From Sphingomonas flavalba (GTDB taxonomy: Bacteria; Pseudomonadota; Alphaproteobacteria; Sphingomonadales; Sphingomonadaceae), in NCBI RefSeq assembly GCF_004796535.1, contig NZ_SPHY01000009.1:62001-126000 (forward strand): a stretch of DNA of 64,000 nt, in the 5' to 3' direction. A program made the translations under genes and the position numbers. The notes under the pieces were generated by a model. The model worked only from the letters and a program-made list of their open reading frames with translations. It had not been told where the DNA came from and made no database searches. The stretch's first letter is position 1, and each line of letters opens with the position of its first letter. This document shows, piece by piece, positions 1 through 64,000 of the stretch.

Positions 1-125
1 GCGTGGGCCGTTGCTTGACCCCACCGACTCACTCTGGCGCAGAATCGACTCGGGCCGTCGTGCGTTCATTGAAGGGTCAGGCGGCGCGGCGTTACTCTCG
101 GTGCTCATGGGTGGGGTTTGACGCA

Positions 126-863
126 ATGACAATTTCTCTCGGCAGCCGAATGACGATCCTGCTGGCTGCGCTGGCCATCGCCACAGCCCCGGCGACGGCG
201 CAGGTGCGCACCGTGGATCCGAACACGGCGATCGACGCGGACGTGACGCCGCCGCCCGGCCAGGCGAACATCCCCTACGACCAGACGTTGCCAGCGGAAG
301 CACCGCCGCCCCCTGCCCCGGCGACCGATCCGGCCGCAACGTCATACGCTGCCCCCGCCTCGACCCCGGCGCCGGCGTCGGCCACCTACAAGCAGGACGA
401 TCTGATCGGCGCGGCGGAGGGCGTATTCGGCAAGGGCGCAAAGGGCCTCGCCGACCTGATCGAGAAAATCCTGAAGGATCAGGGCGAACCCAATGCCTAT
501 ATCGCCGGGCGCGAGGCGGGCGGCGCGCTGGTCGCCGGGCTGCGCTACGGCTCCGGCACGCTGTTCCACAAGGTGGAGGGCGAGCGCCCGGCCTACTGGA
601 CCGGCCCGTCGATCGGGTTCGACGTGGGGGGCAACGCCGGCAAGACGTTCATCCTCGTCTATAACCTCTACGACAGCCAGGACCTGTACCAGCGCTTCCC
701 GGCGGGCGAGGGCAACGCCTATTTCATCGGCGGCTTCACCGCCAGCTACATGCGCCACGGCGACATCGTGCTCATCCCGATCCGCGTCGGCGTCGGCTAC
801 CGCCTTGGCGCCAATGTCGGCTACATGAAATTCAGCGAAAAGCAGCGCTGGCTGCCGTTCTAG
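126..863 (+). CDS. eipA: EipA-type envelope integrity protein (DUF1134)
   Basis: Secreted protein of the DUF1134/EipA family, known in alphaproteobacteria as a periplasmic beta-barrel protein needed for envelope integrity. An N-terminal signal peptide (hydrophobic stretch ending near ATAQ) is followed by a Pro/Ala-rich linker and then the conserved domain with motifs such as NAYIAGREAGG, YWTGPSIGFD and LGANVGYMKF, ending in the typical QRWLPF. The frame is open to the window edge, but the upstream part is not protein-like. I chose the ATG at 126 because the signal sequence follows it directly; the ATG at 150 is the alternative. The gene stands alone, just upstream of a tRNA gene. The family call is very secure; the cellular role comes from family knowledge. 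Confidence 0.9.
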   Translation: MTISLGSRMTILLAALAIATAPATAQVRTVDPNTAIDADVTPPPGQANIPYDQTLPAEAPPPPAPATDPAATSYAAPASTPAPASATYKQDDLIGAAEGVFGKGAKGLADLIEKILKDQGEPNAYIAGREAGGALVAGLRYGSGTLFHKVEGERPAYWTGPSIGFDVGGNAGKTFILVYNLYDSQDLYQRFPAGEGNAYFIGGFTASYMRHGDIVLIPIRVGVGYRLGANVGYMKFSEKQRWLPF

Positions 864-948
864 ATGGCAAGCCCAGCCCGCATGCCTGAACGCAGCCAGC
901 GCTTGCCCGCGCCGCCGCCAGCGATTAGGGGCGTGCTTCCCAGGACGC

Positions 949-1039
949 GGAGCGGTGGCCGAGTGGTCGAAGGCGCACGCCTGGAAAGTGTGTAGGGGTT
1001 AACAGCCCCTCGAGGGTTCGAATCCCTCCCGCTCCGCCA
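949..1039 (+). tRNA. tRNA-Ser (GGA anticodon)
   Basis: A complete class II tRNA can be folded by eye. The acceptor stem GGAGCGG pairs with CCGCTCC. The anticodon stem CACGC/GTGTG closes a loop CTGGAAA with anticodon GGA. A long variable arm (AGGGG...CCCCT) is diagnostic for serine, and the T arm GAGGG-TTCGAAT-CCCTC is canonical. The CCA end is encoded (1037-1039). It reads UCC/UCU serine codons. No integrase gene or direct repeat of the 3' end is visible nearby. Confidence 0.96.
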
Positions 1040-1118
1040 TTTATGCCGACAACACGCTGGGTGATTTTCGGCTAGACATCGACATTGAGGGACACGACTG
1101 ATCCCGCGGCATCAAGCC

Positions 1119-2084
1119 TCATAGGGTTTTCACCCGGACATCTTCGATGGGCGCGATCTCCACGGCATTGCGGACCGGAAGGCGAAACGGCGCCGCTTCG
1201 ATCTCGAACAGGTCGCCCGGTTCAGTGCGGAGCCCCGCGCTGAACGACAAGGTCGCCGTGCCGAAGAAATGAACGTGGAGGTCGCCGGGGCGGCGGAACA
1301 GCCGGTATTTGAAATGATGGTGTTCGAGATTCTCGATGCTGTGCGACATATTGGCTTCGCCCGAAAGAAAAGGCTTGTCCCATATGGCCACGCCATCGCG
1401 CAGAATGCGGCTGGTGCCGCGCACATCGGCGGGCAGGCCGCTCACCAGCAATTCGGGGCCAAGCGCCGCCTGGCGTAGCTTCGAGTGGGCAAGCCAGAGA
1501 TAGTTTCGGCTTTCCGTCACATGATCCGAAAATTCGTTCGCCAGCGCAAAACCAAGGCGGACCGGCACCCCATCGTCGTCAATCAGGTAAACCCCGGCGA
1601 TCTCCGGCTCTTCGCCGGCATCGCCCGCGAATGACGGTGAACGGATCGGCTGGCCGGGGGCGACCAGGGACGAACCGTCTCCCTTGTAGAACCATTCGGG
1701 CTGCACGCCCGGGCCGCCGCCGGCTGGCTTTCCGCCCTCCATTCCCATCAGGAACATCTTCATCGAATCCGTCAGCTCGGCCGTTTCGGTGACGGCGCGA
1801 TGCATCTTGTCGCGTCCCTCGGCCGAGCCGAGATGGGTGAGGCCGGTGCCGGTAAGCAGCATATGCGCGGGATCGGGGTGGTCGATCGGCGGCAGCAGTT
1901 CGACGGTATCGAGGTCGATGCCCTCGCCGCCGGGAACATCGGTAAGCCTGGTTCCGCTGCGCAGTGCCGCCAGCGCCAGTTCACGCACGCTTGTCGCACC
2001 CGGCACGACGCGCACGCCGGCATCGTCGAACCGCGCCACGCCACGCGCGCCATCGCGGGCAAACTGAATGAGCGAAACCGTCAT
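1119..2084 (-). CDS. FAH-superfamily hydrolase/dehydratase, AraD1 (GguC) type
   Basis: Protein of about 321 residues of the fumarylacetoacetate-hydrolase superfamily. The motifs GEANMSHSIENLEHHHFKY and LHVHFFGTATLSF match the AraD1/GguC branch, which is associated with 2-keto-3-deoxy sugar-acid breakdown. Family members act on 2-keto-3-deoxy acids through a divalent metal, so here it probably handles a dehydratase product from the acid-sugar operon at 3.1-8.7 kb on the same strand. The frame extends to 2168, but the ATG at 2084 has a GGGAG sequence about 12 bases upstream, and homology begins at MTVSLIQF. The exact substrate cannot be read from the sequence. Confidence 0.82.
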   Translation of the reverse strand: MTVSLIQFARDGARGVARFDDAGVRVVPGATSVRELALAALRSGTRLTDVPGGEGIDLDTVELLPPIDHPDPAHMLLTGTGLTHLGSAEGRDKMHRAVTETAELTDSMKMFLMGMEGGKPAGGGPGVQPEWFYKGDGSSLVAPGQPIRSPSFAGDAGEEPEIAGVYLIDDDGVPVRLGFALANEFSDHVTESRNYLWLAHSKLRQAALGPELLVSGLPADVRGTSRILRDGVAIWDKPFLSGEANMSHSIENLEHHHFKYRLFRRPGDLHVHFFGTATLSFSAGLRTEPGDLFEIEAAPFRLPVRNAVEIAPIEDVRVKTL

Positions 2085-2168
2085 ATCTTGTCCGTCTCCC
2101 GATGCGACGGTCCGGGCAGCCCCGGCCAGTCGCCAATTTTCACCCACCCCGTCATCGGCAGGCGCCAC

Positions 2169-2762
2169 CTAGCGTTCGGCGATTTCGCCTTCGTCCAGCC
2201 AGCTTGCGGTGGGCGCGACGCGCCCGCGCTGATGGGCCGGATCCGATGCCGGCTTGCCCTGATTGGCGTTTGGCCCGTAGAAACTCTGTTTGGCGACCGA
2301 CCGGTCACGACCGGAGATCAACCAGATTTCGCCGAACGCGTCCTCCGGGATAACCGGCGCCGGCTTGTCGGTGGCGCGCGCGATGATTTCCGACGCGTAA
2401 TCCTTGCTCGCAATGACGAGCACGGGGCCTCGTTCCTGGGCAAGGTCGCTCAGGAGCGCATCGATCTTTTGCGGATCGAACAGCTTGGGGTTCACGCGAA
2501 GCTCGATCGACAGCCAGGCGGAAGTGTCGAGCGAAACTTGTTCGGTCGCGGTGTAGATCGCCACCGGCGGCCGGGCGTTGAACGCGTAGTGGGAGAGCCG
2601 GCGCGCGTTATTGGCACCCACCTCCGTCAAGCGCGCATGGCTACCCTCACCCCGATATTCGAGATGGCGCATGACGTACAAATCGGGAAGCTGAGGAGCC
2701 GCGACGGTTGCGACGCCGTTCACCAGCAAAACAAATGCAATAAGTGTGCGGAGAAGAAACAT
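2169..2762 (-). CDS. Secreted histidine-phosphatase-like protein, atypical active site
   Basis: About 197 residues. An N-terminal signal peptide (MFLLRTLIAFVLLVNGVA) is followed by DLYVMRHLEYRGEG, which resembles the RHG loop of the histidine phosphatase (phosphoglycerate-mutase-like) superfamily, with Leu in place of Gly. The later strand that normally carries the second catalytic His (consensus like vvSHg) reads VLVIASKDYASEI here, so that His appears to be replaced. It may therefore be a weak or non-catalytic member. The start at 2762 is chosen because the signal peptide begins there; the longer frame upstream is not protein-like. It ends 84 bases before the AraD1 gene on the same strand. 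Confidence 0.6.
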   Translation of the reverse strand: MFLLRTLIAFVLLVNGVATVAAPQLPDLYVMRHLEYRGEGSHARLTEVGANNARRLSHYAFNARPPVAIYTATEQVSLDTSAWLSIELRVNPKLFDPQKIDALLSDLAQERGPVLVIASKDYASEIIARATDKPAPVIPEDAFGEIWLISGRDRSVAKQSFYGPNANQGKPASDPAHQRGRVAPTASWLDEGEIAER

Positions 2763-3123
2763 CGAACGGCTCCTCAAGCCATGGTTAACAGGATGAAATT
2801 GGCAGCCTCGATCGCGGCGCCCAGGCCATGCGCCGCCGCCGGGGCAGGCGGGGCACCGCCGCGCCTTTCTCGCCAACCACATCGGGAACGCCGGCGAGGG
2901 CCAGGAGGCCATCCGAACCGGCCGGGGCGACACGGCACCCGTCGACGTTTCCCGGCGCCCGTATCGCGCCAAGGCGGATGGATTTGGTGACGCCGCTGAA
3001 TAGTACAGGCGCCAGTATCGCGCGACGCGGCGGAGAGAAAATAGGCGCGCCGGTGACCATAGGCATTATAACTCCCGCTTTTCGCTCATAGCGTTTTTGT
3101 CCACGAACCGGGCGCCCGTCCGG
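2763..3123. other. Intergenic stretch without a supported gene
   Basis: About 360 bases between the GH31 gene and the phosphatase-like gene. Open frames exist on both strands (for example 2785-3066 on minus), but their translations are Arg/Pro/Ala-rich and show no recognisable domain. No convincing terminator, repeat or RNA could be seen. A GC-rich inverted sequence (GGGCGCCC near 3109) has no T-tract after it. Confidence 0.5.
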
Positions 3124-5346
3124 TCAGACCCGGAGCGTCGCCTCGCCGTTTTGGAGTTCGAGCTGCAGTGTCTTGTCTTCGCCCGCGATGCGCACGGCGA
3201 AGCTGCGCGGCCCGGCGGGGCCATGCGATTGCCGAACCCGGAGCGTGCGAGTTTTGTCGGTCCAGCTGAAGGCGAAGCGCATATAGGCGCCCTGCCGATA
3301 GTCGAAGCTGTCGCCGTCGTCCTCGTAAAGGTCGCCGGTGCCGTCGGCGCCAGGGTGGACGAGCAGCGTGATCGGCTCATCGCTTTTTTCGCCGGTATGC
3401 TGCTTGACCGGGCCAAGCGGCACGACCGCGCCGGCGCGCACGTAAAGCGGGGTGGTCGCCAGATCGACCGCACGCTCGATCTCCCGCCCGCCTTCGACCG
3501 TCTCGCCGGTCCAGAAGTCGATCCACTGCCCTTTCGGAAGATAGAGGCGGCGTTGCGTGGCCCCCTTTTCCACGACTGGTGCGACAAGAATATGCGGGCC
3601 GAACAGATACTGGTCGCCCTGCTTCACCGCTTCTGGCTCGTCGTGGTGGAACCACAGCGAACGAATGATCGGCATACCCGTGGTGACGCTCTCGTGGACC
3701 GCGGTGTAGAGATAGGGGATCAGGCGATACCGCAGCTCCAGATATTGGCGACAGATCGGTTCGACACGCGGATCGATCAGATCCGCCGGGTCGGGATTCC
3801 ACTGGGCCGTCTCAGGAAAGCCGCGATCGCCTTTGGTCCAGCCCCAGGGCATGTGCATCCGCCAGTCGCGCCCGTGCGAGCGGAACAGCGGCGTAAAGGC
3901 GGCGAACTGGAACCAGCGCGTATAAAGTTCGCCGGTGAACTCGTCCCGGGATTGGAAACCGCCGATGTCGGTGCCCCAATACGGAACGCCGCTGATCGCG
4001 GTATTGATGGCGATCGGCACGTGCGTGGCGAGCGCCGACCAGCGCGATTCGATGTCGCCCGACCATAGGAAGGCGGCGAAACGCTGCATGCCCGCAAAGC
4101 CATTGCGATGCAGCGCGTAAACCCGCTTACCTGGCCGATAGAGCTGCTGCCCTTCGAAATACATCCGGTTGCGCGCGAGGCGTGAGGACGGATCGAGGCC
4201 GTCGCCCTGGTCGGGCCACCAACCGTCGACCCCCATGTCGGTCAGCGGCTTGTGGAAACGCCAGTAGCAGCTCGCCTGCCGGTCCGGCGGCCAGCGCCCG
4301 TCGGGCAGGCGGCCGCTGGGCAGCGGCGGTGCGGTACACGGATCGGTCACCCGTCCGGTCAACCGCCGCCCTTCGATGACGACGTGGATGACGACCTTGA
4401 AGTTCTCCGCCTTCAGCGCCGCCATCGACGCCTCAGGATTAGGGAAAGCTTTGGGATTCCAGTCGAACTCGCCATTATAGCTGTTCCAGCCCGACGGGGC
4501 GAAGCCGGTGCTGAGGTAGATCATCGCGTCGCAGGGCAGCTTGCGCGCACGGAACTCCTTCGCCTCGGCAACGATCTCCTCGGGGGTGCCGAGCGTGCGG
4601 TGCGACTGCTGATAGCCAAGCGACCACAGCGGCGGCATCTCGGGATAGCCGGTGATCTCGGCATAGGCGCGCATCAGCTCGGCCGGCTTGCGCGACACGA
4701 CGATGAAAAGATCCAGCGGACCGCCCGATACCGTCGGCATGAAACGTCCCGGCGCGCTGGTCATGTCGAACGAACCGACCGGCTGGTGGATGAACATCGC
4801 CCAGCCGCCGGTGCCGACCAGCCACTGGATGGGCACCCGCGAGCCGTGTGTCGCCAGCTTGTAGCCGCCGGCGCCGCTCTTCATCTCATCAAGGGAGCCG
4901 CGGCGGTCGAATTGCGGCCCACCCTGCCCCAACCCCAGCAATGGGCCGTCGCCAAGCGTAAAAGACAGTGCCCCCGCTTCCCAGACAAGCCTTTGCACTT
5001 CTGCGCCCGACGCGTCTGTGACAGCGATCGACAGGGGGCTTGAGGCGACACGAAAAGTGAGGCCGCCGCAGCGCAGCGTGCGCGGCTTGCCGCCGGCGGT
5101 GAAGCGCACGGACGGCGCCGGCCAGCTGCGCTCGGCAAGCGACCCGCTTTCCTCCGGCTCGACCGCCACGCCGTTGACTACCGGCAACAGCGTGATGCGA
5201 ACGATGCCGCGCCCGATCTCGGCAAGCCGCAATTCGAGCGGCGGCTGGGTCGCTGCATCCACCGTCGCCGCGGCGCGCGTTCCCAGCATGGTGACGGAGG
5301 CGGCAAGCGCTTGCAGGCCACCCCGGCGCGTCAGTCCGTGTTTCAT
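3124..5346 (-). CDS. Glycoside hydrolase family 31 (alpha-xylosidase/alpha-glucosidase type)
   Basis: About 740 residues with a twin-arginine-like signal (KHGLTRRGGLQAL...), so probably exported. The catalytic (beta/alpha)8 domain carries GVDGWWPDQGDG, where the GH31 nucleophile Asp lies, and FLWSGDIESRW, where the acid/base Asp lies. A distal beta-sandwich (DUF5110-like, LYEDDGDSFDYRQG) follows. GH31 enzymes release alpha-linked xylose or glucose from the non-reducing end. The start ATG overlaps the upstream gene's stop as ATGA, so it is translationally coupled as the last gene of the four-gene operon 8691-3124. The genes before it suggest that the liberated sugar, after oxidation to an acid, is used by the same operon. 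Linkage specificity is not evident. Confidence 0.88.
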   Translation of the reverse strand: MKHGLTRRGGLQALAASVTMLGTRAAATVDAATQPPLELRLAEIGRGIVRITLLPVVNGVAVEPEESGSLAERSWPAPSVRFTAGGKPRTLRCGGLTFRVASSPLSIAVTDASGAEVQRLVWEAGALSFTLGDGPLLGLGQGGPQFDRRGSLDEMKSGAGGYKLATHGSRVPIQWLVGTGGWAMFIHQPVGSFDMTSAPGRFMPTVSGGPLDLFIVVSRKPAELMRAYAEITGYPEMPPLWSLGYQQSHRTLGTPEEIVAEAKEFRARKLPCDAMIYLSTGFAPSGWNSYNGEFDWNPKAFPNPEASMAALKAENFKVVIHVVIEGRRLTGRVTDPCTAPPLPSGRLPDGRWPPDRQASCYWRFHKPLTDMGVDGWWPDQGDGLDPSSRLARNRMYFEGQQLYRPGKRVYALHRNGFAGMQRFAAFLWSGDIESRWSALATHVPIAINTAISGVPYWGTDIGGFQSRDEFTGELYTRWFQFAAFTPLFRSHGRDWRMHMPWGWTKGDRGFPETAQWNPDPADLIDPRVEPICRQYLELRYRLIPYLYTAVHESVTTGMPIIRSLWFHHDEPEAVKQGDQYLFGPHILVAPVVEKGATQRRLYLPKGQWIDFWTGETVEGGREIERAVDLATTPLYVRAGAVVPLGPVKQHTGEKSDEPITLLVHPGADGTGDLYEDDGDSFDYRQGAYMRFAFSWTDKTRTLRVRQSHGPAGPRSFAVRIAGEDKTLQLELQNGEATLRV

Positions 5347-6245
5347 CCCGGCTCCCCTTTTGTCGATGGTATGTCGCGGATCGGCTCGACGATCGACGCG
5401 ATATCCTGCTCTTCGAATCCCGCTTCCGCGGCGGTGAGAAAGCGCTCGCGCGCCGCACGGGCGGAGACGAGATCGATCCCCGCCGCGCCGAAAGCGTTCG
5501 CCGCATAAGCCAGATCCTTGGCCATCAACGGCACGACGAAATGCGGCGTATAGGTGTGATCGAGCATACGCTGCCCGACGGCGCGAACGAGCGGACTGCC
5601 GGGCGCTCCGCCCCCCAGCAACGCCAGCGACCGGACGGGGTCGAGCCCGCTCCGCTCGATCATCGCGACGGCTTCCGCCAGCGATGCGACCTGAACCCCG
5701 CACAGAAAATTGTTGATCAGCTTCAGCGTCGCGCCGCTGCCTATCGGCCCAAGATGCTCAACGTCGGTGCCGAGCGCTTTCAGTACAGGGCGAGCCCGCG
5801 CCAGCGCCTCGGCGTCACCGCCGACGAGGAATTTCAGCGCACCGCTGCCGGCCTGATCGCGACTGCCGGTCACCGGCGCGTCGAGGAAGCCGATGCCGCT
5901 CGCCGCCATCTCTCCGGCGAGCGCGCGCACCCAGTCAGCGGTGAGCGTGCTCGATTCGATCGCGACCGCACCCGGCTCCATCGCCTCCAGGGCGCCATCC
6001 GGGCCCAACCAGACGGAACGCGAGGCATCGTCCGTCGCCAGCATCGCGATGACGACGGCGGCGCCGCGAACCGCATCGGCCGGGCTCACCGCGACACGTG
6101 CCCCCTCAAGCCCCGGTGCCCTGGCGCGCTCTGGGCTCCGGTTCCAGACCGTCACGGGAAAGCCCTGCGCAAGCAGCCGGCGCGCCATTCCGCCGCCCAT
6201 CAGCCCAAGGCCAAGGACGGCGACCGGGAACGGCCGGGCGGTCAT
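5343..6245 (-). CDS. NAD(P)-dependent beta-hydroxyacid dehydrogenase (HIBADH family)
   Basis: A 300-residue member of the 3-hydroxyisobutyrate / tartronate-semialdehyde reductase family. The N-terminal Rossmann motif is GLGLMGGGMA (residues 11-20), the substrate loop is DAPVTGSRDQAG (122-133), and the catalytic Lys is in GATLKLINNF (Lys175). It oxidises or reduces beta-hydroxyacids or their semialdehydes in the cytosol. In this operon it may reduce an aldehyde product from cleavage of a keto-deoxy sugar acid. Its start overlaps the stop of the dehydratase gene and its stop overlaps the GH31 start, both as ATGA. Which hydroxyacid is used is unknown. Confidence 0.88.
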   Translation of the reverse strand: MTARPFPVAVLGLGLMGGGMARRLLAQGFPVTVWNRSPERARAPGLEGARVAVSPADAVRGAAVVIAMLATDDASRSVWLGPDGALEAMEPGAVAIESSTLTADWVRALAGEMAASGIGFLDAPVTGSRDQAGSGALKFLVGGDAEALARARPVLKALGTDVEHLGPIGSGATLKLINNFLCGVQVASLAEAVAMIERSGLDPVRSLALLGGGAPGSPLVRAVGQRMLDHTYTPHFVVPLMAKDLAYAANAFGAAGIDLVSARAARERFLTAAEAGFEEQDIASIVEPIRDIPSTKGEPG

Positions 6246-7420
6246 TCCGTCACCTCGAAGCGGGCGAGCGCCCGCTCATCGATTTCGAGGCCGAGGCCCG
6301 GCACCGCATCGTCGAGCTCGACGAACCCGTCCTTCGCCATCGGCTCGCCCTTGAAGATCAGCCAGAACAGCTCGTTTCCAACTTCGACGTCGACAGGCGG
6401 AAAGAATTCGGCGATCGGCGAATTCAGACTCGCCATGACGACGTGATAATTGTGCATCTGCCCGGCATGCGGCACGACCGGGATCGAATGCGCTTCCGCC
6501 AGCGCCGCGATTTTCCGCGCGGCGGTGAGGCCGCCGACGCGGTTGGTGTCGAACTGGATATAGTCGACCGCCTTCGCCTCGATGAGTTGACGGAAGCCGT
6601 AAAGCGCGAACTCGTGCTCGCCGGCCGCGATCGGGGTCGTGCCGAATCGGCGCAACTCGGCGTAGCCGTGCACGTCGTCGGGAATAATCGGCTCTTCCAG
6701 CCAGCGCAGATTGAACGGTTCCAGCAGCCGCATCATCCGCTTGGCGTAATCGAGGCTCCAGCCCATGTAAGCGTCGGCCATGATGTCCACGCCGTCGCCG
6801 ACCACCTCACGCACGGTGCGGACAAGGGCGAGGTTGCGCTGCATGCCGTCCGCGCCGTCCACCGGGCCCCAGCCGAAACGCAGCTTCATCGCCTTGTACC
6901 CGTCGGCCTTGTAACGCGCCGCCTCGGCAGCAAGCACGTCGAGCGGGGTCGAATAAAGGCGGCTGGCATAAACCGGGATCTTCGGCTTCGTGCGGCCGCC
7001 CATCAGCCTGTAGCAGGGCTGGCCGGCGGATTTGCCCATCAGGTCCCACAGCGCGATATCGATCGCGCTGATCGCGACCATCGCCACGCCTTTGCGCCCA
7101 TAGGCCATCGTGCGGCGGTACATGTGCTGCCACAGGAATTCGGTATCCCACGGGTTCTCGCCGATTAGCAGTGGCGCGAGATGACGGTCGATCAGCGCCT
7201 TGGTGACGTGCGGCGACAACGCGGCATTGCCAATGCCGACATGCCCGTCATCGGTGAAGATCTCCACGACAAGCCAGCCGTGGAACGTGAATGCCCCCAT
7301 CGTTTCCGGCGACAGCATCGGCGACACCAGGTCCATCGGGTTGGTGCAGAAATGCGGCGGCAACGGCGCCGTTTCGCCGGCCCATCTGACGACGCGGGTA
7401 CGAATCTCGGTTATCTTCAA
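6242..7420 (-). CDS. Acid-sugar dehydratase, L-rhamnonate dehydratase-like (enolase superfamily)
   Basis: A 392-residue mandelate-racemase/enolase-superfamily protein. Metal ligands are visible as Asp216 (MADAYMGW), Glu242 (WLEEP) and Glu268 (AAGEHE). An Asp291/His318 pair (VVPHAGQMHNYH) matches the general base dyad of the rhamnonate-dehydratase subgroup. The segment YGRKGVAMVAISAIDIALWD is also characteristic of that subgroup. The reaction would be Mg-dependent loss of water from a hexonate or pentonate to give a 2-keto-3-deoxy acid. It is separated from the MFS gene by 2 bases and overlaps the next gene by 4. The substrate could be another aldonate such as fuconate or lyxonate; only assay would tell. 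Confidence 0.8.
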   Translation of the reverse strand: MKITEIRTRVVRWAGETAPLPPHFCTNPMDLVSPMLSPETMGAFTFHGWLVVEIFTDDGHVGIGNAALSPHVTKALIDRHLAPLLIGENPWDTEFLWQHMYRRTMAYGRKGVAMVAISAIDIALWDLMGKSAGQPCYRLMGGRTKPKIPVYASRLYSTPLDVLAAEAARYKADGYKAMKLRFGWGPVDGADGMQRNLALVRTVREVVGDGVDIMADAYMGWSLDYAKRMMRLLEPFNLRWLEEPIIPDDVHGYAELRRFGTTPIAAGEHEFALYGFRQLIEAKAVDYIQFDTNRVGGLTAARKIAALAEAHSIPVVPHAGQMHNYHVVMASLNSPIAEFFPPVDVEVGNELFWLIFKGEPMAKDGFVELDDAVPGLGLEIDERALARFEVTE

Positions 7421-7422
7421 GA

Positions 7423-8691
7423 TCAGGCCTTTCGAGTGAAATTCAGAGGCGCGATGCGCGGGACGGCGACGCAGACAAGCGCGAAGGCGATGACGTGGAG
7501 TGATGCCGCCACCGTCAGCACCGGCGTGTAGCCATAGCCGGCATCAAGCATCCAACCGGCCGCCTGGCCCATCGCAACGCCGCCAAACGCGCCACCAAGG
7601 CCGATCAGCCCCGCCAGCTTGCCGAGTGCCCCGCGCGGAACGAGATCGGTCGGGAGAGTCATGACCAGGGTGGACCAGCTCTGCTGGCCGAAGAAAGCAA
7701 GGCTGAAAAGGAAAATCACCAGCCCAACCGACGCGGCGAACGGAACGAGCATGACGAACGGCATGAAGGCGACACTGATGCCCATCGCGATCTTGCGCGC
7801 CGCGTTGACCGATCGTCCGCGCTTCAACAGGCGGCTCGAAAGATAGCCGCCGGCGAGACTGCCGACGCCAGAGGCGGCATAGGGGATCCAGCCGATCGAT
7901 GCGGCACTCTTCAGGTCGAAAGCATGGGCCTCGAACAGATATTTGGGCAGCCAGAAGATGTAGAAATACCAGGCGGCGTCGCTGAGGAACTTGGCGCCGA
8001 CGACACCGGCCACCTCGCGCCGTGCCAGTAGCATGCGGAGCGAGGGCGCGACTGCGGCGGCGGCCTGTTCGGCGTCGTCATCGAACGCCACACCGGGCGT
8101 GCGATAACTCCACCACCAGCCCACCGCCCAGGCGATACCCATCGCACCGGTGATGAAGAACACCCACCGCCAGCTGCTCAGCCCCATCCAGTCGCCGTGC
8201 GTAAGGATCAGCGCGATCAGCGGCGGCGCGATCACGGCGCCAACGGCGGTGCCGGCATTGATGATGCCCATTGCGGTGGCGCGATCCCGCACGGGAAACC
8301 ATTCCGCCACCGCCCGCGTCGCCGCCGGAAAGCCGCCACCCTCGCCCACGCCCAGCAAGAGGCGGCTGGCGGCGAGTGCGAGAACGCCGCCAGCCAGCCC
8401 GTGACTGGCACAGGCGAGCGACCAGAACAGCATGATGACGAGGAAGCCACGTCGCGTGCCGATGCGGTCGAGCAGCCAGCCGCCGCCGAGATACATCAGC
8501 CCGTAGGTGACGAGGAAAGCCGAATCGAGCGCCGCCTTGACCTGGTGGCCGATCGGAATGTCGGCCTCTATGCTCTTGATGGCCCAGGGCAGCGTCTGCC
8601 GGTCGAGATAGCTTATCGCGATCGCCGCCGCCACGAGCAGCGCGATCCCCCATCGCCCCCTGAGCGTATCCATCGGCGACATGCGGGCCAT
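7423..8691 (-). CDS. MFS transporter, anion:cation symporter type (hexuronate/aldonate uptake)
   Basis: A 422-residue major facilitator protein with about 12 membrane segments. The N-terminal half has SYLDRQTLPWAIKSI and the loop DRIGTRRGFLV; LGVGEGGGFPAATRAVAEWFP is typical of the ACS family (ExuT, GudP, DgoT), which imports sugar acids with protons. It heads the operon that encodes the dehydratase, reductase and GH31 enzyme, fitting uptake of the sugar acid across the inner membrane. Start 8691 is the longest; the ATG at 8682 is an alternative, and neither has a strong ribosome site. Two GntR-type operators lie 45 and 110 bases upstream. Confidence 0.85.
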   Translation of the reverse strand: MARMSPMDTLRGRWGIALLVAAAIAISYLDRQTLPWAIKSIEADIPIGHQVKAALDSAFLVTYGLMYLGGGWLLDRIGTRRGFLVIMLFWSLACASHGLAGGVLALAASRLLLGVGEGGGFPAATRAVAEWFPVRDRATAMGIINAGTAVGAVIAPPLIALILTHGDWMGLSSWRWVFFITGAMGIAWAVGWWWSYRTPGVAFDDDAEQAAAAVAPSLRMLLARREVAGVVGAKFLSDAAWYFYIFWLPKYLFEAHAFDLKSAASIGWIPYAASGVGSLAGGYLSSRLLKRGRSVNAARKIAMGISVAFMPFVMLVPFAASVGLVIFLFSLAFFGQQSWSTLVMTLPTDLVPRGALGKLAGLIGLGGAFGGVAMGQAAGWMLDAGYGYTPVLTVAASLHVIAFALVCVAVPRIAPLNFTRKA

Positions 8692-8735
8692 ATCAGGCGC
8701 GGTCTTTCAGGCGGATCAGCATGGCATCGCCTCCT

Positions 8736-8750
8736 ACTAGTCTGACCAGT
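8736..8750. promoter_or_regulatory. Candidate FadR/GntR operator, copy 1
   Basis: ACTAGTC-T-GACCAGT is a 15-base near-palindrome (6 of 7 pairs) resembling the TGGTC-N-GACCA operators of FadR-family regulators. It shares 13 bases (TAGTCTGACCAGT) exactly with copy 2, 65 bases away. It lies 45 bases upstream of the MFS start, between the operon and its divergent GntR-type regulator. Confidence 0.72.
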
Positions 8751-8800
8751 ATCGCACGCTTTAGGGCGGCACAAGATCGTATACGATGAAAATACGTCCA

Positions 8801-8815
8801 CATAGTCTGACCAGT
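8801..8815. promoter_or_regulatory. Candidate FadR/GntR operator, copy 2
   Basis: Second copy of TAGTCTGACCAGT (8803-8815), with a weaker left arm (CATAGTC). It lies 62 bases before the regulator gene at 8877. The 65-base spacing, about six helical turns, would allow cooperative binding or looping and fits joint repression of both divergent transcripts. Confidence 0.68.
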
Positions 8816-8876
8816 TCAATGGTGTGCGGCTGGTGAGCGGCTTGACGCCATTGAAGGACGACGCCACCACGACACG

Positions 8877-9629
8877 ATGGAAGAAGCGCCCAGCGATCTG
8901 CCTGCCAAGCCCGCAGAACCTCCAAAGCAGATACACGACACGATTGCCCACGACCTCGGTGTGGCGATCGTCAGTGGCGCATACGCCCCCGGCGACATGC
9001 TTGCTGGGGAAGCCAAGTTCAGCTCGGAACTCAAGGTCTCACGCGGAGCATACCGCGAAGCCATCCGCATTCTCGCCGCCAAAGGGCTGGTGCAGAGCCG
9101 GACCAAGAGCGGCACGCGCGTGCGTGAGCGCCGTCATTGGAGCATCCTTGATCTCGATGTCCTCGCCTGGATGTTCGAGACCGAGCCCAGCGAGACCTTC
9201 ATCCGGGATATCTTCGAATTGAGGCTGATGGTCGAGCCGATGGCGGCGGCGCTTGCCGCAACCCGGCGCACCAGCCGCGAACTGGGCCGCATGGGCCATG
9301 CCCTCGAAGAGATGGAGCGGTTCGGCCTATTGAGCGAGCAGGGGCGCGCCGCCGACCAGGCGTTCCATAACCTCGTATTGGAATCGACACGCAACGAGGC
9401 GGTGATGTCGCTTTCCAGCACTATTTCGGCAGCGGTGGGCTGGACAACGCTGTTCGCGCGGCGTGAGCGTGCCGCGGTCAGAGACCCGATGCCTGACCAT
9501 TACCGGCTGTTCGACGCTCTGGCGCAGAGCGATCCGCACCAGGCTCGAACCTGCATGATCGCCCTGATCGACCACGCGTTGCACGACGCGGGTGTCACCT
9601 CCGCGCTGGACCCGGCGTTGTCCGCCTAG
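8877..9629 (+). CDS. GntR-family transcriptional regulator, FadR subfamily (FCD domain)
   Basis: A 250-residue regulator. An N-terminal winged helix (residues about 20-90; EAKFSSELKVSRGAYREAIR is the recognition region) is followed by an all-helical FCD ligand domain. His residues likely to bind metal are in QAFHNLVLE, PDHYRLFDAL and LIDHALHD. FadR-type regulators sense small organic acids. Its divergent position and the two shared operators indicate control of the acid-sugar operon 8691-3124 and probably of itself. Derepression by a sugar acid or keto-deoxy acid is inferred. Confidence 0.9.
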   Translation: MEEAPSDLPAKPAEPPKQIHDTIAHDLGVAIVSGAYAPGDMLAGEAKFSSELKVSRGAYREAIRILAAKGLVQSRTKSGTRVRERRHWSILDLDVLAWMFETEPSETFIRDIFELRLMVEPMAAALAATRRTSRELGRMGHALEEMERFGLLSEQGRAADQAFHNLVLESTRNEAVMSLSSTISAAVGWTTLFARRERAAVRDPMPDHYRLFDALAQSDPHQARTCMIALIDHALHDAGVTSALDPALSA

Positions 9630-9654
9630 AATTTGTCGCAGTCCGGCAGGCTAC

Positions 9655-11289
9655 CTACTCCGTCGCCCCGGCCCCCAGCGTCGGCCATTTTACGCCCAGT
9701 TGCTCCAGATACGAACCATAGCGTTGCGGGTCATAGTATCGCTTGGCCAGTTCTGGCCTGTACCGCGCCATAAACTCCGCGTTCAGCCAGGTCGCCGGTG
9801 CATCGTCCTTGGTCAGGACGGGCACATACTGCTGGTTCTTGGTCTGCACGTCGCGAAAATAGGCTTTGGCGTCGGCCAGCAGGCGCGGCCTGGTCAGCAA
9901 GTCGACGATCGTCATCGCCATCACCTTGGCGCCCGCCTGCACGCCCTTGTGCGCAATCGGTGTCGCCATGGCGATCGCATTGGCCCAGTTGTGCCCGGGC
10001 AGGCCGGGGATGTTGGAAGGATAGCGGATCGTGATGGTCGGCACCGTCCAGCTGACATCGCCGATGTCGTCCGACCCGCCCGATTTCAGTGCCTCGGGCG
10101 CGGGCGGCGGGCCAAGCGCTGCCAGCTTGGTTTCCAGGCCGTCCGTCACCGTCGCTTTTATGTTCGCCTGCACCGCTTTGGCGAACGCCTGGTCGTCGGC
10201 ATCCCACCTGGGCAGTCCAATCGCGCCGATATTGACCTGCGCCGCTTCCGCCATCGGGCGGTTGAAGTGCTGGATCGCAGCGGAGCCGAGCAGCCGGCGG
10301 CTGACGGTGGTGCTGGTCATCTTCGCGGCGCCGTCGGCGATATCGTCGGCGGTCTTCAGCATGTCGGCGATCGCCGCGAAACTCTGCTCGCGCAGGTAGA
10401 ACCAGATCTTCGCTTCGGAGGGCACGACGTTCGGCTGGTCGCCGCCGTCGCTGATAATATAGTGTGAGCGTTGCTCGGGGCGCAGATGCTCCCGCCGCAT
10501 CTCCCAGCCCGTCGCCATCGCGACCACGCCGTCCAGCGCCGATTTCCCGCGCCAGGGCGCGCCGGCGGAATGCGCGCTCTCGCCCTTGAACATATATTCG
10601 ACGCTGACCACGCCCGTGCCACTGGGCTGGCCCCAACTGGTTGAAAGCTGGCTTGAGACATGGCTGAACAGCGCCGCGTCGACATCCTTGAACACGCCGG
10701 CGCGGACCATATGGGCCTTGCCGCCCAGCAACTCCTCGGCGACGCCCGGCCAGATCACCAACGTCCCCGGCGTCCGTGTGCGGACCATCCAGTCCTTCAC
10801 CGCCAGCGCGGCGACGATGTTCACCGCCTGGCCGCTGTTGTGCCCCTCGCCATGGCCGGGCGCGCCGTCGACCATCGGCTGGCGCCACGGGATGCCCGGC
10901 GTCTGGCTGGCCTTGGGAATGCCGTCGATATCGCTGCCGACCGCGATGACCGGGCCGCCGGTGCCGTTGGTCCACCGCGCCACCCAGCCGGTCGGCAGGC
11001 CGGCGACGTTGCGGTCGATGGCGAAGCCTTCCTTTTCGAGAAGCGCGGTCAGGTAGCGCTCGGTCTCCCGCTCCTGAAAACCAAGCTCGGCATAGCTGAA
11101 CAACTGGTCGTTGATCACCTGCGCCACCTTCGCCCGCGCTTCGACGCCGCGGACGACATCGGCCTTGGCCCCGGCCGGTACCGCCTGCGCGACCAACGGC
11201 GCCGGCAACGCCACGACACCCGCCACCAGGGCAGCGCGCAGCGCCAGCCCCCCGACCACGCTAGCCCATGTGCGCCGATCGCTCCGCAT
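9655..11289 (-). CDS. Secreted M20-family amidohydrolase (AbgB-like)
   Basis: A 544-residue metallohydrolase with an N-terminal signal sequence (hydrophobic run ending near PAPLVAQA). It resembles AbgB/p-aminobenzoyl-glutamate hydrolase-type M20 peptidases: VGSDIDGIPKASQ and DGAPGHGEGHNSG supply metal ligands, VAEELLGGKAHM holds the catalytic Glu region, and a dimerisation lid (GESAHSAGAPWRG) follows. The likely reaction is hydrolysis of an N-acyl amino acid or aminoacyl amide in the periplasm. It stands alone, converging on the GntR gene with 25 bases between. The substrate is unknown; the length of about 540 residues is longer than cytosolic M20 enzymes because of the leader and a C-terminal extension. 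Confidence 0.83.
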   Translation of the reverse strand: MRSDRRTWASVVGGLALRAALVAGVVALPAPLVAQAVPAGAKADVVRGVEARAKVAQVINDQLFSYAELGFQERETERYLTALLEKEGFAIDRNVAGLPTGWVARWTNGTGGPVIAVGSDIDGIPKASQTPGIPWRQPMVDGAPGHGEGHNSGQAVNIVAALAVKDWMVRTRTPGTLVIWPGVAEELLGGKAHMVRAGVFKDVDAALFSHVSSQLSTSWGQPSGTGVVSVEYMFKGESAHSAGAPWRGKSALDGVVAMATGWEMRREHLRPEQRSHYIISDGGDQPNVVPSEAKIWFYLREQSFAAIADMLKTADDIADGAAKMTSTTVSRRLLGSAAIQHFNRPMAEAAQVNIGAIGLPRWDADDQAFAKAVQANIKATVTDGLETKLAALGPPPAPEALKSGGSDDIGDVSWTVPTITIRYPSNIPGLPGHNWANAIAMATPIAHKGVQAGAKVMAMTIVDLLTRPRLLADAKAYFRDVQTKNQQYVPVLTKDDAPATWLNAEFMARYRPELAKRYYDPQRYGSYLEQLGVKWPTLGAGATE

Positions 11290-11488
11290 AGTCCGTAATC
11301 CTCCCCGTCAACCGAGTAGCCGATGTCACGGCCTCGCCGGCGGAAGAGAACACCAGCCGGCCGAAACCGGCGGCGCCCGCCCCCGTCGGTTCGACTTATA
11401 GCCGCACTTTGGCCGTTGCGAAGGCATACCGGCCGACAATGCCGAACTCCAAATCGTTCCGCCCAATCATCGCAAGGGAGGAATGGAT

Positions 11489-12412
11489 ATGGCTGCGCGA
11501 CCGGCAACGGCGCTATACCAGAGCATGGCCCAGCCCGCACTGATCGCCGGCCTCGAGCTGGGCGGCACCAAATGCATCGCCATTCTTGGCAGCGGGCCTG
11601 ACATCGTTCACGCCAGCGAGACGCTACCGACAACGGACCCGGAAACCACGCTCTCCGGGTTGGAGGCGATACTCGACGGCTGGACGTTCGATGCGCTCGG
11701 CGTCACCGCCTTCGGGCCGCTCGAGCTTAACCCGGACCATGCCGCCTTCGGCTCCATTCGCGCGACACCGAAACCGGGCTGGACTGGCACCGACATCGCC
11801 AGCCGGCTCGCCGCGCGCTACCGCAAACCCTTGGCGATCCAGACAGACGTCGTCGGCGCCGCGCTGGCCGAAGCGCGCTGGGGCGCTGCACGCGGGCTGG
11901 CGAATCATTGCTACATTACGATCGGCACCGGCGTCGGTGTCGGGCTGATTGCCGGAGGCCGCCCGGTGCAAGGCGTGGCGCATGGCGAGGCCGGGCACAT
12001 GCGCGTCGCCCGCGCTGGTGGCGACGAGTTCCTCGGCAACTGCCCGTTCCACGGCGATTGCGTCGAAGGGCTGATCGCCGGGCCGGCGCTGGCCAGGCGC
12101 TTCGGCCGGCCGGGGCGCGAAATCGCCGACGACGCGCCCGAATGGGCCCTGTTCGTCCACGATCTTACCGGGTTGCTGCACAACCTGGTGCTGACAGCCG
12201 CACCGGAGCGGATCGCGATCGGCGGCGGCGTTATGGCGACGCGGGAGCAACTGTTCCCCCGATTGCGCAACGCCCTTGCCGACAGCATCGGCGGCTATGG
12301 CATTCTGGCCGATTATGCCGCGCAGCTCGACCGGCGCCTCGGCCCACCGGGGCTTGGCACGCTGGCCGGGCCGATGGGGGCAATCGCGATGGGGCTGGAC
12401 GCGCTCGGGTAG
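11489..12412 (+). CDS. ROK-family sugar kinase (fructokinase type)
   Basis: About 307 residues. The ATP-binding motif LELGGTKCIAILG is near the N-terminus. The ROK zinc motif appears as GNCPFHGDCVEGL (a CxxHxxC type of site), preceded by HGEAGHMRV with the catalytic region. ROK fructokinases phosphorylate fructose at C6 or C1 with ATP in the cytosol. Start choice: a strong AAGGGAGG (11474-11481) is only 1-2 bases before the ATG at 11483 but about 8 bases before the ATG at 11489, so I take 11489. The adjoining genes do not reveal the sugar. Confidence 0.86.
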   Translation: MAARPATALYQSMAQPALIAGLELGGTKCIAILGSGPDIVHASETLPTTDPETTLSGLEAILDGWTFDALGVTAFGPLELNPDHAAFGSIRATPKPGWTGTDIASRLAARYRKPLAIQTDVVGAALAEARWGAARGLANHCYITIGTGVGVGLIAGGRPVQGVAHGEAGHMRVARAGGDEFLGNCPFHGDCVEGLIAGPALARRFGRPGREIADDAPEWALFVHDLTGLLHNLVLTAAPERIAIGGGVMATREQLFPRLRNALADSIGGYGILADYAAQLDRRLGPPGLGTLAGPMGAIAMGLDALG

Positions 12413-12466
12413 TGACCTGCGCGCGCGCCTGCCCTACGGCATGGCCCGGGCGACCGGGGGAGGACC

Positions 12467-13240
12467 ATGACGGTAGCGGACAAGGCGCAGATCGCGGGGA
12501 TCATCATCCAGACCAGCGCGCTGATCTGGGCGATATGGCAGTTCCGCCTCGAAAGTACGCGGCGGCGCCTGGCGCAGGAAGCGGAAAACCTGCTGCGGCG
12601 GGACAATGAGGCAAAGGCGCTCAGCGCCCAGCGGATCGAGATCTACCAGCGGCTGGAGATCGAATCGAACCGCGTGTTCGAGTTCGAGGCGCGCCACCCC
12701 CAGTTGGTGCCGATGATGAAGCGGCGGCTGGCGCCGGTCTACAGCCTCGACGAACTGAACGTCCAGAACGAGTATGGCGACCGCATGGATGCGCGGCAGA
12801 TCGCGATGATCGCACGCAAATATTACGAGATGAACTGCAACCTGTTCGAAATCGCGGCGCGGCTGCGCAAGCTCGACCTGATCGACGCCGACGTGTTCGG
12901 CAGCTGGGTCGCCTGGTATTTCGATACCGGCACCGAATGGGGCTTCCGCGCGCTGTGGGCCGACCTGCGCGACAACTATACCGCCGATCTACGGGGCATC
13001 TTCGACCCGCTCTGCGTCGCGCTGATCGCCGCATGGGACGTCCCCCACGCCGAAGGCCGACTGAGTCCGGTCCGCGCCGACAGCAGCCTCCCGGACGTAA
13101 CAGAGGAGGAGGTGGAACGCCGCCGCGGCGCGTTCTACGAACAGATCGGTACGCTGCTCGCCTGCCCTGTGATTTCGGGGTGGATCCGGAAAGTCGACGA
13201 ATCCCAGCTACCGCAGCCTCATCCCATGGCGTATTGCTGA
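12467..13240 (+). CDS. Unknown protein with one N-terminal membrane segment
   Basis: 257 residues. Residues about 8-26 form a hydrophobic helix (IAGIIIQTSALIWAIWQF), followed by a charged, probably coiled-coil segment to about residue 65 and then a helical domain rich in Arg, Asp and aromatic residues. I recognise no catalytic motif. The arrangement (one membrane helix, then a cytoplasmic helical domain) resembles small DUF4760-like proteins, but I am not sure. It is 3 bases upstream of a GNAT gene and 54 bases after the ROK kinase, so it may be in one transcript with them. Confidence 0.7.
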   Translation: MTVADKAQIAGIIIQTSALIWAIWQFRLESTRRRLAQEAENLLRRDNEAKALSAQRIEIYQRLEIESNRVFEFEARHPQLVPMMKRRLAPVYSLDELNVQNEYGDRMDARQIAMIARKYYEMNCNLFEIAARLRKLDLIDADVFGSWVAWYFDTGTEWGFRALWADLRDNYTADLRGIFDPLCVALIAAWDVPHAEGRLSPVRADSSLPDVTEEEVERRRGAFYEQIGTLLACPVISGWIRKVDESQLPQPHPMAYC

Positions 13241-13243
13241 ACC

Positions 13244-13732
13244 ATGACAGACTATCGCTGGGCGCATGCCGGGGAACTGCCGGCAATCGCATCCTTCTTC
13301 GCGCGCATCGTCGCCCTCGACGATTCCTATGTCAGCCATGGCGAAGTGCAGACCGGGCTCAGCGTCGACGGGCGCACATGGGTCGCCGATCTCGACGCCC
13401 GTATGGCGGAGGACATGACCGCCCTTGGACCGGAACGCTCGGTAGCGGTGGCGATGGATGGAGACAGGCTGCTCGGCGCCACGATCGTGCTGTGGGAAGT
13501 GACGCCGCGGGTATCCTTCATGGTGGTGGAGGACATGGCGATCGATCCGGCGACCCGCTCCGGCGGCGTCGGAGCCGGCCTGCTCGCCTTCGTCGAGGCG
13601 GAAGGGGCCGAGCGCGGCATGCAATGGGCCTTCCTGGAAAGCGGCCTGCATAACGACGGCGCGCACCGGTTCTTCGAACGCCACGGCTTCCACGTGATGT
13701 CCAAGGTGTTTTCAAAGAAACTGCCCGGGTAA
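13244..13732 (+). CDS. GNAT-family N-acetyltransferase
   Basis: 162 residues with the GNAT fold. The acetyl-CoA binding loop is in the motif A region, IDPATRSGGVGAGLLAFVEA. The C-terminal HNDGAHRFFERHGFHVMSKVF matches the terminal strand and helix of the family. It transfers acetyl groups from acetyl-CoA to an amine; the acceptor cannot be deduced. Start ATG follows 3 bases after the previous stop, which suggests coupling. Confidence 0.86.
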   Translation: MTDYRWAHAGELPAIASFFARIVALDDSYVSHGEVQTGLSVDGRTWVADLDARMAEDMTALGPERSVAVAMDGDRLLGATIVLWEVTPRVSFMVVEDMAIDPATRSGGVGAGLLAFVEAEGAERGMQWAFLESGLHNDGAHRFFERHGFHVMSKVFSKKLPG

Positions 13733-13806
13733 ATCGACATACGAAAACGGTCCTCGGCCGCTCGAATTCATGATAGCATCCGCCCTACGCTATCGGGGGA
13801 AAGCGT

Positions 13807-15576
13807 ATGCGGCGGTTGTGGAAGGTCTGTGCGATCGGCGGCGCCGGAGTGGTTCTCGCCAGCTTCTCATCGGGGCCGCGCCTGTCGCCCGCCAGCCTGG
13901 CCGCGCTTGATCCCAGCCGGCTGGCAGCCGCTGCTTGCGGCTCGAAAGACGCCGGCGCCACCCTTGCCCGCGCACTCCTGGCGGCTGCCGCCGTCGCCGC
14001 GCCGGCAAGCGCCGCCCGACCGATGCCGCTCTACCCCGACCTTATGGTCTCGCCGTTCCGGGTGACGACGGACAGCCCCGACGCGCAGCGCTATTTCAGC
14101 CAGGGCCTGCTGCTCACCTACGGCTTCAACCACGCCGGCGCGGTCCGCTCGTTCCGCGAAGCCCAGCGGCTCGACCCCGCTTGCGCGTTGTGCTGGTGGG
14201 GTGAGGCGCTGGCGCTCGGCCCCAACATCAACGCGCCGATGGACGATCGCGACCACGGCGCCGCGCTGGCGGCACTCGGCCGGGCGCTGGCGCTGCGCGA
14301 CCGCGCAAGCCCGCGCGAACAGGCGTTGATCGACGCCATGGCCGGCCGCTATTCACCTGCCGCCGATGCCGACCGGGCGGCGCTCGACGTCGCCTATGCC
14401 GACGCGATGCTGGCGGTGGCGCGGCAATATCCGGACGACAACGACATCGCCGTGCTCGCCGCCGAGGCGGCGATGGACACCACCCCTTGGAACTACTGGG
14501 AAGCGGACCGGCGCACGCCGATCGGCCGCAGCGGCGAAGCGATACGGCTGGTCGAAGCCGTGCTGGCCCGCGACCCCACCCACCCGCAGGCCGCCCATCT
14601 CTACATCCACCTGCTCGAAGCGAGCGACCCGGCGCGAGCCGAAGCGGCGGCCGACCGGCTGGCGACGCCGGTTGCACCAAGCGCCGGCCATCTGGTCCAC
14701 ATGCCCGGCCATATCTACGCCCGGCGCGGCCGCCACGCGGACTCGATCCGGGTGAACATCGCCGCCGTCCGCGCCGACGAAGCCTTCATCCGGGCGACCG
14801 ACGACCAGAGCCTCGTCCGCTACGGCTATTACCCCCATAATATCCACTTCATCGTCACATCCGCCCAGATGGCCGGCGACATGGCGACCGCGATCGGCGA
14901 GGCGCGCCGCCTGCGTAGGGTGCTTGATCCGGCAACCTCCGCCCGGATAGCGTGGATCCAGGCGATCGACGCCGCGCCCTATCTGGCGGCGGCGCAATTC
15001 GCCGCGCCCAAGGCGATCCTCGCCATGCCGGCACCCGACCGGCGGCTGCCCTATGCGGCGGCGATGCGCCACTATGCCCGTGCCGTCGCGCACGCCCGGT
15101 TGCGCGACGGCCGGGGCGTTGCCGGTGAACTGGCGGCGATGGCCGAACTGGCGCAGGCGGACGGCGTCGCTGCGATGGTCGAGCAGGGCGTTCCCGTCCC
15201 CGACCTGCTGGCGCTAGCGGCGGCGGTAGTGCGGGGCCGCCTTGCCGGGGCGCAGGGCCGGCACGGTGAAGCGGCGAACGAATATCGGCGGGCGATCGCC
15301 ATCGAGGCCGGCCTGCCCTATCAGGAACCGTCGCTCTGGTATTATCCGGTCAGCCAGTCGCTCGGTGCCGCACTGTTCCACGACGGCCGCCATGCGGAGG
15401 CGGCGGCGGCCTTCCGCACAGCGCTGATCCAGGCGCCGAACAACGGCTGGGCGCTCTACGGCCTGATGCGAAGCGAAGCGGCACAGGGCCACGCGGCAGA
15501 AGCGGCGGCGGCGCGGCAGGCGCTCGACCGGGCGTGGCTCGGCGACCGGCGCTGGCTACGCATGGATCGCTTGTAA
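13807..15576 (+). CDS. Exported tetratricopeptide-repeat protein
   Basis: 589 residues. A long Ala-rich hydrophobic leader (to about residue 65) precedes the mature part, which has TPR-like helices: FSQGLLLTYGFNHAGAVRSF, AEAAAAFRTALIQAPNNGWA and related repeats near both ends. CALCWWGEALALGPNINAPMD is a conserved segment in this family of large bacterial TPR proteins of unknown function. A GGGGGAAAG ribosome site lies 3-5 bases before the ATG. It probably acts as a scaffold in the periplasm or outer envelope. No enzyme motif is visible. Confidence 0.8.
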   Translation: MRRLWKVCAIGGAGVVLASFSSGPRLSPASLAALDPSRLAAAACGSKDAGATLARALLAAAAVAAPASAARPMPLYPDLMVSPFRVTTDSPDAQRYFSQGLLLTYGFNHAGAVRSFREAQRLDPACALCWWGEALALGPNINAPMDDRDHGAALAALGRALALRDRASPREQALIDAMAGRYSPAADADRAALDVAYADAMLAVARQYPDDNDIAVLAAEAAMDTTPWNYWEADRRTPIGRSGEAIRLVEAVLARDPTHPQAAHLYIHLLEASDPARAEAAADRLATPVAPSAGHLVHMPGHIYARRGRHADSIRVNIAAVRADEAFIRATDDQSLVRYGYYPHNIHFIVTSAQMAGDMATAIGEARRLRRVLDPATSARIAWIQAIDAAPYLAAAQFAAPKAILAMPAPDRRLPYAAAMRHYARAVAHARLRDGRGVAGELAAMAELAQADGVAAMVEQGVPVPDLLALAAAVVRGRLAGAQGRHGEAANEYRRAIAIEAGLPYQEPSLWYYPVSQSLGAALFHDGRHAEAAAAFRTALIQAPNNGWALYGLMRSEAAQGHAAEAAAARQALDRAWLGDRRWLRMDRL

Positions 15577-15710
15577 CCCCACCGTGCGGCGAGAATGACC
15601 TTATTGGTTTTTGACGATTTATCGCCGGGATCGGCGCGGCGATCCTGCTCGTGCGGGGGCTCCGTAGCGTAGCACGCCCCGCCGGTGTCTCAACCGACGA
15701 GGAGAGCGCC

Positions 15711-15752
15711 TTGCGAACCAGCAAACTTGCAACCGGCCGGGCACCGGCATGA
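15711..15752 (+). CDS. Possible 13-codon leader peptide
   Basis: A TTG codon at 15711 follows a strong GAGGAG at 15699-15704 and opens a 13-codon frame (MRTSKLATGRAPA). It ends in TGA at 15750-15752, overlapping the ATG of the next gene at 15749 as ATGA. The downstream gene has no ribosome site of its own, so translation through this leader could load it. The peptide may be only a device for coupling. Inference from sequence only. Confidence 0.4.
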   Translation: MRTSKLATGRAPA

Positions 15753-16501
15753 CGACGGTCATCGACGCCGCCTATGACGGCGGGCCGGGTAAAAATGCGG
15801 TTTTCGGCTTGCTGACCACCCAAAGCGATATGGTGAGCGAGCAGGAGGTCCGCACCTTCATGCCGGAAAGCGACATCGCGCTGTGCGCCAGCCGGTTCGC
15901 CACCGGCACCCGCGGAACGATGAAGACGCTGCGCGCTATCGAGGCGGCAATCCCGGCTGCGCTGCGCCTGCTGCTGCCAGACGACCCGATCGACGTGATC
16001 AATTTCAGCTGCACCTCCGCCTCAGCCGTCATCGGTATCGATCGGGTCGAGGCGGCGATCGCCGGCGTGCGGCCGAACTGCAGGCAGACCAACCCCGTCA
16101 CCGCCGGCATCGCCGCCATGCGCCACCTCGACATGCGGCGGATTGGCCTGCTGACGCCCTATCTACCTGACATTCACCAACAAATGGAGGCATGCTTCGC
16201 CCGGCATGGCATCGAAACGATGGCAGGCGCAACGTTCGTCACGGAGACCGAAGCGCAGGTCCGCGCACTCAGCCCGGACCGGATACGCACGGCGGCGATG
16301 ACGCTCGGCGCGGCGGCAGTCGACGGCCTGTTCATCTCCTGCACGTCGCTGCGCTGCTCCGGCATCATTGCGGCGATTGAGCGGGAAACCGGCAAGCCAG
16401 TAGTGACCAGCAATCAGGCCGCAGCCTGGCATATGCGCCGCCTGGCCGGGATCACCGCGCCGGTGCCGGGCTTTGGCCGGCTGCTGGCGACGGAGGGCTA
16501 A
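15749..16501 (+). CDS. Maleate isomerase / arylmalonate decarboxylase-like protein (Asp/Glu racemase superfamily)
   Basis: 250 residues. Both catalytic cysteines of the superfamily are present: INFSCTSASAVIG and LFISCTSLRC. VVTSNQAAAWHMRRLAG is the C-terminal signature of the maleate-isomerase/EutA branch. These enzymes isomerise, racemise or decarboxylate small dicarboxylates without a cofactor. EutA-like members occur beside M24 'EutD/DoeA' genes in ectoine-degradation loci, and an M24 homologue lies at 22.9 kb here. No ribosome site precedes the ATG (see the leader at 15711). Its stop overlaps the convergent MFS gene's stop. Substrate uncertain. Confidence 0.82.
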   Translation: MTTVIDAAYDGGPGKNAVFGLLTTQSDMVSEQEVRTFMPESDIALCASRFATGTRGTMKTLRAIEAAIPAALRLLLPDDPIDVINFSCTSASAVIGIDRVEAAIAGVRPNCRQTNPVTAGIAAMRHLDMRRIGLLTPYLPDIHQQMEACFARHGIETMAGATFVTETEAQVRALSPDRIRTAAMTLGAAAVDGLFISCTSLRCSGIIAAIERETGKPVVTSNQAAAWHMRRLAGITAPVPGFGRLLATEG

Positions 16502-17670
16502 GCCCGCGCTGCTTCCGCCGAGCGGATCAGCAACTGGTAGAGCAGCATAGAGACGAGGGTGATCGCGAAGCCGGCGCTGATCACCGCCGCCATGCCGGAC
16601 CCGCCGAGCAGGAACGACGCGGTCATCGGCGCCAGGCCGAACCCAGCCTTGACCGCCAGCATATGAACGATCGGCAGCCGCCCGCTGTCGTCCACCTCCG
16701 ACACCGCGCCGAAGCCGTAGAAGACCGTCGCGGTGGAAAATTGCAGCAGGAAGGTACCGACCAGGAAAACCGACATGCTGCTGGTCAGGCCGATGGCGGC
16801 GATACCCACCAGCCCGAGGGCGAACAGGATGCCGGCGATCGTCTTGCGCCGCGTCTGGCCGCCGCCAATCATCGTCAGCAGTGCGCCGACGCAGCCGCCG
16901 GCCAGGCCGACGTCGAAGACCAGCACGGTCGCGTCGGCGGGCAGGCCGGCCGCCCTGGCGGCGCCGGGAATGCTGACCCACAATATCATGAAGCCGGCAG
17001 CGAACAGGAAGTTGGCGGCGGCGGTGTAGCCGAACAGTGCGGGGGGCAGCGAGTGGCGCGGCGCGGCGCCGGCAGTCGCCGCGTCCGGCAGCACCACCAC
17101 CCGGTCGAGCAGCATGGCGGAGGCGAGACCGACAAACTGCAGGGCGAACATGCAGCGATAGATGATGCTGAGCCCCCCGGCGCCGCCTTCGCCGAGCGAG
17201 GCGACCAGCGCACCGAACAGCATCTGCGCCAAAGTGAGCAGGGCGAAGCAGCGGTCGGGGAAGCGCGCGTGCGACAACGCCGCCAGGCCAAGCGCCATCG
17301 CGATGCCGCCGGCCGTGCCCGAAAGCAGGCGCAGGACGAGCAGCAGCCCGGCCGCGTCGAGCGTCAGCGACCCGGCGTTGGCAAGCAGCGCGACCCCAAC
17401 CGCGATGAGTGCCCATTTGCGCGGCTCTGCGCGGACGAAACGGAACAGGGCCAGCGCGGCGCCGATGAACATGCCGGCCGGGTCGGCAGAGCCGATCAGG
17501 CCGGTCCACAACTCCGGCACGCCATTGTGACGCAGCGCCGCCACGACGAGCGGCACGACGAGGAAACCGGCCGATCCGGCCAGTGCGACCAGCAACCCGG
17601 CGGTGACCGGCAAACCGTCCCGAAGCTTTTCCCAACTCGTCTGCTTCGCTGGTCGCTCGCTATCCGTCAT
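16498..17670 (-). CDS. Major facilitator superfamily transporter
   Basis: 390 residues with about 12 hydrophobic segments and no close similarity to the ACS-type transporter at 7.4 kb. Loops such as GSADPAGMFIGAALALFRFV and LLSGTAGGIAMALGLAALSH are MFS-like; YRCMFALQFVGLASAM lies midway. It is last in the minus-strand unit LysR-RidA-MFS and tail-to-tail with the isomerase gene (stop codons overlap by 3 bases). It probably takes up or exports an intermediate of the same pathway. Direction and substrate are unknown. Confidence 0.8.
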   Translation of the reverse strand: MTDSERPAKQTSWEKLRDGLPVTAGLLVALAGSAGFLVVPLVVAALRHNGVPELWTGLIGSADPAGMFIGAALALFRFVRAEPRKWALIAVGVALLANAGSLTLDAAGLLLVLRLLSGTAGGIAMALGLAALSHARFPDRCFALLTLAQMLFGALVASLGEGGAGGLSIIYRCMFALQFVGLASAMLLDRVVVLPDAATAGAAPRHSLPPALFGYTAAANFLFAAGFMILWVSIPGAARAAGLPADATVLVFDVGLAGGCVGALLTMIGGGQTRRKTIAGILFALGLVGIAAIGLTSSMSVFLVGTFLLQFSTATVFYGFGAVSEVDDSGRLPIVHMLAVKAGFGLAPMTASFLLGGSGMAAVISAGFAITLVSMLLYQLLIRSAEAARA

Positions 17671-17699
17671 ACCGGATTCCTGGTCCTTTCCCTGCCCGG

Positions 17700-18092
17700 T
17701 CAGGGCAGCAGCGCGATCGCCTCGATCTCAATAAGCAGACCGGGCAAGGCGAGGCCGCTAACCCCGACCAGCGTCTGCGGCGGGTGGGCGGCGCCCCCGG
17801 TCACCTCGTCGATCGCGTTGGTGATCAGCTGGAACTCCCCGGGGAAGCGGGTGAAGATCGTCCGCTTGATGATATGGTCCCAGCTGACGCCGGCGACCTG
17901 CATCGCCGTTTCCAGGTTGCGCATCGCTGCGACGGTCTGGGCGTGCAGGTCGTCCTCGCCGATCAGGTCGAAATTGGGGTCGAGCGCCGTCTGCCCGGCG
18001 AACATGACCAGCTTCGTACCCGATGCGATGGCGATGTGCGAAAAGCCGGGCGCGGGGTGGAGCGATGGGGGGTCGATCAGTTCTCTGGTCAT
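17700..18092 (-). CDS. RidA-family enamine/imine deaminase
   Basis: About 130 residues, the usual RidA length. Family features include the N-terminal SHIAIASGTKLVMFAGQT strand, the middle segment MRNLETAMQVAGVSWDHIIK and the C-terminal LPGLLIEIEAIALL. RidA proteins hydrolyse reactive enamines and imines made by PLP enzymes, fitting the class V aminotransferase at 24.1 kb. The usual catalytic Arg (as in ...vaRlP) is not evident, since the end reads SGLALPGLLIE, so activity may differ. The start is set at the ATG at 18092, 9 bases after AGGAGG; the longer frame is discarded. Confidence 0.8.
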   Translation of the reverse strand: MTRELIDPPSLHPAPGFSHIAIASGTKLVMFAGQTALDPNFDLIGEDDLHAQTVAAMRNLETAMQVAGVSWDHIIKRTIFTRFPGEFQLITNAIDEVTGGAAHPPQTLVGVSGLALPGLLIEIEAIALLP

Positions 18093-18135
18093 CGTGACGG
18101 GCCTCCTCATGGCGAAAAGCCCGAGGCTATGGCAA

Positions 18136-19110
18136 TCAGCTACCCTGCTCCATTGCGCTAATGCGATGGCCATATTGATCGGCCGCTATGGACGCCTTGC
18201 TGCCCTCCTCGCCCATCTCGCTCAACTCGCGGGCCGTCTCTATCGCATGGAGGATGATCGGGTTGGACAGCGAACTCTTGCGGAAGACCAGGCCGCCAGG
18301 GAAGTTGCAGCCGTAGCGATCCGGAGCGATCCGGTGCAGGTCGCCGCGGCTGAGCCAGGGTTCGGCCAGCACGTCGCTCAGATAACCAACATAGGCGCCC
18401 GACATGATGAAGAAGATCGACGATTCCGACGATGACGTAATCTCGCTGTCGTCGCCGCGCAGCGGGTTGATGAACGGCGCGTTGATGTCGAACACCACCG
18501 ACGCAAAGTTTTTCAGCAGCTCGTCGGTGATCCGGCTGTCCGCCACCTCGGCCAGCGGGTGAGTGCTGGCGCAGTAGATGTTCGAATGCATGTCGAACAG
18601 CGCGATCGTCTCCAGGTCGCGGTGGAGGAATCCGGTTTCCATATAGGCAATGTCGAACTCGCCCTTGTCGATGCCGTCCTCCAGTTCGGCGGAACTGCGT
18701 ACCTCCAGCTTGATCCTGAGCTTCGGGTTGCGTGCATGAAGGCGGTTGATCAGCGCCGGCAACCCGGCGAGCGCATAGTCGCGCGACACCACCTGCGATA
18801 CGCCGATCGACAGCGAACCGTGCAGCTCGCGCGTCACCTCGGACGCGCTGGAGATGAAATCATTCATATCCTGCTCAAGCTGCCGCGCCGCTTCCAGGAT
18901 CCGCCGCCCTTCCGGCGTCAGGGTAAAGCCGGCCCGGCCGCGCCGGCACAGCGGCACGCCCAGCCGCTGTTCCAGCAGCTTGAACTGGATGCTGATCGTC
19001 GACTGGCTGATGTTCGTCGCGCGAGCGGCGGCGCTGAACCCGGCTCTCTCGGCCACTTGGACGAACAAACGCAACAGCTTGATGTCCGAAGGCTGCAAGC
19101 GGGTAATCAT
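18136..19110 (-). CDS. LysR-family transcriptional regulator
   Basis: About 324 residues. The N-terminal winged helix (residues about 5-65: LLRLFVQVAERAGFSAAARA...SQSTISIQFKLLEQRLG) is canonical LysR. A periplasmic-binding-protein-like effector domain follows (about 90-300). It is divergent from the Ldh/TonB/M24 operon across a 234-base gap, the usual LysR arrangement, so it probably activates 19345-26583 in response to a pathway intermediate. The start was taken at MITRLQPSD because homology begins there; upstream residues in the frame are not protein-like. RidA follows after 43 bases. Confidence 0.9.
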   Translation of the reverse strand: MITRLQPSDIKLLRLFVQVAERAGFSAAARATNISQSTISIQFKLLEQRLGVPLCRRGRAGFTLTPEGRRILEAARQLEQDMNDFISSASEVTRELHGSLSIGVSQVVSRDYALAGLPALINRLHARNPKLRIKLEVRSSAELEDGIDKGEFDIAYMETGFLHRDLETIALFDMHSNIYCASTHPLAEVADSRITDELLKNFASVVFDINAPFINPLRGDDSEITSSSESSIFFIMSGAYVGYLSDVLAEPWLSRGDLHRIAPDRYGCNFPGGLVFRKSSLSNPIILHAIETARELSEMGEEGSKASIAADQYGHRISAMEQGS

Positions 19111-19344
19111 TGCATTTCGCCCAAATTCCTGTCTCGCGCCCCGTTTTACGACGCGGCTAGGATGTAGACGCGGCAGGGGACCGTCAAGCAGCCATGATGC
19201 GGCGCAGAAAAACGCGGCAGGCGGCGATGGCCCTATTGCCATTCCACTATTCATCGATTTCGCAACTGCTCTCTAGGATGGCCGGTGGGCGCGAGACTTC
19301 GACGGGCCCGCCGCGCAGAACTGCGAATGAGGAGCAGGACTCCG

Positions 19345-20439
19345 ATGACCGAACCCGCCGCGCTTCTTCCGTTCGACCAAATCGAACGTCTTTACGCAGA
19401 CGTCGCCCTGTCGCTCGGCGCCAGCGCCGAGGAAGCGGCACTCTACAGCCGCTGCTTCGCCACCGCCGACCTGCGCCACGATACCCAGGGCCTGCCGCTG
19501 TGGCTGGAGTGGGCGCTGCCGATGGTCGAGGCCGGCGGCGCCCGCTTCGGCATCCCGCTGAACGTCACCGCGCAATCGGCGGCGACGCTTGCCGTCGACG
19601 GCGGCGGCGGCGTCGGCCAGGTCGTCGCGACGCGAACGATGGGTCGGCTGATCGCCATGGCGGCGGAAAGCGGCGCCGCCATCGGCTGCATTGCCAACGG
19701 CACCGATATGGCGATGACCGCCAACTACGCGATGCAGGCGCTCGATCACGGCTATATCGGCCTTGCCGCCAACACCGCCGGCCCGGCCAGCGTCGCGCCA
19801 TGGGGCGGCCGCTCGGCGGCGTTCGGCACCAATCCCTTCTCCCTGGCCGTGCCGTCCGGGGCGGGCGCGCCAATCGTCATCGACATGTGTTGCGCCGCCT
19901 ATTCGATCGGCACGCTGGTCGAAGCCGGGCGCGCCGGGCTGGTCACCGGGGCGCCGGTGGTCGCGGCCGCCGACGGCAGTTACAGCACCGATCCGGCGAG
20001 CATCATCAGCGACCTTGCCGCGCGCGAACCGGCGCTGCTTGGCGCGATTCTGCCGGAAGGGGTGCGCAGCGCGGCGCTGTTGCTGATGGTCGAACTACTC
20101 GCCGGGCTGCTCAGCGGCAACGGCACCTCGCGCGATCAGACAGACTGGTCGATGGTGCGTCCGCCCCGGGTCGGCGCGTTCCTCTGCGTCATTGATATCG
20201 CCCGTTTCGTGCCGCTCGCCCGGTTCGAGGCCAGCGTCGCCGCCTTCGCGGACGCGTTGCGCGCGATGCCGCCGGCCGAGGGATTCGAGGCGGTTCGCCT
20301 GCCCGGCGACCGCGCAGCACGGCTGGCGGCGGCGCGGCGCAGCGCCGGCATCGCGGTCAGTGCGCGGCATTGGAGAATGATCGAAGCGGTTTGCGCCCGC
20401 CGTGGCGTCGCTCTGCCTAGCCCGGTGACGGGTTCATGA
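19345..20439 (+). CDS. Ldh-family (malate/L-lactate dehydrogenase-like) oxidoreductase, catalytic His replaced
   Basis: About 364 residues of the LDH2/MDH2 family, which uses NAD(P) with an unusual non-Rossmann fold to reduce 2-keto acids, ureidoglycolate or cyclic imines. GTNPFSLAVPS and VIDMCCAAYSIG match conserved cofactor regions. However, the usual ADLRGvdSHG reads ADLRHDTQG, and the usual SNHfG reads ANGTDMA, so both family histidines seem to be missing. It may have altered chemistry. The ATG at 19345 has AGGAG 10 bases upstream and is preferred to 19285. It heads the plus-strand catabolic unit. Confidence 0.78.
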   Translation: MTEPAALLPFDQIERLYADVALSLGASAEEAALYSRCFATADLRHDTQGLPLWLEWALPMVEAGGARFGIPLNVTAQSAATLAVDGGGGVGQVVATRTMGRLIAMAAESGAAIGCIANGTDMAMTANYAMQALDHGYIGLAANTAGPASVAPWGGRSAAFGTNPFSLAVPSGAGAPIVIDMCCAAYSIGTLVEAGRAGLVTGAPVVAAADGSYSTDPASIISDLAAREPALLGAILPEGVRSAALLLMVELLAGLLSGNGTSRDQTDWSMVRPPRVGAFLCVIDIARFVPLARFEASVAAFADALRAMPPAEGFEAVRLPGDRAARLAAARRSAGIAVSARHWRMIEAVCARRGVALPSPVTGS

Positions 20440-20596
20440 TGACCCTATCGCAAAACCGCAATTTATCCGTCGGCGCTTCGGGGCGAACCTCCGCACACTT
20501 CCCCCGTCCCGGTTCCAGATCGCCGAAAGTCGACGCGACACAGCGCACCGGGAAGGGGCAGGACGGACAGCAAAGTCGCCTTCAGGGAGAGTGAAC

Positions 20597-22861
20597 ATGA
20601 CGACCAGCCGCCCCGCCAATCCTCTTGCCCACCGAATCTGCCTGTCTTGCGTCGCGGCGCTGCTCGGCTCCACCGCCATGCCGGCACTGGCGCAGGCGCC
20701 GTCCACCAGTGCCGCCGCCCATGCCGATGACGACAGCATCGTCGTCACAGCCCAACGCCGCGAGCAGCGGCTGAACGATACGCCCGTCGCGGTCAGCGCG
20801 CTGTCGTCGGAAGCGATAAGCGATCTGCAGGTCCGCACCGCCGCCAACCTCGTCGGGCTGGTGCCGAACCTGTCGGCCAGCAACCCCGGCACGTCGCTGC
20901 AGTTCAACGTGCGCGGCCAGGCGCTTATCGACGTGTCGGATGTCAATGAAGCGCCGGTCGCAGTCTATGTCGACAACGTCTACGTCGCCGCCACCGCCGG
21001 CCAGGGTTCGCAGCTGTTCGATCTGGAGCGGGTAGAGGTTCTGCGCGGGCCGCAGGGCACGCTGTTTGGCCGCAACGCCAGCGCCGGCCTGATCCACTTC
21101 GTCTCGCGGGCGCCTACCGAGTTGCTCGACGGCTACGCCAACGTCCAATTCGGCAGCTACAGCCAGTTCATTGCCGAGGGGGCTGTCGGCGGGTCGCTGG
21201 CGCCGGGCGTGCGCGGGCGCATTTCAGTCCAGCGCAACGTCGACGGCGGCTACCAGAAGAATCTCGGTTCCGGCGGCGGGCGGTTCGGCAAGACCGATAC
21301 GCTGTCCGGCCGTGCCCAGCTTGCCTTTGATCTCGGCGAGGACGCGACGCTGAACCTGCGCGGCTACGGCACGCGGCAGCGCAACGTCCATCCGCTGTTC
21401 GCCTATATGGGCCGGCTGGATTCCAGCGGGAACGAATGCGCCCCCGCTGCGGTGCTGGCCAGCCAGTGCATGTCGGCGACCGGCTACCGCGTCGCCGACC
21501 CGAAGCCCGATCGCGGCTATAGCGAGCATACGCCCGACACCCTGCCCGATCACGTCAACCTGTACGGCACCGACGCGCAGCTGAACTGGAATTTCGGCCG
21601 GGTCACGCTGACCGCGATCACCGCCTACATGAAGCTGAAGCGCAGCCTGGCGGACGATGTCGATGCGTCGGACATCGGCATCGGCAATTACGGCGATTTC
21701 AACTACACTGAATTGTTCAAGGTCAAGGCGCGCCAGTTCTCGCAGGAAGTCCGCCTCTCGGGCGGCGAGGGCGGCCTCTACTGGACAGCTGGCGCCTTCT
21801 ATTTCAACGACCGGCGCCGCGCATCGCTTTCGGTCGAGGAACTGGCGGCGACACCGTCCGATTACGACACGATGGGCCTGGTGCGGACTAAAAGCTGGTC
21901 CGCCTTCGGCCAGGTCGACTATCCGCTGTCGCCGACCGTCACGGTCAGCGGCGGCCTGCGCTACACCAGCGACAGCAAGCGCGCCCATATCGACACCTGC
22001 GATCAGTTCAGCGGCTGCGCGACGATCAACAGCGGCAACTTCGCGATCAAGGACGATAACGTATCGTGGCGCGCCGGCCTCGAATGGCGGCCGAACAGCG
22101 ACTGGCTGCTCTATGGCACCGCATCGTCGGGCTACAAAAGCGGCGAGTTCAACGTCACCTTCCTCGGCGGCGTGCTGGCCAACGCCAATCCGGTCGGCGC
22201 GGAAAAGACCTACAGTTTCGAAATCGGGTCGAAGGGCAGCCTGTTCGACGGCGCGGCGCAGTTGAACCTGGCGCTGTTCCACACGACGACCAAGGACAAG
22301 CAGGCGATCGCCACCACCTCGCTCAGTTCGACGTCGCTGATCAGCATCGGCGATCTCGTCTCCTACGGCGCGGAAGCGGAGCTGACGGCGAAACCGGCGC
22401 ACTGGCTGCGCACCAGCCTGTCGGTCGGCCTGCTCAATACCAAGATCGACGCACCGGCGAGCGTCACCGTCACTCGCAACTACGGTCGGGTGCCGCTGGC
22501 GCTGGACGGCAATAATTTCGTCAACAGCCCGGCGGTGTCGATCAACGGCCTGATCCGGCCGACGATCCATGACGGCGCGCTTGGCAAGATCGACCTGCAG
22601 GCCGACTTCCACTGGCAGTCGAAGAGCGATCTCGACATCGCCAACAGCCCCTACGACAAGCAGGGCAGTTATGGCTGGGTCAACCTGCGCGCCTTCTGGA
22701 CGGACGCAAACGACCGTTTCAACGCATCGATCTTCGTCGAGAACCTGACCGGCACCGAATACTATGCCCGCGCCGCGTCGATCGGCGGCCTCGACTTCCG
22801 CTTCAACGTCTGGGGCAGCAAGCCGCGCATCTTCGGCGCGCAGTTCGGCGTCCGCTTCTGA
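20597..22861 (+). CDS. TonB-dependent outer-membrane receptor
   Basis: About 754 residues. A signal peptide (cleavage near ALAQA) is followed by a TonB-box-like segment DSIVVTAQRREQRL, then the plug domain (VEVLRGPQGTLFGRNASAG) and a 22-strand barrel ending in GAQFGVRF with a terminal Phe. Sphingomonads use such receptors to import organic substrates as well as iron; here its place inside a catabolic cluster points to uptake of the cluster's substrate. AGGGAGA lies 6 bases before the ATG at 20597, so the GTG at 20591 is rejected. 57 bases separate it from the M24 gene. Confidence 0.92.
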   Translation: MTTSRPANPLAHRICLSCVAALLGSTAMPALAQAPSTSAAAHADDDSIVVTAQRREQRLNDTPVAVSALSSEAISDLQVRTAANLVGLVPNLSASNPGTSLQFNVRGQALIDVSDVNEAPVAVYVDNVYVAATAGQGSQLFDLERVEVLRGPQGTLFGRNASAGLIHFVSRAPTELLDGYANVQFGSYSQFIAEGAVGGSLAPGVRGRISVQRNVDGGYQKNLGSGGGRFGKTDTLSGRAQLAFDLGEDATLNLRGYGTRQRNVHPLFAYMGRLDSSGNECAPAAVLASQCMSATGYRVADPKPDRGYSEHTPDTLPDHVNLYGTDAQLNWNFGRVTLTAITAYMKLKRSLADDVDASDIGIGNYGDFNYTELFKVKARQFSQEVRLSGGEGGLYWTAGAFYFNDRRRASLSVEELAATPSDYDTMGLVRTKSWSAFGQVDYPLSPTVTVSGGLRYTSDSKRAHIDTCDQFSGCATINSGNFAIKDDNVSWRAGLEWRPNSDWLLYGTASSGYKSGEFNVTFLGGVLANANPVGAEKTYSFEIGSKGSLFDGAAQLNLALFHTTTKDKQAIATTSLSSTSLISIGDLVSYGAEAELTAKPAHWLRTSLSVGLLNTKIDAPASVTVTRNYGRVPLALDGNNFVNSPAVSINGLIRPTIHDGALGKIDLQADFHWQSKSDLDIANSPYDKQGSYGWVNLRAFWTDANDRFNASIFVENLTGTEYYARAASIGGLDFRFNVWGSKPRIFGAQFGVRF

Positions 22862-22917
22862 GCGGCGCCGGCATCTTCCCCAATCCCGCAATCGCAAACA
22901 GCATCGAAGGAACAAAA

Positions 22918-24108
22918 ATGTTTTTCATCAATCAGGGCACCGGCCCCCTCGTCGAACCGACAGCGTTCGAGGATGCGGAGTTCGAGCGGCGCCTGGCCGG
23001 TACGCGCGCGCTGATGGCCGAACAGGGGCTGGACGCGCTGATCTGCTTCGCGCCGGAGAACCTCTATTACCTGACCGGCCACGACACGCCGGGCTACTAC
23101 TGGTACCAGGCTTGCGTCGTCACGCACGACCATTTGCCGGTGAACGTCATCCGCAAGCTGGAGGCGACCAACACCCTCGGCCGCAGTTGGTCCCGGATGG
23201 TCGTCGAATATGAGGACGTGCAGGACCCCGTCGCCGCGACGCTGTGGCTGCTCCAGGACCTGGGCGTCGCCGGCAAGCGCATCGGCTACGAGAGCGAGAC
23301 CTTCTTCCTGACGCCGAACCAGTATGACCGGCTGCGCGACGGCGTCGCCAACACCGGCGGCACCTTCGTCGGCACCCCGGCGCTGGTCGAGACGATGCGC
23401 TCCGTCAAGTCGGAGCCCGAGCTGGCTTACATTCGCCGCGGCGGCAAGATCCTCGCCAAGGCGATGGCGGCCGGCTTCGAGGTCGCCGGCGAAGGCGTGA
23501 CCGAACGCGCCGTCGCCGCCCGCGTCAACGAAGTGCTGATCGCTGAAGGCAGTTGTTACCAGGGCCTGCCGACCTTTCTCGGCACCGGCCCGCGCCCGGC
23601 GCTGGCGCACTCGACCTGGTCGGACCGGGTGATGGTCAAGGGCGACGCGCTGGCCTACGAGATTTCGGCCAGCGTAGAGCGCTACACCTGCGCGATGTTT
23701 CGTATGGGCGTGGTCGGCCAGCCGTCCGACGACTATCTACGCAAGATGGACGCGTGCAAGGCCGCACTCCACGCCATCCTGACCACCGCGCGCGACGGCG
23801 TGACGGCGGGCGAGGTGTTCGCGGCGGGCAACAAGGCGTTCCTCGACGCCGGGTTCAATGACGGTCTCGGCCGCCGCCTCGGCTATTCGGTCGGCATTTC
23901 CTATCCGCCGGACTGGGGCGAGGGCCACATCATCGACCTGCGCCGCGACAGCGAGAAGGTACTGAAGAAGGGCATGGTTTTCCACACTACGCCGGGCCTG
24001 ATCTATTTCGGCCACGAGGTGATCAACATCAGCCAGACGATGATCATCACCCAGACGGGCACCGAAGTCGCAACTGGCGGCTTCCCGCTCGACGCCGTCG
24101 TGGTATGA
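22918..24108 (+). CDS. M24-fold hydrolase without metal ligands (creatinase / ectoine hydrolase DoeA type)
   Basis: 396 residues with an N-terminal creatinase domain (about 20-165) and a C-terminal pita-bread domain. The five metal ligands of true aminopeptidases are absent: the Asp pair region reads YEISASVERYTCAMF, the His region ISYPPDWGEGH, and the Glu regions FHTTPG and INISQT. The YPPDWGEGH sequence is typical of creatinase/DoeA/EutD-like enzymes, which hydrolyse a C-N bond in small cyclic or guanidino compounds without metal. AAGGAACAAAA precedes the ATG. It is followed after 7 bases by the aminotransferase. The substrate may be ectoine-like but is unproven. Confidence 0.85.
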   Translation: MFFINQGTGPLVEPTAFEDAEFERRLAGTRALMAEQGLDALICFAPENLYYLTGHDTPGYYWYQACVVTHDHLPVNVIRKLEATNTLGRSWSRMVVEYEDVQDPVAATLWLLQDLGVAGKRIGYESETFFLTPNQYDRLRDGVANTGGTFVGTPALVETMRSVKSEPELAYIRRGGKILAKAMAAGFEVAGEGVTERAVAARVNEVLIAEGSCYQGLPTFLGTGPRPALAHSTWSDRVMVKGDALAYEISASVERYTCAMFRMGVVGQPSDDYLRKMDACKAALHAILTTARDGVTAGEVFAAGNKAFLDAGFNDGLGRRLGYSVGISYPPDWGEGHIIDLRRDSEKVLKKGMVFHTTPGLIYFGHEVINISQTMIITQTGTEVATGGFPLDAVVV

Positions 24109-24115
24109 CGGGGGC

Positions 24116-25318
24116 ATGCTGGTCATGACTGCTGTTCCCACACCCGCCACGTCCGCGGCGGCGCTGCTGCCGGAAGTACTTGCTTTCCGGAAGCGTTTCC
24201 CGATCTTTCGGAACAAGGTGCACCTCGCCAACAACGCGATGGGCGCCGTGTCCGACGTCGTCGAGAAGGCGCATCGCCAGTTTCTCGACGATCGAATCGA
24301 GCAGGGGGCCAGCTGGGAAGCCGCGCTTGAACAGCATGACAGGCTTCGTGACGGCTTCGCGACCCTGATTGGCGCGAAGCCGCACGAGATCGCCCTTTGC
24401 TATGCGGCGACCCAGGCGCTCGGCGTCGTCTCGTCCTGTTTTGACTGGCGCGACCGCCAGACGATCGTGTTCGACGACTACAGCTTCCCGTCGGTGACGC
24501 AGTTATGGCGCGTGCAGGAACGGCGCGGCGCCCGCGTCCGCCAGGTCGCCGCCGATGCGGACGGACTGATCCGGCCCGAATATTTCACTCCGCAGATCGA
24601 CGAAAGCGTAGCGATCGTCTCCGCCTCCCACGTCTGCTACAAGAATGGCCACCGGCTCGACGCCGCCGGCGTCGCACGCGAGGCACATGCCGCCGGCGCG
24701 CTGTTCGCCCTCGACGACTATCAGAGCTGCGGTAGCCGGCCGTTCGACGTGCGGGCGGCCGACGTCGACATCCTCGTCGCCGGCACGGTCAAGTTCATGC
24801 TCGGCTCGCCGGGCGTTGCGCTGATGTATGTCCGCGAGGAGCTTCACGACCAGTTGCACCCGACCGTCACCGGCTGGTTCGGGCAGGAATCGCCGCACGC
24901 GATGCGGATCGACGCCCATGTCGAGGCGCCGGACGCGGCGAAGTTCCAGATCGGCACGCCGGCGCTCTGCGCGATCTACGACAGCGTCGCCGGGCTGGAA
25001 CTGCTCCAGTCGGTCGGCGTCGACAAGGTGTCGACCTGGATCGACCATATCACCGGCGTGCTGTTCACCCGGCTGGCCGAGGAAGGCTTCGTGTCGGCAA
25101 CGCCGAGTGATCCGGCGCAGCACGGGCCGCAAGTGGCGATCCGCTCGCACGACGCGGCGAAGGCGGTGGAGATGCTGGCGGCGCGCGACATCACCAGTTC
25201 GCATCGCGACAACAACATCCGCACCGCCTGGCACTTCTACAACACGCCCGATGATGTCGAGGCGCTGATCGAGGGGTTGAAGGCGATCCGGCCACTGATG
25301 GTAAGCGCCGACGCATGA
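24116..25318 (+). CDS. Class V aminotransferase (kynureninase-like PLP enzyme)
   Basis: About 400 residues of PLP fold type I, class V. The Schiff-base Lys is in LVAGTVKFMLGSPG. The cofactor Asp region is FALDDYQSCGS. The N-terminal segment KVHLANNAMGAVSD resembles kynureninase/cysteine-desulfurase-like enzymes. It would transaminate or cleave an amino acid made by the preceding hydrolase. The start could be 24116, with GGGGG almost touching, or 24125, with that site 10 bases away. The stop overlaps the next ATG as ATGA, indicating a coupled pair with the M20 hydrolase. Confidence 0.85.
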   Translation: MLVMTAVPTPATSAAALLPEVLAFRKRFPIFRNKVHLANNAMGAVSDVVEKAHRQFLDDRIEQGASWEAALEQHDRLRDGFATLIGAKPHEIALCYAATQALGVVSSCFDWRDRQTIVFDDYSFPSVTQLWRVQERRGARVRQVAADADGLIRPEYFTPQIDESVAIVSASHVCYKNGHRLDAAGVAREAHAAGALFALDDYQSCGSRPFDVRAADVDILVAGTVKFMLGSPGVALMYVREELHDQLHPTVTGWFGQESPHAMRIDAHVEAPDAAKFQIGTPALCAIYDSVAGLELLQSVGVDKVSTWIDHITGVLFTRLAEEGFVSATPSDPAQHGPQVAIRSHDAAKAVEMLAARDITSSHRDNNIRTAWHFYNTPDDVEALIEGLKAIRPLMVSADA

Positions 25319-26583
25319 CCGCGCCCGCAGCGGCGGCGCGGTCGCCCGGCGGCGCCATCCGGATCGATGCCGAACGGCTGATGGCCGATATGCGGACGTT
25401 CCGCGGCTTCGGCGCGAACGGGACCGGCGTCGTCCGCCGCGCCCTGTCCGCCATCGACGTCCAGTCGCGCGAATGGCTGGCCTGCCGCTACAGGGACGCG
25501 GGGCTGGTCGCGACGACCGACCGTGTCGGCAACGTCTTCGGTCATGACCCGCGCCATACGCGTGCGGTACTGATCGGCTCGCACGGCGACACTCAGCCGC
25601 GCGGCGGCTGGCTCGACGGGGCGATGGGAGTGATCATCGGGCTGGAAATCGCCCGCGCGGCGCGAGAAGCGGCGCTCGACACAGCGCTCGGCATCGATAC
25701 CGTGTGCTGGAGCGACGAGGAAGCGCGCTTCGCCCATTTTCTCGGTAGCCGCGCCTATTGCGGCCTGTTGCCCGACGACGAGGTCGCGGCGGCGACCGAC
25801 GACGCCGGCATACGCCTGACCGACGCGATCGCAGAGGCCGGCTATGCCGGCCTGCCGCCGCGTGGCGCCGATCCGGCTCGCCACGCCGCCTATCTTGAGG
25901 CGCATATCGAGCAGGGGCCGGTGCTCGACCGCAGCGGCGATCAGCTTGGCGTCGTCACCGCCATCGTCGGTGCGCGCGAATTCCTTGTATCCTTTTCGGG
26001 CGAGGCGAACCACGCCGGCACCACGCCGATGGCGCTGCGCAAGGATGCCGGGCTGGCGATGATCCGCTTCGCAGCCGCGCTCGACGCGCGCTATGCCGAC
26101 GCGGCCGACGACGCGATCGTCTGGACGATGGGCCGGATCGAGATCGCGCCCAACGCGCCCAGCATCGTGCCGGCCGGCGCGACGATCAGCGTCCAGTTCC
26201 GCGGGCCGGACCTGGCGATGCTCGACCGGTTCGAGGCCGAGCTGATGCGGCTTGTCCTTGAGATCGGCAAGGATGGCGGCCCGGTAGGCTGCATCGTGCG
26301 CCAGATCCTGGACTATCGCCCGACGCCGATGGACGAAGCGGTCACCACTATCGTCGCCCGCGCCGCAGAACGCACCGCGCCAGGTCGCTGGCGGCGGATG
26401 CCAAGCGGCGCCGGCCACGATGCCCAGTTCATGGCACCGCTGATGCCGGCCGGCATGCTGTTCGTGCCCAGCATCGGCGGTATCAGCCATAGCTTTGACG
26501 AGGACACCGCCGAAGAGGACATCGTCGCCGGCTGCCGCGCGCTGGCGCTGGCGGCGGAAGAAGTGGCCACCCGCTTCACCTGA
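25315..26583 (+). CDS. Zn-dependent M20 amidohydrolase (N-carbamoyl-amino acid hydrolase/allantoate amidohydrolase family)
   Basis: 422 residues. Binuclear metal ligands are visible in GSHGDTQPRGGWLDGAMG, CWSDEEARFAHFLGSRAYCG and AYLEAHIEQGPVLD. The dimerisation domain includes FSGEANHAGTTPM, and PSGAGHDAQFM carries the C-terminal His. The family removes a carbamoyl or amidino-type nitrogen from ureido acids in the cytosol. As the last gene of the plus-strand unit it probably releases ammonia or a free amino acid from a pathway intermediate. It is translationally coupled to the aminotransferase. Confidence 0.88.
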   Translation: MTAPAAAARSPGGAIRIDAERLMADMRTFRGFGANGTGVVRRALSAIDVQSREWLACRYRDAGLVATTDRVGNVFGHDPRHTRAVLIGSHGDTQPRGGWLDGAMGVIIGLEIARAAREAALDTALGIDTVCWSDEEARFAHFLGSRAYCGLLPDDEVAAATDDAGIRLTDAIAEAGYAGLPPRGADPARHAAYLEAHIEQGPVLDRSGDQLGVVTAIVGAREFLVSFSGEANHAGTTPMALRKDAGLAMIRFAAALDARYADAADDAIVWTMGRIEIAPNAPSIVPAGATISVQFRGPDLAMLDRFEAELMRLVLEIGKDGGPVGCIVRQILDYRPTPMDEAVTTIVARAAERTAPGRWRRMPSGAGHDAQFMAPLMPAGMLFVPSIGGISHSFDEDTAEEDIVAGCRALALAAEEVATRFT

Positions 26584-26610
26584 TTGACACGCTGGCGACC
26601 CCGCCCCCGG

Positions 26611-27114
26611 TCAGCCCCCGTAAAACACCTTCTCGCCCAGATCCTTCATGTGCAGCACCGCCTCGTCCGGGCGGCCGTCGATCGCTCGGTTCAGATGCGC
26701 GTCGGTGACTTCGGCGACGAAGATATGGTGATCACCCCGCTCGACCACCTCCAGCAGGGTCAGTTCCACGGCCGCCGGCGCACCGGTCAGGATCGGCGCG
26801 CCGTTGGCTGCCCAGGCGACTGTCTCGCCCGACAGCTTGCCGTCGGCATATTCGGCCGGCTTGAAAAAGGCGAAGGCCGGTCCCTGCTGCCCCTGCCCCA
26901 GAACATTGAGCACCAGTCGCCCGGCGCTGCGGCCGACCGCATAGGCGCCGGAATCGGCCTTGACCCCGATCGCGACCAGCGGCGGCGCGAAGCTGGTCTG
27001 CGTCACCCAGTTGACCGTGGCAGCGGCGATGTCGCCGTCCTTCGTCCCCGCCGTCAGCACGTAGATGCCATAGGGAATCATCCGCAGCGCCGTCTTTTTC
27101 GCCTGCTCGTCCAT
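26611..27114 (-). CDS. Flavin reductase-like FMN-binding protein
   Basis: 167 residues with the split-barrel flavin reductase fold: GIYVLTAGTKDGDIAAATVNWVTQ and SFAPPLVAIGVKADS form the FMN-binding strands, and FVAEVTDAHLN is the later core strand. Such proteins reduce FMN with NAD(P)H for a monooxygenase or act alone as a flavoprotein. No monooxygenase gene is adjacent. It converges on the M20 gene with 27 bases between. The role in the neighbouring pathway is uncertain. Confidence 0.82.
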   Translation of the reverse strand: MDEQAKKTALRMIPYGIYVLTAGTKDGDIAAATVNWVTQTSFAPPLVAIGVKADSGAYAVGRSAGRLVLNVLGQGQQGPAFAFFKPAEYADGKLSGETVAWAANGAPILTGAPAAVELTLLEVVERGDHHIFVAEVTDAHLNRAIDGRPDEAVLHMKDLGEKVFYGG

Positions 27115-27185
27115 CGCGAATCCTCCTCCTTGCCGTCACCGCCAAGGATGACGCAACGCGGCGCGCCAAGTCCAGAGGGCGGCGG

Positions 27186-27965
27186 TCAGAGGGCAGTCAG
27201 CACGACATAGGCGCCAATCGCGACGACCAGCAACGCGAACAGCCTTTCCAGCAGGCCCTTGCGCGCGCCGATGCGCCGGCCCAACGCCAGCCCGGCGGCA
27301 GCACCGCCCAGCCCGCCCGCGACCAGCAACGCCGCCAGCGACCAGTCGACCAGCCCCGACAGCGCATAGGAGGTCGCCGTCGTCAATCCCAACGCGGTGA
27401 CGACGACCAGCGACGTGCCAACCGCATAGGCGATCGGCATCGCCGTTGCCGCGATCAGCCCCGGCACGATCAGGAAACCGCCGCCGATGCCGAAGAACCC
27501 CGCCGCCAGCCCAACCGCGAGACCGATGCCGACCAGCCGGGGGAGCAGTGCCGGGGCGCTGGCGACGGTCAGGCCCACGTCGGGCACCTCCGGTACCCGG
27601 CGGCCGCGCAACATTGACAAGCCGACACCGATCATCAGCAGCCCGAACAGCATCAGCAGGCGCTGGCCGTCGATCGCCTTGCCCAGCTCGGCGCCGATCG
27701 CCGCCCCGGCGACACCAGCGGCGGCGAAGATCATCGCGCACGGCCATTTGACCGTGCCGGTGCGGGCATGGCCGGCAAGGCCGATCAGCGCATTGGCGGC
27801 AACCGCGACCGCACCGGTGCCGATCGCGACATGCGGCGACCCGACGCCGACCAGATAGACGAGCAACGGCACCGCCAGGATCGAGCCGCCACCGCCGACC
27901 AGGCCCAGGACCACGCCGATCAGCCCCCCGGAAGCGAGCGCGGCCGCCACGGTCGCCGCTGTCAT
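27186..27965 (-). CDS. TauE/SafE (TSUP) family membrane permease
   Basis: 259 residues with about 8 membrane helices. The family signature appears as GVVLGLVGGGGSILAVPLLVYL near the N-terminus and is echoed at FFGIGGGFLIVPGLI, the usual internal duplication. In sulfide-detoxification operons these proteins export sulfite, thiosulfate or related anions. It is the third gene of the minus-strand ArsR-rhodanese-TauE unit (7-base gap), supporting a role in disposing of oxidised sulfur. Confidence 0.88.
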   Translation of the reverse strand: MTAATVAAALASGGLIGVVLGLVGGGGSILAVPLLVYLVGVGSPHVAIGTGAVAVAANALIGLAGHARTGTVKWPCAMIFAAAGVAGAAIGAELGKAIDGQRLLMLFGLLMIGVGLSMLRGRRVPEVPDVGLTVASAPALLPRLVGIGLAVGLAAGFFGIGGGFLIVPGLIAATAMPIAYAVGTSLVVVTALGLTTATSYALSGLVDWSLAALLVAGGLGGAAAGLALGRRIGARKGLLERLFALLVVAIGAYVVLTAL

Positions 27966-27972
27966 CGCCGGC

Positions 27973-28491
27973 TCAGGCCGTCACTCGGCGGTTCCACGGC
28001 ATCACCCGCAGCAACCGCGCCATGCCGCACCAGCCCGTCGCCCCGGCAAACATCAGCCCGCCGCCGACAAAGGCGGGGATCGCGAAGAAGCCGGGCGCAA
28101 CCAGCAGGCCGAGCACGACACCGGCAAGCACCAGCGCGCCGGCCGCCAGTTGCACCTGCCGCATGATCTCCAGCGGCTGGCGGCGGTCGACGCGGGTGGC
28201 GAGCCCGGCCGCCCGCCAGCCTTGCAGGCCGCCGTCGAGGATGTGGCAAGGCACATCGCCTGCTGCCTGCTCCAGCGCCGCGGCGCAGGCGGCGGTGCGC
28301 GCGCCGGACCGGCAATGAAACACCACCGGACGGCCGCTATGGGTCAGCGTGCCAAGTGCGGCGAGCGGAATGTTGACCGCCCCGGCGATATGTTCACGGG
28401 CAAATTCGTCCGGCTCGCGGATGTCGACGAGCAACGCACCCGCCGCGATCGCGCGTTCGGCCTCGCGAGGGTGAAGGGTCGGTATCGCCAT
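27973..28491 (-). CDS. Rhodanese domain fused to DUF2892 membrane segment
   Basis: About 172 residues. The rhodanese domain (1-105) has LVDIREPDEFAREHI and the active-site loop FHCRSGARTAA with the catalytic Cys. After it come two membrane helices (LAAGALVLAGVVLGLLV and FAIPAFVGGGLMFAGA), a DUF2892-type tail ending GMARLLRVMPWN. It moves sulfane sulfur between thiols, anchored at the membrane. Start 28491 is the ATG of MAIPTLHP; the upstream frame is not protein-like. It lies 5 bases after the ArsR gene. Confidence 0.88.
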   Translation of the reverse strand: MAIPTLHPREAERAIAAGALLVDIREPDEFAREHIAGAVNIPLAALGTLTHSGRPVVFHCRSGARTAACAAALEQAAGDVPCHILDGGLQGWRAAGLATRVDRRQPLEIMRQVQLAAGALVLAGVVLGLLVAPGFFAIPAFVGGGLMFAGATGWCGMARLLRVMPWNRRVTA

Positions 28492-28496
28492 GGCGG

Positions 28497-28814
28497 CTAC
28501 TCCTTGCAGTAAAGTTGATAGAGGGTGGCGAGTAGCGTCTCGACGCGCGGATCGACGATCCGGTACCACAGCGTCTGACTCTCGCGGCGGAAGGCGACCA
28601 GTCCCTCGTCGCGCATCCGCGCTAGGTGCTGCGACAGCGCGGACTGGGACAGGCCGATCGCCCCGGCAAGATCGCCGACCGTCATCTCCCCGTGCTCGAC
28701 CAGCTTGCACAGCACCATCAGCCGGCGCCCGTTACCGATCGCCTTCAGCATGCCGGCAACCGCCGCCGCCTTCGTCTCAAATGTCGCCAGGTCCATTGGC
28801 GCCATCGTCATCAT
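28497..28814 (-). CDS. ArsR-family persulfide-sensing repressor (BigR/SqrR type)
   Basis: 105 residues with a winged helix (DLAGAIGLSQSALSQHLARM is the recognition region). Two cysteines, Cys36 (MVLCKLVEHGE) and Cys103 (YQLYCKE), are about 67 residues apart, the same layout as the persulfide-sensing pair of BigR and SqrR, which form a tetrasulfide link and leave DNA. It should repress its own operon and the divergent persulfide-dioxygenase-like gene. GGAG lies 5 bases before the ATG at 28814. Candidate operator at 28831-28847. Confidence 0.88.
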   Translation of the reverse strand: MMTMAPMDLATFETKAAAVAGMLKAIGNGRRLMVLCKLVEHGEMTVGDLAGAIGLSQSALSQHLARMRDEGLVAFRRESQTLWYRIVDPRVETLLATLYQLYCKE

Positions 28815-28830
28815 ATTTACTCCATTAGAT

Positions 28831-28847
28831 ATTGCTAATTTAGTAAT
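28831..28847. promoter_or_regulatory. Candidate BigR/ArsR operator
   Basis: ATTGCTAA-T-TTAGTAAT is a 17-base near-perfect palindrome (7 of 8 pairs) in an unusually AT-rich stretch, 17 bases upstream of the repressor start and 37 before the divergent MBL gene. A second overlapping repeat, ATTAG-N6-CTAAT (28824-28839), is also present. AT-rich dyads of this sort are typical of BigR targets. Confidence 0.65.
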
Positions 28848-28883
28848 TACGCATATATTGTCAACCAACATTGGAGGCTGCGC

Positions 28884-29777
28884 ATGACAACCCCTTTCAT
28901 CACGTCCTTCTTCGACGAGCCGACCAACACGATCAGCCATCTGGTTGGCGACCCAACGACCCGCACCGCGGCGGTCATCGATCCGGTGCTCGATTTCGAC
29001 CTCGCCAGCGGAGAGGCCGACACCCGCTCCGCGGAGCGGATCGTCGCCTTCGCCGCCGATAACGGCTGGACCATCGCGATGGTGCTCGAAACCCACGCCC
29101 ATGCCGACCACCTGTCAGCCGCGCCGTACATCAAGGCGCGCACCGGCGCATGGATCGGCATCGGCGAGCATATCCGTCAGGTGCAACGCACCTTCCGCCC
29201 GGTGTTCGCGCTTGACGACCTGAACACCGACGGTTCCGATTTCGATCGGCTGTTCGTCGACGGCGAACATTTCGCGCTCGGCGAAATGGACGTGGAGGTG
29301 ATGCACGTTCCCGGCCACACCCCGGCCGACATCGCCTACCGGATCGGCGCCGTCGCGTTCGTCGGCGATACGCTGTTCATGCCCGATTACGGCACCGCCC
29401 GCGCCGACTTCCCCGGCGGAGACGCCCGCGCGCTCTACCGCTCGATCCGGCGGTTGCTCGCCCTGCCGGACGACACCCGCCTGTTCCTCTGCCACGACTA
29501 CAAGGCGCCAGGCCGCGACGACTATCGCTGGGAAGCCACCGTTGGCGAACAACGTCGTAACAGCATCCACGTCCACGACGGCGTCAGCGAAAGGGAATTC
29601 GTCGCGATGCGCGAGGCGCGGGACCAGACGCTAGCAGTGCCAAAGCTGCTGCTGCCGTCGATCCAGGTCAACATCCGCGCCGGCCGCATGCCCCGCGCAG
29701 AGGCAAACGGTGTGTCCTATCTGAAAATACCAGTACGCTGCAAAGCCGGCCCGGTCGGCGAAACGGCCGGCGCCTGA
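28884..29777 (+). CDS. MBL-fold persulfide dioxygenase-like hydrolase
   Basis: 297 residues of the metallo-beta-lactamase fold. The metal motif is LETHAHADHLSAA, with further ligands in VPGHTPADIAY, VGDTLFMPDYGTARADFPGG and LFLCHDYKAPGR. The short ETHE1/BlH-type layout indicates oxidation of glutathione persulfide to sulfite with a mononuclear iron. It is divergent from the BigR-type repressor, a classic sulfide-detoxification layout. GGAGG lies 6 bases before the ATG. The last 61 bases overlap the convergent GntR gene's 3' end. Confidence 0.88.
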   Translation: MTTPFITSFFDEPTNTISHLVGDPTTRTAAVIDPVLDFDLASGEADTRSAERIVAFAADNGWTIAMVLETHAHADHLSAAPYIKARTGAWIGIGEHIRQVQRTFRPVFALDDLNTDGSDFDRLFVDGEHFALGEMDVEVMHVPGHTPADIAYRIGAVAFVGDTLFMPDYGTARADFPGGDARALYRSIRRLLALPDDTRLFLCHDYKAPGRDDYRWEATVGEQRRNSIHVHDGVSEREFVAMREARDQTLAVPKLLLPSIQVNIRAGRMPRAEANGVSYLKIPVRCKAGPVGETAGA

Positions 29778-30427
29778 TCGTCAGCCAACCGCGCGAATGC
29801 GTCGAGCACCACCCGCTCCGACTGGTCGAGATAGGTGGTTAGGCGCGCAGCGGCACCGGCCGGGTCTCCCTGCTCCAGCAGACGGACGATCGTCTCGTTA
29901 TCCTCGACATAGGGGGCGTGCAGCCGCTCGGCACTATCGAGCAGTCCGAAGGCAAGCCGCAGCTCGGCGGCGATCCGCACGTAGAACGCGGCGAGGCGCG
30001 GGCTGTCGGTTAACGCGACGATGGCCGCGTGGAACGCCATGTTGGCGCTGCCGACGCTGCGCCAATCCCCAGCCGCCCGCGCCGCTGTCGCCTCATCGAC
30101 TGCCGTCCGCATCCGCGCAACGGCATCGTGGCGCGGCCAGGCCTGCGTCACCGCCGGAATCTCGATCAGCCGGCGCACGCGGTAGATATCGATGATCGCC
30201 GCCATCGACGGCGCCGCCACGAACATGCCGCGATGCGGTTCGTGGCGCAGCAGTCCGTCGCGCGACAGCAGGCGGAACGCCTCGCGCAGCGTGTTGCGCG
30301 ACACGCCGAGGTCGCGGGTGAGCCGCACCTCCGCCAGCCGGGTTCCAGGCGGCAGGCCGCCGCCGGTGATTTCCTCGCGCAGCCGGGTCGCGACCGTTTC
30401 CGCAAGGCCGAGCGGATCACCGGACAT
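29717..30427 (-). CDS. GntR-family regulator (FCD domain), probably of the 5-oxoproline operon
   Basis: About 236 residues. The N-terminal winged helix is LAEVRLTRDLGVSRNTLREAFRLL, followed by an FCD-type helical domain with RLIEIPAV, MAFHAAIVAL and a C-terminal helix. The start was placed at 30427 (MSGDPLGLAE), 7 bases after GGGAG; the longer frame is Arg/Pro-rich and unlikely. It is divergent from the NRAMP/PxpABC operon, so it probably represses it. Its 3' end overlaps the MBL gene on the other strand by 61 bases. Confidence 0.86.
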   Translation of the reverse strand: MSGDPLGLAETVATRLREEITGGGLPPGTRLAEVRLTRDLGVSRNTLREAFRLLSRDGLLRHEPHRGMFVAAPSMAAIIDIYRVRRLIEIPAVTQAWPRHDAVARMRTAVDEATAARAAGDWRSVGSANMAFHAAIVALTDSPRLAAFYVRIAAELRLAFGLLDSAERLHAPYVEDNETIVRLLEQGDPAGAAARLTTYLDQSERVVLDAFARLADDQAPAVSPTGPALQRTGIFR

Positions 30428-30484
30428 GCTCGTTCTCCCAAAGGCCGGGCAGCGCCGTGGCCTCCCGTACATAATCGGACAATT

Positions 30485-30517
30485 GTTGAACAACCAGTGC
30501 CCCTTTGTCAGATGACA
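30485..30517. promoter_or_regulatory. Candidate operators between GntR gene and the pxp operon
   Basis: Two short perfect dyads lie in the 163-base divergent gap: GTTG-AA-CAAC (30485-30494) and TGTCA-GA-TGACA (30506-30517). Either could be the GntR site. The spacing between dyad centres is about 22 bases, two helical turns. No experiment supports the choice. Confidence 0.4.
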
Positions 30518-30590
30518 TTGACTCCGGTGCGTACCGGGCACAGGATTTTGGCCGGGCGATGACGCCGCCCGCCCGCGACAGGAGCGCCCG

Positions 30591-31829
30591 ATGCCCGAAA
30601 CGCCAACCGCCGGCCTTTCCGCCGCGACGGCAGCACGGCGCGGTGGTTTTATGGGCGCAGTATTCCTGATGGCGACATCCGCCATCGGTCCCGGTTTCAT
30701 CACTCAGACCGCCACCTTCACCGCCACGCTCGGCGCTGCCTTCGCCTTCGCGATCCTCGCCTCGATCCTGATCGATTTCGTCGTTCAGCTGAACATCTGG
30801 CGGATCACCGCGCTGACCGGCCGGCTCGCGCCGGATACCGCCAACCGTGCCATTCCCGGCTCCGGCTATCTGCTGGCGGTGCTGGTCGTCGTCGGCGGCC
30901 TCGCCTTCAACATCGGCAACATCGCCGGCGCCGGCCTCGGCCTGAACGCCATGGTCGGGCTGGATCCGAAAGCCGGCGGTGCGCTGTCCGTCCTGCTGGC
31001 GATCGGCGTGTTCCTCGCGCGGCGTGCCGGCATGCTGCTCGACCGGCTGATAGTCGCCCTTGGCCTGGTGATGATCGGCATGACCCTCGTCGTCGCGCTG
31101 CTGTCCGATCCCCCGGTCGGGGAGGCGCTGCGCCAGGCCGTGCTGCCCGACCGCGTTGACTTCGCGACGATCATGACCATCGTCGGCGGCACCGTCGGCG
31201 GCTACATCACCTATGCCGGCGCCCACCGCATGCTCGATACGGGGCTGGGCGGCGCCGGCAATCTGGCTGCCGTCTCGCGCGCGGCGCTGACCGGCATCGC
31301 CGTCACCGGGGTCATGCGCTTCCTGCTGTTCCTCGCCATTCTCGGCGTCGTCGTGTCGGGTGTCACCCTCGATCTGTCCGGTCAGGCGGCCAACCCCGCC
31401 GGCCAGGCCTTCGCCGCCGTGCTCGGCGGCTGGGGCTTGCGGGTGTTCGGGCTGATCTTCTGGGCGGCGGCGATCACCTCGGTGATCGGCGCCGCCTATA
31501 CCTCGGTCAGCTTCCTGACCGTGTTCCGGGCAATGGACGAGCGGTCGCGCAACCTGGCAACCGTCGCCTTCATCGCCCTGTCGCTGGCGATCTACCTGTC
31601 GATCGGCACCGCGCCGGCGCCACTGCTGGTCTTCGTCGGCGGCTTCAACGGACTGATCCTGCCGATCGGGCTCAGCCTCTTTACCTATATCGGCTTCGCA
31701 CGGCCGGATCTGATGGGCGGCCACCGTTACAGCCGGCCGCTGCTTCTGCTCAGCACCGCCACCTGCGGGCTGACATGGTATATGGGCGTCGTCTCGATCG
31801 GCCCGATCTTCGCGTTTCTCGGCAGCTAG
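30591..31829 (+). CDS. NRAMP-family transporter (YcsG-like)
   Basis: 412 residues with about 11 membrane helices. The N-terminal segment [19 protein letters not shown] corresponds to the NRAMP helix 1 region, but the classic metal-binding DPGN motif reads GPGF here. That suggests it is not a Mn transporter. Related NRAMP proteins sit next to pxpA in other bacteria (for example ycsG beside ycsF in Bacillus subtilis), implying uptake of 5-oxoproline or a related substrate. 11 bases separate it from pxpA. Confidence 0.85.
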
Positions 31830-31840
31830 GCGGACACGAC

Positions 31841-32611
31841 ATGGCAACGACCATCGACCTGAACAGCGATCTCGGCGAAGGCTACGGCGCCTGGGCGATG
31901 GGCGACGACACGGCGATGCTCGCCATCGTCAGTTCCGCCAACGTCGCCTGCGGCTTTCATGCCGGCGATCCCCTGACCTTGCGGACCACGGTGCGCGAAG
32001 CAGCGGCGCGCGGCGTCGCGATCGGCGCGCACGTCTCCTACCCCGACCGGGTCGGTTTCGGCCGCCGGGCGATGGACCTGACCCAGGCGGAACTGATCGC
32101 CGACGTCGTCTACCAGATCGGCGCGCTGCAGGGGATCGCGGCCGCCGCCGGCACCCGCGTCACCTACGTCAAGCCGCACGGTGCCCTCTACAACCGCATC
32201 GCCAACGACGCGGAGCAGGCCGACGCGGTGATCCAGGCGATCCGCGAAATCGACCCGGCGCTGGCGCTGATGGGGCTTGCCGGCGCCCCGGTGCTTCACC
32301 GGGCACGGGAAGCAGGGTTGCGCACCATCGCCGAGGCGTTCGGCGACCGCGCCTATACCGCGCAGGGCGCGCTGGTCTCGCGCCGCCAGCCGGGGGCGGT
32401 GCTGGACGATGCCGGCCTCGTCGCCCGCCGCATGGTGCGGCTGGTTGCCGAAGGGGTGATCGACACGATCGACGGCGGCACGCTGGCGCTGCAGGCCGAT
32501 AGTATCTGCGTCCATGGTGACAGTCCCGGTGCGGTGGCGATGGCCCGCGCCATCCGTACCGCGCTGGAAGCCGAGGGTTGCACCGTCACCACCTTCACAC
32601 CGGCCCCATGA
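31841..32611 (+). CDS. pxpA: 5-oxoprolinase subunit A (LamB/YcsF family)
   Basis: 256 residues. The LamB/YcsF signature is clear: [15 protein letters not shown] at the N-terminus, [27 protein letters not shown] and [10 protein letters not shown]. PxpA with PxpB and PxpC hydrolyses 5-oxo-L-proline to glutamate with ATP, salvaging the damaged form of glutamine and glutathione. Length is normal for the family. The transporter lies upstream and the fused PxpBC 55 bases downstream. Confidence 0.93.
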
Positions 32612-32666
32612 CCGGCGCGCGGCTCTACGATGCCGGCGGGCGGGGGCCGGGTCGGCAGGACGGCTG

Positions 32667-34262
32667 ATGCGCTTCCTGCCCGTCACCCCGCGCGCCCTAC
32701 TCGTCGAATTGGCCGATCTCGACCGGACGCTGGCGCTGTTCGACGCGCTCGCCGCCGACCCGGTCGACGGCATAGAAGATATCGTTCCCGCCGCCCGGAC
32801 GCTGATGGTCCGCACCGCACCCGGCGTCGCCGCCGACCACCGGATCGCTGCCGCCGTCGCCGCCCGCGCGCGGAGGCACAGCGTCATGGAGCGGGCGGCC
32901 GCTGCAACACCGGTCGAAATCCCGATGACCTACGACGGCGCTGATCTGGCCGCCGTCGCCCGCCATATGGGTCTCAGTGTCGCAGAAGTGATCGCCGCGC
33001 ATCAGGCCGCCCTGTGGACCGTCGCCTTTTGCGGCTTTGCCCCAGGCTTCGCCTACATGACCTGCGACGATCCCCGCTTCGACCTGCCGCGCCGTGCCAG
33101 CCCGCGCACGCGCATCCCGGCGGGCGCGGTTGCGCTGGCGGCGCGCTTCTGCGGCGTCTACCCGCGCGACACGCCGGGCGGCTGGCAGCTTATCGGGACG
33201 ACGAGGCTGCGGATGTGGGATCTGGCGCGGTCGCCACCAGCGCTGCTCCGCCCCGGCGTCAGCGCCCGCTTCGTCGCCGGCACGGCCCGCATCCACCCAG
33301 GGGCGGCCGCATCCGCGCCGACATCCGTCCCCGCCGGCCTGGCCATCCTCGCCACCGCCTTTCCGATCCTGTTTCAGGATGACGGGCGGCCCGGCCAGAC
33401 GGGGCAAGGCGTGTCGGCGTCCGGTGCGCTCGATCGCGGCGCGCTGCACCGGGCGAACCGCGCGGTCGGCAACCCGGCCGGCGCCGCCGCGCTGGAAATC
33501 ACCCTTGGCCCCGTCCGCCTGCGCGCCGATCGGCCGGTGACCCTCGCCTTGACCGGTGCCGCGGATCGCGCGGTGGTCGTCGCCACCGGACGCCCGGTTC
33601 CCGTCACTCCCGGCGCCGCTTTCGCGATGGATGCGGGTGACGAGTTGCTGATCCACCCGCCCCGCCGGGGGATGCGCAGCTACCTGGCGCTGCGCGGCGG
33701 TTATGCGGTTGCCCCCGTGCTCGGCTCCGCCGCGACCGATACCCTCGCCGGCATCGGCCCGAAACCGCTCGGCACCGGCGACGTCCTCGCCCCGGCCGAC
33801 CGCCCGGCGCTGGCCGTTGCCCCGCCGGAACCGCAGCCGCCGCTGCCCCGCCCCGGCGAGCTGATCGAACTGCCCGTCACCCTCGGCCCGCGCACCGACT
33901 GGTTCGCGCCGGACATCGTCGCTCGCTTCCTGGCGCAGGAGTGGCGGGTAACGCCGCAATCCTCGCGCGTCGGCATCCGGCTGGAAGGCGACGCGCCGAT
34001 CAACCGCACCGGCACGGCGGAACTGCCGTCCGAAGCGACCGAGGCCGGCGCGGTCCAGATCCCCCATTCCGGCCAGCCGCTGCTGTTCCTCGCCGACCAT
34101 CCGCTGACCGGCGGCTATCCGGTCATCGCAACGCTGCTGCCGGAAGGGCTTGACCGCGCCGGCCAGTGCCCCCCCGGCGCGCGCATCCGCTTCACCGCCG
34201 CGCGCCCGTTCACCCCGATCGAGGCGGAATACGCCAACCATGACCCTGTTCACCAAAGATAG
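32667..34262 (+). CDS. Fused 5-oxoprolinase subunits B and C (KipI-KipA)
   Basis: 531 residues. Residues about 1-215 are the KipI/PxpB domain (VAFCGFAPGFAYMTCDDPRF and LPRRASPRTRIPAGAVALA). The rest is the KipA/PxpC domain (FQDDGRPGQTGQGVSASGALD near its start, NRAVGNPAGAAALE). In many bacteria these are two genes; here they are one chain, as in 5-oxoprolinase/urea amidolyase-family proteins. It forms ATP-dependent 5-oxoprolinase with PxpA. The ATG at 32667 starts the homology; earlier residues in the frame are not protein-like. It overlaps the next gene by 23 bases. Confidence 0.9.
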   Translation: MRFLPVTPRALLVELADLDRTLALFDALAADPVDGIEDIVPAARTLMVRTAPGVAADHRIAAAVAARARRHSVMERAAAATPVEIPMTYDGADLAAVARHMGLSVAEVIAAHQAALWTVAFCGFAPGFAYMTCDDPRFDLPRRASPRTRIPAGAVALAARFCGVYPRDTPGGWQLIGTTRLRMWDLARSPPALLRPGVSARFVAGTARIHPGAAASAPTSVPAGLAILATAFPILFQDDGRPGQTGQGVSASGALDRGALHRANRAVGNPAGAAALEITLGPVRLRADRPVTLALTGAADRAVVVATGRPVPVTPGAAFAMDAGDELLIHPPRRGMRSYLALRGGYAVAPVLGSAATDTLAGIGPKPLGTGDVLAPADRPALAVAPPEPQPPLPRPGELIELPVTLGPRTDWFAPDIVARFLAQEWRVTPQSSRVGIRLEGDAPINRTGTAELPSEATEAGAVQIPHSGQPLLFLADHPLTGGYPVIATLLPEGLDRAGQCPPGARIRFTAARPFTPIEAEYANHDPVHQR

Positions 34263-36024
34263 CGCGCTGCGCCCACTGGACCGGCTGCTGATCGCCAATC
34301 GCGGCGAGATCGCCGTCCGCATCATCCGCGCTTGCCGCGACGAGGGCATCGAATCCATCGCCGTCTACGCCGACAGCGATCGCGACGCGCCGTTCGTCGG
34401 CATGGCCGACCGCGCCTATGCGCTGGGCGGCGATCGCCCGGCCGACAGCTATCTCGACGCCAACCGCATCATCGCCGCCGCGACGCGCGCCGGCGCCGAC
34501 GCCATTCACCCCGGCTACGGCTTCCTGTCCGAGCAGGCCGCGTTCGCTGCGGCGGTCGAGGCGGCAGGCATGCTCTGGATCGGCCCGCCGCCGCAAGTGA
34601 TCGCCGCGCTGGGCGACAAGGTGGAGGCGCGACGCATCGCCAGTGCCGTCGGCGCACCGCTGGTCGCCGGCACCCCCGGGCCGGTCGCGACGTCGGCGGA
34701 GGCGCTGGCCTTTGCCCGCGAACACGGACTGCCGATCGCGATCAAGGCGGCGTTCGGTGGCGGCGGACGCGGGCTGAAGGTCGCCCGCCGGCTGGACGAG
34801 GTCGACGACCTGTTCGCCGCCGCTACGCGAGAGGCGACGGCCGCCTTCGGCCGCGGCGAATGCTTCGTCGAACGCTTCCTCGACCACCCTCGCCATATCG
34901 AGGCACAGATTCTAGCCGACGAGCATGGCACGGTAAAAGTCCTCGGGACACGCGACTGTTCGCTCCAGCGCCGCCACCAGAAGCTGGTGGAAGAAGCCCC
35001 GGCGCCCTTCCTGACCGACGCACAGCGCACCCGCGTCCACGCCGCCAGCCGGGCGATCTGCGCCAAAGCCGGTTATACTGGCGCCGGCACCGTCGAATTC
35101 CTGCTGGCGGCTGACGGCAGCCTCGCCTTCCTTGAAGTGAACACCCGATTGCAGGTCGAGCATCCGGTAACTGAGGAAACGACCGGGATCGACATCGTCC
35201 GGGCGATGATCCGCATCGCTCGCGGCGCGCAGCTCACCGACGAATTCGTGCCGCCGGCGCACGGCCACGCAATTGAATTTCGTATCAATGCTGAGGATCC
35301 GGCGCGCGGCTTCCTGCCGACGCCGGGCGAAATCCGTCGCTTCGATCAGCCGGCCGGACCGGGCATCCGCGTGGACAGCGGCGTTGCCGGGGGCACGGTG
35401 GTGCCGGCGCAGTTCGATTCGCTGATCGCCAAGCTGATCGTCACCGGCGCGACCCGTGCCGAGGCGCTGGCGCGCGCCGCCCGAGCGCTGGCGGAATTCC
35501 GTGTCGAGGGGGTGGCGACGGTCCTGCCCTTCGCGCGCGCCCTGCTCGCTGCACCGGAATTCCGCGCCGAGGACGGGGTTTTCGGCGTCCACACCGGCTG
35601 GATCGAATCCGGCTTCGCCGAGCGGCTGACGCAGGCCGTCGCCCCGCATCCCCGTGTCACTCCGGTCGAGGCGGCGGCGATGACCAGCGTCGCGGTCGAG
35701 ATCGACGGTCGTCGCCACACGCTCACCCTGCCCACCGCGCTGCTCGCCATCGCGGCTGCCACCAAAGGTCCGCCACCTACCGCCGATGCTGGCGATGCGG
35801 AGAATATGGAGATCCGCGCCCCCGTCGCCGGTGTGCTCGCCGCCTGGCGCATCGCCGATGGAGAGGTGATCGCACCGGGGGATGTCGTCGCCGTCATCGA
35901 AGCGATGAAGATGGAAACCCCGATCGTCGCCACTCGCGCCGGACGGCTGATGCACCGCGAAAGGCCTGGCGCCACGCTCGCCGCCGGCACCCCGATCGCC
36001 CACATCGTGGACGCCGGTTCCTAG
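34240..36024 (+). CDS. Biotin carboxylase with C-terminal biotinyl domain
   Basis: 594 residues. The biotin carboxylase domain (about 8-450) has LLIANRGEIAVRIIRA, the glycine-rich AAFGGGGRGLK, HRHQ-like RRHQKLVEE and FLEVNTRLQVEHPVTE. After a linker, the biotin attachment site is EAMKMET near residue 565. It carboxylates biotin with bicarbonate and ATP. No carboxyltransferase gene is in the window. Similar AccC/AccB-like genes accompany pxp operons elsewhere, but their role there is not established to my knowledge. The start overlaps the PxpBC end by 23 bases. Confidence 0.9.
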   Translation: MTLFTKDSALRPLDRLLIANRGEIAVRIIRACRDEGIESIAVYADSDRDAPFVGMADRAYALGGDRPADSYLDANRIIAAATRAGADAIHPGYGFLSEQAAFAAAVEAAGMLWIGPPPQVIAALGDKVEARRIASAVGAPLVAGTPGPVATSAEALAFAREHGLPIAIKAAFGGGGRGLKVARRLDEVDDLFAAATREATAAFGRGECFVERFLDHPRHIEAQILADEHGTVKVLGTRDCSLQRRHQKLVEEAPAPFLTDAQRTRVHAASRAICAKAGYTGAGTVEFLLAADGSLAFLEVNTRLQVEHPVTEETTGIDIVRAMIRIARGAQLTDEFVPPAHGHAIEFRINAEDPARGFLPTPGEIRRFDQPAGPGIRVDSGVAGGTVVPAQFDSLIAKLIVTGATRAEALARAARALAEFRVEGVATVLPFARALLAAPEFRAEDGVFGVHTGWIESGFAERLTQAVAPHPRVTPVEAAAMTSVAVEIDGRRHTLTLPTALLAIAAATKGPPPTADAGDAENMEIRAPVAGVLAAWRIADGEVIAPGDVVAVIEAMKMETPIVATRAGRLMHRERPGATLAAGTPIAHIVDAGS

Positions 36025-36127
36025 TCGGAGCCCTCGCTGCCGGCCGGACAATCGCGCATGCGGAATGGGGCTGCCCAAGCCGGCGCTGCGACGGTATGAG
36101 GCGCCGTTGCGTAAGGGAGTTCCGGCG

Positions 36128-36541
36128 ATGATCACCCGGCTGGCATCGAGATGGGGCTGCGCGGCCCTGGCTGCGGGCATGGCCATGCCGCTGCACGCGG
36201 CGGAGGACCGCTCGATCGGCATCTGGCGCAACCCGCAGAACAGCGTCCATGTTCGCTCCGCCCCGTGCGGCGACAGCATGTGCGGCACCGTCGTCTGGGC
36301 GAATGACAAGGCGAAGGCCGACGCCCGGCGCGGCGGCACGGACACGCTGGTCGGGCTGGAGTTGTTCCGCAATTTCCGCAAGGACAAGACAGGCAACTGG
36401 CGCGGCAAGGTGTTCGTGCCGGACATCAACAAGACCTTCTCCGGCTCGATCCAGGTCATCGACCCGAACACGCTGAAGGGCAGCGGCTGCCTGATCGGCC
36501 GCGTCGGCTGCAAATCGCAGACCTGGACGCGGATCGAATGA
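36128..36541 (+). CDS. DUF2147 secreted protein
   Basis: About 137 residues. A signal peptide (MITRLASRWGCAALAAGMAM) is followed by the DUF2147 domain: IGIWRNPQNSVHVRSAPCG, MCGTVVWANDKAK, KTGNWRGKVFVPD and GSGCLIGRVGC. Several conserved cysteines suggest disulfides. Homologues are small periplasmic beta-barrel proteins of uncertain function. The stop overlaps the next ATG as ATGA, coupling it to the transpeptidase genes. Confidence 0.86.
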   Translation: MITRLASRWGCAALAAGMAMPLHAAEDRSIGIWRNPQNSVHVRSAPCGDSMCGTVVWANDKAKADARRGGTDTLVGLELFRNFRKDKTGNWRGKVFVPDINKTFSGSIQVIDPNTLKGSGCLIGRVGCKSQTWTRIE

Positions 36542-37533
36542 CCAGCCCCGTCGTCCTGACCCGGCGCCGGCTGGTGGCGGCGGCGCCGCTGCTGGCGCTG
36601 CTCGGCGTCGCCCCGGCGCTTGCCCAGTCGCTCGCCAGCGGCTCGATCGCCGACACGGTCCAGAAGATGAAGCCCGGCGAATATCTGTGGGCACCCGACA
36701 TCGCGCCGCAGGGGCCGGTGGTGATCATCGTCAGCGTCGAAACGCAGCGCGCCTACGTCTACCGCAACGGCGTGCTGATCGGCATCTCCACCGCTTCGAC
36801 CGGCAAGGCCGGGCACGAGACGCCGACCGGGGTATTCACGATCCTGCAGAAGAAGGTCGACCATAAGTCGAACCTCTACAACAACGCGCCGATGCCGTTC
36901 ATGCAGCGGCTGACCTGGGACGGCATCGCCATGCACGCCGGCAACCTGCCCGGCTATCCCGCCTCGCACGGCTGCATCCGCCTGCCGCGCAAATTCGCCG
37001 AGCTGCTCTATGGCGTCACCCGCCTTGGCCTGACCGTCGTCGTCACCGACCGGGCGGAAGTGCCGCGCGTCGCGCCCGGCCCCGGCTTCCTGCAGGAGCC
37101 GGCGGGGGAAGCGCCAGACCTTGCCGGCCGCTCCTTCTGGCGGCCGGAACGGGCGCAGGACGGCCCGCTGTCGATCGTCATCAGCACCGCCGACCGGCGG
37201 ATGCTGGTGTTGCGCAACGGCGTGACGATCGGGTCGGCGCCGGTAGCGATCGCCGAGGCGATCAACGGGCCACGCGCCTACACGCTGCGTGCGATCGACG
37301 CGGACGGCTTCCACTGGATGCGGCTGCTGTTGCCGGGACAAAGCGCCGACGGCGAACCGGTCGAGGTCAGCTCGGCCGAGCGCGCCCGGCTGCATCTGGC
37401 GGAGGATTTCCGCCAGGCCCTCGCCACCGCGCTGGCCCCCGGCGCCACGGTTGTGGTAACCACCGACACCTTGCAGAGCGGCGCCACCGGCAAGAAGCTG
37501 ACGGTGATCGCCGGGGAGGACAAACCGGAATGA
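36538..37533 (+). CDS. L,D-transpeptidase (YkuD) family protein
   Basis: 331 residues. A twin-arginine-like leader (TRRRLVAAAPLLALLG) precedes the YkuD domain. The catalytic motif is MHAGNLPGYPASHGCIRLP, with the nucleophile Cys in SHGCIR. It would link or modify peptidoglycan stem peptides in the periplasm. A second region (SIVISTADRRMLVLRNG) resembles a degenerate repeat of the first strand region. It is between the DUF2147 gene and a second transpeptidase-like gene, both joined by ATGA overlaps. Confidence 0.9.
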   Translation: MTSPVVLTRRRLVAAAPLLALLGVAPALAQSLASGSIADTVQKMKPGEYLWAPDIAPQGPVVIIVSVETQRAYVYRNGVLIGISTASTGKAGHETPTGVFTILQKKVDHKSNLYNNAPMPFMQRLTWDGIAMHAGNLPGYPASHGCIRLPRKFAELLYGVTRLGLTVVVTDRAEVPRVAPGPGFLQEPAGEAPDLAGRSFWRPERAQDGPLSIVISTADRRMLVLRNGVTIGSAPVAIAEAINGPRAYTLRAIDADGFHWMRLLLPGQSADGEPVEVSSAERARLHLAEDFRQALATALAPGATVVVTTDTLQSGATGKKLTVIAGEDKPE

Positions 37534-38144
37534 CCGACAGCCTGTCGAGGCGGCAGATTTTATGGGTGGCCGCCGGGGCGGCGCTGGGCAGCGTGGCGTC
37601 GCCGGTGTTCGCCGCCTTGCCCGCCGGCGATCCGAAGGCCCTGTCCGGGCTGATAACGCGCGCGAACGCCGCGCTCGAACGGCATGGCGATCGCATCGCC
37701 GTTCGCGACCGCTTCGCCGTCGCCGATTTCTCGGCGCCGTCCTGGATGCCGCGCTTCCACCTCGTCGACCGGGCGAGCGGGCGGGTCACCCCTCTGCTCG
37801 TCGCCCATGGTCGCGGCTCGGACCCGGCGCACAGTGGCTGGGTCAGGCGGCTGTCCAACGAACCCGGCTCGCTCGCCTCCTCGGCCGGCGCCTATCTCGC
37901 CGGCGACGCCTATATCGGCAAGCACGGCCAGTCGCGGCGGCTGATCGGGCTTGATCCGACCAACGACAATGCGGAGGCGCGGGCCATCGTCGTCCACGCC
38001 GCCTGGTATGTCGGGCCGAACATGGTGCGCGATCACGGCAAGCTCGGGCGCAGCGAAGGCTGCTTCGCCTTCTCTGAAACCGATCTCGCGCTGGTCATGG
38101 ATCGGCTGGCGCCCGGCACCCTGCTCTACGCCGACCGCGCCTGA
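37530..38144 (+). CDS. Murein L,D-transpeptidase catalytic-domain family protein (YkuD-like, type 2)
   Basis: 204 residues. A signal (LSRRQILWVAAGAALGSVAS) precedes a domain with RFHLVDRASGRV, RAIVVHAAWYVG and the motif LGRSEGCFAFSE, whose Cys is the expected nucleophile (SEGC replaces SHGC). It probably works on peptidoglycan alongside the preceding enzyme. It is last in the three-gene unit 36128-38144, converging on the TonB receptor with a terminator between. Confidence 0.87.
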   Translation: MTDSLSRRQILWVAAGAALGSVASPVFAALPAGDPKALSGLITRANAALERHGDRIAVRDRFAVADFSAPSWMPRFHLVDRASGRVTPLLVAHGRGSDPAHSGWVRRLSNEPGSLASSAGAYLAGDAYIGKHGQSRRLIGLDPTNDNAEARAIVVHAAWYVGPNMVRDHGKLGRSEGCFAFSETDLALVMDRLAPGTLLYADRA

Positions 38145-38160
38145 GCGCTCTCTCCTTCCG

Positions 38161-38185
38161 CAAAAACGACGGCGCCGAAGCGCCG
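38161..38185 (-). terminator. Rho-independent terminator with UUCG loop
   Basis: On the minus strand, CGGCGC-TTCG-GCGCCG forms a 6-pair stem closed by the very stable UUCG tetraloop, followed by TCG and then TTTTT. It lies about 60 bases after the TonB receptor stop and so ends the minus-strand unit. On the plus strand there is no T-tract. Confidence 0.75.
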
Positions 38186-38242
38186 CCAGTGGCTGCCGGA
38201 TGAAGGCGGGAGATGGCTGCCCCCACCCGGCAGGTGCCGACC

Positions 38243-41086
38243 CTAGAACCGCGTCCTGACCCCGATTGTGATGTACCGCCCCATCACGTCGTACAGCGCC
38301 CGCGCCGTCGGCAACTGGCTGCCCGGGTTCTGGTCGGTGACGAAGAACGGCCCCTTCTTGTTGAACAGATTGTTCACCGTCGCGAACATCTGCAGCCCGT
38401 CGCCCATTCCGCCGATATTCTTGCTGAAATTGATATCGGTGTAGAAGGCTGGCGCAATGTGGTTGTCGACATAGTACTGGATCTTCGACTTCACATAGGA
38501 TCCGATCATCCGTTCCTGCACGCCGATGCTGAAACTGTCGTTGGCGTAGGTGATGCTCAGATTGCCGCGCCATTTCGGCAGCGGATAGGTCGACGACAGG
38601 AAGCCCGGCAGGTCGGACGTGCCGGCATATTCGATCAGGTCCGCCGCAGCGGTATCCTGCCGCTTGTACGAAATCAGCCGGGTGCCGAGCAGCCGCGCCG
38701 ACAACGTGCCGTTGCCCACGTCGGCGCGATAGCCGAATTCGAAGTCGACGCCCTTGGTGCTGAGCACCGCGACGTTGTTGTTCACGCCGGACACTTCGAC
38801 CGGAATGTTGTTGGCGTCGCGGGTGATCAGGCTGCACAGCGGGCTTTGCGGGTTCGATCCGCAGCCGAGCAGGATCTGGCTGGAGCTACCCGGCGTGCCG
38901 ATCGCGTCCTTGATCTTGATCCGATAGAAATCGACCGATCCGTAGAAGCCGGCCAGCGCCTGCGGTTGCAGCACGACGCCCAGGGTCAGCGTATCGGCCT
39001 TCTCCGGCTTCAGCGCCGGATTGCCGCCGCCGCGCGTGCGCACGTCGTAGGTGCCGTTGGTCACCGGGTCGAACACCGACTGGATCAGCAGCGTCTGCCC
39101 GGCGAACAGTTCGAACAGCGAAGGCGCGCGGATGTCGCGTGACACCGCCGCGCGCAGGCGGATGTCGCTCACCGGCTCCCACACGCCGCCGAGCTTGAAG
39201 CTGTCAACGCCGCCGCTGGTCGAATAATCGGCATGGCGGAACGCGCCGTTCAGCTCCAGCATCCGGGTGAAGGGCGCATCGGCGATCAGCGGCAGCACCG
39301 CTTCAGCATACACCTCCTTCACATTGTACGATCCGTGCGCAACGCCCACGTTCGTCGATGAAAACAGCGTGCCGTTTCCGCCGCGAATGCCCTGGAAATC
39401 GACCGGAACGTCCGGGTCGCTATTGCTGGTCTGAACGATCTTCTGCTTGCGGATCTCACCACCAAAGGCGACTGTCACCGGCCCGGCCCAGGTCGAGAAC
39501 AGCGAACCGCGGACGTTCAGCACGCCGCTGGTCAGCTCGTTTCTGGTCCGCCACCAGGAATCGTCCAGCACCCACTGCATCGCCGCCGGATCGCCACGCC
39601 CCATGCCGAGCACGTTCAGCGGCACGCAGTCAGCGAAGCGGCTTGGATCGACTTGAGTGATGCGGCAAACCGGCGTGCCGTTCGGGCCGGCGACCGCATC
39701 GACCGCGGCGAACAACTTGTCGCGGCGAATCTCCTGCGTGACGCTGGAAAAGCGGGATTCGCCGTAGGTGAAGGCGGTGTCCCATTTCCAGTCACCGCCC
39801 AACCCGCCGGCCGCACCGACCCGCGCGATTACCGATTTCATCTTCTGCTCGCTGGGAATGGCGCCAAGCCGCTTGGCGCGGGTGTCCCATTCGGTGAAGT
39901 GGCGGGCGATCTGGATGCTCTGCGTGCCGAGCGCCGCCAACTGTGCCGGGGTCAACTGCTGCTGCAGATAGACGTTGTCGGCATAGATCGGGATATTGGT
40001 CGTCCTGAGATTGAAATTCTCGCCGCGATTCTCGTCGGTGTTGAGGCTGGCCTGCGCGAATAGCTCCAGCCCGTCCGCTGCCTCGTAGGTCGCGCGGAAA
40101 AACGCCTGCCCGGTGCTCGATTCCGGCACCAGCGTGCAGTCGACGCACTCGTCCGGGCCGTCACTGCCCTGGCCGAAACCGGCGCGGCCGATCGCGGTGC
40201 CGGCGTTCAATGGCACCAGCGCGCCGGTCGGCAGGAACTGCAGGTTGCGCAGCGCCGCCGGGCCGGCGGTGATCAGGCCGCCGCGCGTCGTCCGGTTGGT
40301 GGTGACGCCCGGATAGTCGAGGAACGGGTTGCCGATCGTGCCGATCGCACCGGACTGCAACGACGGATCACGCGCGCCGGTCACCCACAGATCGCCGGCG
40401 CCCGAACGCGCGTTGCGGCGGGGAATGCCGTCGGTCGAATAATATTCGACGCTCGCCTGCACGCGCAGCCGGTCGTCGAACAGCGCAGTGCCGCCGGCGA
40501 CGCCCAGCCGATAGGAGAAACCGTCGCCATAGGTCGACAGCCCGGCCTGTGCCAGCGCCTTCACCCCCCGGAAACGCGTGTCGGTGACGTAGTTGACCAC
40601 CCCTGACACCGCATCGGATCCGTAGACTGCCGACGCGCCGCCCGTGACCGTCTCGACCCGCTGGATCAGCATCTGCGGGATGACGTTGGTGTCGACGCCG
40701 CCGTTGTTGCCACTCGGCGGCAGGCGGTAGCCATCCTGCAGGACCAGCACACGCTGCGGGCCGAGATTGCGCAGGTTCAGGTAGTTGCCGGAGCGGACAC
40801 GGTTGGAGCTGACCAGCTGCGCCGTCTGCGCATTGACCGCGCCCTGAAACACCGGAAGCTGGTTCAGTCCCTCGGCAATGCCTCCCGGCGCGTTGGCGGC
40901 CAGCGATTCCGTCGTGGCGACGGTCAGCGGCGTCGGCGCACGTGTACCGTCCGAAACGACGCGTGATCCGGTGACGACGATCGCTTCGTCCGCGCCGCTC
41001 TCGCCGGCAACCGACGGCGCCTGCGCCATTGCGATAGAGCTGGCCCCGAACAACAGGCAGGCCATTGAGAATGTTGCACGCGACAT
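38243..41086 (-). CDS. TonB-dependent outer-membrane receptor
   Basis: 947 residues. After a signal peptide (ASSIAMAQA) comes a TonB-box-like EAIVVTGSRV, the plug (VETVTGGASAVYGSDAVSG) and a long barrel that ends in ITIGVRTRF. The NGGVDTNVIPQ and LRNLGPQRVLVL segments are typical of the large sphingomonad/xanthomonad receptor class. It follows the quinoprotein gene by 53 bases and belongs to the second sigma-54-controlled transcript. I infer it imports the ligand that the neighbouring regulon handles. Terminated at 38161-38185. Confidence 0.92.
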   Translation of the reverse strand: MSRATFSMACLLFGASSIAMAQAPSVAGESGADEAIVVTGSRVVSDGTRAPTPLTVATTESLAANAPGGIAEGLNQLPVFQGAVNAQTAQLVSSNRVRSGNYLNLRNLGPQRVLVLQDGYRLPPSGNNGGVDTNVIPQMLIQRVETVTGGASAVYGSDAVSGVVNYVTDTRFRGVKALAQAGLSTYGDGFSYRLGVAGGTALFDDRLRVQASVEYYSTDGIPRRNARSGAGDLWVTGARDPSLQSGAIGTIGNPFLDYPGVTTNRTTRGGLITAGPAALRNLQFLPTGALVPLNAGTAIGRAGFGQGSDGPDECVDCTLVPESSTGQAFFRATYEAADGLELFAQASLNTDENRGENFNLRTTNIPIYADNVYLQQQLTPAQLAALGTQSIQIARHFTEWDTRAKRLGAIPSEQKMKSVIARVGAAGGLGGDWKWDTAFTYGESRFSSVTQEIRRDKLFAAVDAVAGPNGTPVCRITQVDPSRFADCVPLNVLGMGRGDPAAMQWVLDDSWWRTRNELTSGVLNVRGSLFSTWAGPVTVAFGGEIRKQKIVQTSNSDPDVPVDFQGIRGGNGTLFSSTNVGVAHGSYNVKEVYAEAVLPLIADAPFTRMLELNGAFRHADYSTSGGVDSFKLGGVWEPVSDIRLRAAVSRDIRAPSLFELFAGQTLLIQSVFDPVTNGTYDVRTRGGGNPALKPEKADTLTLGVVLQPQALAGFYGSVDFYRIKIKDAIGTPGSSSQILLGCGSNPQSPLCSLITRDANNIPVEVSGVNNNVAVLSTKGVDFEFGYRADVGNGTLSARLLGTRLISYKRQDTAAADLIEYAGTSDLPGFLSSTYPLPKWRGNLSITYANDSFSIGVQERMIGSYVKSKIQYYVDNHIAPAFYTDINFSKNIGGMGDGLQMFATVNNLFNKKGPFFVTDQNPGSQLPTARALYDVMGRYITIGVRTRF

Positions 41087-41139
41087 GATGTTCCCTCCGC
41101 AGCTTTTTAATATTTTAAGTGATTACAGTGTATTATGCT

Positions 41140-43200
41140 CTATTTTTCTTCTTGTGATTTAAGATACTCCGCCACTGCATCGATTTGTTCGGCGCTCATC
41201 CCGGCGGCCAGTGGCTGCATCGTCCCGGTGGTCATCGCCGTGATCAGATGCGGCTTGGGCAGGCTGGCGATCGCCGCCTTGGGCGGCGCTTCCGACACGT
41301 TGGATTCGTGGCAGGCGGCACAGCGTCCGGCGAACAGCGCCTTGCCCTGTGCGACCTTGCCCACCGGCTGGGCCGGCGCCGGCGTGGGCGTCGCAGTCGG
41401 CCGCGGGCGCGGTTTGGCGGATTTCGGCAGCAGGCCGAACGCCTGGACGCGGTCGGTGCCGACCAGCACCAGGCCGTTAACCACCGCCGGCTCGTTATAC
41501 TTGCCGCTCGGGTACAGCTCGCCCGGCGCGGTCTTCCACAACAGCTTCAACGTCGTCGCATCGAAGGCGTAGAGCGTCGGGCGCGGCGCATCGGCGGTGT
41601 CCAGCTTGGTCAGCCGCGGCGCGTTCGGGTCCATCACCCAGACGATGGCGTCCTTGCCGCCATTACTGCTCACCGTCGGCGAGCCGGGGTTGAAGAAGGT
41701 CTGGGTCATCTCCCGCGCCGCGATGCGGGGAAAGGCCGGCTTGCCCGGCGCGGTCATGATCCGCACCTTGATCAGCCCCGGCGGCACCGGCGTCGAATAG
41801 TCCTGCCCCGCCTTGCTGCTGCCGGTGGCGAAGATGAAATGCTGCTTGCCGTCGGAAAAATAGGCGGCGGTCGACCGGCTCTTGGCCGAATTCATCATGC
41901 CGATATCGTCGGAATAAGGGCCGAACAGGTTGATCGGCCCGCGCGTGCCGAACTGCGGCTGCGGTTCCGGGTCGACCAGCGACGTGTCGGTTTCCGGATC
42001 GGTACTGCACGGGTGGCGCTTGACCAGGTCGCCGGGCATATGATCCCGGTCCAGCATGTAGAAATTGCCCTGCTTGCCGCCACCCAGCACCATTAGCCGC
42101 GGCGTCGCGGTTTCCGACGCCGGCAGGTCGACGACGATCGTGCCACTGCTGCCCAGATCGATGTCGTTGGCGGCCACCTGGCAGTAATTGAACGGCGTAT
42201 ATGTGCCGGTCAGCGTAAAGCCCTTGGCCGGGTCGTCGCGCAGCTGGATGATAGACTGGCCCCAGCTATGCGGGCTGTCCGGGTAGACGCCGGGAATGCC
42301 CGCCTTCAGTCGCACCGCCATCAGGTAGCTGGCGCCGGTGGCGATATGCACCCGCCCCTGCTTGTCGATCGACGGGCCGCCGGACGCCCACATGCCGCCC
42401 TGCAACTGGTCGCTGACCGGCGTCGTCGAGAACGCGGAGGCCACCTTGGCGTTGCGGGTATCGATGCTGACTACCCAGCCGCTCTGCCCGTCTTTGCCGA
42501 ACGCCATGTACAGGCGGCTCTTGTCCGGGCTCAGGTTCAGCGCGCCGCGCTGCCAGTGTTTCAGGGTCGACGGAAACTGGTTGGTGCCGTTGCGGGTCAC
42601 GCCCGGCCGGTTGACGGTGGCGGCGTCGACAGTCAGCGGCCAGCCACGCACATCCTCGCCGGTCCTGACGTCGAGCGCGTGCATCTGCCACTGGCGATCC
42701 AGGTCGCAGGAACTGACGTAGATGCGGTTCTGGTCGCGGTCGATAACCGGGGTGCTGAGCACGCCGATCAACTCCAGCGTCCCTTCGCACGGCTTCAACG
42801 CCAGCCGCTTGCGCCACAGGATGGTGCCCGGCGCCACGCCCTTATGGGCGGCGGTGCTGATCGCATAGGCGTAGCCGTTGGTCGTCGCGACATAGGCGAC
42901 GGAGAATCGGCCGCGGTGCTGGCCGGCGGCGATCTTCACCGAATCCAGATAAAGCGGCGACGCCTGCAGCCGCGGCGGCCGCCCCTCGAAACTGTCCAGT
43001 TCCGGCGATTCCCACAACAGGCCGAACCGGTCGCCGGCCACCGCCGCCGGCGTCAGCACCGTCTCATGCGGGTTCCAGCCGGTCCGCTGGGCATCATAAT
43101 GGTATGTCAGCTTGTCGACACGGCCGGGCGCCTCGCCGTCGCCCAGCATCGAGCATGCGGACAACAGGGCGATCGCGGCGAACAGTGGCAGTGTCTTCAT
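41140..43200 (-). CDS. Quinoprotein-like lipoprotein with C-terminal cytochrome c domain
   Basis: About 686 residues. It begins with a lipoprotein signal (LLSACSM, Cys acylated). The bulk is a PQQ-dehydrogenase-like beta-propeller with repeated strand motifs such as AYVATTNGYAYAI and TLYAFDATTLKLLW. A Pro-rich linker leads to a short cytochrome c domain with CAACH at 627-631 and a candidate axial Met in GTMQPLAAG. It probably oxidises an alcohol or sugar in the periplasm and passes electrons through its own haem. It follows a sigma-54 promoter at 43420-43435 and is read together with the TonB receptor. Confidence 0.87.
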   Translation of the reverse strand: MKTLPLFAAIALLSACSMLGDGEAPGRVDKLTYHYDAQRTGWNPHETVLTPAAVAGDRFGLLWESPELDSFEGRPPRLQASPLYLDSVKIAAGQHRGRFSVAYVATTNGYAYAISTAAHKGVAPGTILWRKRLALKPCEGTLELIGVLSTPVIDRDQNRIYVSSCDLDRQWQMHALDVRTGEDVRGWPLTVDAATVNRPGVTRNGTNQFPSTLKHWQRGALNLSPDKSRLYMAFGKDGQSGWVVSIDTRNAKVASAFSTTPVSDQLQGGMWASGGPSIDKQGRVHIATGASYLMAVRLKAGIPGVYPDSPHSWGQSIIQLRDDPAKGFTLTGTYTPFNYCQVAANDIDLGSSGTIVVDLPASETATPRLMVLGGGKQGNFYMLDRDHMPGDLVKRHPCSTDPETDTSLVDPEPQPQFGTRGPINLFGPYSDDIGMMNSAKSRSTAAYFSDGKQHFIFATGSSKAGQDYSTPVPPGLIKVRIMTAPGKPAFPRIAAREMTQTFFNPGSPTVSSNGGKDAIVWVMDPNAPRLTKLDTADAPRPTLYAFDATTLKLLWKTAPGELYPSGKYNEPAVVNGLVLVGTDRVQAFGLLPKSAKPRPRPTATPTPAPAQPVGKVAQGKALFAGRCAACHESNVSEAPPKAAIASLPKPHLITAMTTGTMQPLAAGMSAEQIDAVAEYLKSQEEK

Positions 43201-43327
43201 CGTCCTCTCCAGGGTCTGCAGGGCAGCCCGTGACCCGGCACCGAAACCGTCGGGCCGGCCGTTAATTGTCTTGTTGGAGCGAGGAAGCGGCACGCGCGTG
43301 GCCTAATGTCAGGTACCCTGCTCGTCG

Positions 43328-43365
43328 CCGCCGGCCGCGCGGCCCGGCGGCTGCGGCGCAGCCGC
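43328..43365 (-). promoter_or_regulatory. Two overlapping hairpins in the leader of the quinoprotein gene
   Basis: Within the predicted 5' leader, CCGCCGG (43328-43334) pairs with CCGGCGG (43344-43350), and GCGGCTGC (43347-43354) pairs with GCAGCCGC (43358-43365). The arms share 43347-43350, so both cannot form fully at once, as in attenuators. No U-tract follows. The region is otherwise gene-free: 43201-43541 holds only these, the sigma-54 promoter and an upstream site. Confidence 0.4.
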
Positions 43366-43419
43366 AACGCTCGGGAATCCGCGGGTTCGGTTCCTCCTCA
43401 CCCTGTTCCATTCCGGTTC

Positions 43420-43435
43420 AGCAAATTACGTGCCA
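43420..43435 (-). promoter_or_regulatory. Sigma-54 promoter in front of quinoprotein and TonB receptor
   Basis: Read on minus, TGGCAC-GTAAT-TTGCT is a consensus -24/-12 promoter (TGGCAC-N5-TTGCW). The same core occurs at 47884-47899. The start of transcription should be near 43409, giving a leader of about 210 bases before the gene at 43200. A GTTACC-CAAT-GGTAAC dyad sits about 63-80 bases upstream. Confidence 0.85.
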
Positions 43436-43497
43436 AGTCCGAAACCACGCATTTCGGCGGCGGCGGTGCGCCGGGCGGCCTGCCCCCGGCGCAGAAT

Positions 43498-43515
43498 TGT
43501 TACCCAATGGTAACA
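43498..43515. promoter_or_regulatory. Upstream activator-type palindrome
   Basis: TGTTACC-CAAT-GGTAACA is a perfect 7-pair dyad with a 4-base centre. It lies 63-80 bases upstream of the sigma-54 promoter, the usual place for an enhancer-binding protein. Its GTTAC half-site recurs several times ahead of the other sigma-54 promoter (47945-47994). Confidence 0.7.
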
Positions 43516-43541
43516 GCCACTGCCAAACTACACAGCACCCC

Positions 43542-44405
43542 CTATTCGGGCAGCGGCGTGTCGGGCGTCTTGACCCGCGTCGAGTCCTTGTAGGTCCGGC
43601 GCGGCTCGGGCGCCGGAACCGGGTTGGAAATGAACCGGCCGCTGATATCCGGGAAACTGTCGAGCGGCTTGATGACGATGTCCTTGAACTGGACATAGCT
43701 CGGCTTGGATATGTGGAGCTGGAGGCCGATCAGCCCATCCCTGGGGCTGAGCGGATCGTTGATCGTCGCATCGATCGCCAGATACCCGTTGACCGCCTGG
43801 ACGACGCGGTTGCCGTGGACGATCACCACGCCCTCGTTCCACGCCTCGCCGGTCGGCTTCACCGCCTTCAATATCGCCTCGCGCGGGTTGACCATCTCGG
43901 TCACGCTACGGACGATCCGCCCGGTGCCGCCGCCGCCGGACTGGATCCGGGTGACCTCCGCCCGCTGGCCGAGCAGCACCATTTCCTGCCGGTCGCCCAG
44001 CTCGTCATACAGCATCGCGAACCGGTCGATGTCCTTGGTGATCGGCGTCACATTGGCCTGCATTCCGGCCATCGCGAAATTGCCGGGCACCTGGCCGCTG
44101 CGGAACTGGATACCGGAATTGCCGAAATCATTGGCGAAGCGATATTTGAACCGCAGCTCGAAATTGGGAAATTCCCGCTCCAGGATCAGATAGGTATTCT
44201 TGTCGATCAGCTGTTCCGAACCGCCGGTGATCGCCCCGTCGCGCACCGACCACAACGTCATGTCGCCACGCCAGCCGCTCAGTGTCTTGCCGTCGAACAG
44301 CGAAATGAAACCATCCGGCACCGCTGCCGGTGCCTTCGCCACGGCCGGACCGGCCAAGGCGATAAGAACCGCGCCGATCGCTGCGGTTGCACCCATTCGT
44401 TTCAT
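43542..44405 (-). CDS. DUF1080 protein (3-keto-disaccharide hydrolase family)
   Basis: About 287 residues. A signal peptide (cleavage near GPAVA) precedes the concanavalin-like DUF1080 domain with FISLFDGKTLSGWRGD at its start, FRSGQVPG and GLIGLQLHISKPSYVQFKDI at its end. Some DUF1080 proteins hydrolyse 3-keto-glycosides, which suggests oxidised sugars as substrates here. The ATG at 44405 follows GGGAG at 9-10 bases. It is the last gene of the operon beginning at 47848, 56 bases after the ThuA-cupin gene. Confidence 0.87.
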   Translation of the reverse strand: MKRMGATAAIGAVLIALAGPAVAKAPAAVPDGFISLFDGKTLSGWRGDMTLWSVRDGAITGGSEQLIDKNTYLILEREFPNFELRFKYRFANDFGNSGIQFRSGQVPGNFAMAGMQANVTPITKDIDRFAMLYDELGDRQEMVLLGQRAEVTRIQSGGGGTGRIVRSVTEMVNPREAILKAVKPTGEAWNEGVVIVHGNRVVQAVNGYLAIDATINDPLSPRDGLIGLQLHISKPSYVQFKDIVIKPLDSFPDISGRFISNPVPAPEPRRTYKDSTRVKTPDTPLPE

Positions 44406-44461
44406 GTTACGCTCCCTTTCAGACTGGCCTTTGCTTCTGCCGTTCCCGGCGGCGCCCGGCG

Positions 44462-45697
44462 TCATTCGCCGATCGCCACGCGGTCGGCGGAGTTGAACGA
44501 CACCATCAACACCGCATCCTCGGTGCCGATGTTGCGCGCATTGTGGATGGTGCCCTCCGGGATCATCACCGTGTCGCCGGCGCGCATCTCGTATTCCTTG
44601 TCACCGACCCGATGCATGATCCGGCCCTGCACGACGTAGAGCACCTCGTCGCAATTCGGGTGCCAGTGCGGTGGGTTTGCGTCGCCGGGGCGGATCGTCG
44701 CGCGGCCGGTCGTCAGATGGGACGCGTTGCCCAGCGAACGATGGGCGAACCACTCCAGCTGGCCCCACGGCGTCTTTTCGACGGTGACCTCGCTGCCCGC
44801 GCGGACGATCAGCTGCGGCTCGGGCGGCGGTGCGACACCGGGCGCCGGCGCCTCCGGCAGGGCCGCGGTCACCCCGCCGTCCGGTACCGTGTTGCCGCTG
44901 CTCCACAGGATCGCGTTCAGCACCATCCGCCGCACCTGCGGCTGGTCGAGGAAGGCGAGGAAATGGCCGCCGGCAAAGCCGAACGACCGGCCGCCGCCGG
45001 GCCGCTCATAAGCCCAGGCGGCGACGCCGGGCCGCGCATCCTCGTAAACCGGGGCGCCGCCCTGGTACTGGACATGGGCGCGGGCGCTGAGGATTGGGGT
45101 CACCCCGGCGGCGCGGAAATCGATCGCCGCGTAATATTCGTCGAGATGGTCGAAATCGCCGACCCCTTTCGCGACCGGATGCGCCTCGCCAACGACGGCG
45201 ACCGGGGCGATTTCGATCGACCAGCCGCCGCCGGCCGCGCGCGAGGCGCCCAGCCAGTTCTGCGTCGCGGCCGCCTGCCCGGCATCGGCGACGGTCATCG
45301 CCTGGTGCAGCGCGACCAGCCCGACGCCGCGCGCCGCCAGTCGATCCATCTGCCCGCGGGCGGCAGGGCTGAACAGCGAGCCACCGTCGCGGTTCTCGCC
45401 CTGCGGCGCCTGATAGAGGACGACGACGCTGGCATCGTCGATCTCGGCCGGGTCGCGGGGAAAGCCGCCGGGATAGGTGCGGATAACCGGGTTCAGCTTC
45501 GCGAAATCGGGCGATGCCTTGATCAGCCGCTCCAGCTTGATCACCCCGTTGGGAAAGTCATGCTGCCCCTGGTCGGCCCCCTGCCGCTCGCCGCCGATCA
45601 GCACGATCGTCGGTGCGCCCGCCGTGCGAGCAGCCGATGGTGCTGCAAGCAGGGCGATCGCCGCCACCGGCGACAGGATGCGGCATAGTCGAGTCAT
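44462..45697 (-). CDS. ThuA-like domain fused to a cupin
   Basis: 411 residues. A signal peptide (LLAAPSAARTAG) leads to a ThuA/trehalose-utilisation-like domain (about 28-270; VGLVALHQAMT and FGFAGGHFLAFLDQPQVRRM) with a glutamine-amidotransferase-like fold. The cupin (about 310-411) has ANPPHWHPNCDEVLYVVQG and PEGTIHNARN, a complete metal-binding His set. ThuA homologues act on 3-keto sugars, and the cupin could be an isomerase or sugar binder. It lies between the TIM-barrel gene and DUF1080. Start 45697 follows a GGAGGAGAG ribosome site. Confidence 0.82.
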   Translation of the reverse strand: MTRLCRILSPVAAIALLAAPSAARTAGAPTIVLIGGERQGADQGQHDFPNGVIKLERLIKASPDFAKLNPVIRTYPGGFPRDPAEIDDASVVVLYQAPQGENRDGGSLFSPAARGQMDRLAARGVGLVALHQAMTVADAGQAAATQNWLGASRAAGGGWSIEIAPVAVVGEAHPVAKGVGDFDHLDEYYAAIDFRAAGVTPILSARAHVQYQGGAPVYEDARPGVAAWAYERPGGGRSFGFAGGHFLAFLDQPQVRRMVLNAILWSSGNTVPDGGVTAALPEAPAPGVAPPPEPQLIVRAGSEVTVEKTPWGQLEWFAHRSLGNASHLTTGRATIRPGDANPPHWHPNCDEVLYVVQGRIMHRVGDKEYEMRAGDTVMIPEGTIHNARNIGTEDAVLMVSFNSADRVAIGE

Positions 45698-45726
45698 GGT
45701 TCTTCTCTCCTCCATTCCGGCGGCGC

Positions 45727-46593
45727 TCATCGTGCCGCCGCCCGGGCGGCGCCCGCGCCGGCGCGGCTCAGCGTCAAGCTGGTGAAGCGCCCGACCTGCT
45801 CGGTGATCGCGATTTCCGCTGGCAGCCGCTCCATCGACGTCGCGCCGAAGAAGCCGTCGACCTCCGGACAGGCTTGGAGCACGAAGGCGACGTCCTCGGG
45901 CGAGGAGATCGGCCCGCCGTGGCACAAGGCGATGATGTCCGGCCGCTCGCTGCGCGCCGCGTCGACGATGGTCCGTACCGTCCGCGCCGCAACGTCCAGC
46001 GTCATCGCGGTCTTGGCGCCGATGCGCCCGCCGGTGGTCAGGCCCATATGGGCGACGACGATGTCGGCGCCCGCCCGCGCCATCTGCCGCGCCTGCTCGG
46101 CGTCGAAGACATAGGGGGTGGTCAGCAACCCCGCTTCATGGGCGCGGGCGATCAGCGTCACCTCCTTGTCGAAACTCATGCCCGTCTCTTCCAGGTTCAG
46201 CCGGAATGATCCGTCGATCAACCCAACGGTCGGGAAGTTCTGGACACCGGCGAAGCCCATGCTGATGATTTCGCGCAGGAACTGGTCGGTCAGCAGGAAC
46301 GGATCGGTGCCGTTGACCCCGGCCAGCACCGGCGTGCGCTCGACGATGGTCAGCACCTCCCGGCCCATCTCGAGGACGATCTCATTGGCGTTTCCATAGG
46401 CCAGCAGCCCGCTCAGCGAGCCGCGCCCGGCCATGCGGAACCGGCCGGAATTATAGATGATCAGCAGGTCGGCGCCGCCGTCCTCGGCGCATTTCGCGGA
46501 AATGCCGGTGCCGGCCCCGCTGCCGATGATCGGCTTGCCGGCGGCGATCTTCTCGCGGAACCCGTTGACAATATCTTCGCGCTTCCAGTTCAT
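45727..46593 (-). CDS. TIM-barrel 'phosphoenolpyruvate hydrolase' family protein
   Basis: 288 residues. The barrel has [41 protein letters not shown] and [12 protein letters not shown] as conserved loops, and [11 protein letters not shown] near the end. The family name is historical and the reaction uncertain. The same fold forms the C-terminal half of tomato Tm-1, whose N-terminal half matches the next gene upstream. It is also strikingly similar to the N-terminal domain of the sigma-54 activator at 48009-49763. 28 bases separate it from the UPF0261 gene. Confidence 0.86.
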
Positions 46594-46621
46594 GTGACCT
46601 CCGGGTGGAAATGATGTGATG

Positions 46622-47848
46622 TCAGCGCGCCAGCCGCCGATAGGCATCGACGACAGCCTGCGCGAAAGCGGGGTCGTTGATGTGCAGCGGGTGGCGGGTG
46701 ATCGTGCGGTTCGGCCCCTGCGCCACGCTCGCCTCAAGCGTGGCGAACAGCGCGGCATCGGCCTCGGGGTCGTGGAACGGGTTGCCGGGCCGGTCCAGCT
46801 CGGACACCCCGCCCTCGGGGATCAGCAGGACAAAGCCGGCATCGGGATAGGCGTTCAGCTTGCCGGCGATCCAGCGCGCGCAAGCGATATTCTCGTCGAC
46901 GCTGGTCCGCATCAGCGTGATGCTGGCGTTGTGGACGTGCAGCCGGCGCTCGCGAAACTGCGCGGGCACGCTGTCGAGCGGCCCGAAATTGACCATGTCG
47001 AGCGCGCCGAGCGACAGCACATAGGGCAAGCGGCGGTCCAGCATCCGTTCGAACCGGTCCGGCCCGCAGGGAAAGATGCCGCCGACGATTTCGTCCGCCA
47101 CCTCGGTCGTGGTGATGTCGAGCACCCCGTCGAGCAGGCCGCTGGCGACCAGGTCCTCCATCGCCCGCCCGCCGGCGCCGGTGGCGTGGAAGGTCAGGAC
47201 GTCCGCCCCCTCCCCCTCCAGCATGGCACGCACGCTCGTGACACAGGGCGTCGTCACGCCGAACATGGTGACGCCGATCGCCGCCGCGCCGCCGTCGTCG
47301 CGCTGTTCGGGCCGTGCTCGCACCGCGCCAGCAATCGCCCCAGCCGCGTTGCGGAACACCTGCCGCGACACCCGGTTCAGCCCGGCGACGTCAACCACCG
47401 ACGGCATCAGCATGATATCGCTGGTGCCGATATAGCTGCTGGTGTCGCCGCTCGCGACGGTGCTCACCATCACCTTGGGGAAACCGACCGGCAGCGCCTG
47501 CATCGCCCGCGCGATCATCGACGTGCCGCCGGTGCCGCCAAGGCCGATCACCCCGGCGCATCGCCCCGCCGCCACTGCCTCGCCAAGGAAGCCGCGCAGC
47601 GCAAGGCTCATCGCGGTGACCGCGCTGCCGCGGTCGCTATGCGCCAGCACCGCCGGCGCCCCGTCCGGATGGTGGCGGGCAACGGCGGCTCGGTCGATAT
47701 CCGCTTCGCCGCCCGGCGGCGCCAGCGTGCCGACGTCGACCAGCATGGCCGCCTCGCCACATGCCGCGATCGCGTCGGCCACGAAGCGCGCTTCGCTGAA
47801 CTTGGTGTCCAGCGTCGCCACCACATAGATCGGCCGCGGCCTCGCCAT
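46622..47848 (-). CDS. Tm-1-like ATP-binding protein (UPF0261)
   Basis: About 408 residues. Family motifs are [21 protein letters not shown] at the start, [37 protein letters not shown] and [18 protein letters not shown]0261 is the N-terminal half of plant Tm-1; nucleotide binding is known for that domain. It heads the operon and has a near-consensus sigma-54 promoter 36 bases upstream. Start: two adjacent ATGs (47851 and 47848) follow AGGAGG; 47848 has the better spacing. The chemical role is not known to me. Confidence 0.87.
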
Positions 47849-47883
47849 CATGCCTCCTCCCTTTCGCCTTTGCCCAGGGAACC

Positions 47884-47899
47884 AGCAATAAGCGTGCCA
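47884..47899 (-). promoter_or_regulatory. Sigma-54 promoter of the Tm-1-like operon
   Basis: Read on minus, TGGCAC-GCTTA-TTGCT matches the -24/-12 consensus. It is identical in both blocks to the promoter at 43420-43435. Transcription should begin near 47873, about 25 bases before the ATG at 47848. GTTAC-type repeats lie 46-95 bases upstream. Confidence 0.87.
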
Positions 47900-47944
47900 C
47901 CAGCCAGAACGCCGCAACTCAAGACATTGCACCACCGCTGCGGC

Positions 47945-47994
47945 GTTACCCTGTTACCGATGCCGGGTCAGGGTTACACCGGTGCGCCAGTAAC
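47945..47994. promoter_or_regulatory. Repeated GTTAC half-sites upstream of the sigma-54 promoter
   Basis: GTTACC occurs at 47945 and 47953, GTTACACC at 47973, and inverted GTAAC at 47990-47994. GTTACCCTG (47945-47953) and CAGGGTTAC (47969-47977) form an inverted repeat with one mismatch. The region is 46-95 bases upstream of the promoter and just beyond the activator gene's stop. Site number and pairing are inferred. Confidence 0.62.
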
Positions 47995-48008
47995 GGCCGC
48001 CGGCGGCG

Positions 48009-49763
48009 TCATTTCCCGTCGCCGCGCGTCAACTTGGCGTACAGGGTTTTTCGGCTGATCCCCAGCGCCGCCGCCGCGACGCTCTTGTTGCCGTTGGCTC
48101 GTTCCAGCGCCGCTTCGATGTCGCGCACGCCGATCCGCCGGGCATTGGCGATCGGCGACAACTCGGCGCCGCCGCTGTCCGGGTGGAAATGGATGCCACG
48201 GAGGACCGGCCCGTCCTCCAGGATTGCGGCGCGGGCAATCACCTGCATCAATTCACGGATATTGCCGGGCCAGCTGTGCCGCGCCAGCTTGCGTTCGAAC
48301 CGTTCGTCGATCGACAGCGCCGGAATACCCAATTCAGCCGCCGTCTTGCGCAGGAATGTGCTGACCAGATCGGGAATGTCGTCGGTCCGCTCGCGCAGCG
48401 GCGGCACCGCCAGGGTGACGGTGCTCAGCCGGTAATACAGGTCGGACCGGAACTTGCCCTCCTGCACCAGCCGGGCAAGCGACTGGTTGGTCGCGGCGAT
48501 CACCCGCACGTTCAGCGGGATCGGGTTGTCGCCGCCGACCCGCACCACCTCGCGCTGCTGGAGCACACGCAGCAGCGCGACCTGCGCCGCCGGGCTGAGA
48601 TCGGCGATCTCGTCGAGCAGCAGGGTACCGCGATTGGCCAGCTCGAACTTGCCGATGCGCCGCCGGTCGGCGCCGGTAAACGATCCGCGCTCGTGACCGA
48701 ACAGCTCGCTCTCCAGCAACCCGGCCGGGATCGCGCCGCAATTCAGGGTGATGAACGCCTGCTTGGAGCGCGGGCTGATCTGGTGGATCAGCGCCGCCGC
48801 CATTTCCTTGCCGACGCCGGTCTCGCCCTCGATGACGACGTTGACGTCGAACGGCGCAACCCGCTCGATCGTCGCCATCATCTCGCGGCAGGCGTCGGAG
48901 CGGCCGACGATCTCGTGGCGCTTGGGGTGCTCCAGGTCCGGCCCGGTCGCCCGCAACGCTTTGCAACGCCGCACGAAGTTGGAGGTGATCGCCTGCACCG
49001 GCAACCGCTCGAACACCGATCCGCCGGCGATGCCGTCGATCCGCGCCTGCTGGAACAGCGTGCTGAAATCGTCGACATCGGTGAACGGCCCGCCATAGAC
49101 GAGGCAGAGCGGCCGCGACGGCAGCGCCTGCAGTACCTCGATCATCTCGTTGATATAGCCGATCGCGCTTTGCAGCGCGTCGCGCCGGTCACCGAGCGCA
49201 AAGCGCACCGGGGTCAGGCCTGCGTTGACGATATAGGCGTCGACCTCGACCTCTGCAAACCGGTGCAGGTCGGCCTCGCTCAGCACGAAGGCAAACGTTG
49301 CCAGTCCCTTCTCCCCGGCGCGGCGCAGCAGGTCCACCTCGCTGGCGATACCCAGCCCCTCCTCCTCCAGCGCCAGCCGGATCTGCCCGTCGACGAAGCC
49401 GGCGGTCGGCCAGTTGGTCACCCCCTGCACGCCGATCGCGCGCAGGTGGTCGAGCTGGCGGTCGAGGTCGATCGCCGGGTCGCTCGCCATCACTCCGGCG
49501 ACGACCGGCAGGCCGCCGGCGTTGGGCAGGATGTGGCGCCGCAGCAGATCCTCGGTCTGCTCGTTGGCGTTGCCGTAGGCGAGCATTGATGCCAGCGATC
49601 CGCAGCCGACACTGCGGTACAACCCGGCGTTCAGCGCCAGCAGCAGGTCCGCGCCCGCGTCGACCGCATATTGCGAAATCTGGCCGGTCCCGGCGGAAAC
49701 GGCGACGATCGGCGACGCATTGCCGTCCCGCTGCTGCGCCAGGCGCTTGACCATTTCATGCAT
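48009..49763 (-). CDS. Sigma-54-dependent activator with TIM-barrel sensor domain
   Basis: 584 residues. Residues 1-275 are a TIM-barrel homologous to the enzyme at 45727-46593: [36 protein letters not shown] and GGSVFERLP align with it. Next is an AAA+ domain: Walker A GETGVGKE (313-320), sigma-54 loop GSFTGA (360-365), Walker B LLLDEIADL (381-389), arginine-finger region to about 460. A Fis-type helix-turn-helix ends the chain (546-580: AALGISRKTLYAKL). It should bind the GTTAC repeats and open the two sigma-54 promoters. The start was taken at the ATG at 49763, where the barrel begins. Confidence 0.93.
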   Translation of the reverse strand: MHEMVKRLAQQRDGNASPIVAVSAGTGQISQYAVDAGADLLLALNAGLYRSVGCGSLASMLAYGNANEQTEDLLRRHILPNAGGLPVVAGVMASDPAIDLDRQLDHLRAIGVQGVTNWPTAGFVDGQIRLALEEEGLGIASEVDLLRRAGEKGLATFAFVLSEADLHRFAEVEVDAYIVNAGLTPVRFALGDRRDALQSAIGYINEMIEVLQALPSRPLCLVYGGPFTDVDDFSTLFQQARIDGIAGGSVFERLPVQAITSNFVRRCKALRATGPDLEHPKRHEIVGRSDACREMMATIERVAPFDVNVVIEGETGVGKEMAAALIHQISPRSKQAFITLNCGAIPAGLLESELFGHERGSFTGADRRRIGKFELANRGTLLLDEIADLSPAAQVALLRVLQQREVVRVGGDNPIPLNVRVIAATNQSLARLVQEGKFRSDLYYRLSTVTLAVPPLRERTDDIPDLVSTFLRKTAAELGIPALSIDERFERKLARHSWPGNIRELMQVIARAAILEDGPVLRGIHFHPDSGGAELSPIANARRIGVRDIEAALERANGNKSVAAAALGISRKTLYAKLTRGDGK

Positions 49764-50009
49764 GGAACGAACCGGGCATTGCGTATGACACTGATACTCT
49801 TTCGCTGGCCGATTGCCGCCTCCGGCAGGTCCGGCGGCGCGCTGGCGGCCGATCGGCGCCGCACGGATCATGTTCGATACGGCTTTCCCCACACCACGGA
49901 TGCCCGGCCGCTGCAGGCGCGCCGAACCTAGGCTGGCCCGTGCCGTGAAATCAACCCGCCGGCGTCTGGACCTTTCGCATGGCCGGTGTCGCAGCCGTGC
50001 CGCTTAACT

Positions 50010-51209
50010 CTAACCCGGCCGCCCGTCGCTGCGCGGCGTCGTATAGATGTGCGCGGCCCACAGCACCCATGGCAGGAATGCGATCAGCCAGCCGAGCGCG
50101 GCGGCGCTCTGCCAGGCCAGCCAGTCCTCCGCCAGTTCGCCGCCCACCCGCAACAGGCAGACGATTTGCACCGCGACGAACGCGTACAGCGCGACCGGCG
50201 GCAGGACGAGCGGTCGTCCGGAATGTCCCTGCGTCACCCTGGTCACCATCGCCACCAGGATGCTGCCGAAAAAGCCGACGAACAGCGCATGCGCCGGCGC
50301 TCGGCCCAGGATCACCTCGCCGTGCAGCGCCAGCGCCAGGTCCTGCACCGTATACAGCGCGAAGGCGATCGGCAGCCAGGTGAGCCCGGCGAACAGCACG
50401 AACAGCAGCGGCGGCATCCGGTGGCGCGGAAACCAACGCCACAGCAGGTACAGGCTGAGCAGGAACAGCGGCAGGTCGGCGATCCACAGCCGCTCGGCGG
50501 GCAGCGCGACATGCAGCGCCATCAGCGCCCAGCCCGCGCCCAGCACCCAGGCCGGCCGCCACGGCTGGTATCCGGGCACGACATTGCCGGCGAAAAACGG
50601 AAACATGCGGTGGGCGACGGTGAAATAGACCGGGGTGAGCAGGCCGAAAGTGCCAATCTTGATCGCCAGGTCGCCCGTGGCCGCATCGCGGCCGAGCAGG
50701 TAGACCAGCCACAACACCAGCCCGGCCGCCCCGGCGCACAGCGCGCCATAGCAGCCGACCAGATGCCATGTCCGCCCCCGGTCGCGCCAGGCCAGTCGGC
50801 CCAGCGGCACCAGCGCCACCAGCCAGCCGGCCAGCGTCGCCGTCGCCCCCAGCACCGCGCCCGCCTGCCAGCCAAGCGCTCCGCCCAGCGTCAGCAACTG
50901 GCCGCCGAGCAGCCCGGCCGCCACCGGCACCGCATAGCCACGCGCGATCTCCGGTTGGCCGATCCAGCGCGGAAACACGGTCAACAGGAAGCCGAAGAAA
51001 AAGCTGGGAAGCACCTGATATTGCATCAGAAAGGCGTGCAGCCGCCCGGCATAGGGGTCGGGCTGCGGCATCGGCAGCAGCGGCCAGCGCGCGGCGGCCA
51101 GCCACAACGCCCACCACGCCATGGCAAGCAGCAGGTTCAGCCCCCCGACGAAGAACATCATTCGATGCGGCGCCCGGCCGAGATGGACGATCGACGGCGA
51201 CGAAGACAT
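50010..51209 (-). CDS. NnrS-family membrane protein
   Basis: About 399 residues with some 12 membrane helices. Family features include an early FFVGGLNLLLAMAWWALWLA helix, GRLHAFLMQYQVLPSFFFGFLLT, PVYFTVAHRMFPFFAGNVVPGY and HALFVGFFGSILVAMVTRVTQGHSGR. NnrS is a haem and copper membrane protein that protects against nitric oxide. The ATG at 51209 has AAGGAGGTG about 8-10 bases upstream. The quinol nitric-oxide reductase lies 1 kb away on the same strand. Confidence 0.9.
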   Translation of the reverse strand: MSSSPSIVHLGRAPHRMMFFVGGLNLLLAMAWWALWLAAARWPLLPMPQPDPYAGRLHAFLMQYQVLPSFFFGFLLTVFPRWIGQPEIARGYAVPVAAGLLGGQLLTLGGALGWQAGAVLGATATLAGWLVALVPLGRLAWRDRGRTWHLVGCYGALCAGAAGLVLWLVYLLGRDAATGDLAIKIGTFGLLTPVYFTVAHRMFPFFAGNVVPGYQPWRPAWVLGAGWALMALHVALPAERLWIADLPLFLLSLYLLWRWFPRHRMPPLLFVLFAGLTWLPIAFALYTVQDLALALHGEVILGRAPAHALFVGFFGSILVAMVTRVTQGHSGRPLVLPPVALYAFVAVQIVCLLRVGGELAEDWLAWQSAAALGWLIAFLPWVLWAAHIYTTPRSDGRPG

Positions 51210-51448
51210 GGCGCGACACCTCCTTGCTGCGCGATTTTCCCCTGACAACGCAACACACAAGCCCGGCACGCCCCTGTAGCGCAAATTCGGCGACCGCGCG
51301 CCGCCATTTCCACACCTTGCGCGAAGATTACGTGGCGTAGGACCATCAACCGGGCGCTGCCCCCGTGCCCCTGCGAAAGCAGCGGCCCGGAACGTATAAA
51401 CGGCGCGGCGATGCCGGGGAGCGCCCCGGCCCGTTTGCACCACCAGGC

Positions 51449-51988
51449 TCAGGCGACAGCCGGGTAGGTTACCCTGCCATCCTCACCCACCCGCGCCCCC
51501 GGCGTCAGGGTCGCCGTCACCGCCCGGCCGGGGTCCATCAGGTGGAACACGGCCTCGCCGCCGGCCAGTAAATAGTCGGTGACGATCCGCCGGTGGCACC
51601 GCCACCATACCGCCTCGGAACACATGATCGCGCAGCGCCGCGCGCGGCCAAGCGCGATCAGTTGGTCAAGCCCGGCACGGAACGGCGCGGTCAGCGCATA
51701 GTCGGCATAGTTGTGGAAGCTGCGATTGTCCCAGAACCCGTTGGTATCCGGCTCGGCCGCTTTCACCCGGCCGCGCAGCCCGCCCAGTTCTGCGATATGG
51801 GTATAGCCGATCTGGAACGGTGCCAGCGCATCGCCCAGGACGTCGAAATTATACTGCGGGTTGGTCCGCGACCGCGGCACAGATCGAATGTCGACGACGA
51901 CATCGACCGCGCCGACCCGCAGCAATGCGCAAAACGCCTCGATCGTCCGGGTCGAATGGCCGATGGTGTGGAACGGCGACGCCGTCAT
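51449..51988 (-). CDS. DUF488 family protein
   Basis: 179 residues. The DUF488 signature is complete: FHTIGHSTRTIEAFCALL, VVDIRSVPRSRTNPQYN, ELGGLRGRV and the cysteine motif MCSEAVWWRCHRRIV. Members are small cytosolic proteins of unknown biochemical role, often linked to nucleic acid or metal binding through the Cys motif. It overlaps the next gene's stop by 4 bases, so the two are probably co-translated. Confidence 0.86.
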   Translation of the reverse strand: MTASPFHTIGHSTRTIEAFCALLRVGAVDVVVDIRSVPRSRTNPQYNFDVLGDALAPFQIGYTHIAELGGLRGRVKAAEPDTNGFWDNRSFHNYADYALTAPFRAGLDQLIALGRARRCAIMCSEAVWWRCHRRIVTDYLLAGGEAVFHLMDPGRAVTATLTPGARVGEDGRVTYPAVA

Positions 51989-52224
51989 TGCCCGTTGCGC
52001 GGCAACCGGGTCAGCGCACTGCCCTTGTGCGCGGCGATGTGGTCGGTCCTGTCGCTCTTGATTTCGTATTGCGGGTCATCGGGCGTCGCGTGGCGCGGGT
52101 GGCCCTTGTAGGTGAAATCGCGGGTGTGGATCTTGCGAATCACGCCGGAGACCCGCCCGGCCTCCGAATTCCACCCGACATGATCGCCGACCTTGAACCG
52201 CTCCGTCATATCCGCACCCGTCAT
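51985..52224 (-). CDS. DUF2945 (Tudor-like) small protein
   Basis: About 79 residues (74 if the ATG at 52209 is used). The single domain starts TERFKVGDHVGWNSEAGRV, continues IRKIHTRDFTYKGHPRHA and ends with DPQYEIKSDRTDHIAAHKGSAL, as in DUF2945 / hypervirulence-associated Tudor-like proteins. I placed the start at 52224 because GGAAG lies 5 bases before it. Its stop overlaps the DUF488 start. Function unknown. Confidence 0.8.
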   Translation of the reverse strand: MTGADMTERFKVGDHVGWNSEAGRVSGVIRKIHTRDFTYKGHPRHATPDDPQYEIKSDRTDHIAAHKGSALTRLPRNGQ

Positions 52225-52294
52225 CACGCTTCCCGAAAGGGAAAGCACCGCATGGCCGACGGGTTCCGCCTTCTCCCGAAATATGCGCTCCGCC

Positions 52295-54553
52295 TCATTC
52301 GGCGCTCGTCGTCCGCGCCCCCTTGCGCCACAGGCCGAGGATCACGACTTGCCAGGCGACCGCGATTGCCCCGACGATGAACACCACGTCGCCGAAGGTA
52401 CGGATCCAGCGCAGCGTCTCCAGGAAACCCTGCTGCAGGAAGGTGTCGCTGCGCGCGTACCACATGCCGGTGGTCACGCTCGCTTCGAACTGGAACAGGC
52501 CGACCGGCAACAGGCTGGTGAAGATCATCAGCACCAGGCCGGCATTCAGGCCCCAGAACCCCGACTTCATCAGCCGCTCGTTGAACCCGATCTCCGGCCG
52601 GATATAGCGCAGCACCAGCAGGGTGAAGCCCAGCGCAAGGAAACCGTAGACGCCGAACAGCGCGGCATGGGCGTGGACCGCCGTGGTGTTCAGCCCCTGG
52701 AGATAGAACAGCGCGACCGGCGTGTTGATCATGAAGCCGAAGACGCCGGCCCCCAGCATGTTCCAGAACGCCACCGCGACGAAGCACATCAGGGGCCATT
52801 TGACCGCGCGCATCCACGGCGCCCGCTCGCGCAAGCTCCAATGCTCCCACGCCTCATAGCCGAGGACGATCAGCGGCACGACTTCCAGCGCGCTGAACGC
52901 CGCACCGACCGCCATGATCGGCGTCGTCGTGCCGGAAAAATACATGTGATGGAAAGTACCGGGCACGCCGCCGACCATGAACAGCGACGCCGACGCCAGG
53001 CTGGCGGCGGTGGCGATCCGCCGCGACACCAGCCCCATCGTCGCGAAGATGAACGCGATGGCGGCGGTCGCGAATACCTCGAATATCCCCTCCACCCACA
53101 GGTGGACGACCCACCAGCGCCAATATTCCATGATGCTGATGTTGGTCCGTTCGCCGTAGAACAGGCCGGAGCCGTAGAACAGGCCGATCGCGATGGTGAA
53201 AACGGTGAGCAGCCACAGCAGGCTGTTGTCGCCGTCCTTGCGGCGCAACGCCGGCATCATCGCCCGCAGCATCAGCGCCAGCCACAGCAGCAGGCCAACG
53301 AACAGCGCAATCTGCCAGAACCGGCCGAGGTCGAGATATTCGTACCCCTGATGCCCAAACCAGAAACTCAGCTTCGGCGGTATGACGTGGGCCAACGCGA
53401 AGTAGTTGCCGGCGAAGGATCCGGCGACGACGACGATCAGCGCCCAGAACAACAGGTCTACGCCCAGCTTCTGATATTTGGGATCGCCGCCGTGGATGAT
53501 CGGCGCCAGGAAAAGCCCCGCCGCCAGAAAGGCGGTGGCGATCCACAGCACCGCGCTCTGCACATGCCAGGTCCGCGTCAGCGCGTAGGGGAACCATTGC
53601 GACACGTCGACGCCGTAAAAGCCCTGTCCCTCGATCGTATAGTGAGCGGTGAAGCCGCCGATGAACACCTGGAACACAAACAGCGCCAGCACGACGAACA
53701 GGTATTTGCCGACCGCCTTCTGCGAAGGGGTCAGCGGCGCCAGCGTCAGCGGGTCGCTCGCCGCCGCAACCGGCGGGTCCTCATGCCGGCGCAGGAATGC
53801 CCAGCCCCAGATCAGCGCGCCGATACCGGCGATCAGGATGATCACGCAGGCCAGCGACCACAGGATGTTCTCCGGTGTCGGATGGTTGCCGATCAGCGGC
53901 TCCGGCGGCCAGTTGTTGGTATAGGTGGCAACCGTGCCCGGCCGCTCCGTAGAGGCCGCCCACGCTGTCCAGAAGAAGAAATCGGCCAGCTTCGCCCGCC
54001 GCTCCGCATCGGGCAGCGTGTTTTCCTTCATCGCGTAATTGTCGCGCGTCTGGCGCAACGCCGGATCGGCGCCGTACAGCCGGTCGTAATAGGCGGCGGT
54101 CTCTGCCATCGCCGCAGCCCGGCGGTCGGACACCGTCACCGTGCCGGTCGCCGGGTCATAGCTGTTGGGGCGGTAATCCTGCTGCAGGCGATAGGTCAGC
54201 GCCGCCTTCTGCTCCGGGGCGAGCGCGTCGAACGGCTTGCCCTCGCCCTCGCGCGCAGCGTTGTCGAGCCAGGCGACCAGCTCGCGGTGCAGCCAGTCGG
54301 CGGTCCAGTCCGGCGCCTGATAGGCACCGTGGCCCCAGATCGAGCCGAGCTGCATGCCGCCGGTGCTCTGCCAGGCGCTCTGCCCGTCGAGGATGTCCTC
54401 GCGGGTCATCAGCACCTCGCCGGATGCGGAAACCACCTGAGTCGGGATCGGCGGCGCCTTGCGATAGACCTCGACGCCGGACAGGCCCAATATGCCGAAC
54501 GTCACCGCCAGAACGGCGATCAGCGTCCACCACAGAAACCGATAGTTCCCCAT
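52295..54553 (-). CDS. norZ: Quinol-dependent nitric oxide reductase (qNOR)
   Basis: About 752 residues: a long N-terminal extension with the motif GHGAYQAPDWTADWLHRE and then a NorB-like 12-helix core. It reduces nitric oxide to nitrous oxide with electrons from quinol. Haem and FeB histidines are in VHLWVEGIFEV and FHHMYFSGTTT; HAHAALFGVYGF is another ligand region. The fused form needs no cytochrome c subunit. The ATG at 54553 is preferred over a TTG at 54565. A 24-base dyad lies 60 bases upstream. Confidence 0.93.
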   Translation of the reverse strand: MGNYRFLWWTLIAVLAVTFGILGLSGVEVYRKAPPIPTQVVSASGEVLMTREDILDGQSAWQSTGGMQLGSIWGHGAYQAPDWTADWLHRELVAWLDNAAREGEGKPFDALAPEQKAALTYRLQQDYRPNSYDPATGTVTVSDRRAAAMAETAAYYDRLYGADPALRQTRDNYAMKENTLPDAERRAKLADFFFWTAWAASTERPGTVATYTNNWPPEPLIGNHPTPENILWSLACVIILIAGIGALIWGWAFLRRHEDPPVAAASDPLTLAPLTPSQKAVGKYLFVVLALFVFQVFIGGFTAHYTIEGQGFYGVDVSQWFPYALTRTWHVQSAVLWIATAFLAAGLFLAPIIHGGDPKYQKLGVDLLFWALIVVVAGSFAGNYFALAHVIPPKLSFWFGHQGYEYLDLGRFWQIALFVGLLLWLALMLRAMMPALRRKDGDNSLLWLLTVFTIAIGLFYGSGLFYGERTNISIMEYWRWWVVHLWVEGIFEVFATAAIAFIFATMGLVSRRIATAASLASASLFMVGGVPGTFHHMYFSGTTTPIMAVGAAFSALEVVPLIVLGYEAWEHWSLRERAPWMRAVKWPLMCFVAVAFWNMLGAGVFGFMINTPVALFYLQGLNTTAVHAHAALFGVYGFLALGFTLLVLRYIRPEIGFNERLMKSGFWGLNAGLVLMIFTSLLPVGLFQFEASVTTGMWYARSDTFLQQGFLETLRWIRTFGDVVFIVGAIAVAWQVVILGLWRKGARTTSAE

Positions 54554-54612
54554 AGCGCCCCCCAAGGTGCCGGCAGATGGGGCACTATGTCATATCAAAG
54601 GGTAATCCCCAA

Positions 54613-54636
54613 GATCGATTCGACAGGGAATCGATC
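54613..54636. promoter_or_regulatory. 24-base perfect inverted repeat ahead of qNOR
   Basis: GATCGATTC-N6-GAATCGATC is a perfect 9-pair dyad with a 6-base centre. It is 60 bases upstream of the qNOR start and 22 bases past the SMR gene's stop, all on minus. No T-tract follows on either strand, so an operator is more likely than a terminator. Confidence 0.5.
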
Positions 54637-54657
54637 CGGCTCGTCAGCCACTTTGCC

Positions 54658-54972
54658 TCAATGCAGCAGCTTCAGTCCGGCGATGCAGCCGACCAGCCCG
54701 GCGATCAGTAGCAGCCGCGCGGCGTTGATCGGCTCGCCGAACCAGATCATGCCGACGATGACGGTACCAAGCGCACCAATCCCGCCCCACACGGCATAAG
54801 CGGTGCCCATCGGGATCGACCGCGACGCCACCTCCAGCAGCCCCATCGACAGGCTGACCGAACCGAGGAAGGCCAGCGTCCACGGCAGGTTGCGGAACCC
54901 GTCGACGAAGCGCAGGCACGTGGTGAAACCGACCTCGAAGCAACCGCCGAGGATGAGCAGCGTCCACGCCAT
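54658..54972 (-). CDS. Small multidrug resistance (SMR) exporter, SugE/Gdx-like
   Basis: 104 residues with four membrane helices. The conserved Glu is in GGCFEVGFTT. The segment MGTAYAVWGGIGALGTVIVGM is very close to the SugE/Gdx guanidinium-exporter consensus. The fold works as an antiparallel dimer that exchanges a cation for protons. The ATG overlaps the previous gene's TGA by one base (TGATG), so it is coupled to the GNAT gene. No ykkC-type riboswitch was seen. Confidence 0.86.
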   Translation of the reverse strand: MAWTLLILGGCFEVGFTTCLRFVDGFRNLPWTLAFLGSVSLSMGLLEVASRSIPMGTAYAVWGGIGALGTVIVGMIWFGEPINAARLLLIAGLVGCIAGLKLLH

Positions 54973-55454
54973 CAGGCTGCACCCGCCAGCACCGCGAGCG
55001 CGGCACCGTCTACCCGGTTGATCATCCAGTCGTCCATCGTCCGTGCTCCCAGCGCTCGATAGAATGCGATCGCCGGCGCGTTCCAGTCGAGAACCGACCA
55101 TTCGAGCCGCGCGCAACCGCGCTCAATCGCGAGTGCGGCCAGCCGGGCGAGCAGCGCCCTGCCCAGCCCGGCGCCGCGCGCCTCGGGCTGGACGAACAAA
55201 TCCTCTAGATAAAGCCCCGGCCGGCCCTCGAATGTCGAGAAATTGTGAAAGAACAGCGCGAAGCCGCGCGGCTGGCCGCCGATTTCGCCGATCAGCACCT
55301 CGGCGTACGGGCGCTCGCCGAACAGATGGCCGGCGAGCGCATCCTGGTCGAAGCGCACCTCGTGCGACAGCTTCTCATACGCGGCGAGCTGGCGGATGAA
55401 ATCGGCGATCAGCGGCATGTCGGCCGGGGTCGCGGCGCGGATCGCAATGCTCAC
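54972..55454 (-). CDS. GNAT-family N-acetyltransferase
   Basis: About 160 residues. Motif A is visible in LEDLFVQPEARGAGLGRALLARLA, followed by WSVLDWNAPAIAFYRALGARTMDDW. It resembles diamine/thialysine acetyltransferases (SAT-like), so the substrate could be a polyamine or small amine. I took the GTG at 55454 as the start because GGAGGTG lies just upstream, and it overlaps the EamA stop as GTGA. It sits between EamA and SMR transporters in one coupled chain. Confidence 0.85.
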   Translation of the reverse strand: MSIAIRAATPADMPLIADFIRQLAAYEKLSHEVRFDQDALAGHLFGERPYAEVLIGEIGGQPRGFALFFHNFSTFEGRPGLYLEDLFVQPEARGAGLGRALLARLAALAIERGCARLEWSVLDWNAPAIAFYRALGARTMDDWMINRVDGAALAVLAGAA

Positions 55455-56359
55455 AGCGCCACCTCCGTTCCGGCCGCGGGGCGTCGGGCGACCACCAGGC
55501 ATCCGGCCACGATCAAACCGGCGCCCGCCACCGTCAGCATCCCCAGCGTTTCATCGAAAATCCAGTAACCGAGCAGGCATGCCCAGATGAAGGCAGTATA
55601 TTCCACCGCCGACAGATAGCTCGCTTCCGCCCGGGCATAGGCCCAGGACAGCAGCATCAGCGACCCGAACGACAACAGCGCCGCGACGCCGATCAGCGGT
55701 GCCGACCCGATCGGCGGCAACCGCTCGAAGAAGATCGGCGCGGCGACAAGCATGCAGACGCCCAGCGTCAGGTTGAGGAAGAACGCCACCTCCACCGGCC
55801 CGGCCAACTGCGCCTGCCGCCGCATCAGGATCAGGTTGTACGCATAGAGCGTCGCCGCGCCGAGGATGGCGAGCGCCGCCCACAGTACCTCCGGCCCGAC
55901 CGCCACGCGCAGTTCGCCGGCAACGATAGTCAGCACCCCGGAAAAAGCGACCAGCGATCCGATCACCGCCCCGGCGCCGACCGCCTCGCCCAGCAGCAGC
56001 GCCGCGAGGAACAGGGTAATCAGCGGTGCGACGAAGGTCAGCGCAATGGCCGGGGCCAGCGGCATTCGCGCCAGCCCCCAGAAGAACAGTAGCACCGACA
56101 GACCGGCGACAAGGCCGCGCAGGACGTGAAGGCGCAGCACCTGCGGCGCCGGCCACCCGCGCCGGGCCACCAGGAACGGCCCGATGCCGATCGCGATGCC
56201 GACCAGGCTGCGCCACAGCACCGCATTGTAGAGGCCGATGTCGAGCGACAACTGCTTCATCGCCGCGTCCATGCCGGAAAAGGACAGCACGCCGATCGAT
56301 GCGACCGCGAAGGCGATGACCGGCGGAGCAGGGCGCGGCGGCGACATGGCCGGCCGCAT
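55451..56359 (-). CDS. EamA/DMT-family membrane transporter
   Basis: About 302 residues with ten membrane helices in two EamA repeats (FSGMDAAMKQLSLDIGLYNA and SFGSLMLLSWAYARAEASYL lie in repeats one and two). Drug/metabolite transporters of this type export amino acids or other small metabolites. The ATG at 56359 is the longest; the ATG at 56347 is possible. It heads the coupled EamA-GNAT-SMR unit. Substrate unknown. Confidence 0.86.
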   Translation of the reverse strand: MRPAMSPPRPAPPVIAFAVASIGVLSFSGMDAAMKQLSLDIGLYNAVLWRSLVGIAIGIGPFLVARRGWPAPQVLRLHVLRGLVAGLSVLLFFWGLARMPLAPAIALTFVAPLITLFLAALLLGEAVGAGAVIGSLVAFSGVLTIVAGELRVAVGPEVLWAALAILGAATLYAYNLILMRRQAQLAGPVEVAFFLNLTLGVCMLVAAPIFFERLPPIGSAPLIGVAALLSFGSLMLLSWAYARAEASYLSAVEYTAFIWACLLGYWIFDETLGMLTVAGAGLIVAGCLVVARRPAAGTEVAL

Positions 56360-56389
56360 AGCCGAGTGCCGGCGCCTTGTCCCACCCCT

Positions 56390-56902
56390 TTAGCGCAGCG
56401 TCATCCGGTCCCCGTCGATCGCCACCGAACCCACCCGCGACAGGAAGGACTGGCCGAGCAGCGACACGTCCAGCCCCTCGCCGATGATCGCCGCACGCAC
56501 CTGCCGCGCCTCGCCGCCGGCCACGGCGATCCGGTCGAGCACCACGGGCTTGCCGCGCACCGCGCCGGACGCGCCACGCCCGACAACGGCGAATTCCGCC
56601 GGGGAGAAATTGAGGCCGATCCGCCGCGCGTCGTCCACGGTCAATGCGACCAGCGACGCGCCGGTATCGACCAGGAAACGCACCGGCTGGCCGTCGACCC
56701 GGGCATCGACATAGAAATGGCCATCCGGATCTCGGCTGATCATGGTGCCGACCACCGCCAACCCCGGCGCCGTCGGCGCGGCTTCCGCCACAGACACCGC
56801 CGGCGTCGCTGCCGACGGGCTCGCCGGCTGGCTCTCGGGCAGGATCAGCCCCAGCGACACCCCAAGCGCAATCGCAAGCAGCAGCAGTCGAGTGGCCATC
56901 AT
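56390..56902 (-). CDS. Retropepsin-like aspartic protease (TIGR02281-type)
   Basis: 170 residues. A hydrophobic N-terminal anchor (LLLLAIALGVSLGLIL) is followed by a single retropepsin fold: DGHFYVDARVDGQPVRFLVDTGAS with the catalytic Asp in VDTGAS, then LLGQSFLSRVGSVAIDGDRM. It probably acts as a dimer in the periplasm. This type is common in alphaproteobacteria and its substrate is not known. It is 30 bases upstream of EamA on the same strand. Confidence 0.88.
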   Translation of the reverse strand: MMATRLLLLAIALGVSLGLILPESQPASPSAATPAVSVAEAAPTAPGLAVVGTMISRDPDGHFYVDARVDGQPVRFLVDTGASLVALTVDDARRIGLNFSPAEFAVVGRGASGAVRGKPVVLDRIAVAGGEARQVRAAIIGEGLDVSLLGQSFLSRVGSVAIDGDRMTLR

Positions 56903-57002
56903 CCCCCGCTAGCGGCAAAACGCTGCCGAACGATGGGGCATAACGGTGAACGCCGCTTTAGGCAGCCGCAGTCCGGTCCGTTCCGGACAGGATACGGCGC
57001 GC

Positions 57003-58118
57003 TCAGGCCGCCTGCTTCGCCTCGGCCGCCTCGATCTCAGCCGCCTTCGCCTCGACCAGCTTGACGATATGATCGACCATGTCGGCGTCGCTCACATGGT
57101 GGTCGGTGACGCCGGACAGATAGACCATGTGCTTGCCGGCACCGCCGCCGGTGATACCGATATCGGTCTCGCGCGCTTCGCCAGGGCCGTTGACGACGCA
57201 GCCGAGGACCGACAGCGACAGCGGCGTGCGGATATGCTGCAGCCGCTCCTCAAGCACCTGCACGGTGCGGATGACGTCGAAACCCTGGCGCGCGCAGGAC
57301 GGGCAGGAAACGACGCGAACGCCGCGATTGCGGATGCCGAGCGCCTTTAAGATCTCGAAGCCGACACGGACCTCTTCCTCCGGCTCCGCCGACAGCGAGA
57401 CACGGATAGTGTCACCGATGCCGTACCACAGCAGCGAACCGATGCCGATCGCCGACTTGACGGTACCGCCGATCAGCCCGCCCGCCTCGGTAATGCCCAG
57501 GTGCAGCGGGCAATCGACCGCCTCGGCCAATTGCTGGTAAGCGGCGACCGCCAGGAACAGGTCCGACGCCTTGACCGCGACCTTATAGTCGCGAAAGCCA
57601 TAGTCTTCGAGGATGCGGATGTGGTCGAGGGCGCTTTCAACCAGTGCCTCCGGGCACGGCTCGCCATATTTTTCGAGCAGGTCCTTTTCCAGCGACCCGG
57701 CGTTGACGCCGATGCGGATCGCGCAGCCATTGGCGCGGGCGGCCGCCACCACTTCCCTCACCCGCTCGGCCGAACCGATATTGCCGGGGTTGATCCGCAG
57801 GCAGGCGGCGCCGGCATCGGCGGCCTCAAGCGCGCGCTTATAATGGAAATGAATGTCGGCGACGATCGGCACCCGCGAGGCGCGGACGATCTGCTTCAGC
57901 GCCGCCGTGCTTTCCGCGTCGGGGCAGGAGACGCGGATGATGTCGACCCCGGCATCCTCGCAGCGGCGGATCTGGGCGATCGTCGCCTTGGCATCCGATG
58001 TCAGGGTATTGGTCATCGTCTGGACGGTGATCGGGGCATCGCCGCCGACGGGGACGTTGCCGACCATAATCTGGCGGGATTGACGGCGTGTGATGTCGCG
58101 CCACGGACGAATGGACAT
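57003..58118 (-). CDS. ispG: 4-hydroxy-3-methylbut-2-enyl diphosphate synthase
   Basis: About 371 residues of IspG/GcpE. It reduces MEcPP to HMBPP in the non-mevalonate isoprenoid route, using a [4Fe-4S] cluster. Cluster cysteines are in [13 protein letters not shown] and [11 protein letters not shown]; the TIM-barrel part has [12 protein letters not shown] and [11 protein letters not shown]. Length and motifs fit the short bacterial type. The start is the ATG at 58118 (MSIRPWRDI); the longer frame to 58472 is not protein-like. Confidence 0.95.
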
Positions 58119-58289
58119 GGGACTGTGCTCGAACCTCGTGATCGCGCCGCTATAGCGCGGACCGACCGGGGAAGCGAGGCCCGTCGGGCCGGCGCGCCCG
58201 GCGCACGAATCGCCGCTGATAGCCGGTCCGGCATTTGCGGCGGCAGCGGGCAGGCCCCTATCGTCGGCGCGGACGAAACAGGGGGCGTG

Positions 58290-59051
58290 ATGACCAGCGG
58301 CTGGGCAAGGATGATGGCGGTCGGCGGCGGGTTGGCGTTGCTCGCCGGCTGCGCGGGGCACAAGGGCAAGCCGGTGCCGACACCGGCGCCCGCCCCTACC
58401 CCAACACCCGCTCCCGCGCCGACGCATCCGACGATCAATTCCGGCATCGGCGCGCAAGAGGCGGTGTGGCACCTGCGCGCCGCGCTCAACGTCGCGGCGC
58501 TAAGCTGCAATGATCGCGGACTCGCCGACCGCTACAACCGGCTGCTGCAGGACAAGAGAAGCGCGCTTGCCGCCGCCTATGCCGCCGAAACCGCTCGCTT
58601 CAGCACGGCTGCGCTCGATAGCCATATGACCCAGGTCTATAATTATTTCGCACTGCCGCGTGACCGCGCCGCCTTCTGCGCGGCGGCGGGCGAAGCGTTG
58701 GCCGGGGCCGGCACCGCCGATCTGCCCGGCTTCGCACCGGCGGCTCTGGAGCGGCTGGAGGCGCCGCCGGCACTACGGCACACCGCGACGGTGGCAGCGG
58801 CGCGGGTGGCTGCAGTGGGGTCGTGGCAGATCCAGCTCGGCGCCTACGGAAAACGCGCCAATGCCGAGGCGGCCTGGCGTCAGGTCAGCAACCGCCTGTC
58901 CGGTGCGGCCCGGACACCACGCTATGAGGCGGTCCCCGGCAAGCCCCTGACCCGCCTGCGCGTTGGTCCCGTCGCCGACCGCGCCGAGGCGGTGCGGCTG
59001 TGCGCCGCGGCGGCCGGCGCCGGCCTCGACTGCATGCCGATCGCGTCTTGA
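58290..59051 (+). CDS. SPOR-domain lipoprotein
   Basis: About 253 residues. A lipobox LLAGC near residue 20 is followed by a Pro/Thr linker ([15 protein letters not shown]), a helical middle domain and a C-terminal SPOR repeat ([18 protein letters not shown] to [17 protein letters not shown]). SPOR domains bind denuded peptidoglycan at the division septum. It is divergent from ispG. The middle region is unrecognised. The ATG at 58290 was chosen since the signal sequence begins there. Confidence 0.84.
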
Positions 59052-59157
59052 ACGGGCGTGGGCGAGATACGACGCGACGAAAACCTAATCGCAATCAATT
59101 TGCCCGATTGCATCATCTTGATCGGCGAAATGTCAGCACTGGGAGCGCACACTGCAC

Positions 59158-59514
59158 ATGAGGGTCACCCCATTTTTCTGCGCGGCAATCATCGGCGCGA
59201 TGATGCCAACCGTCGCTCTGGCCGACGACCCCAACGACGCGGCGATGCGCAACGCCGCCGCGCGGGCGCACGACCGCGAAATGACCCGCCAGCTTAACCG
59301 CGAGGAAGGTGCGCGAGTCCGTCAGCGTGACGCCCGTTCCACGCCGCGCTGGCGCGTGGCCGGCGACGATGAGCATCTTGCCCGTTCGCGAGACCATGAA
59401 CGCGCCATGGCGGACTATGCCCGCAATCGCGCGCGGTACGAACGGGACATGCTCAGGTGGCGCCGCGCCGTTGCCGCGTGCCGCGCCGGCGACTATTTCG
59501 CCTGCGACAACTAA
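59158..59514 (+). CDS. Small secreted basic protein, unknown
   Basis: 118 residues. A signal peptide (MRVTPFFCAAIIGAMM... cut near VALA) precedes a strongly charged, Arg-rich helical region with a repeated 'RxxARxxRxM' feel, and two cysteines near the end (ACRAGDYFACDN). No domain recognised. GGGAG lies about 12 bases before the ATG. The upstream 106 bases hold no clear signal. Confidence 0.7.
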   Translation: MRVTPFFCAAIIGAMMPTVALADDPNDAAMRNAAARAHDREMTRQLNREEGARVRQRDARSTPRWRVAGDDEHLARSRDHERAMADYARNRARYERDMLRWRRAVAACRAGDYFACDN

Positions 59515-59560
59515 AGCACAATAACAGCCCCCGGGCTGGATACTGTCTCCGCCCGACGCT

Positions 59561-60787
59561 TCAGACCATTTCCTTCAATGGCACCGCCGCGTCGGCCAGC
59601 TTCGCCGGGGCAATGATCGCGCCTTCCAGCACCAGCTTGCGGCCCTGGACATAGTCCTTGGTCGCGTTGACGCAGTCGAGAGCGACGACGCGCCCGCCCT
59701 TCAGGTAGACAACCGAGAAGCTGCGCGTCGCCGGATCGCCGCGCAACACCGCTTGGTCATGGCCGGTCGACAGGCCGACGGTCTGCAGCCGCAGATCATA
59801 CTGATTGGACCAGAACCACGGCACCGCGTCGTAAGCCGCCGCCTCGCCGGCGATCGCCTTGGCAACGGCGGTCGCCTGATCCGTCGCATTCTGCACCGAT
59901 TCGAGCCGGATCGTCGCGCCGTCGGCAAAGCGATTGGCGTGGGCGGCGCAGTCCCCGACCGCATAGATGTCGGCCAGGCTGGTCCGCCCCTGCGCGTCGA
60001 CAGCGACGCCATTGTTGCCTTCGGCCCCGGCGGCGATCAGCGGTTCGACCGCCGGGATGATGCCGATGCCGACGATCACCATCTCGGCCGGTAACACCGT
60101 GCCGTCGACCAGTCTGACCCCGGTCGCGCGGCCGTCCGCCCCTTCGATGCAGTCGACGCCGACGCCGGTCCGCAGATCGACGCCGTGGGCGCGGTGCTCC
60201 GCCTCGTAGAAACGCGACAGCGGTTCGCCGGCGACGCGGGCGAGCACGCGGCCCTGCGCCTCCAGCACCGTCACCTGCTTGCCCAGCTTGGTCAGCACTG
60301 CCGCCGCTTCCAAGCCGATATACCCGCCGCCGATCACCACCACCCGCATAACGCCGGGCAACTCGGCGATCATCCGATCTACGTCGGCGCGGTTGCGCAC
60401 CGCATGGACCCCCGCCAGATCATTGCCCGCGCAGCCCAGCCGGCGCGGGCTGCCCCCGGTCGCCCAGACCAGCGCGCCGTAGCCCAGCGTCGATCCGTCC
60501 GCGAAGGTCACCCTCTTCGCCGCCGGGTCGACGGCAACGACGCGCTCGCCCAGCCGCATCGTCACCTGCCGCTCGTCCCAGAAAGCGGCGGGACGGATCA
60601 GGATTCGTTCGAAAGGCTTCTCGCCGGACAGATAGTCCTTGGACAGCGGCGGGCGCTCATAGGGCAGTTCCGGCTCGTCGCCGACAATGACAATGCTGCC
60701 GTCGAACTTCGCCTGCCGCAGCGCGATCGCCGCCTGCGCGCCGCCATGCCCGGCGCCGACGATCACCACATCCGCCCGCTCGCTCAT
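59561..60787 (-). CDS. FAD-dependent ferredoxin/rubredoxin reductase-type oxidoreductase
   Basis: 408 residues. The FAD motif is [16 protein letters not shown]; the NAD motif is [28 protein letters not shown] is the second FAD contact. A C-terminal reductase domain completes the ferredoxin-reductase (ThcD/CamA-like) layout. It moves electrons from NAD(P)H to a ferredoxin or rubredoxin for a mono- or dioxygenase. No such partner is nearby. It overlaps the S-formylglutathione hydrolase stop as ATGA, tying it to the formaldehyde operon. Confidence 0.9.
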
Positions 60788-61596
60788 CCGTTCAACCTCC
60801 CCCCATGCCAGCGGAGATGATCCGCCATGAATGTCGAAATGAAATAATAGCTGTGGTCGTAGCCCTCCCGGATGCCGAGGTTGAGCGCAATGCCGGCATT
60901 GGCGCAGGCGCGCTCCAGCAGTTCGGGCCGCAGCTGCTCCGCCAGGAACGGGTCGGCGCTGCCCTGGTCGACCTTCAGCGCGTCGACCCTCGCGCCGTCC
61001 TCGATCAGCGCCACCGCGTCATGCCGCCGCCAGGCCGCCCGATCAGGGCCGAGATAGCCGCCGAGCGCCTTCTCCCCCCAAGGCACCTGTGACGGCGCGA
61101 CGATAGGCGCGAAGGCGGAAATCGCGCGAAACCTTTCGGGGTGGCGCAGGCCGATGGTCAGCGCCCCGTGCCCGCCCATTGAATGGCCCATGATCCCCTG
61201 CCGCGCCGTATCGACCGGGAAATATGCAGCGATCAGCGCGGGCAACTCCTCCGTCACATAGCTCCACATGCGGAAATGCCGATCGAACGGAGCCTCGGTC
61301 GCGTCGACGTAGAACCCTGCGCCCTGCCCAAAGTCGTAGGTATCGTCGTCGGGCACATCCGCGCCACGCGGGCTTGTGTCCGGCGCGACGAACACCAGCC
61401 CCAGCTCGGCGCAGGCGCGGCGATACTCGCCCTTCTCGGTCACATTGGCATGGGTGCAGGTCAGGCCGGACAGATACCAGACGACCGGCAGCTGCGCCCC
61501 CGGCGCATGCGGGGGGACATAGACTGAAAAGGTCATGGCAGTACCGGTCGCGGTCGAATCGTGGCGGCAGACATGCTGCACGCCGCCAAACGCCAT
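60784..61596 (-). CDS. fghA: S-formylglutathione hydrolase
   Basis: At least 270 residues of the esterase-D family. The Ser nucleophile is in [11 protein letters not shown], the His in YDHSYYF, and the entrance segment is [17 protein letters not shown]. It hydrolyses S-formylglutathione to formate and glutathione, the second step of formaldehyde oxidation. I keep the ATG at 61596, but seven codons upstream an ATC (61617-61615) has AGGAGG 5 bases before it and gives the family's usual start (ETVSTN...), so translation may begin there. Confidence 0.92.
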
Positions 61597-61638
61597 ATTG
61601 GTCGAAACCGTCTCGATCGTCGCCTCCTCTTGCGCCTG

Positions 61639-62502
61639 TCAGCGGAACACCACGGTCCGCAGCCCGTTCAGCAGCACTCGCCGCTCCGCCACCCAGCCGA
61701 CGGCGCGGGCCAGCACCTGCGCCTCGACATCGCGGCCGATGCGGATCAATTCGTCGACCCCGCGCCGATGGTCGACGCGCTCGACCGCCTGCTCGATGAT
61801 CGGCCCTTCGTCCAGATCGGCGGTGACGAAATGGGCGGTCGCGCCGATCAGCTTGACGCCCCGCTCGTGGGCGCGGTGATAGGGCCGCGCGCCCTTGAAT
61901 CCGGGCAGGAAGCTGTGGTGGATGTTGATGCAGCGCCCGGCCAGCCGCTCCGTCAGCCCGGCCGACAGGATGCGCATGTAGCGGGCAAGTACCAGATATT
62001 CCGCCCCGGTCTCGCCGACCAGCGCCTCCAGCGCCGCTTCCTGCGCCGCCAGCCCGTCCGCCCCGACCGGCAGGTAATGATACGGGATGCCGTGCCATTG
62101 GGTCAGCGCGCGCATCCCGTCATGATTGGAAACGACACCGACGATGTCGATCGGTAGCGCCCCGGTCCGCCAGCGGTGGAGCAGGTCGTTCAGACAATGC
62201 GACGCCTTCGACACCGCGATCAGCATGCGCGGCCGCTCGCTGCTGTCGGTCAGCGTCCAGGTGAAGCCGTACCGCCCCGCCACCGGCGCCAGTGCCGCTC
62301 GCAACGCGGCGCCGTCCGCTGGAAAGCGCGGGCCGCCGGCGCGGAAGGCGACGCGCATGAAGAACCGCCCGGTTTCCAGATCGGCATATTGCTGGCTGTC
62401 GAGGATGAAGCCGTCACGCTCGGCCAGCGCCCCCGCCACGGCGGCGACGATGCCCACGCGGTCGGCGCAGGTGAAGGTCAGGATCCAGGACAGGGCCGCC
62501 AT
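61639..62502 (-). CDS. purU: Formyltetrahydrofolate deformylase
   Basis: About 287 residues. An N-terminal ACT domain (ILTFTCADRVGIVAAVAGAL) is joined to a formyltransferase-fold catalytic domain with IVGVVSNHDGMR, INIHHSFLPGFKGA and DLDEGPIIEQ, which carry the Asn, His and Asp of the active site. It releases formate from 10-formyl-THF. It sits between the glutathione-dependent dehydrogenase (4 bases) and the S-formylglutathione hydrolase, linking folate C1 and formaldehyde detoxification. Start ATG 62502. Confidence 0.94.
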   Translation of the reverse strand: MAALSWILTFTCADRVGIVAAVAGALAERDGFILDSQQYADLETGRFFMRVAFRAGGPRFPADGAALRAALAPVAGRYGFTWTLTDSSERPRMLIAVSKASHCLNDLLHRWRTGALPIDIVGVVSNHDGMRALTQWHGIPYHYLPVGADGLAAQEAALEALVGETGAEYLVLARYMRILSAGLTERLAGRCINIHHSFLPGFKGARPYHRAHERGVKLIGATAHFVTADLDEGPIIEQAVERVDHRRGVDELIRIGRDVEAQVLARAVGWVAERRVLLNGLRTVVFR

Positions 62503-62506
62503 CGCG

Positions 62507-63619
62507 TCAGTAGAGGATGACGCTGCGGATGCTTTCCCCGGCATGCATCAGCTCGAAACCCTTGTTGATCTCGTCCAGGCTCAGCACATGGGTGATCATC
62601 GGGTCGATCTCGATCCGGCCGTTCATGTACCAGTCGACGATCTTGGGCACGTCGGTGCGCCCCTTGGCGCCGCCGAACGCGGTGCCGCGCCAGTTGCGGC
62701 CGGTGACCAGCTGAAACGGCCGGGTGGCAATCTCCTTGCCGGCCTCGGCTACGCCGATGATGATGCTGGTGCCCCAGCCGCGGTGGCAGGCTTCCAGCGC
62801 GGTCCGCATCACCTCGGTATTGCCGGTCGCGTCGAAAGTGAAATCGGCGCCGCCGTCGGTCAGCGCCAGCACCTCGGCGATCACCTCCTCGCGCGATTTG
62901 CCCTTGCCGTTGACGAAATCGGTCATGCCGAACCGGCGGCCCCATTCCTCGCGGTCGGGATTGATGTCGACGCCGATGATCTTGCCGGCCCCGGCCAGCC
63001 GCGCGCCCTGCAACACGTTCAGGCCGATGCCGCCCAGGCCGAACACGACGACGCTGTCACCAACCTGCACCTTGGCGGTGTTGACCACCGCGCCGACGCC
63101 GGTGGTCACCCCGCATCCGATGTAGCAGCTGGTCTTGAACGGCGCGTCCTCGCGGATCTTGGCGACCGCGATCTCCGGCAGCACGGTGAAGTTCGAGAAG
63201 GTCGAGCAGCCCATATAATGGTGGATCGGCTGCCCCTTGTAGCTGAACCGCGTGGTGCCGTCGGGCATCAACCCCTTGCCCTGGGTGGCGCGGATCGCGG
63301 TGCACAGGTTGGTCTTGCCGGACAGGCACGACTTACACTGGCGGCATTCCGGCGTGTAGAGCGGGATGACATGGTCGCCCGGCACGACGCTGGACACCCC
63401 CGCGCCGACCTCGCGGACGATGCCGGCGCCTTCATGGCCGAGGACGCTCGGGAAGATCCCTTCCGAATCGAAGCCGTCCAGCGTGTAGGCGTCGGTATGG
63501 CAGATGCCGGTCGCCATGATCTCGACCAGAACTTCGCCCGCCTTCGGGCCTTCAAGGTCAAGCTCGACGATCTCAAGCGGCTTCTTCGCCTCGAACGCCA
63601 CCGCCGCACGCGTTTTCAT
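62507..63619 (-). CDS. S-(hydroxymethyl)glutathione dehydrogenase / class III alcohol dehydrogenase
   Basis: 370 residues, the normal length. Catalytic zinc ligands are in [20 protein letters not shown] and [13 protein letters not shown]; the structural zinc site is [15 protein letters not shown]. The NAD motif is [15 protein letters not shown]. It oxidises the formaldehyde-glutathione adduct to S-formylglutathione. It is the first gene of the operon with purU, fghA and the FAD reductase. This assignment (frmA/adhC/flhA in different hosts) is secure. Confidence 0.95.
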
Positions 63620-63678
63620 GCCAGTCTCCCTGCTTCGGTCGCGTCCCCTCTAACCGGTCAGCCCATGGCGATAAACCG

Positions 63679-64000
63679 CTATCGTGCGGCGGTAGCCGGG
63701 TGCTGCTCGTCCATCGCGGCGCGGACGGCCGCCGCCGCGCTGTTCAGCGCGGCCATCAGCGCTTCGGCGTCCGCCAGCGTCGAATCCGCCCGCATCGTCC
63801 GCCGCGCCGACGCTTCAAGCCGCCGGGCGCAGGCAGCGCTCGCTCCCCCAGCCAGCGCATGCGCCTCGCGGCGAAGGGTTTCCAGGTCGTCGGCCGCCAG
63901 CGCCGCCTTCAGCACCCCGGCCCGTCCGGCGCCGTCCGCCAGGAACAACTCGAGCAGCCGCCGCATCCCGTCGTTACCGACCAGCGCTGCCGCTTCGGCC
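63679..64000 (-). CDS. Hpt-domain protein, 5' end beyond the window
   Basis: At least 107 codons, open to the right edge; the start lies outside. The four-helix Hpt core reads GMRRLLELFLADGAGR, then LRREAHALAGGASAACARRL, where His in AHALAG is the phosphorylated residue. The Hpt helix-one region (EAAALVGNDG) continues to the edge. It passes phosphate between a hybrid kinase and a response regulator. It may be a free Hpt or the tail of a larger kinase; the window does not show which. Confidence 0.75.
   Translation of the reverse strand, partial: AEAAALVGNDGMRRLLELFLADGAGRAGVLKAALAADDLETLRREAHALAGGASAACARRLEASARRTMRADSTLADAEALMAALNSAAAAVRAAMDEQHPATAAR

Follow-up and report, generated by a model that had tools for sequence, protein, structure and literature searches.

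The presence of a PF09370 (TIM_br_sig_trns) domain at the N terminus of sigma-54 activators is already in print, in one sentence of PMC5167734 citing Bush and Dixon 2012. An activator with the same domain order as in that source (PF09370, AAA+, Fis-type HTH) is encoded in the window, that is, the whole 64-kb stretch of Sphingomonas flavalba DNA analysed here. Unlike in the available description in PMC5167734, its sensor is paired with an enzyme paralogue encoded in a target operon. UPF0261 and PF09370 (TBST) proteins co-occur and co-evolve, according to the passages available from PMC5028733. Neither these passages nor those of PMC5167734 contain a regulon, a binding site or a ligand, whereas here promoters, candidate sites and targets can be tied to the activator. 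The word "sigma" is absent from the main text of PMC5028733, and the accessible parts of PMC3646685 make no mention of the PF09370 sigma-54 activator architecture. No description of the regulon, operator or ligand was found among the open-licence papers listed. The sensor-activator architecture is known, while the regulon with its promoters and candidate operator is apparently undescribed.

The UPF0261/PF09370 family extends to land plants, and one of its members is Tm-1, the virus-resistance protein of tomato. The window resembles Tm-1 and its bacterial UPF0261/TBST homologues, as presented in the available passages of PMC5028733, in that its UPF0261 protein, with both N- and C-terminal domains present, matches the Tm-1 chains 3wry/3wrw at about 1e-108 and the PF09370 partner gene is adjacent. 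It differs from Tm-1 in having separate genes rather than one fused protein, and in that the pair probably belongs to a catabolic sigma-54 regulon that also contains a DUF1080 gene. No UPF0261 relatives were found among viral contigs. A second related system is the Caulobacter LacABC/DUF1080 3-keto-glycoside pathway (PMC9007349, seen in part), in which a DUF1080 protein is proposed as a periplasmic 3'-ketolactose hydrolase; the same source names the DUF1080 protein BT2157 a 3-ketotrehalose hydrolase. As in that pathway, the DUF1080 protein of the window is clustered with a redox protein and an outer-membrane receptor. However, no LacA/LacB-type dehydrogenase is found among the Pfam matches of the cluster, which has a propeller-cytochrome protein instead. 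The catabolic activators MobR and PrpR (NCBIfam) are comparable in their alignable AAA+ and HTH domains, in having an N-terminal sensor, and in a gene position beside probable catabolic genes. In contrast, their scores here are below the curated cut-offs, the AAA+/HTH part alone aligns, and the window sensor is a TIM barrel.

The best explanation of the sequence, to which a probability of about 85% is assigned, is that the two -24/-12 sites listed in the table are genuine sigma-54 promoters of one small shared regulon. The activator would bind TGTYACC-type half-sites located 50-95 nt upstream of each promoter. A small molecule bound in its N-terminal TIM barrel would cause the AAA+ domain to remodel the waiting RNA polymerase-sigma-54 complex, so that operon 1 (UPF0261, PF09370 enzyme, ThuA-cupin and DUF1080) and, separately, operon 2 (propeller-cytochrome and TonB receptor) would be switched on. 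The products probably take up a glycoside and degrade it in the periplasm through 3-keto oxidation and cleavage, with part of it processed by the UPF0261/PF09370 pair. The sequence itself shows the sites, how rare they are in the genome, their conservation, their association with an intact activator, the half-sites common to them and the residue differences between sensor and enzyme. Binding, activation, operon structure, ligand identity and substrate are deduced here, and the ligand and the pathway steps are much less certain than the rest.

Features of the predicted regulon, in positions of the 64-kb window
Feature	Position	Strand	Basis
Sigma-54 activator: PF09370 TIM-barrel sensor, AAA+ (GSFTGA), Fis-type HTH	48009..49763	-	start by homology to L038
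Candidate activator site 1: four GTNAC half-sites, 50-95 nt upstream of the -24 start	47945..47994		sequence motif
Promoter 1: -24/-12 element TGGCACGCTTATTGCT	47899..47884	-	strict-core match and counterpart sites in relatives
UPF0261 protein (Tm-1 N-terminal family), first gene of operon 1	46622..47851	-	profile and structure matches
PF09370 "PEP hydrolase-like" enzyme, paralogue of the activator's sensor	45727..46593	-	profile and structure matches
ThuA-cupin fusion protein	44462..~45697	-	Pfam; start is one of three ATG listed
DUF1080/3-keto-disaccharide hydrolase family protein, last gene of operon 1	43542..44405	-	PF06439, 112.3 bits
Candidate activator site 2: TGTTACC-CAAT-GGTAACA, half-sites 68 and 79 nt upstream of the -24 start	43498..43515		sequence motif
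Promoter 2: -24/-12 element TGGCACGTAATTTGCT	43435..43420	-	strict-core match and counterpart sites in relatives
Propeller-like protein with C-terminal cytochrome c, first gene of operon 2	41140..43200	-	weak PQQ_2, below cut-off
TonB-dependent receptor, second gene of operon 2	38243..41086	-	profile match

Sigma-54 promoters are defined by a TGGCAC-N5-TTGCW core with invariant GG and GC. Both window sites have this -24/-12 core, the invariant GG and GC included, and they are its only matches in the window, located on the minus strand 4464 bases apart. In the initial annotation, the second promoter was described as identical to the first. This is correct for the TGGCAC and TTGCT blocks but not for the spacers, which read GTAAT at one site and GCTTA at the other. 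The same annotation held two matches 4.4 kb apart to be improbable by chance, and the counts agree: 0.04 strict matches are expected per window, and none of 100 dinucleotide shuffles gave two. Its concern that the core might be common in coding regions is answered for the strict core by a scan of the whole genome (3,071,096 bases in 35 contigs), where the strict core occurs seven times and the reversed pattern twice. Each of the seven sites was read, and all lie directly upstream of genes, one of them (L006) additionally overlapping the 3' end of an open frame upstream. Besides the window pair, the genes concerned encode two PEP-CTERM proteins (L001, L003), the flagellar proteins FlgB (L002) and FliK-type (L006), and a transglycosylase-domain protein (L007), the last assignment being a weak match barely above the cut-off. 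The genome encodes one sigma-54, recognised by a single match to the rpoN-type DNA-binding domain (PF04552, 227.6 bits).

The looser core TGGCAYR-N5-TGCW is less discriminating. It is found 14 times in the genome of the window against 7 for the reversed control, and 19 against 9, 18 against 15 and 17 against 28 times in three related genomes. The evidence in relatives is consequently carried by position and context rather than by the bare motif. This closeness of the loose core to background is the one point in favour of two unrelated matches in GC-rich sequence, an explanation that is hardly credible given the excess of strict sites over expectation, their location before genes and their conservation in relatives. 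Chance resemblance was rejected on the basis of the shuffles, the reversed-pattern genome counts and the tracking of the operon promoter with an intact activator, described below. Two observations concern other sites in the genome. Strict -24/-12 cores precede the PEP-CTERM surface-protein genes on contigs C1 and C17 (L001 and L003), where leaders of 57 and 39 nt are predicted, and two loose sigma-54-like sites (L123, C12:182087-182102; L125, C16:14549-14564) precede very short frames of 53 and 36 codons from ATG, respectively.

On the minus strand, the order of elements is activator, promoter at 47899, UPF0261, PF09370 enzyme, ThuA-cupin, DUF1080, promoter at 43435, propeller-cytochrome and TonB receptor. 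The second site thus occupies the position claimed for it, ahead of the genes for the propeller/cytochrome protein and the TonB receptor, which start at 43200 and 41086, respectively. The predicted transcription starts are at about 47873 and 43409, giving leaders of 22 and 209 nt. Promoter 2 is an outlier among the strict sites because leaders at the other six are 22-57 nt long (about 25-57 nt at the five outside the window). Leaders of the matching genes in relatives vary as well, with lengths of 62, 122, 131 and 254 nt. A structured regulatory RNA in the 209-nt leader was considered and rejected (z -1.19; 29 of 200 shuffles equally stable), and no Rfam match at the gathering threshold was found in 37000-50500. 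A repeated element was also rejected, as the 111-base middle part of the leader is single-copy in the genome.

The atypical leader leads to the question of whether only the 47899 site works, the 43435 site being a relic and operon 2 being read from elsewhere or by read-through from operon 1. The DUF1080 gene, which ends at 43542, merely 342 nt ahead of the operon 2 gene start, is compatible with such read-through. Nevertheless, this reading is very unlikely, since the 43435 site fits the strict core, with an unbroken palindrome located 68-79 nt upstream of it, and since the matching gene in both Sphingomonas relatives has its own sigma-54-type site and is encoded on the opposite strand to the UPF0261 operon.

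Conservation was assessed at two levels. An orthologous activator was found in one of 147 relatives searched (G067, 76% identity). A wider scan covered one genome per species in 84,980 species with two peptide patterns, and the best 80 loci were kept, each encoding a PF09370 enzyme more than 45% identical to that of the window. The closest among the matches listed are Sphingomonas sp. SCN 67-18 (L040, the same genome as G067), Sphingomonas colocasiae (L041) and a Verrucomicrobiia MAG (L042). Gene order varies between these loci: the gene divergent from the activator is the propeller gene in L038/L040 and the UPF0261 operon in L041. Despite this rearrangement, both window promoters recur in the two Sphingomonas strains, and one recurs in the Verrucomicrobiia MAG. 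Counterparts of promoter 1 are located at L040 11896(+), L041 9854(-) and L042 9838(-), and those of promoter 2 at L038 5896(-), which is L040 9847(-), and at L041 11864(+). Sites were scored with a matrix set by hand from the sigma-54 consensus. Over the whole 18.5 kb of L038, the two highest scores belong to the UPF0261 promoter and the propeller gene promoter. L040 and L041 each have four strong sites as their best, exclusively ahead of cluster genes, namely the UPF0261 operon, the two propeller genes (1 and 2) and an FAA hydrolase/MFS/gentisate-dioxygenase-like operon. In L042, one site precedes the PF09370/UPF0261 operon and a second, at 2648(-), is located upstream of a TonB-plug protein gene.

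The 80 loci also allow the presence of the operon promoter to be compared with the state of the activator. Scoring covered the roughly 350 bases ahead of the UPF0261/PF09370 operon, whose position was set by tblastn; for L052 and L077, which have no UPF0261 match, this was probably the region upstream of the PF09370 gene alone. A site scoring at least 14 (a threshold set after the L040 and L042 sites, both at 14.1, had been seen) precedes the operon in all three loci with an intact activator, in none of the six with a degenerate one, and in none of the 71 without such a fusion in the locus, a set that contains numerous related enterobacteria and should not be counted as 71 independent cases. 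The best score in the 77 loci lacking an intact activator is 11.2. The shared regulon claimed in the initial annotation is supported, as the promoters are conserved in rearranged relatives, appear to track the intact activator, have common half-sites and would be served by one sigma-54.

The activator itself has the features expected for such a function. Walker A and GAFTGA motifs are functional features of the AAA+ domain of sigma-54 activators, and in the window protein the Walker A motif (GETGVGKEMA) and the GSFTGA loop are intact. The AAA+ domain matches PF00158 with 223.6 bits, the N-terminal domain PF09370 with 229.9 bits, and the C-terminal Fis-type HTH PF02954 with 41.5 bits. The candidate operator was derived from the DNA upstream of ten promoters (window, L040 and L041), each of which has two to four GTNAC half-sites at a distance of 40-120 nt. 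As two divergent promoter pairs share half-sites, distinct ones were counted, giving 27 in 650 distinct nt against a background of 0.23-0.28 per 100 nt, with the motif derived from the same promoters on which it was counted. A T precedes 22 of the 27 half-sites, a position outside the selection, and a C follows 16 of them, which yields the consensus TGTYACC as a predicted, candidate operator. GTNAC is absent from the 220-nt stretches preceding the other five strict sites in the genome, which served as controls, and in L042 there are no half-sites in the same upstream interval at either promoter. In a search for further regulon members in the genome, the seven loose sites L120-L126 had 0, 0, 1, 0, 2, 0 and 0 GTNAC in the 150 nt upstream, L124, the only one with two, being a possible member.

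The sites could also be real sigma-54 promoters at which another activator of the genome serves one or both, the PF09370 activator having other targets. Seven strong sigma-54 activator domains are present in the genome, this activator being one, so there is room for such an arrangement, and the half-sites are unequal in number and spacing between the promoters. It is nonetheless distinctly unlikely, because the enzyme-operon promoter is present in 3 of 3 loci with this activator and in 0 of 77 without an intact copy, and because like half-sites precede both window promoters and are absent before the five other strict sites.

Only two PF09370 matches exist in the genome, the activator sensor and the operon 1 enzyme (413 bits). 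Both match the solved structure 2p10, the sensor with 2.8e-39 and the enzyme with 2.6e-109. An alignment of 81 enzymes (the window and the 80 loci) with ten sensors reveals two histidines, H182 and H225, that are kept in all enzymes and replaced in all sensors. Position 182 is Asn in the sensors, and position 225 is Tyr or Phe in the sigma-54-type sensors and Glu in the degenerate ones. Because these two enzyme-invariant residues are replaced in all ten sensors, residue conservation suggests that the sensor is a catalytically dead paralogue. It would follow that the inducer is probably the substrate or product of the PF09370 enzyme or a close analogue, since the sensor is a paralogue of this enzyme without the two invariant histidines.

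An active barrel would change this picture: the sensor would then regulate through turnover, as a trigger enzyme, and not as a dead paralogue that binds a ligand. Many barrel residues are indeed retained in the four sigma-54-type sensors, e.g., D42, N48, R53, N119, P121, D127, R131, E135, E144, G226-P228 and E255-R256. Against this retention stand the two replaced histidines and, in the sigma-54-type sensors, changes at Y47, R51, R57, Q118 and T195 as well, and regulation by turnover is considered unlikely. A 30-sequence tree built from 20 of the enzymes and all ten sensors places the sigma-54-type and the degenerate sensors in separate groups, each with 100/99 support, and sets the enzymes apart from both (90/96). 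The tree has long branches and no known root and is compatible with one or two sensor origins. In a tentative scenario, rather less probable than even, one copy of a duplicated catabolic enzyme of the Tm-1 partner family (PF09370) would have given up the histidines needed for catalysis and taken on ligand sensing in a sigma-54 activator, whose targets include an enzyme from the same family; the UPF0261/PF09370 pair would in this case act on a compound released from a phenolic glycoside by 3-keto cleavage. If this were true, the inducer of the regulon would reveal the substrate of the pair. The regulon would provide a direct assay, in which inducers of both promoters are candidate substrates or products of UPF0261/PF09370.

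The sigma-54 form of the PF09370 activator looks rare and patchy in its distribution. PF09370-like matches at E <= 1e-30 occur in 36 of 385 genomes sampled from the class, with the window's own match at 507 bits and the next at 187. Eleven of the matches located in long open frames were read, and eight of these also match the AAA+/HTH part of the activator; none of the 11 has the GAFTGA/GSFTGA loop or the Walker A lysine motif by the patterns used. Among 387 genomes of the phylum of the Verrucomicrobiia MAG, a sensor-type match by score occurs in that MAG only (450 bits, next 176). The six degenerate PF09370-AAA+ proteins among the 80 loci are likewise without a GAFTGA-type loop and have Arg in place of the Walker A lysine. 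Proteins of this kind, lacking the Walker A lysine and GAFTGA, were noted in L046 (1236-2978), L049 (1289-3133), L064, L069, L098, L118, L159 and L163-L169, those of L046, L049, L064, L069, L098 and L118 being near UPF0261/PF09370 operons. In L046 and L049, where both neighbourhoods were read, branched-chain-type ABC transporter genes are nearby, and a partial PF09370-like protein (276 aa, 61.5 bits) is encoded between the degenerate activator and the transporter genes of L046 (2982-3812, minus strand). It is possible that the degenerate proteins are former sigma-54 activators, perhaps with another mechanism. As sigma-54 promoters accompany the intact activators and not their degenerate relatives, the family offers a natural test of when a sigma-54 activator ceases to be one.

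Read most simply, the gene content suggests that a phenolic glycoside would be taken up and cleaved by a 3-keto route, and that its aglycone or its sugar part would be handled by the UPF0261/PF09370 pair. The DUF1080 protein has, by eye, a signal-peptide-like N terminus. The propeller-cytochrome protein could be the oxidase. As a candidate glycoside 3-dehydrogenase, the window offers only the weak PQQ_2 match of this protein, below the cut-off, together with cytochrome c. This protein has no PDB match at E <= 0.01 and a poor structure model (pLDDT 47.9), and the cytochrome domain is missing from the four propeller homologues aligned. The UPF0261 gene of L042 has, downstream of it and in the same orientation, genes for a GFO/IDH-type oxidoreductase and a ThuA-HEAT protein, the former protein reaching 136 bits against the BT_2158 glycoside 3-dehydrogenase, for which the cut-off is 750. 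Three further proteins belong to the regulon of L040 and L041, namely an MFS symporter, an FAA hydrolase and a gentisate-dioxygenase-like protein (244 bits against a cut-off of 442), and it is for this reason that phenolic glycosides are indicated. As none of the three has a match in the window, it is the relatives that point to a phenolic compound. A gentisate-dioxygenase-like gene elsewhere in the genome was rejected as a member, as only a 35% identical protein was found and the best site in its 4-kb locus scores 11.7. No tested activity of the UPF0261/PF09370 pair is named in the best family and structure matches or in the literature passages available.

Two groups of genes border the cluster. 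Upstream of the activator, a nitric-oxide cluster on the minus strand comprises NnrS (50010-51443), DUF488 (51449-51988) and a NorB-type nitric oxide reductase (52295-54565) that bears its own cytochrome c-like domain. At the other end, adjacent L,D-transpeptidase genes (YkuD and YkuD_2; 36538-38144, plus strand) converge on the TonB receptor gene, about 100 bases from its stop.
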